Assembly: GCF_946479715.1 (NCBI RefSeq)
Contig: NZ_CAMLHF010000149.1
Coordinates: 1-14,269 of the forward strand
DNA from: an uncultured Pedobacter sp.
Lineage (GTDB): Bacteria > Bacteroidota > Bacteroidia > Sphingobacteriales > Sphingobacteriaceae
Length of the DNA stretch: 14,269 nucleotides
Direction of reading: 5' to 3'
Shown here in pieces: positions 1-14,269 of this stretch; position 1 is the stretch's first letter, and each line of letters opens with the position of its first letter. Below the pieces are notes generated by a model. The model had not been told where the DNA came from. It ran no database searches and saw nothing but the letters and a program-made list of their open reading frames with translations. Made by a program: the position numbers and the translations under genes.

Positions 1-47
1 GAGATCTGTGGTAGTGACTGGAGTTCAGACGTGTGCTCTTCCGATCT
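1..47 (+). other. Illumina P7/TruSeq index adapter (artefact)
   Basis: This is not genomic DNA. Bases 1-5 (GAGAT) match the end of the P7 flow-cell primer, 6-13 (CTGTGGTA) sit where the 8-base i7 index belongs, and 14-47 match the TruSeq read-2 adapter from GTGACTGGAG through to GCTCTTCCGATCT. True insert sequence begins at 48. It implies that position 1 is the raw end of an assembled contig and that adapter trimming failed on at least one read. Confidence 0.98.
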
Positions 48-471
48 AGTCCTGGTAATTTAATTCAAACTTAACCTCTCCATTAGGATAGGTGCCGACT
101 TTGATCCAGCCCTGAAGCTGGTAGAACTGTTCCGCACGGGTATTTGGAGCTGTACCTAATACCACTTTTTCTTTGGTCTGCCCAAAATACCAGTTTATCA
201 TTAGCCTGTGCAATTCCTTACCTATTCCTTTTTCTGCGAATTCAGGATCTACAAAGAGTGCCCAGACGCTTTTGTCGCGTAAGTCGATAATGGAGAAACC
301 TACTATTCGATTGCCCACTTCACAAACCCATCCCTTTCCTTTTTCTGTAATGTAAAATAGTACATCCTTATCAGGAACAAGATCAGGGTTGCTCAGTGTG
401 TTCTCCTTTACCAGATGTCTTACGATCTGGATTTGTTTGATGTCAGCTGGTTCTGCAATTCTGAAATTCAT
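48..471 (-). CDS. GNAT-family N-acetyltransferase, C-terminus cut by contig end
   Basis: This is a probable acetyl-CoA-dependent N-acetyltransferase of the GNAT superfamily; its substrate cannot be told. About 141 residues are visible. The acetyl-CoA-binding motif A is clear: strand VWALFVDPEF followed by the loop EKGIGKEL (the family pattern is Q/RxxGxG/A). A motif-B-like segment NTRAEQFYQLQGW follows and ends in the usual 'aromatic residue plus GF/GW' signature. The start ATG at 469-471 gives an N-terminus of the usual kind (MNFRIAEPADI). The apparent stop (46-48) is false: two of its three bases come from the adapter, so the real protein may extend further. The length already covers nearly all of a GNAT domain. 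It stands alone, with the next minus-strand gene about 230 bases upstream. Confidence 0.85.
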
Positions 472-700
472 ACACTCAAATATATCAATTCTAATCTATG
501 GCTACAGCATAGTCATGGATGAATTGACCGTTAGGATTTTAGCAGCCCGACGCTCTTTTGCAAGTGATGGCCGATAGTGGTACCTACTGCTAGGGTCGGT
601 TGCCGCTATTGTGTGCTTAGCATTGGGATGGAGTGTTCTTGCTTATTATTTTAAATCGGTTTGATTTGAGCCTTGATTGTCACAGGTGCTGATCAATAGC

Positions 701-1399
701 CTAATTAAGGAAAAATCGATTAAGTATCTTTTCCATAAGTTTGTTGATCGGGGGAACATTTGCCAGCTTTTCCTTAATTTCGTCTGCCGATTGCACATAG
801 GCTGAGGGAATCAGATCACCCTTGCAGTGTAGCAACAGGTCAACAATTGTTTCTTCAGTGGCTTCCAGGTGGAACTGCAGGGCTAGTATCTTGTCCTGGT
901 AAAGGTAGGCCTGATGATTGTTGGCAGCGGAGGTCAGCAGATCCTGAGCGCCATATGGGATATCAAATTTATCCCCGTGCCAATGGAAAACAACAGGCCC
1001 CTCTTCAAAAAGGTTACTGAGCCAGTTTTGTGCGGAGAACTGCACATTGGCATGGACCTGATGCCAGCCGATTTCCTTGTGGGTTGCGGGATATACCCGG
1101 GCTCCCAGGCAACTGCTCGCCAGCTGAGCACCCAGGCAGATTCCCAGAATTTTTTTACCTGCAAGGATACATTCCCTGATAAATATTTTTTCGGGCAACA
1201 GCCATGGGTACTTGTCTTCATCATCAACGCTCATCGGGCCACCCATTATGATAACTGCATCGAGCTGGTCGATCTCTGGCAACTGATGTTGTTTCTCGAA
1301 GAACAGGGTATGGCTAAGCGATATATTGTACTGGCTTGCCCATTTTAGAATGTGTCCCGGACCTTCAAACGGGACATGCTGCAGGATATGTATTTTCAT
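701..1399 (-). CDS. Class I glutamine amidotransferase (GMP synthase-like GATase1)
   Basis: This is a stand-alone class I glutamine amidotransferase domain of 232 residues, about the normal size for this group. The triad is intact: nucleophile Cys88 in the elbow KKILGICLGAQL, and His177 and Glu179 in LALQFHLEAT. The GGP turn of the oxyanion region is at 53-55 (IIMGGPMSVDDE). No synthetase or acceptor domain is fused to it. Related GMP-synthase-like proteins (COG0518) act as free amidotransferases or as hydrolases of gamma-glutamyl or other amide substrates; the substrate here is unknown. A Bacteroidota promoter-like box lies about 47 bases upstream of the ATG. Neither flanking gene suggests a pathway. 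The C-terminal 45 residues are less conserved in character and may cap the active site. Confidence 0.88.
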   Translation of the reverse strand: MKIHILQHVPFEGPGHILKWASQYNISLSHTLFFEKQHQLPEIDQLDAVIIMGGPMSVDDEDKYPWLLPEKIFIRECILAGKKILGICLGAQLASSCLGARVYPATHKEIGWHQVHANVQFSAQNWLSNLFEEGPVVFHWHGDKFDIPYGAQDLLTSAANNHQAYLYQDKILALQFHLEATEETIVDLLLHCKGDLIPSAYVQSADEIKEKLANVPPINKLMEKILNRFFLN

Positions 1400-1724
1400 T
1401 TTTCAGGTGCTTTTTTCCTGGTAAAAACTTTCCAGAGATTTTTTTCAAATATAGCTTTCACCAGCTGAATCGGAAATTATCCACCAGGTTTTACCCCTGC
1501 GCCTCTAATTTTTTTTCTTCTGATAAATAGGTAAATGATACTACTGATCAGCGGATCTGGTAGTCTGGACGATCCTGTGATAGCGGGATGAGTTTTTCGT
1601 TCGAAAGCGCACAGAATGTTTGATTTCGGGCATGAGCATAAATGATAGCCTGTCCTATGTGCTTGTATGGCCATTTTTGGGTGGCATAACTCTTGTTTAA
1701 CTGCTGAAGAAAACAAACTGTACC
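1400..1724. other. Intergenic stretch between divergent genes
   Basis: About 325 bases separate the amidotransferase from the aspartic protease gene. Apart from the promoter-like box near 1446-1480, I see nothing defensible. A 79-codon minus-strand reading frame at 1477-1716 has Cys, His, Pro and Arg spread with no domain-like pattern, and I do not call it a gene. Confidence 0.5.
1446..1480 (-). promoter_or_regulatory. Candidate Bacteroidota-type promoter for the amidotransferase
   Basis: On the minus strand TATATTTG (1453-1446) matches the -7 consensus TAnnTTTG. TTTC (1476-1473) lies 19 bases upstream, one mismatch from the -33 TTTG. Transcription would begin about 40 bases before the ATG of the amidotransferase gene. 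Only the sequence match supports this. Confidence 0.45.
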
Positions 1725-3064
1725 ATGCGCATAAATGTGATTAACGATCGATCAGCAAGCCATATTCAGCTGGCTGCGGGCAGGGTTGCCGGGGATTTCA
1801 TTCCGGTTTTAGGGATATGGTTCAGGACGGGGGCGTTGCCGATGATGATTCTGTGCTTACTTTTAGGACAATTTGCCTTTGCACAAAGCCATCTGCCTGT
1901 GATCAGGGCCTCTTCTAAAACGGCCAGTATCAGGGATGGGAAACACCTCAAGAAAAATTATTGGGCGATCATGCCGGAAAGAAAGCCGGATTATTATTAT
2001 GCGGAAATTCCTGAAAGGACGCAAACCATTACCTTTATCACTGATTTGGATTCTATTTCGTTCCCGGTAAGCTACGGAAAGGATTATGATTTCGTCATTT
2101 TGCTGAACGGAAAGGACAGTTGTTTTACCCGCATTTCAACACGGTATAGAGAATTTAATGCGTTTACAAAAGTCAGCTCCACAGCCGCACCAGATACCAT
2201 TCCCTTTACTTTAGGTGACAACCGAAAGCTATATGTGGATGCCATGCTGAATGGCTCCGGGGTTCATCATAATCAGCTTGATCTGGGTGCGGGGGGAACG
2301 CTCATTAACAAAAAGTCTGTCGGGAAAGTGAAGATGAACTTTGATCAGAAAGTGAACCTGGCCAATTCCGATGGGGTGCATGAGGTGCCTTCAGCCAGCA
2401 AGAACGTGCTGCAAATCGGGAACCTGGTTTGGGATAGCATTGGTATTGCTGTTGCAGGTAACATGAAGGATCATGAAGACCTGCTGATCGGAAATTCATT
2501 GTTTAGAGGTAAGGTGCTGGAAGTTAATTACGATAAGAAGCTATTGATTGTTCATGATGCACTTCCCCCTCAGGCTGCTGCTTATTCCCGTCACGATATG
2601 TTACTTGATGGGGGAGTGATCCCTATATCGCAGTTAATCTTAGGGTCAGAAACAAAATGCAAACGGGATGGGTGATGTTTGATACGGGTGCCCGCACATC
2701 GATTTTAAACACTGCGGATTTACCCCTGAGCTACCGCATACTGAATGAACTTGCAGGGATGATTGGTTTAGATGAACAGGTTACCCCTCAACTAACGATC
2801 GGAGATTACCGGCTTTCCCGGTTTGAATACAAGAGCAGGGAAATGGGGGGAGAAGGCCTGAACATGATTCTGGGCAACGATCTGCTGAGCAGGTTTAACC
2901 TGATCATAGACAATAAAAACGGCTATTTGTTTATGAAACCCAATTCGCTGATGGATACGGCTTATAAGAAGCGGGAAGAATACTACGTGGTCAGAACCGC
3001 TGCTGTTCTGTTGGTCTTGCTTACGATACTTGTCATCTGGCTGAAAAGGAGGAGGAAAAAATAA
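1725..3064 (+). pseudogene. Two-lobed retropepsin-like aspartic protease, membrane-anchored, frameshifted
   Basis: One gene is read here in two frames. The first part (1725-2675) has a hydrophobic signal-like segment at residues 40-54 (MMILCLLLGQFAFAQ), an N-terminal domain, and a retropepsin-like lobe from about 168 to 278. Its active-site loop reads QLDLGAGGTLI, so Asp186 is kept but the usual Thr/Ser is Leu. The second part (open from 2609, ending 3064) supplies a second lobe with a canonical loop (VMFDTGARTSI), a matching MILGNDLL turn, and a C-terminal membrane helix followed by KRRRKK. A single missing base in the GGGGG run (2610-2614) or CCC run (2621-2623) joins them into about 446 residues. 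The tandem lobes fit bacterial Asp_protease_2-type proteins. The start is uncertain: ATG 1725 gives a long pre-signal region, and ATGs at 1842/1845 are alternatives. The frameshift may be real decay or a sequencing error. Confidence 0.75.
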
Positions 3065-3631
3065 GGTGGCTCTTTAAAAAACAATGCTCATTAAATTTCA
3101 TTGCTGTTTTGCTATTAAATTGGCGGAAACTCAGATTTTCTGGAGGTTTGCTAATTTGCTTTGATTACGCCTTTGGTATGGGGGTTTAAGGCGCTTAAGA
3201 TAAATTCAGATCAAATATTCATTTCATTAATCCTGCACCAAGGTTGGGGATTATTCCGTATGTGGCCACCTCTTTCGCGGAACGTGGCCTCTATTACGGC
3301 CCAAAATGATCAGTCGATTTCGCTGAAAAGTGGCCAATCGGCTCATTTTAAGCGGTTAAAGACTTCTTTAGACAAGCAGATTTATCAAAAATCGATGCTG
3401 CAATCTCCTTTCAGATCACAAAAACAGCCCCAAGAGCTCCGAAATATACAACTTCTACAAACGAATATTTATAAAGTGCCTGCGGATATAGGTTCAAAAC
3501 CATCGAATATCAGTCTTCGCTTGTGTTGCACTTGGCATACACCGAATTTTAAGGCTGCTTAATAGCATTTATGACCCAAACGCCAGGGTAAGATGGCGAA
3601 GTTTATCTATCAATTTTAAATTTTATTTATT
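3065..3631. other. Gene-free stretch between protease and RiPP precursors
   Basis: I find no convincing gene in these 567 bases. A plus-strand frame at 3161-3562 (133 codons) runs straight through the GTGGCC quasi-repeats and has no domain-like pattern, so it is probably spurious. Just before the first precursor, a short inverted repeat CGCCA/TGGCG (3581-3585 and 3594-3598) lies about 35 bases upstream of the ATG. I could not find a TAnnTTTG box for the precursor operon. Confidence 0.5.
3261..3349. repeat. GTGGCC quasi-repeats, possible IS21-family end remnant
   Basis: Four imperfect units of 22-23 bases run in tandem from 3261. GTGGCC recurs at 3262-3267, 3284-3289 and 3330-3335, and units tend to end in CGCGGAA- or CGCTGAA-like blocks. 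IS21-family elements carry several internally repeated transposase-binding sites at their ends, and in Bacteroidota these often contain GTGGCCA. No istA or istB gene is present in the window, so this would be a solo end or a decayed remnant. The assignment rests on resemblance only. Confidence 0.4.
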
Positions 3632-3829
3632 ATGAAAACAAGCAAGAGCTTATTCGAAAAGAGAATCGAATTAAAAGACTGCCAGATCAATGGTGGTCGG
3701 TTGGCTTCCACGCAAAAAACCACTGCAACCAGTACCTGTGTTGACAACTGTTCAGACACCAGGTACACGGTTAAAGACGACAACAAGACGACGATTCAGG
3801 TTTGTACCGATTATAACTGTCCGGATTAA
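3632..3829 (+). CDS. Grasp-with-spasm RiPP precursor peptide 1 (Cys-rich core)
   Basis: This 65-residue protein looks like a ribosomal peptide precursor. Residues 1-22 form a charged leader ending in the double-glycine site CQINGG. Cleavage after Gly22 by the C39 peptidase encoded downstream would release a 43-residue core. The core is rich in Thr, Ser and Asp (TTATST, DDNKTT), the side chains that ATP-grasp enzymes of graspetide pathways join by omega-ester bonds. It also has four cysteines in two pairs, CVDNC (36/40) and CTDYNC (58/63), which could form disulfides or be modified. The leader matches that of the next gene at 15 of 22 positions, with mostly conservative changes elsewhere, while the core does not. 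It is the first gene of the locus. Bond chemistry is inferred, not seen. Confidence 0.85.
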   Translation: MKTSKSLFEKRIELKDCQINGGRLASTQKTTATSTCVDNCSDTRYTVKDDNKTTIQVCTDYNCPD

Positions 3830-3905
3830 AGCCGGCTCTTAAACAAACAGAAATCATAATCTGAAAAAATTATTCTAATTATTTTATTAAACAAATTTCA
3901 AAAAA

Positions 3906-4115
3906 ATGAAAATTAATAAAGGTTTATTCGAGAAAAAGATCGACTTAAAAAGCTGTCAGATCAACGGAGGCAAACTGGCTTATGGTACCATGAGCGATTG
4001 CCAGATACGAACTGGTACAACCAGTTCCCCGGATACGCATTATACCTATTATAATGATGATGGAAGCATCAGAAGCACCAGAACGGTTTACAATCTTTCA
4101 AATTCCATTGATTAA
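3906..4115 (+). CDS. Grasp-with-spasm RiPP precursor peptide 2
   Basis: This is the second precursor, 69 residues long. Its leader has the same layout as precursor 1 (LFEK, then I-acidic-LK, then CQINGG at 17-22), followed by K/R-LA after the predicted cut. The 47-residue core differs: it has a single cysteine (Cys32), is rich in Thr, Ser, Tyr, Asp and Asn (TGTTSSPDTHYTYYNDDG), and ends in NLSNSID. The many hydroxyl residues next to Asp fit side-chain ester formation by the ATP-grasp maturase. It lies 76 bases after precursor 1 and just before a strong hairpin terminator. The pair suggests one enzyme set acting on two products through a shared leader. Confidence 0.85.
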   Translation: MKINKGLFEKKIDLKSCQINGGKLAYGTMSDCQIRTGTTSSPDTHYTYYNDDGSIRSTRTVYNLSNSID

Positions 4116-4126
4116 GAATTGAAAAT

Positions 4127-4152
4127 AAAATGGAGGTAACGCCTCCATTTTT
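4127..4152 (+). terminator. Rho-independent-type terminator between precursors and enzymes
   Basis: A perfect 10-bp stem AAAATGGAGG (4127-4136) pairs with CCTCCATTTT (4142-4151) around a 5-base loop and ends in a T run. It lies 12 bases after the stop of precursor 2 and about 50 before gwsG. Partial read-through would make the precursors more abundant than the enzymes, a common arrangement in peptide natural product operons. Because the stem starts with A and ends with T, it could also act weakly on the other strand. Confidence 0.75.
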
Positions 4153-4203
4153 AACCGGGTAGTCAGGCAAAATTGATTTTAAACCAGTTTACAATAGATA
4201 AGT

Positions 4204-5136
4204 ATGATCCTAATTTTCTCCATCAGCGACGATTACTCAACAAGCGGGGTAATTAACTGGTTAATAAACCTAAAGAAAGATTTTATACGAATTAATGAAA
4301 ATACCGATGTAAAATTAATTTCTCTTACAGATACAGCCTTCACCCTTCGTATTAATGGTAAAATAGTTTGTAGCAAAGAAATAACAAGGATCTGGTATAG
4401 AAGAGGTGATCTGTTTTTTCAACAAAACTTCGATAGCGAATACCTAAATAACTACCTGTTAAGAGAAAATGAAAGTTTAATGGAATACATCCACTACACT
4501 TTCGATAAAATAGCATCGATAAACAATTTCGCAACCAGAGATGTCAATAAACTTCAGATACTTGATTTATGCAATAAATTTAAAATCCTGACACCAAACT
4601 TTATGGTTAGCGGCAATAAAGATGCTCTGTTAGATTTTTACAACGAAGAAAAAAACATCATCTCCAAACCCTTAAACTCGCCACTGTCTGTTTACGATTC
4701 AGATAACTTTATTCATTTAGCCTATACAACAGAAATCGGCCTGAATGATATCAACGAATTACCAGCTGAGTTTGTCCCTACATTTTTCCAGAAAAATATT
4801 ATAAAAGATTACGAAATAAGGTGTTTTTATCTGGACGGAGATTTCTATGCGATGGCAATCTTTTCACAAAAAAATAAAAAGACCGAAGTAGATTTTAGAA
4901 ACTATGATAATTCAAAGCCAAATCGATTAAATCCCTATCAGTTTCCAAAGTCTTATCAAAAAAAGATTAGGCGGTTGCTGGATCATATCGGCCTGAATTG
5001 TGCTTCATTTGATGTCGTCTATTCTAAAGAAGACCACCAGTATTATTTTTTAGACCTTAACCCTATAGGCCAGTTCGGCATGGTATCCAGCCCCTGCAAC
5101 TATAATCTCGAAAAGGTTCTTGCTTTAAACCTCTGA
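4204..5136 (+). CDS. gwsG: Grasp-with-spasm system ATP-grasp peptide maturase
   Basis: This cytoplasmic ATP-grasp ligase is expected to activate Asp/Glu side chains of the precursor core with ATP and join them to Thr/Ser (ester) or Lys (amide). At 310 residues it has the typical size. The N-terminal domain contains IWYRRG (63-68), a hallmark of graspetide-type ligases. NKLQIL (115-120) and IISKP with Lys155 suit nucleotide binding. The C-terminal catalytic part has YEIRCFYLDG (203-212), DFRNYD (230-235), FDVVYS (269-274) and the metal-binding strand LDLNPIGQFG (283-292, Asp284 and Asn286). It follows the precursor terminator by about 50 bases and leads a tight set of genes running through the exporter. 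Assignment to the grasp-with-spasm type relies on the adjacent SPASM maturase and the shared-leader precursors. Confidence 0.9.
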   Translation: MILIFSISDDYSTSGVINWLINLKKDFIRINENTDVKLISLTDTAFTLRINGKIVCSKEITRIWYRRGDLFFQQNFDSEYLNNYLLRENESLMEYIHYTFDKIASINNFATRDVNKLQILDLCNKFKILTPNFMVSGNKDALLDFYNEEKNIISKPLNSPLSVYDSDNFIHLAYTTEIGLNDINELPAEFVPTFFQKNIIKDYEIRCFYLDGDFYAMAIFSQKNKKTEVDFRNYDNSKPNRLNPYQFPKSYQKKIRRLLDHIGLNCASFDVVYSKEDHQYYFLDLNPIGQFGMVSSPCNYNLEKVLALNL

Positions 5137-5137
5137 T

Positions 5138-5299
5138 ATGAAAAAAATTAAAGTCGAAATACAAAAAGGAGTAGCGCCTGTTCATTTAAAATCTTTAATC
5201 AAGAAAGAAAGGCCTGCCTACCTCATTAAAACCAGACCATCAAAAATTTTTGCCACCAATAGTTTACAATTAGACCTATTTTATAAATCGCCGTTATGA
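5138..5299 (+). CDS. 53-residue basic small protein between gwsG and gwsS
   Basis: This is a small gene, short enough to be missed by ordinary gene callers. ATG 5138 lies one base after the gwsG stop, and its TGA (5297-5299) overlaps the gwsS ATG as ATGA, the classic arrangement for translational coupling. The protein starts MKKIKVEIQKGVAPVHLKSL and continues with PAYLIKTRPSKIF before ending FYKSPL. It has 10 Lys and 2 Arg against 3 acidic residues, no Cys, no signal peptide and no membrane helix, so it is probably cytosolic. I recognise no family. It may be an accessory factor or partner of the maturases, or a very short adaptor; it is too short for a full RRE domain and has no GG leader site, so it is not a third precursor of the same kind. 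That it is translated is inferred from spacing alone. Confidence 0.65.
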   Translation: MKKIKVEIQKGVAPVHLKSLIKKERPAYLIKTRPSKIFATNSLQLDLFYKSPL

Positions 5300-6384
5300 G
5301 TAAATTCTTTCTACGAAACCAGTTATGTATTCCGGTTAAAGGTTACAATAGGGCAATCATTTATGATATACTTCGAAAAGATTATTTCTTCATTCCGAAA
5401 GCGCATTTTCACATTTTAGATACGGATGATTTCATCGACTTTAATAAAATCGAAGACGATGAAGAAAGGCAATCCCTTATTGATTTTTTAATTAACGAAG
5501 AAATCGTATTCGAACTTGCCGATCGAAACCAGAAACAATGCTTTACAGCGCTCAACAGAAAGCTGGAAGTGCCTAATAAAATCACAAACATCGTACTGCA
5601 TTCCAATGTAGACCTTAATTTCTTTGATTGCATCAAAGATGAATATATTCTAAACCTATCCATTATTGCCCCTCAGGTAGATGATAACCTGTTTAAAGTT
5701 TTAAAAAGGATAGATACTCTTGAAGTGGATAGTATTTACCTATACATCGAAAACTTCGATCGCGACAATTTAGAAGATCATCGTAAACGGCTAAGCGATT
5801 ATAACTTAGTTTTTTCCGTTAACTTTTTCAATTCAAAAAATAGTACAGAAAAAACCGAGCTGTATCAAAACGTCTATTTCAACTATTTTGATGAAGAATT
5901 TGCCACCTATAAATGCAAATTAACGATAGATAAACTAGGTGTTAATACAGCACATTTTTTAGAAGCCTACAACTTTCACTCCTACTATTTTGGCAAGGTG
6001 TACATTGATAGCGATGGGAACATTAAAAATGGCTTAAACAATACCTTAAGCTTTGGCCAGGTTACATCAACCACTTCAGCACAGTTTTTAAATTTAGTCT
6101 CATCCGATCAGTTCCAGGAACTGGGAAATGTTCAGAAAGAGAATATGCTGGTTTGTTGTGATTGCGAATTCAGGTATATGTGTGTAGACAGTCGGGTTCC
6201 TGTTAAAGGTATTGACAAGTGGTATCATCCAATCGAATGCAATTACAATCCGTATTTATCAAAATGGGAAGATGAGGATGAATATCTTAATCTAAATCAT
6301 TCTGGAGTTACCATTTCAGCCTCTGGATGCTTGATAGATGAGGAAAAGTTGTCTCAAAAATTCAATAGTATCTGGTCTGCTTAA
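5296..6384 (+). CDS. gwsS: Grasp-with-spasm system SPASM-domain peptide maturase
   Basis: This is the second maturase of the system, 362 residues. Only the C-terminal part looks like a known domain: LSFGQV at 251-256 and a cysteine cluster (Cys287, 288, 290 and 296 in MLVCCDCEFRYMC, then Cys315 in YHPIECNYNP), the pattern of a SPASM auxiliary iron-sulfur domain. No CxxxCxxC motif is present: the other cysteines are at 11, 82, 112, 207 and 345. It therefore lacks the cluster that makes a radical SAM enzyme active. The N-terminal 100 residues (LCIPVKGYNRAIIYD onward) may bind the leader, as in PqqD-like or peptide-binding regions; this is inference. It overlaps the upstream small gene by 4 bases and ends one base before the exporter ATG. 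Confidence 0.88.
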   Translation: MSKFFLRNQLCIPVKGYNRAIIYDILRKDYFFIPKAHFHILDTDDFIDFNKIEDDEERQSLIDFLINEEIVFELADRNQKQCFTALNRKLEVPNKITNIVLHSNVDLNFFDCIKDEYILNLSIIAPQVDDNLFKVLKRIDTLEVDSIYLYIENFDRDNLEDHRKRLSDYNLVFSVNFFNSKNSTEKTELYQNVYFNYFDEEFATYKCKLTIDKLGVNTAHFLEAYNFHSYYFGKVYIDSDGNIKNGLNNTLSFGQVTSTTSAQFLNLVSSDQFQELGNVQKENMLVCCDCEFRYMCVDSRVPVKGIDKWYHPIECNYNPYLSKWEDEDEYLNLNHSGVTISASGCLIDEEKLSQKFNSIWSA

Positions 6385-6385
6385 T

Positions 6386-8578
6386 ATGAAAAAATTCCCC
6401 TTTTTTAAACAGCCTGACGCTAAGGATTGCGGTCCTACCTGCCTGCGCATTATAGCCAGGCACTATCATAAAAGTATTCCGTTACAACTCATCAGAACGC
6501 TTTCTGAAACTACCAGAGAAGGAAGTGGTTTGATGGGGCTTAGTCATGCAGCGGAGCGTTTGGGGTTTAGAACATTGGGTGTTAAGATAGATTTCAATAT
6601 GCTGGTTGCAGATGCACCCTTGCCTTGTATTGTGCATTGGAATAAAAACCACTATGTCGTAGTTTATAAAATTGATAAAGCAGGTCAGGTGTATGTTTCA
6701 GATCCCAGTTTTGGTTTAATTACTTATACCAAAGAAGAATTTTTAAAATGTTGGATTGGAGAAAATGCGCACGACAATACAGAAGAAGGCATTGCGCTGA
6801 TTTTAGAAACCAGCCCGTCATTTTATCAAAATGATTTTGAAGATGAAGTGAAGAAAACAAGTTTTTCTTTCTTATACCGCTATTTACTGAAGTATAAAGC
6901 GTTGGTTCTTCAGCTTGCGGTTGGACTCTTAGCGGGAAGTTTATTATCGCTTATTTTTCCATTTCTTACACAAAGCATTGTTGATGTTGGTATCCAAAAC
7001 CAGGACATTAACTTCATTTACATGGTTTTGCTGGCTCAGGTGATGCTTTTCATTGGCAAAATGGGGATAGACATTATCCGTAGCTGGATTTTGTTACATC
7101 TATCTACAAGGATTAATATCTCCATTGTTTCCGATTTTTTTATCAAGTTAATGAAACTTCCCATCAGTTTCTTTGATACGAGAATGAATGGAGATATTAT
7201 GCAGAGAATCAACGACCACCATAGAATAGAACAATTACTCACCAACTCATCACTTAACACATTATTCTCACTGGTAAATTTGTTCATTTTTAGTATCGTA
7301 CTGTTTCTGTATGATTATCGGTTATTTATAGTTTACTTATTTGGTGCCGTCATGTACGTGGGATGGATCAGTTTTTTTCTTAAAAAACGAAAGGAATTAG
7401 ATTATAGAATGTTTTCTCAGGTTTCACAGGAACAAAGTATGGTTATTGAGCTGATAAATGGCATGCAGGAGATAAAAATGCATAATGCGGAAAAACAAAA
7501 AAGATGGGGCTGGGAATTTTTACAGGTAAAGTTATTTAAAATCAAAATCAAGTCTCTTTCATTAGAGCAATGGCAATCTGTCGGCGGTGGTTTCATCAAC
7601 CAAATAAAAGATATTTTAGTGAGTTTTCTCGCTGCAAAACTGGTTTTGAGCGGTAATCTTACTTTGGGTATGATGCTTTCTGTACAATATATCATTGGTC
7701 AGCTAAATAGCCCTTTATTGCAATTAATAGATTTTATCAAACAAACACAAGATGCCAAAATCTCGCTGGAAAGACTGGGGGAAATTCATGACAAAGAGAA
7801 CGAAGAGGGTGATGAAGAACAATACGCTGTTGAAATCCCGCAAAAAGATATCGAATTAAATGATATTTCATTTAGATATACTGGATCTGATTCATTTGTT
7901 TTTCAAGGTCTGAACCTGGCTATTCCTTATCAAAAAACCACAGCAATAGTAGGTGCAAGTGGTAGTGGTAAAACTACACTATTGAAGCTGTTAACAAAAT
8001 TTTATGAACCTGACAAAGGCGAAATAAAAATTGGGAATACAGACATGAAAAATATCTCTCCGAGATATTGGCGAGACCATTGTGGTGTAGTTATGCAGGA
8101 GAGCTATGTATTTAATGATACCATTGCCAATAATATCGCTATTGGTGAAGATGCGGTAGACAAGCAAAAGTTGAGAAAAGCGATAGAAATTGCCAACATA
8201 CAGGACTTTATTGAAAGTCTGCCGTTGAGCTATAATACCAAAATTGGAAATGAGGGCATTGGCGTAAGCGGCGGACAAAAACAGCGGCTATTTATAGCGA
8301 GAGCTGTTTATAAATCACCTGATTACATTTTCTTTGATGAGGCTACAAGTGCACTAGATGCAAACAACGAAAAGATTATTATCGAAAACCTAGAGCAGTT
8401 TTTTAAGGGAAAAACAGCTATAGTAATAGCCCACAGACTTTCTACGGTTAAGCATGCTGATAAAATTATTGTGTTAGATAAAGGGATGGTTGTAGAAGAA
8501 GGCAGCCACAGCCAGTTGGTGGCAAAAAAAGGAGAATATTATAGATTAATAAAAAACCAGCTTGAACTTGGAAACTAG
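6386..8578 (+). CDS. C39-peptidase ABC transporter (bacteriocin-type exporter)
   Basis: This inner-membrane exporter both cuts double-glycine leaders and pumps out the product. The ATG at 6386 (730 residues) is chosen because it is one base after the gwsS stop and gives a normal C39 start; a longer frame from 6338 would run into gwsS. The peptidase C39 domain (1-135) has Gln9, catalytic Cys15 (AKDCGPTCLRI), His89 (NKNHYVVV) and Asp106 (VSDPSFG). Membrane helices span about 170-440. The ATPase has Walker A GASGSGKT (523-530), Q-loop Gln571, signature VSGGQ (627-631), Walker B YIFFDE (647-652) and switch His683. All catalytic parts are intact. The GG site of both precursors (CQINGG) is a fitting substrate. 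The HlyD gene starts inside its last 17 bases. Confidence 0.95.
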   Translation: MKKFPFFKQPDAKDCGPTCLRIIARHYHKSIPLQLIRTLSETTREGSGLMGLSHAAERLGFRTLGVKIDFNMLVADAPLPCIVHWNKNHYVVVYKIDKAGQVYVSDPSFGLITYTKEEFLKCWIGENAHDNTEEGIALILETSPSFYQNDFEDEVKKTSFSFLYRYLLKYKALVLQLAVGLLAGSLLSLIFPFLTQSIVDVGIQNQDINFIYMVLLAQVMLFIGKMGIDIIRSWILLHLSTRINISIVSDFFIKLMKLPISFFDTRMNGDIMQRINDHHRIEQLLTNSSLNTLFSLVNLFIFSIVLFLYDYRLFIVYLFGAVMYVGWISFFLKKRKELDYRMFSQVSQEQSMVIELINGMQEIKMHNAEKQKRWGWEFLQVKLFKIKIKSLSLEQWQSVGGGFINQIKDILVSFLAAKLVLSGNLTLGMMLSVQYIIGQLNSPLLQLIDFIKQTQDAKISLERLGEIHDKENEEGDEEQYAVEIPQKDIELNDISFRYTGSDSFVFQGLNLAIPYQKTTAIVGASGSGKTTLLKLLTKFYEPDKGEIKIGNTDMKNISPRYWRDHCGVVMQESYVFNDTIANNIAIGEDAVDKQKLRKAIEIANIQDFIESLPLSYNTKIGNEGIGVSGGQKQRLFIARAVYKSPDYIFFDEATSALDANNEKIIIENLEQFFKGKTAIVIAHRLSTVKHADKIIVLDKGMVVEEGSHSQLVAKKGEYYRLIKNQLELGN

Positions 8579-9875
8579 AAGAGACAAATTGGATGAAATA
8601 GAACTTCGATCGGAGGTCGTGCAGGATGTTTTGGCAGAACCACCACATTGGATGGTACGCTGGGGCAACGTTGTTGCTTTGTCCATAATTTTGATGGTTT
8701 TATTGATGAGCTATTTCATCAGATATCCGGAGTTTGTGCCTGCTTCCATTATCGTAACCTCACAAAATCCGCCGGAAAAGCTCGAAGCAAGAACTGATTC
8801 CAGGATTGAGAAAATCTTCATCAAAGATCACCAACAAGTAAAGAAAGGTGAAGTATTAATGGTTTTACAATCTACAGCAAATTATAAAGACCTTTTGGAA
8901 CTAAAAAAAATCACGGATTCTACTTCTTCGCATCAATTGTTTTCATTTCCGGTTGATAAGATTTCTGACTTTAAATTAGGAGAAATCCAAAGTGATTACA
9001 ATGCTTTTGCAAAAGCATTTCAGGACGAAAAGTTGTTTACAAGACTTCGCCCTTATGCTCCTGAAAATGTAGCCGCTGATCAAAATATTGCCGAATACAG
9101 GAGCAGGATAGTAACGCTAAAACAACAAAAAGATCTGGAACTTGCAAAATATGAACTGATAAGGAAAAATTATCAGCGTTCACAAAAGCTTTTTAGCCAA
9201 AATGTCATTTCTACAATGGAATTGGAAAGTGAAAGGATTAAATTTTTACAAGCACAGCAAAGTTTAGAAAATATCAATATCTCTTTATCCCAAACAGAAG
9301 AAGGTATTTCCAATCTCCATAAAACAAAAAGTGGGGCAACCATAAATGCTGAAAAGGACAAGGTCAATTATGCTTCTCAAACTTTACAGCTGTTTGAGCA
9401 GTTAAGAAAGTCATTAAAACAATGGGAGCAAAGTTACCTGATTGTTTCCTCTACAGATGGTACCGCAAGTTTTCAGCAGTTCTGGGGAGAAAACCAGTTC
9501 GTAAAAAGGGGGAATGCTATTTTATCTATTTTGCCTGACGATAAGAAAACGCTGATTGGGAAAATGTCTGTTTCTGCAACCAATTCCGGAAAAATTTCTC
9601 ATGGCGTAAAGGTTTTGATCAAGCTAGACAACTATCCTTATCAGGAATATGGTATTGTGGAAGGAAGGGTTCAAAATGTATCTTTGACCCCCGATGAAAA
9701 AGGAAATTATTATGTAGATGTTATTCTTTCTAAAGGACTGAAAACTTCTTATTCCAGGAACCTCATTTTTGACAAAGAACTAAGTGGCAAGGCCGAAATC
9801 GTAACCCAGGATTTAAGATTAATTGAACGGGTTTTCTATCAGATCAGAAAACTTTTAAGATACCAGACTCAGTAG
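8562..9875 (+). CDS. HlyD-family membrane fusion/secretion adaptor
   Basis: This is the periplasmic adaptor that would join the ABC exporter to an outer-membrane channel. There are 437 residues from a TTG start at 8562, which overlaps the end of the exporter gene by 17 bases; TTG at 8568 or 8589 is also possible, and the first in-frame ATG is only at Met31. A short cytosolic N-terminus is followed by one membrane helix (about 35-53). The first half of the lipoyl domain spans about 72-104 (EARTDSRIEKIFIKDHQQVK then KGEVLMVL). A long helical hairpin covers about 170-290, the second lipoyl half about 292-325, and a beta-barrel region (GVKVLIKLDNYPYQEYG, 348-364) runs towards the C-terminus. No TolC-like gene is in the window, so a shared outer-membrane channel is likely. 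Confidence 0.92.
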   Translation: MNLETRRDKLDEIELRSEVVQDVLAEPPHWMVRWGNVVALSIILMVLLMSYFIRYPEFVPASIIVTSQNPPEKLEARTDSRIEKIFIKDHQQVKKGEVLMVLQSTANYKDLLELKKITDSTSSHQLFSFPVDKISDFKLGEIQSDYNAFAKAFQDEKLFTRLRPYAPENVAADQNIAEYRSRIVTLKQQKDLELAKYELIRKNYQRSQKLFSQNVISTMELESERIKFLQAQQSLENINISLSQTEEGISNLHKTKSGATINAEKDKVNYASQTLQLFEQLRKSLKQWEQSYLIVSSTDGTASFQQFWGENQFVKRGNAILSILPDDKKTLIGKMSVSATNSGKISHGVKVLIKLDNYPYQEYGIVEGRVQNVSLTPDEKGNYYVDVILSKGLKTSYSRNLIFDKELSGKAEIVTQDLRLIERVFYQIRKLLRYQTQ

Positions 9876-9880
9876 ATTTG
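9873..9880 (+). promoter_or_regulatory. Possible -7 box for the sensor kinase gene
   Basis: TAGATTTG matches TAnnTTTG and overlaps the HlyD stop codon, 42 bases before the kinase ATG. No good -33 box is present (TTTT at 9853-9856 is too close). Next to it TGTTAA occurs twice, 9 bases apart (9881-9886 and 9890-9895), a possible regulator site. This may let the two-component genes be transcribed separately from the exporter genes. Confidence 0.3.
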
Positions 9881-9922
9881 TGTTAAATATGTTAACAATT
9901 TTAATCACCTTTAAAATATATA

Positions 9923-11842
9923 ATGTTTTCGTTAATGAATAGTGCATCAACCGCTTTTGCCCGTTTTCTGCTTTGTGGCATTTTGATTGTCAGTGCATGC
10001 AGTAATGGAGAAAACGCAACTAAAGTAAAAAATAAGCGTACGTCGGCAGCCCCTTCAGAAAAAGATTATCTGGCCACAATTATTGCTTTGGACACCCTAT
10101 CAAATGAGGCTTATAAAAAGGCAATTGATAAAGAATACAGCCTTTTCAAAGTTCATGATAGTAGTACCGAACCTTACTTTCATTATTTTAAAGCAAGAAA
10201 GTATCTGTTGGAAAGGAAACCGGATAGTGCTGTTGCAGAATATCAGAAAATGAAAGGCAGAGCACCAAATGATGAGGTGGAACTATTGAAGTCTTATAGC
10301 ATTTTGGGTAAGAGTTTTGGTGATGGACTAATGGTCGAATCAACATTAATGAGGAAAATATTTGATGCTATGGAAGTTTCAGAAAAGGTTCATAGCCGCA
10401 TCACTTATCGGTTTTATGATTTATTGGCTAAAGCTTATTTCCAAAATAACAATGAAAAAAAATCGCTGGAGTACTCGGCACTATATTTTAAAAATCACCC
10501 ATACAACGCCCATGTGGTTGTTAAACAGCGGTATTACGACATTTCTTTTCTGCTGGCATCGCGACTGGGAGATTTTAAAAAAATGAAGTTTTATAATAGT
10601 ATGGCTCGTGAACTGGCTTTTAAAATTAGTGATAGCCTTGCCATTGCCCGTACCTACGACAATGAATCGCAAATTTATGCCCGCCAAAATCAGACTAAAA
10701 AATCTGTCGAGTATAGCAGGATATATTTCAATTATCTAAAAAGAACCAATAATCTGAATGACATTGCCTACAACAACCTGGCAACATCCTTTATTCAAAA
10801 TAAGCAACCTGATTCAGCCATTAAATACTACAAGGAGGGTATTGAGCTCGAAAAAAAGAATAAGTTTAAGAAGCAAAAAGGGTTGTACTACCAGGGGCTT
10901 AGAGAAGCTTACTTACTAAAGCATGATTATGTAAAGGCGATGGAGGCTGCAGATTCTGCCTATACTATAGAAATAAGGAATTATAATGCAATTGAGGCTG
11001 TTAAGGTTGCAGAGATGCAGGAGAAATACGAAACTGAAAAAAAAGATCAGAACATTATAGCTTTGAACAGCCGAAATGAGTTAAATGAAACCATTATAAA
11101 ACAGCAACGGTGGACACTTGCTTTGTTAACCCTGGTATTTCTATGCTTACTTTCTTTTTTTTATATCATTTACCGCCAACAGCGTTTAAAAGGAAAAAAT
11201 ACGTTATTGAAATCCGAAAATCAAAGATTAAATATTGAACAAAAGTTATTACAAGCTCAATTGAACCCCCACTTTATTTTTAATGCCATTGCCAATCTGC
11301 AGAGTTTAATTGCCTCGGGTCATGGTGAGGAGTCAATTTGCTATCTTAACTCATTTTCAGGTCTGCTACGCAGAGTCTTGGAGCAAAACCGAATGGATTT
11401 TATTGAGCTGGGTGAAGAATTAAATTCTTTAAATGATTACATCCAGCTGCAGCAAATGCGATATGTGGGTGTATTTAATTATGAGGTTATTGTGGATGAA
11501 GACTTAAGCCCTGAACATATACTTATTCCGCCCATGCTTATACAACCCTTTGTAGAGAATGCCATAGAACATGGCTTCAGGTATATCAACTATAAAGGAG
11601 TTTTGACGATATCGTTTAACAGAAAAAACGAAATGCTCGTGATAAAGGTGGACGATAACGGAAGCGGATTTAAGAACGATGTAAACAACAAAAATAAGCA
11701 GTCGTTGGCTCATGTTATTTTGAAAGAGCGATTAACATTGCTCTTTACATCGAGTGGGCAGGCAGCAGACTTTACCGTTAAAGATAAAATGGAAGGCAAG
11801 GGTGTAATTGCCGAAATCATCATACCTATCATTGAGGAATAA
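9923..11842 (+). CDS. TPR-containing LytS-type sensor histidine kinase
   Basis: This is a membrane sensor kinase of the LytS/His_kinase type, 639 residues. The N-terminus has a lipoprotein-like signal (FLLCGILIVSAC, lipobox VSAC with Cys26). A long helical repeat region of TPR character (about 85-355; for example PDSAVAEYQKM and QPDSAIKYYKEGIELEKK) is predicted to face the periplasm. A membrane helix at about 396-417 follows, then a coiled-coil linker. The kinase core has the phospho-acceptor His450 in QLNPHFIFNAI, the N-box with Asn546 (LIQPFVENAIEHG), and the G1 box VDDNGSGF (576-583). Its partner is the LytTR regulator 12 bases downstream. The TPR region may sense a peptide, perhaps the product of this locus, but that is inference. 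Confidence 0.93.
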   Translation: MFSLMNSASTAFARFLLCGILIVSACSNGENATKVKNKRTSAAPSEKDYLATIIALDTLSNEAYKKAIDKEYSLFKVHDSSTEPYFHYFKARKYLLERKPDSAVAEYQKMKGRAPNDEVELLKSYSILGKSFGDGLMVESTLMRKIFDAMEVSEKVHSRITYRFYDLLAKAYFQNNNEKKSLEYSALYFKNHPYNAHVVVKQRYYDISFLLASRLGDFKKMKFYNSMARELAFKISDSLAIARTYDNESQIYARQNQTKKSVEYSRIYFNYLKRTNNLNDIAYNNLATSFIQNKQPDSAIKYYKEGIELEKKNKFKKQKGLYYQGLREAYLLKHDYVKAMEAADSAYTIEIRNYNAIEAVKVAEMQEKYETEKKDQNIIALNSRNELNETIIKQQRWTLALLTLVFLCLLSFFYIIYRQQRLKGKNTLLKSENQRLNIEQKLLQAQLNPHFIFNAIANLQSLIASGHGEESICYLNSFSGLLRRVLEQNRMDFIELGEELNSLNDYIQLQQMRYVGVFNYEVIVDEDLSPEHILIPPMLIQPFVENAIEHGFRYINYKGVLTISFNRKNEMLVIKVDDNGSGFKNDVNNKNKQSLAHVILKERLTLLFTSSGQAADFTVKDKMEGKGVIAEIIIPIIEE

Positions 11843-11854
11843 AAAACAACAAAA

Positions 11855-12601
11855 ATGAAGCTATATATCCTGGAAGATGAAGCGAGAATTATGCAGCATA
11901 TTTTGCAGATCGTACAAAAAATCAACTATCTCGAAATAGTAGGTACCTCAGATAAGATTTCTGCAGCTGCAATAGAGATCCCTGTGTTAGCCCCTGATAT
12001 TATCCTGGCAGATATCCGGTTAAAAGATGGGGATAGCTTTGAACTTTTCGATAAAATTGGACTGATTGATTTTCAGGTCATTTTTCTTACCGCCTATGAT
12101 CAGTATGCCATTCAAGCATTGAACCTGGGTGCTTTTGGTTATTTGCTTAAACCCATTGATGAAGTTTCCTTAAACGCCATTTTGAATAAATGTTTTCATC
12201 ATAGGGAACAAGAGAACTTCAGTCAAAATCAATTGGCCATTGCAAAGGCACATTACCTTGCACAGGGGATAGGCTCAGCCCGCCGTATTGCTTTAAAAAG
12301 TATCGAATGCATTGAAATTGTTGCCATAGACGATGTTGTATCCTGTAAGGGTGACAGGGGGTATACTACTTTTTATTTAAAGGATGGGAAGGAAATTCTG
12401 GTTTCCAAAGGTCTGAAAGAATATGAATATTTACTTACACCATTTGGGTTTTTGAGATGCCACCAATCTTACCTGGTAAATTTTCGCTACGTTAAAAAGT
12501 ATTATCGCGAAGGGTATTTACAGATGGAGAATAAAGAACAGATTCCGGTTTCAAGCAGAAAGAAAGAAGAGGTAATTCAGTATCTGGAGAATATTGCATG
12601 A
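11855..12601 (+). CDS. LytTR-family response regulator
   Basis: This is the cytoplasmic partner of the upstream kinase, 248 residues, the normal size for the LytR/AlgR group. The receiver domain (1-120) has acidic residues Glu7/Asp8, phospho-acceptor Asp53 (IILADIRLKDG), Thr79 (FLTAYDQYA) and Lys99 (YLLKPID), so it should be phosphorylated normally. The C-terminal LytTR DNA-binding domain (about 145-246) shows VVSCKGDRGYTTFYLKDGKE, then FGFLRCHQSYLVNFRYVKKY and QIPVSSRKKEEV, the typical landmarks. Such regulators bind direct repeats roughly one helical turn apart. An array of 11-bp repeats lies about 180 bases downstream of its stop. Likely targets are the precursor or exporter genes, but no binding site can be assigned from sequence alone. 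Confidence 0.95.
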   Translation: MKLYILEDEARIMQHILQIVQKINYLEIVGTSDKISAAAIEIPVLAPDIILADIRLKDGDSFELFDKIGLIDFQVIFLTAYDQYAIQALNLGAFGYLLKPIDEVSLNAILNKCFHHREQENFSQNQLAIAKAHYLAQGIGSARRIALKSIECIEIVAIDDVVSCKGDRGYTTFYLKDGKEILVSKGLKEYEYLLTPFGFLRCHQSYLVNFRYVKKYYREGYLQMENKEQIPVSSRKKEEVIQYLENIA

Positions 12602-12783
12602 TCCTGAATTATATTAAGAACATACGGTGAAGAGGGATGGTTGTCTTACTAATTAGCTGGTGGGTATACTTCAAAAAACCAAAAACAATTAGCATACGTT
12701 AATTGTTGTACGCAAATCACCTACATTTTGCCGGAAAAACCAGTGTCAGGCCATAGGTATCGTTCGGTTCAGGCTTATTAATA

Positions 12784-12838
12784 ACAGGTGTTTCACAGGT
12801 GTATTACTGGTGTTTAACAGGTATGCGACTGGTGTACA
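12784..12838. repeat. Five tandem 11-bp repeats, ACWGGTNNNNN
   Basis: Five units follow each other without gaps: ACAGGTGTTTC, ACAGGTGTATT, ACTGGTGTTTA, ACAGGTATGCG, ACTGGTGTACA. The first six bases fit ACWGGT in every copy, and four of five continue GT. The 11-bp period places each unit on about the same face of the helix, as in a protein-binding array. The copies have diverged, so this is not a fresh slippage product. Function is unknown. Confidence 0.75.
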
Positions 12839-12942
12839 CACATATGAAACTCGAGTTTAATTCGAGTGAGGCTCGGGTGTCGGACCAGTGGCTAATAAAC
12901 CCTAACCGAAGCCTGCCCAAATCCGTAGTATAAATGGATGTT

Positions 12943-12982
12943 AAAACCATCCTATTGATTGTCAAAAAATCGGATGGTTTTT
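12943..12982 (+). terminator. Bidirectional terminator-like hairpin between convergent operons
   Basis: AAAACCATCC (12943-12952) pairs with GGATGGTTTT (12972-12981), a perfect 10-bp stem with a 19-base loop, followed by T on the plus strand. The minus strand also ends in TTTT. It suits termination of the kinase/regulator transcript and back-stopping of the minus-strand operon. The long loop lowers confidence. Confidence 0.5.
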
Positions 12983-13030
12983 GGTTTAGTTTTAGATTGA
13001 GAAAGGAAGCGTTTTGCGGCATATAACATA

Positions 13031-13138
13031 GTCGGTTTTTGCTGCACTCTGAGACCGACATTGTTCGGACCTCGTTCGACCAGAGCCGAACATGTAGCGA
13101 ACTAGAGTGGTACCAGGTCCGAATGACCTGAACCACCC
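13031..13138. repeat. Block of interlocking inverted repeats (possible structured RNA or repeat element)
   Basis: Several complementary pairs lie within about 110 bases: GTCGGT/ACCGAC (13031-13036, 13054-13059), CACTCT/AGAGTG (13045-13050, 13104-13109), TGTTCGG/CCGAACA (13062-13068, 13086-13092), GTTCG/CGAAC (13074-13078, 13098-13102) and TTCGGACCT/AGGTCCGAA (13064-13072, 13115-13123). A strong hairpin at 13107-13136 has GTGGT and CAGGTC pairing with GACCTG and ACCAC. Some pairs are mutually exclusive. No tRNA or known riboswitch pattern is visible. Confidence 0.4.
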
Positions 13139-13149
13139 AAAAAGAAGGC

Positions 13150-13178
13150 AAAAAAATTTAAAGTTTGAGCTTAAATTT
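13150..13178 (-). terminator. AT-rich terminator at the end of the minus-strand operon
   Basis: On the minus strand an 8-bp stem (13178-13171 with 13161-13154, loop of 9) begins at the stop codon of the immunity-like gene and runs into seven Ts (13156-13150). The stem has no G:C pairs, so it is weak. Position and T run support it. Confidence 0.45.
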
Positions 13179-13512
13179 TATTAATGTTTTGCAGTTTTCG
13201 TAACTTTTGCAAAGCCTCTCTAACCCTGATTTTTACCTCATTTTCATTAAAATCAATTAAATTGACATTAATAAAATCATCTCGTTCATACAAGTAATCC
13301 AGGGAGTAATCTCTCACATCCAGATAAAGCGTATCTAAAACCTTTCCAATTCTTTCGTCAAACTTTCCCGACTGCCAATACTCATCCTGAGATTTTATTT
13401 GTAGAAATACCTGTTCAAATTCAGGCACTTCAATTTTTCCGGAACATAGCAACGAGAGCAGATACAGATACTTCTGCAGGTGTATTTTGTCTAATAACTT
13501 TATATTATCCAT
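13171..13512 (-). CDS. Colicin D immunity-like small protein
   Basis: This is a 113-residue, probably cytosolic, helical protein without signal peptide or cysteine-metal motif. The layout recalls colicin D immunity proteins: an N-terminal helical part with LCSGKIEVPEFEQVF, a middle helix GKVLDTLYLDVRDYSLD, and a C-terminal stretch NENEVKIRVREALQKLRKL that resembles the end of ImmD (LKVEVRSILEKF). Members of that family neutralise nuclease toxins by binding the active site. No toxin gene is visible here. The ATG (13510-13512) lies within the last codons of the upstream gene (8-base overlap), so the two are probably translated together. The family call is from remembered similarity and is moderate. 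Confidence 0.55.
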   Translation of the reverse strand: MDNIKLLDKIHLQKYLYLLSLLCSGKIEVPEFEQVFLQIKSQDEYWQSGKFDERIGKVLDTLYLDVRDYSLDYLYERDDFINVNLIDFNENEVKIRVREALQKLRKLQNINKI

Positions 13513-13963
13513 CTATGTCTTTTATGATCATGCAGTTTTCATTGCCTCTTTTATCCACTGTTATCATGTAATCAGGAAATTCCATATTCAGGTTTTGCTG
13601 CATAATGGTATAAAAACCAGCTATTTGCTGTTGTGGCACAAACAGCTTGTAACATCTGATCTCTTGTAGCTTTTTAGGCTCCATTACCTCAATAATGATC
13701 TGTTCTTTGCTGATGGGTGTACCAGCTCCATAAGCAATGGCAAAGAGCTGCTCAACGGTGTAATTGCGAACAGTGATGGTCTTGCCTCTGTTGGCGATTT
13801 CCTTTTTGATCTTAAAGCCTGGTTTGTAGCCAGATTTAAAGCCACAGAAACCATATTGGTATAGTTGTAACTGGTTTTGTGCGGCTGATTTTTCTTTGAT
13901 TTGGCCATAACTAAAGTTTAAGCATATGGTAGCCATTACAAAGGTTAGTTTGGTAGTTTTCAT
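13505..13963 (-). CDS. Secreted DUF3738-like protein
   Basis: This is a 152-residue protein with an N-terminal signal peptide (KLTFVMATICLNFSYGQ, likely cut near residue 20), so periplasmic or exported. The body contains TITVRNYTVEQLFAIAYGAG followed by PISKEQIIIEV and, later, FYTIMQQNLNMEFPDYMITV. This order (a 'YTxxxLxxxAYG' helix, then a hydrophobic strand, then a short-length 'MQQNL' segment) resembles DUF3738 domains, which in Bacteroidota often accompany TlpA/thioredoxin-like proteins, as here. No enzymatic function is known for that domain. Three cysteines in the mature part (in FCGF, RCYK and NCMI) could form a disulfide. It begins 6 bases after the stop of the thioredoxin-like gene and overlaps the immunity-like gene by 8 bases. 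Confidence 0.6.
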   Translation of the reverse strand: MKTTKLTFVMATICLNFSYGQIKEKSAAQNQLQLYQYGFCGFKSGYKPGFKIKKEIANRGKTITVRNYTVEQLFAIAYGAGTPISKEQIIIEVMEPKKLQEIRCYKLFVPQQQIAGFYTIMQQNLNMEFPDYMITVDKRGNENCMIIKDIDG

Positions 13964-13969
13964 GTGTGT

Positions 13970-14269
13970 TTATAATTTGGTAATTACTTTAAGTAGATTA
14001 AATTCTTCTGTCCAGAACTCTTCTGAGGTATGCTTGCCGTAAGCTTTGTATTGCACTATTCCATTTTTGGTGATCATGAACTGATGTGCATCCAGGCTGT
14101 TCTTGGGAACTGGCAAGGTGCTTTCTTCTTCGGGATCTAAGGTGATGAATGCCCAGTCGTCATATTTCAGCAACATCTTTTTTAAAAGGTCCTGGCCAGG
14201 CGGGCTGTTGTAGTATCCCAAAGGTGCATCCCAATAGCAGTGGTGATTTAAACCGCTGTTTTCTTTAAA
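13970..14269 (-). CDS. Thioredoxin-like (TlpA/redoxin-type) protein, N-terminus outside window
   Basis: The reading frame is open to the window edge, so only the last 99 codons are seen; a TTG at 14219-14221 is not a needed start because coding continues upstream of it. The visible part fits the C-terminal half of a thioredoxin fold: a strand DDWAFITLDPEE, a likely cis-Pro region (STLPVPKNSLDAHQ), then FMITKNGIVQYKAYG, matching the 'fvID.dG.i......G' strand pair of TlpA-like proteins, and a final helix SEEFWTEEFNLLKVITKL. The CxxC active site would lie upstream; one Cys (in HHCYWDAP) is visible near the edge. It probably heads or continues the operon with the DUF3738-like gene, suggesting a periplasmic redox role. 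Confidence 0.55.
   Translation of the reverse strand, partial: FKENSGLNHHCYWDAPLGYYNSPPGQDLLKKMLLKYDDWAFITLDPEEESTLPVPKNSLDAHQFMITKNGIVQYKAYGKHTSEEFWTEEFNLLKVITKL

Follow-up and report, generated by a model that had tools for sequence, protein, structure and literature searches.

A divergent grasp-with-spasm graspetide cluster in an uncultured Pedobacter with a SPASM protein lacking the radical-SAM motif

The window analysed here is a stretch of 14,269 nt from an uncultured Pedobacter sp. (assembly GCF_946479715.1, contig NZ_CAMLHF010000149.1, positions 1-14,269 of the forward strand). The precursor genes lie upstream, the ligase gene stands directly before the SPASM gene with a small gene in between, and an exporter, an adaptor and a two-component pair complete the unit (Table 1). 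All genes named in the first-pass annotation were recovered on the plus strand, in the order and over the span (3632-12601) claimed for them, and only the conserved 53-aa gene at 5138-5299 was absent from its list. Judged from its sequence, the locus belongs to the grasp-with-spasm type of graspetide clusters, a kind already known and here represented by a divergent variant. The earlier assignment of class and span was correct in that the ligase passes TIGR04192 and a common block is found in P. panaciterrae (L001), where a collinear match of 9,163 columns at 82.8% covers window positions 3459-12597, ending just short of the end of the regulator gene (12601), with differing flanks. This portable gene set probably serves to make and export small peptides tied into rings. 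Within the family to which P. panaciterrae belongs, 28 of 201 genomes have TIGR04193 matches, so such clusters are not rare; no product was described for them in the papers searched. Among plasmid records only distant ligases were found (best 33.6% identity). The tRNA and Rfam scans of the window gave no matches, sigma-70-type promoters numbered two against a shuffled mean of 8.1, and a Bacteroidetes-type promoter pattern had no match. Five genes were compared with L001, namely the two precursor genes, gwsG, the small gene and gwsS; in each, dN is well under dS, and the locus therefore gives no sign of decay; dS was saturated in many of the other comparisons. Families were passed or failed by curated cut-offs (TIGR04192, 230 bits; TIGR04193, 175 bits) and by Pfam gathering scores.

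Table 1. Features of the locus, in window positions.
Feature	Position	Strand	Remarks
Precursor A1	3632-3829	+	65 aa; leader MKTSKSLFEKRIELKDCQINGG, GG; 43-residue core with 4 Cys
Precursor A2	3906-4115	+	69 aa; leader type as A1, GG; 47-residue core
Hairpin	4127-4151	+	Strong stem after last precursor gene; possible partial terminator/attenuator before the maturation genes
gwsG, ATP-grasp graspetide synthetase	4204-5136	+	TIGR04192, 277.2 bits (cut-off 230)
53-aa small protein	5138-5299	+	Fills gwsG-gwsS gap; 4-nt overlap with gwsS; position of the published LPL family
gwsS-like gene	5296-6384	+	RRE-like domain aa ~3-81; shortened radical-SAM-type barrel aa ~92-215; SPASM aa ~218-330
Aux II-type set of GwsS	6154-6240	+	C287-x2-C290-x5-C296-x18-C315 (CX2CX5C and a later Cys)
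C39-peptidase ABC exporter	6386-8578	+	ORF opens 6338, likely start MKKFPFFKQPDAKDCGPTC at 6386
HlyD-type adaptor	8562-9875	+	TTG start; PF13437 (HlyD_3), PF13533
LytS-type sensor histidine kinase	9923-11842	+	PF06580 (His_kinase)
LytTR response regulator	11855-12601	+	PF00072 (Response_reg), PF04397 (LytTR); gene end = end of conserved block

The core lengths after GG are those claimed earlier. Of 76 candidate precursors from the window and 21 relatives (22 loci), 60 were kept (three were removed by hand). A Thr/Asp core pattern, picked after viewing the cores, occurs in 34 of these 60 (shuffled mean 3.9, maximum 11), and the remaining 26 have other core patterns. Side-chain esters in the cores are a prediction from this Thr/Asp pattern, and ring formation is what we infer. 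At least one cysteine is present in 59 of the 60 cores. The leaders lack a proline in 59 of the 60 precursors (the exception, in L015, has a doubtful start), so that no leader motif of the PFFARFL type is recognized, and by reading TxKxPSD was not seen in the window's cores. A leader cysteine at -6 was considered as a fixed signal and dropped, the position being Cys in 28 and Ser in 24 of the 60. Against their orthologues in L001, A1 has a dN of 0.08 and a dS of 0.45, and A2 a dN of 0.02 and a dS of 0.26.

The hairpin, which the first-pass annotation did not mention, was matched in stability by none of 100 dinucleotide shuffles, and a simple terminator scan reported its stem on the minus strand only. 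The window and 16 of its 17 close Pedobacter relatives (all but L007) were checked for a comparable stem, and each of these 17 loci has a hairpin 3' of its last precursor gene. It stands out from shuffles in 16 of them, one of 100 shuffles being as low in L010; the hairpin of L004 lies outside the 110 nt tested against shuffles.

The relatives of GwsG by sequence include MdnC (5ig9, 5ig8), AMdnB (7m4s) and CdnC (7mgv). Nine polar positions, which we take to be the putative ATP/metal/substrate site, are invariant in all 148 ligase rows (the best 120 of 619 matches and 28 rows of the ligase alignment, with some overlap). A tail-length and motif rule found no fusion of ligase and small protein among the best 120 of the 619 ligase homologues. 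At the other end of the unit, the exporter scores above the gathering thresholds of PF03412 (Peptidase_C39), PF00664 (ABC_membrane) and PF00005 (ABC_tran) and is a full-length relative of the solved bacteriocin transporter 4ry2. HlyD_3 in the adaptor, His_kinase in the kinase, and Response_reg and LytTR in the regulator also score above these thresholds, and the kinase has weak TPR matches below gathering scores. The exporter and the two-component system are part of the unit, as proposed earlier; in P. panaciterrae the pair travels with it. Of 17 close Pedobacter relatives, 12 have the pair linked to the locus, and in the examined flanks of the other five it was not found; in 11 Pedobacter loci other than P. 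panaciterrae it lies divergently upstream.

GwsS matches TIGR04193 at 122.1 bits, below the cut-off in spite of an E-value of 3.4e-35, as do its orthologues in P. panaciterrae (119.9) and P. zeae (105.5); of the two maturation proteins, the ligase thus passes the HMM check proposed earlier, and the SPASM protein gives a strong score short of the curated threshold. The structural model of GwsS is confident (pLDDT 93.8, pTM 0.88) and resembles SuiB, TigE and CteB in fold and domain order (Foldseek, first 1000 chains listed), with a short loop leading from the first barrel strand (98-102) to the next helix (109-112) and the cysteine trio absent. The CX3CX2C motif is found in none of 194 aligned GwsS rows (the best 120 of 257 protein matches, 73 locus proteins and the window; 179 distinct), nor in any open frame of at least 180 codons in the window, which has no radical-SAM partner. 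Among the 21 relatives searched, frames with this motif occur in L011 and L012 (each on the minus strand, ~6 kb upstream of gwsS) and in L015 (~7.6 kb upstream), and are presumably unrelated, judged by their sequence motifs. All four Aux II cysteines are present in 193 of the 194 rows. The Aux I cysteines (equivalents of anSME 255, 276 and 330) are missing from the window's GwsS; as a set they are missing from 144 rows, and an Aux I-like set is present in 50. Arg300, found in 185 rows, occupies the place of the anSME Aux I ligand Cys330 (as assigned in PMC5491770). Without the radical-SAM motif, GwsS is therefore not to be counted as a radical maturase; its sequence is not that of a radical-SAM enzyme, and it looks like a helper. 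Alternatively, GwsS may still be an enzyme, in which the Aux II-type cluster (with Aux I in some relatives) does a redox or unusual SAM-dependent step on core Cys, Thr or Asp, for instance forming a thioether. The retention of the SPASM cysteines and the abundance of core cysteines favour such a role, as does PMC8939145, where the family is classed as a radical SAM enzyme and is proposed to form thioethers. It is nevertheless unlikely, given that CX3CX2C is absent from every row and from the window's longer frames, that the Aux I position is so regularly an arginine, and that, in PMC5491770, a KW_cyclase mutant without the radical-SAM cysteines was the sole variant giving no product.

The 53-aa protein carries Pro14 followed by VHLKSL, and has no convincing match in Pfam, NCBIfam or PHROG. 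Its model is weak (pLDDT 78.2, pTM 0.34; helices 2-10 and 15-19), and so agrees with, rather than establishes, a helix after Pro14. Its dN/dS against L001 is 0.08, and purifying selection acts on the gene in Pedobacter. Under a rule demanding an ORF and not homology, the slot between gwsG and gwsS is occupied in 67 of the 69 gene pairs that count as intact, against a mean of 5.1 in shuffles. Intact pairs have both genes, a GwsS start found, a score of at least 100, a profile start no later than position 10 and no more than 600 nt between the genes; this excludes L035, whose gap of 1,127 nt contains a 371-aa ORF. The two empty slots are in L040 and L060, and by eye L060 has a complete small ORF, missed because it starts ~54 nt inside gwsG. 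The small protein may belong to the LPL family, whose position directly upstream of the SPASM gene it occupies; the proline of the motif stands at its column in 60 of the 67 small ORFs (missing in L033, L036, L044, L053, one of two in L056, L065 and L069). An aromatic-aromatic-Lys/Arg sequence near the end is seen in 54 of the 67, and a common motif in an alignment of 28 chosen by hand. It is improbable that this gene encodes not a biosynthetic partner but an immunity peptide or one more precursor: a small gene within a RiPP operon, without a family match and with GG in two of the 67 relatives, might suggest so, but the window's protein has no GG, a signal peptide was not seen by reading, the aligned copies have a common motif, and the slot is filled in nearly every pair whereas precursors vary freely.

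The reading preferred here, with a probability of roughly 0.65, is that the cluster makes graspetides, RiPPs with side-chain ester rings, and that its SPASM protein acts as a non-radical partner of the ester-forming ligase. The RRE-like domain of GwsS would bind the precursor leader and present the core to GwsG, which would phosphorylate Asp/Glu side chains and join them to Thr/Ser as rings, while the remaining iron-sulphur (or metal) site of GwsS would be structural and the 53-aa protein would serve as a third partner. The C39 exporter would then cut the leader after GG and export the core, the hairpin may ensure that more precursor than enzyme is made, and the kinase/regulator pair would turn the unit on. 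A tentative extension, which may well not hold, is a split leader: the 53-aa protein would supply in trans the Pro-capped helix activating the ATP-grasp synthetase, a motif missing from the precursors, and so free the precursor leader for GwsS and the exporter. GwsS, a radical-SAM protein that has lost its activity, would then be the subunit that recruits the substrate, and the three proteins together would make up one synthetase. Its PVHLKSL lines up with PFFARFL in having Pro at position 1, a basic residue at 5 and Leu at 7.

Little credence is given to the idea that GwsS and the small protein are export chaperones, which hold the modified precursor and pass it to the C39 exporter with no role in ring formation; the gwsS stop (6384) abuts the likely exporter start, as this would have it, but the exporter was not found in the examined stretch of some distant relatives (e.g. 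L024, L034, L046), where GwsG still adjoins GwsS. It is very improbable indeed that the motif search missed a standard radical maturase in what is an ordinary locus of this kind, or that the locus is decaying, since against the low TIGR04193 E-value stand the high-confidence model with its short loop and no cysteine trio, and the low dN in five genes.

Should the SPASM protein indeed assist the ligase without radical chemistry, it is a mistake to expect thioethers or radical reactions, and both GwsS and the small protein are needed in any co-expression test. A natural trans-leader, if true, would illustrate a way of separating a synthetase from the leader of its substrate, something that to our knowledge chemists have so far achieved artificially.

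A Flavobacteriaceae lipoprotein that, from its position, we take to be of the cluster-23 type finds nothing significant in the window, its best match having an E-value of 3.7. The cluster-23 type is present in almost all grasp-with-spasm loci of branch 5 (PMC8939145), which the locus resembles in its ligase, SPASM protein, small protein in between, GG precursors, C39 exporter and HlyD adaptor. It differs from them in its SPASM protein, which falls short of the TIGR04193 cut-off and has no Aux I cysteines, and in having a LytS/LytTR pair where an OmpR-type regulator is specific for branch 5 (PMC8939145). The microviridin and chryseoviridin systems (MdnC, MdnB, CdnC) have a related ATP-grasp synthetase, but the window's leaders lack PFFARFL, its cores lack TxKxPSD and extra partner proteins are present. 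GwsS shares domain order and fold with the RRE-radical SAM-SPASM maturases SuiB, TigE and CteB, and differs in the absence of CX3CX2C, a shorter barrel and a single auxiliary cysteine site where those enzymes have two. In rosaritide biosynthesis (PMC13097080), the synthetase MirB needs a partner, MirC, with a weakly RRE-like N-domain. The likeness lies in the pairing of a graspetide synthetase with such a partner; MirC, however, has a chaperone-type domain and was itself predicted to be a PPIase, whereas GwsS combines its RRE-like domain with a radical-SAM/SPASM-type fold without the motif. Finally, the LPL family was proposed as a small carrier for the SPASM protein, after the PqqD/PqqE idea (PMC8939145); here, in contrast, the RRE-like domain is built into GwsS itself, and the small protein therefore need not be the equivalent of PqqD.

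The genes of the cluster all lie on the + strand and, as read in the window, comprise two short genes with GG leaders, the ATP-grasp ligase gene gwsG, a 53-aa gene, the SPASM-type gene gwsS, a C39 exporter, an HlyD adaptor, a kinase and a regulator. Clear Pfam domains were obtained for the last four, while TPR matches in the kinase fell below gathering scores. No tRNA, and no Rfam family above its gathering score, was detected in the window. The closest species-named homologue of the SPASM protein is that of Pedobacter panaciterrae (locus L001, 91% by tblastn). A single collinear match (82.8% across 9,163 columns) joins this locus to the window, starting about 170 bases ahead of the first precursor gene and ending just short of the end of the regulator gene. 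Outside this match, a comparison with 7.2 kb and 2.8 kb of flanking sequence from L001 gave a single 110-base piece and nothing else at E 1e-10. Because the collinearity ends there and the flanks are unmatched, the span that the first-pass annotation had claimed for a RiPP locus with its own exporter and two-component system emerges as a natural unit, with differing surroundings in two close relatives.

Positions of features in the window
Feature	Position	Strand	Remarks
Aspartyl-protease-like gene	1725-3064		overlapping frames 1725-2675 and 2657-3064
Piece matching L001	3245-3353		110 bases, 77% identical to L001 2429-2535
Collinear block with L001	3459-12597		
gwsG	4204-5136	+	ATP-grasp ligase
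53-aa ORF	5138-5299	+	between gwsG stop (5136) and gwsS start (5296)
gwsS	5296-6384	+	SPASM protein
Codon of GwsS C11	5326-5328	+	
Colicin_immun (PF09204) match	13171-13512	-	113 aa

To the left of the cluster (1-3000) the G+C content is about 45%; it drops to about 34-38% inside the cluster (3500-12600) and to its right, which would fit a junction close to the left edge of the block. The 110-base piece beyond this edge, for which plasmid records gave no match, may be a mobile-element end or a repeat. Farther left, the aspartyl-protease-like gene, with weak gag-asp_proteas and RVP matches, carries part of the protein in each of its two frames, and is either frameshifted or affected by a sequencing error. 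A tblastn search of the 79 fetched loci gave no hit for the Colicin_immun protein encoded just outside the cluster, which is probably the product of an unrelated immunity gene. Of 17 close Pedobacter relatives, 12 have the kinase/regulator pair linked to the cluster, with two layouts: L001 shares the downstream placement seen in the window, and in 11 others (L002-L010, L019 and L027) the pair stands divergently on the upstream side. It was not found within the available flanks of L011, L012, L013, L014 and L076, a kinase match lying farther off in L013.

The ligase and the SPASM protein fared differently against their family models, as GwsG passed TIGR04192 (277.2 bits; cut-off 230), while GwsS, despite an E value of 3.4e-35, reached only 122.1 bits against the TIGR04193 cut-off of 175; of the maturase models that the first-pass annotation proposed as a check, the ligase thus passed its own, and the SPASM protein scored strongly but missed the cut-off. 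Its orthologues reach 119.9 bits in P. panaciterrae and 105.5 bits in P. zeae, and several close homologues are named 'hypothetical protein' by NCBI. Among 201 genomes sampled in the P. panaciterrae family, 28 have a TIGR04193 match, 20 above the cut-off. GwsS carries a Cys, C11, within the opening strands of its RRE-like domain; it is kept in 179 of 194 rows (matches listed plus loci) and has no obvious role. GwsG looks intact from its sequence: K155, Q196, K201, E204, R206, D230, R232, D270 and N286, which we take to be the ATP, metal and substrate residues of the ATP-grasp fold, are invariant in all 148 aligned rows (120 ligase matches listed plus 28 rows of a second alignment, with some overlap).

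At least one Cys occurs in 59 of 60 precursor cores. As no radical-SAM motif was found in the longer open frames of the window, disulphides formed after export would be the simpler guess for these residues. The pattern D-x(2,3)-T-x(2,4)-[DN][DES], picked after inspection of the cores, is found in 34 of the 60 precursors, including both in the window (shuffled mean 3.9, maximum 11), and would fit, though not prove, Thr-Asp esters. Among the other 26, ten were read as an AETGT...NPD type and 12 as HGCTVT-like. A hairpin lies in the gap from the last precursor gene to gwsG in 17 of 17 Pedobacter loci (the window and 16 of its 17 close relatives, L007 being left out), with stems unrelated in sequence between species. 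In 16 of the 17 its stability exceeds the average of 100 shuffles (z -3.8 to -8.2), that of L004 lying beyond the 110 nt tested, and it is likely a partial terminator through which more precursor than enzyme is made.

The small gene between gwsG and gwsS keeps 53 codons and a 4-nt overlap with gwsS in the window and all 17 close Pedobacter loci. Its dN/dS is 0.016/0.206 against L001 and 0.15 to 0.24 against five other Pedobacter loci, and it is therefore a translated gene under selection there. Across the fetched loci, 67 of 69 intact gwsG-gwsS pairs hold an ORF of 48-95 aa in the gap, a count that demands an ORF and not homology, compared to 5.1 on average and at most 9 in 50 rounds of gap shuffling with dinucleotides kept; L060, one of the two misses, has a small ORF on reading. 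In L035, a 371-aa ORF (2726-3841) in this gap has VPLYF near its start and runs on into a longer protein, perhaps the small protein fused to another gene. The motif Pro occurs in 60 of the 67 small proteins, and in an alignment of 28 hand-picked copies Pro14 is invariant and one Thr and one Lys nearly so.

This kind of cluster is already known, and the literature searched, mostly non-subscription papers, held no study characterising a SPASM protein of this type, the small partner or a product. What seems new is the family-wide absence of a radical-SAM motif, as judged from sequences, together with a confidently predicted fold, as well as a divergent one-site GwsS subclade, the selection on the small gene and the recurrent hairpin. 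The portion of PMC8939145 consulted places an 'LPL' family always immediately 5' of the SPASM gene in its branch 5, the grasp-with-spasm group, suggests a PqqD-like role for it, and calls its motif reminiscent of the Phh motif missing from branch 5 precursors. By its position, the small gene of the window is taken to belong to this family.

A possible role of the small protein as a leader in trans, supplying separately the Pro-capped helix that activates GwsG, is worth testing. The leader lacks Pro in 59 of 60 credible precursors (22 loci), the exception having a doubtful start. Against this role, Lys at motif position 5 is found in only 15 and Leu at position 7 in 17 of 28 small-protein rows, Pro is missing in seven of the 67 small proteins, the predicted small-protein model is weak, and a tail-length and motif rule revealed no fusion of ligase and small protein among the ligase matches listed (120 of 619). 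The solved structures closest to GwsG by sequence are four ligases of microviridin/chryseoviridin type (5ig9, 5ig8, 7m4s and 7mgv). In MdnC (5ig9), as described in an excerpt of PMC7823629, E191, D192 and N195 hold the leader helix PFFARFL, which activates the enzyme. MdnC D192 aligns with GwsG D182, a position occupied by Asp in 69 rows and by Glu in 15 rows of the 148; since it is acidic in part of the rows, the acidic site is only partly kept across the ligase family. According to passages of PMC13003496, tailoring enzymes can be activated in vitro by leaders supplied as separate peptides, and a graspetide leader remains functional after relocation to the C-terminus. PMC13097080 presents MirB as a graspetide synthetase requiring a partner protein, MirC. 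The P-V-H-L-K-S-L motif of the Pedobacter-clade small proteins shares with the MdnC leader helix PFFARFL its initial Pro, a basic fifth residue and a Leu in seventh place.
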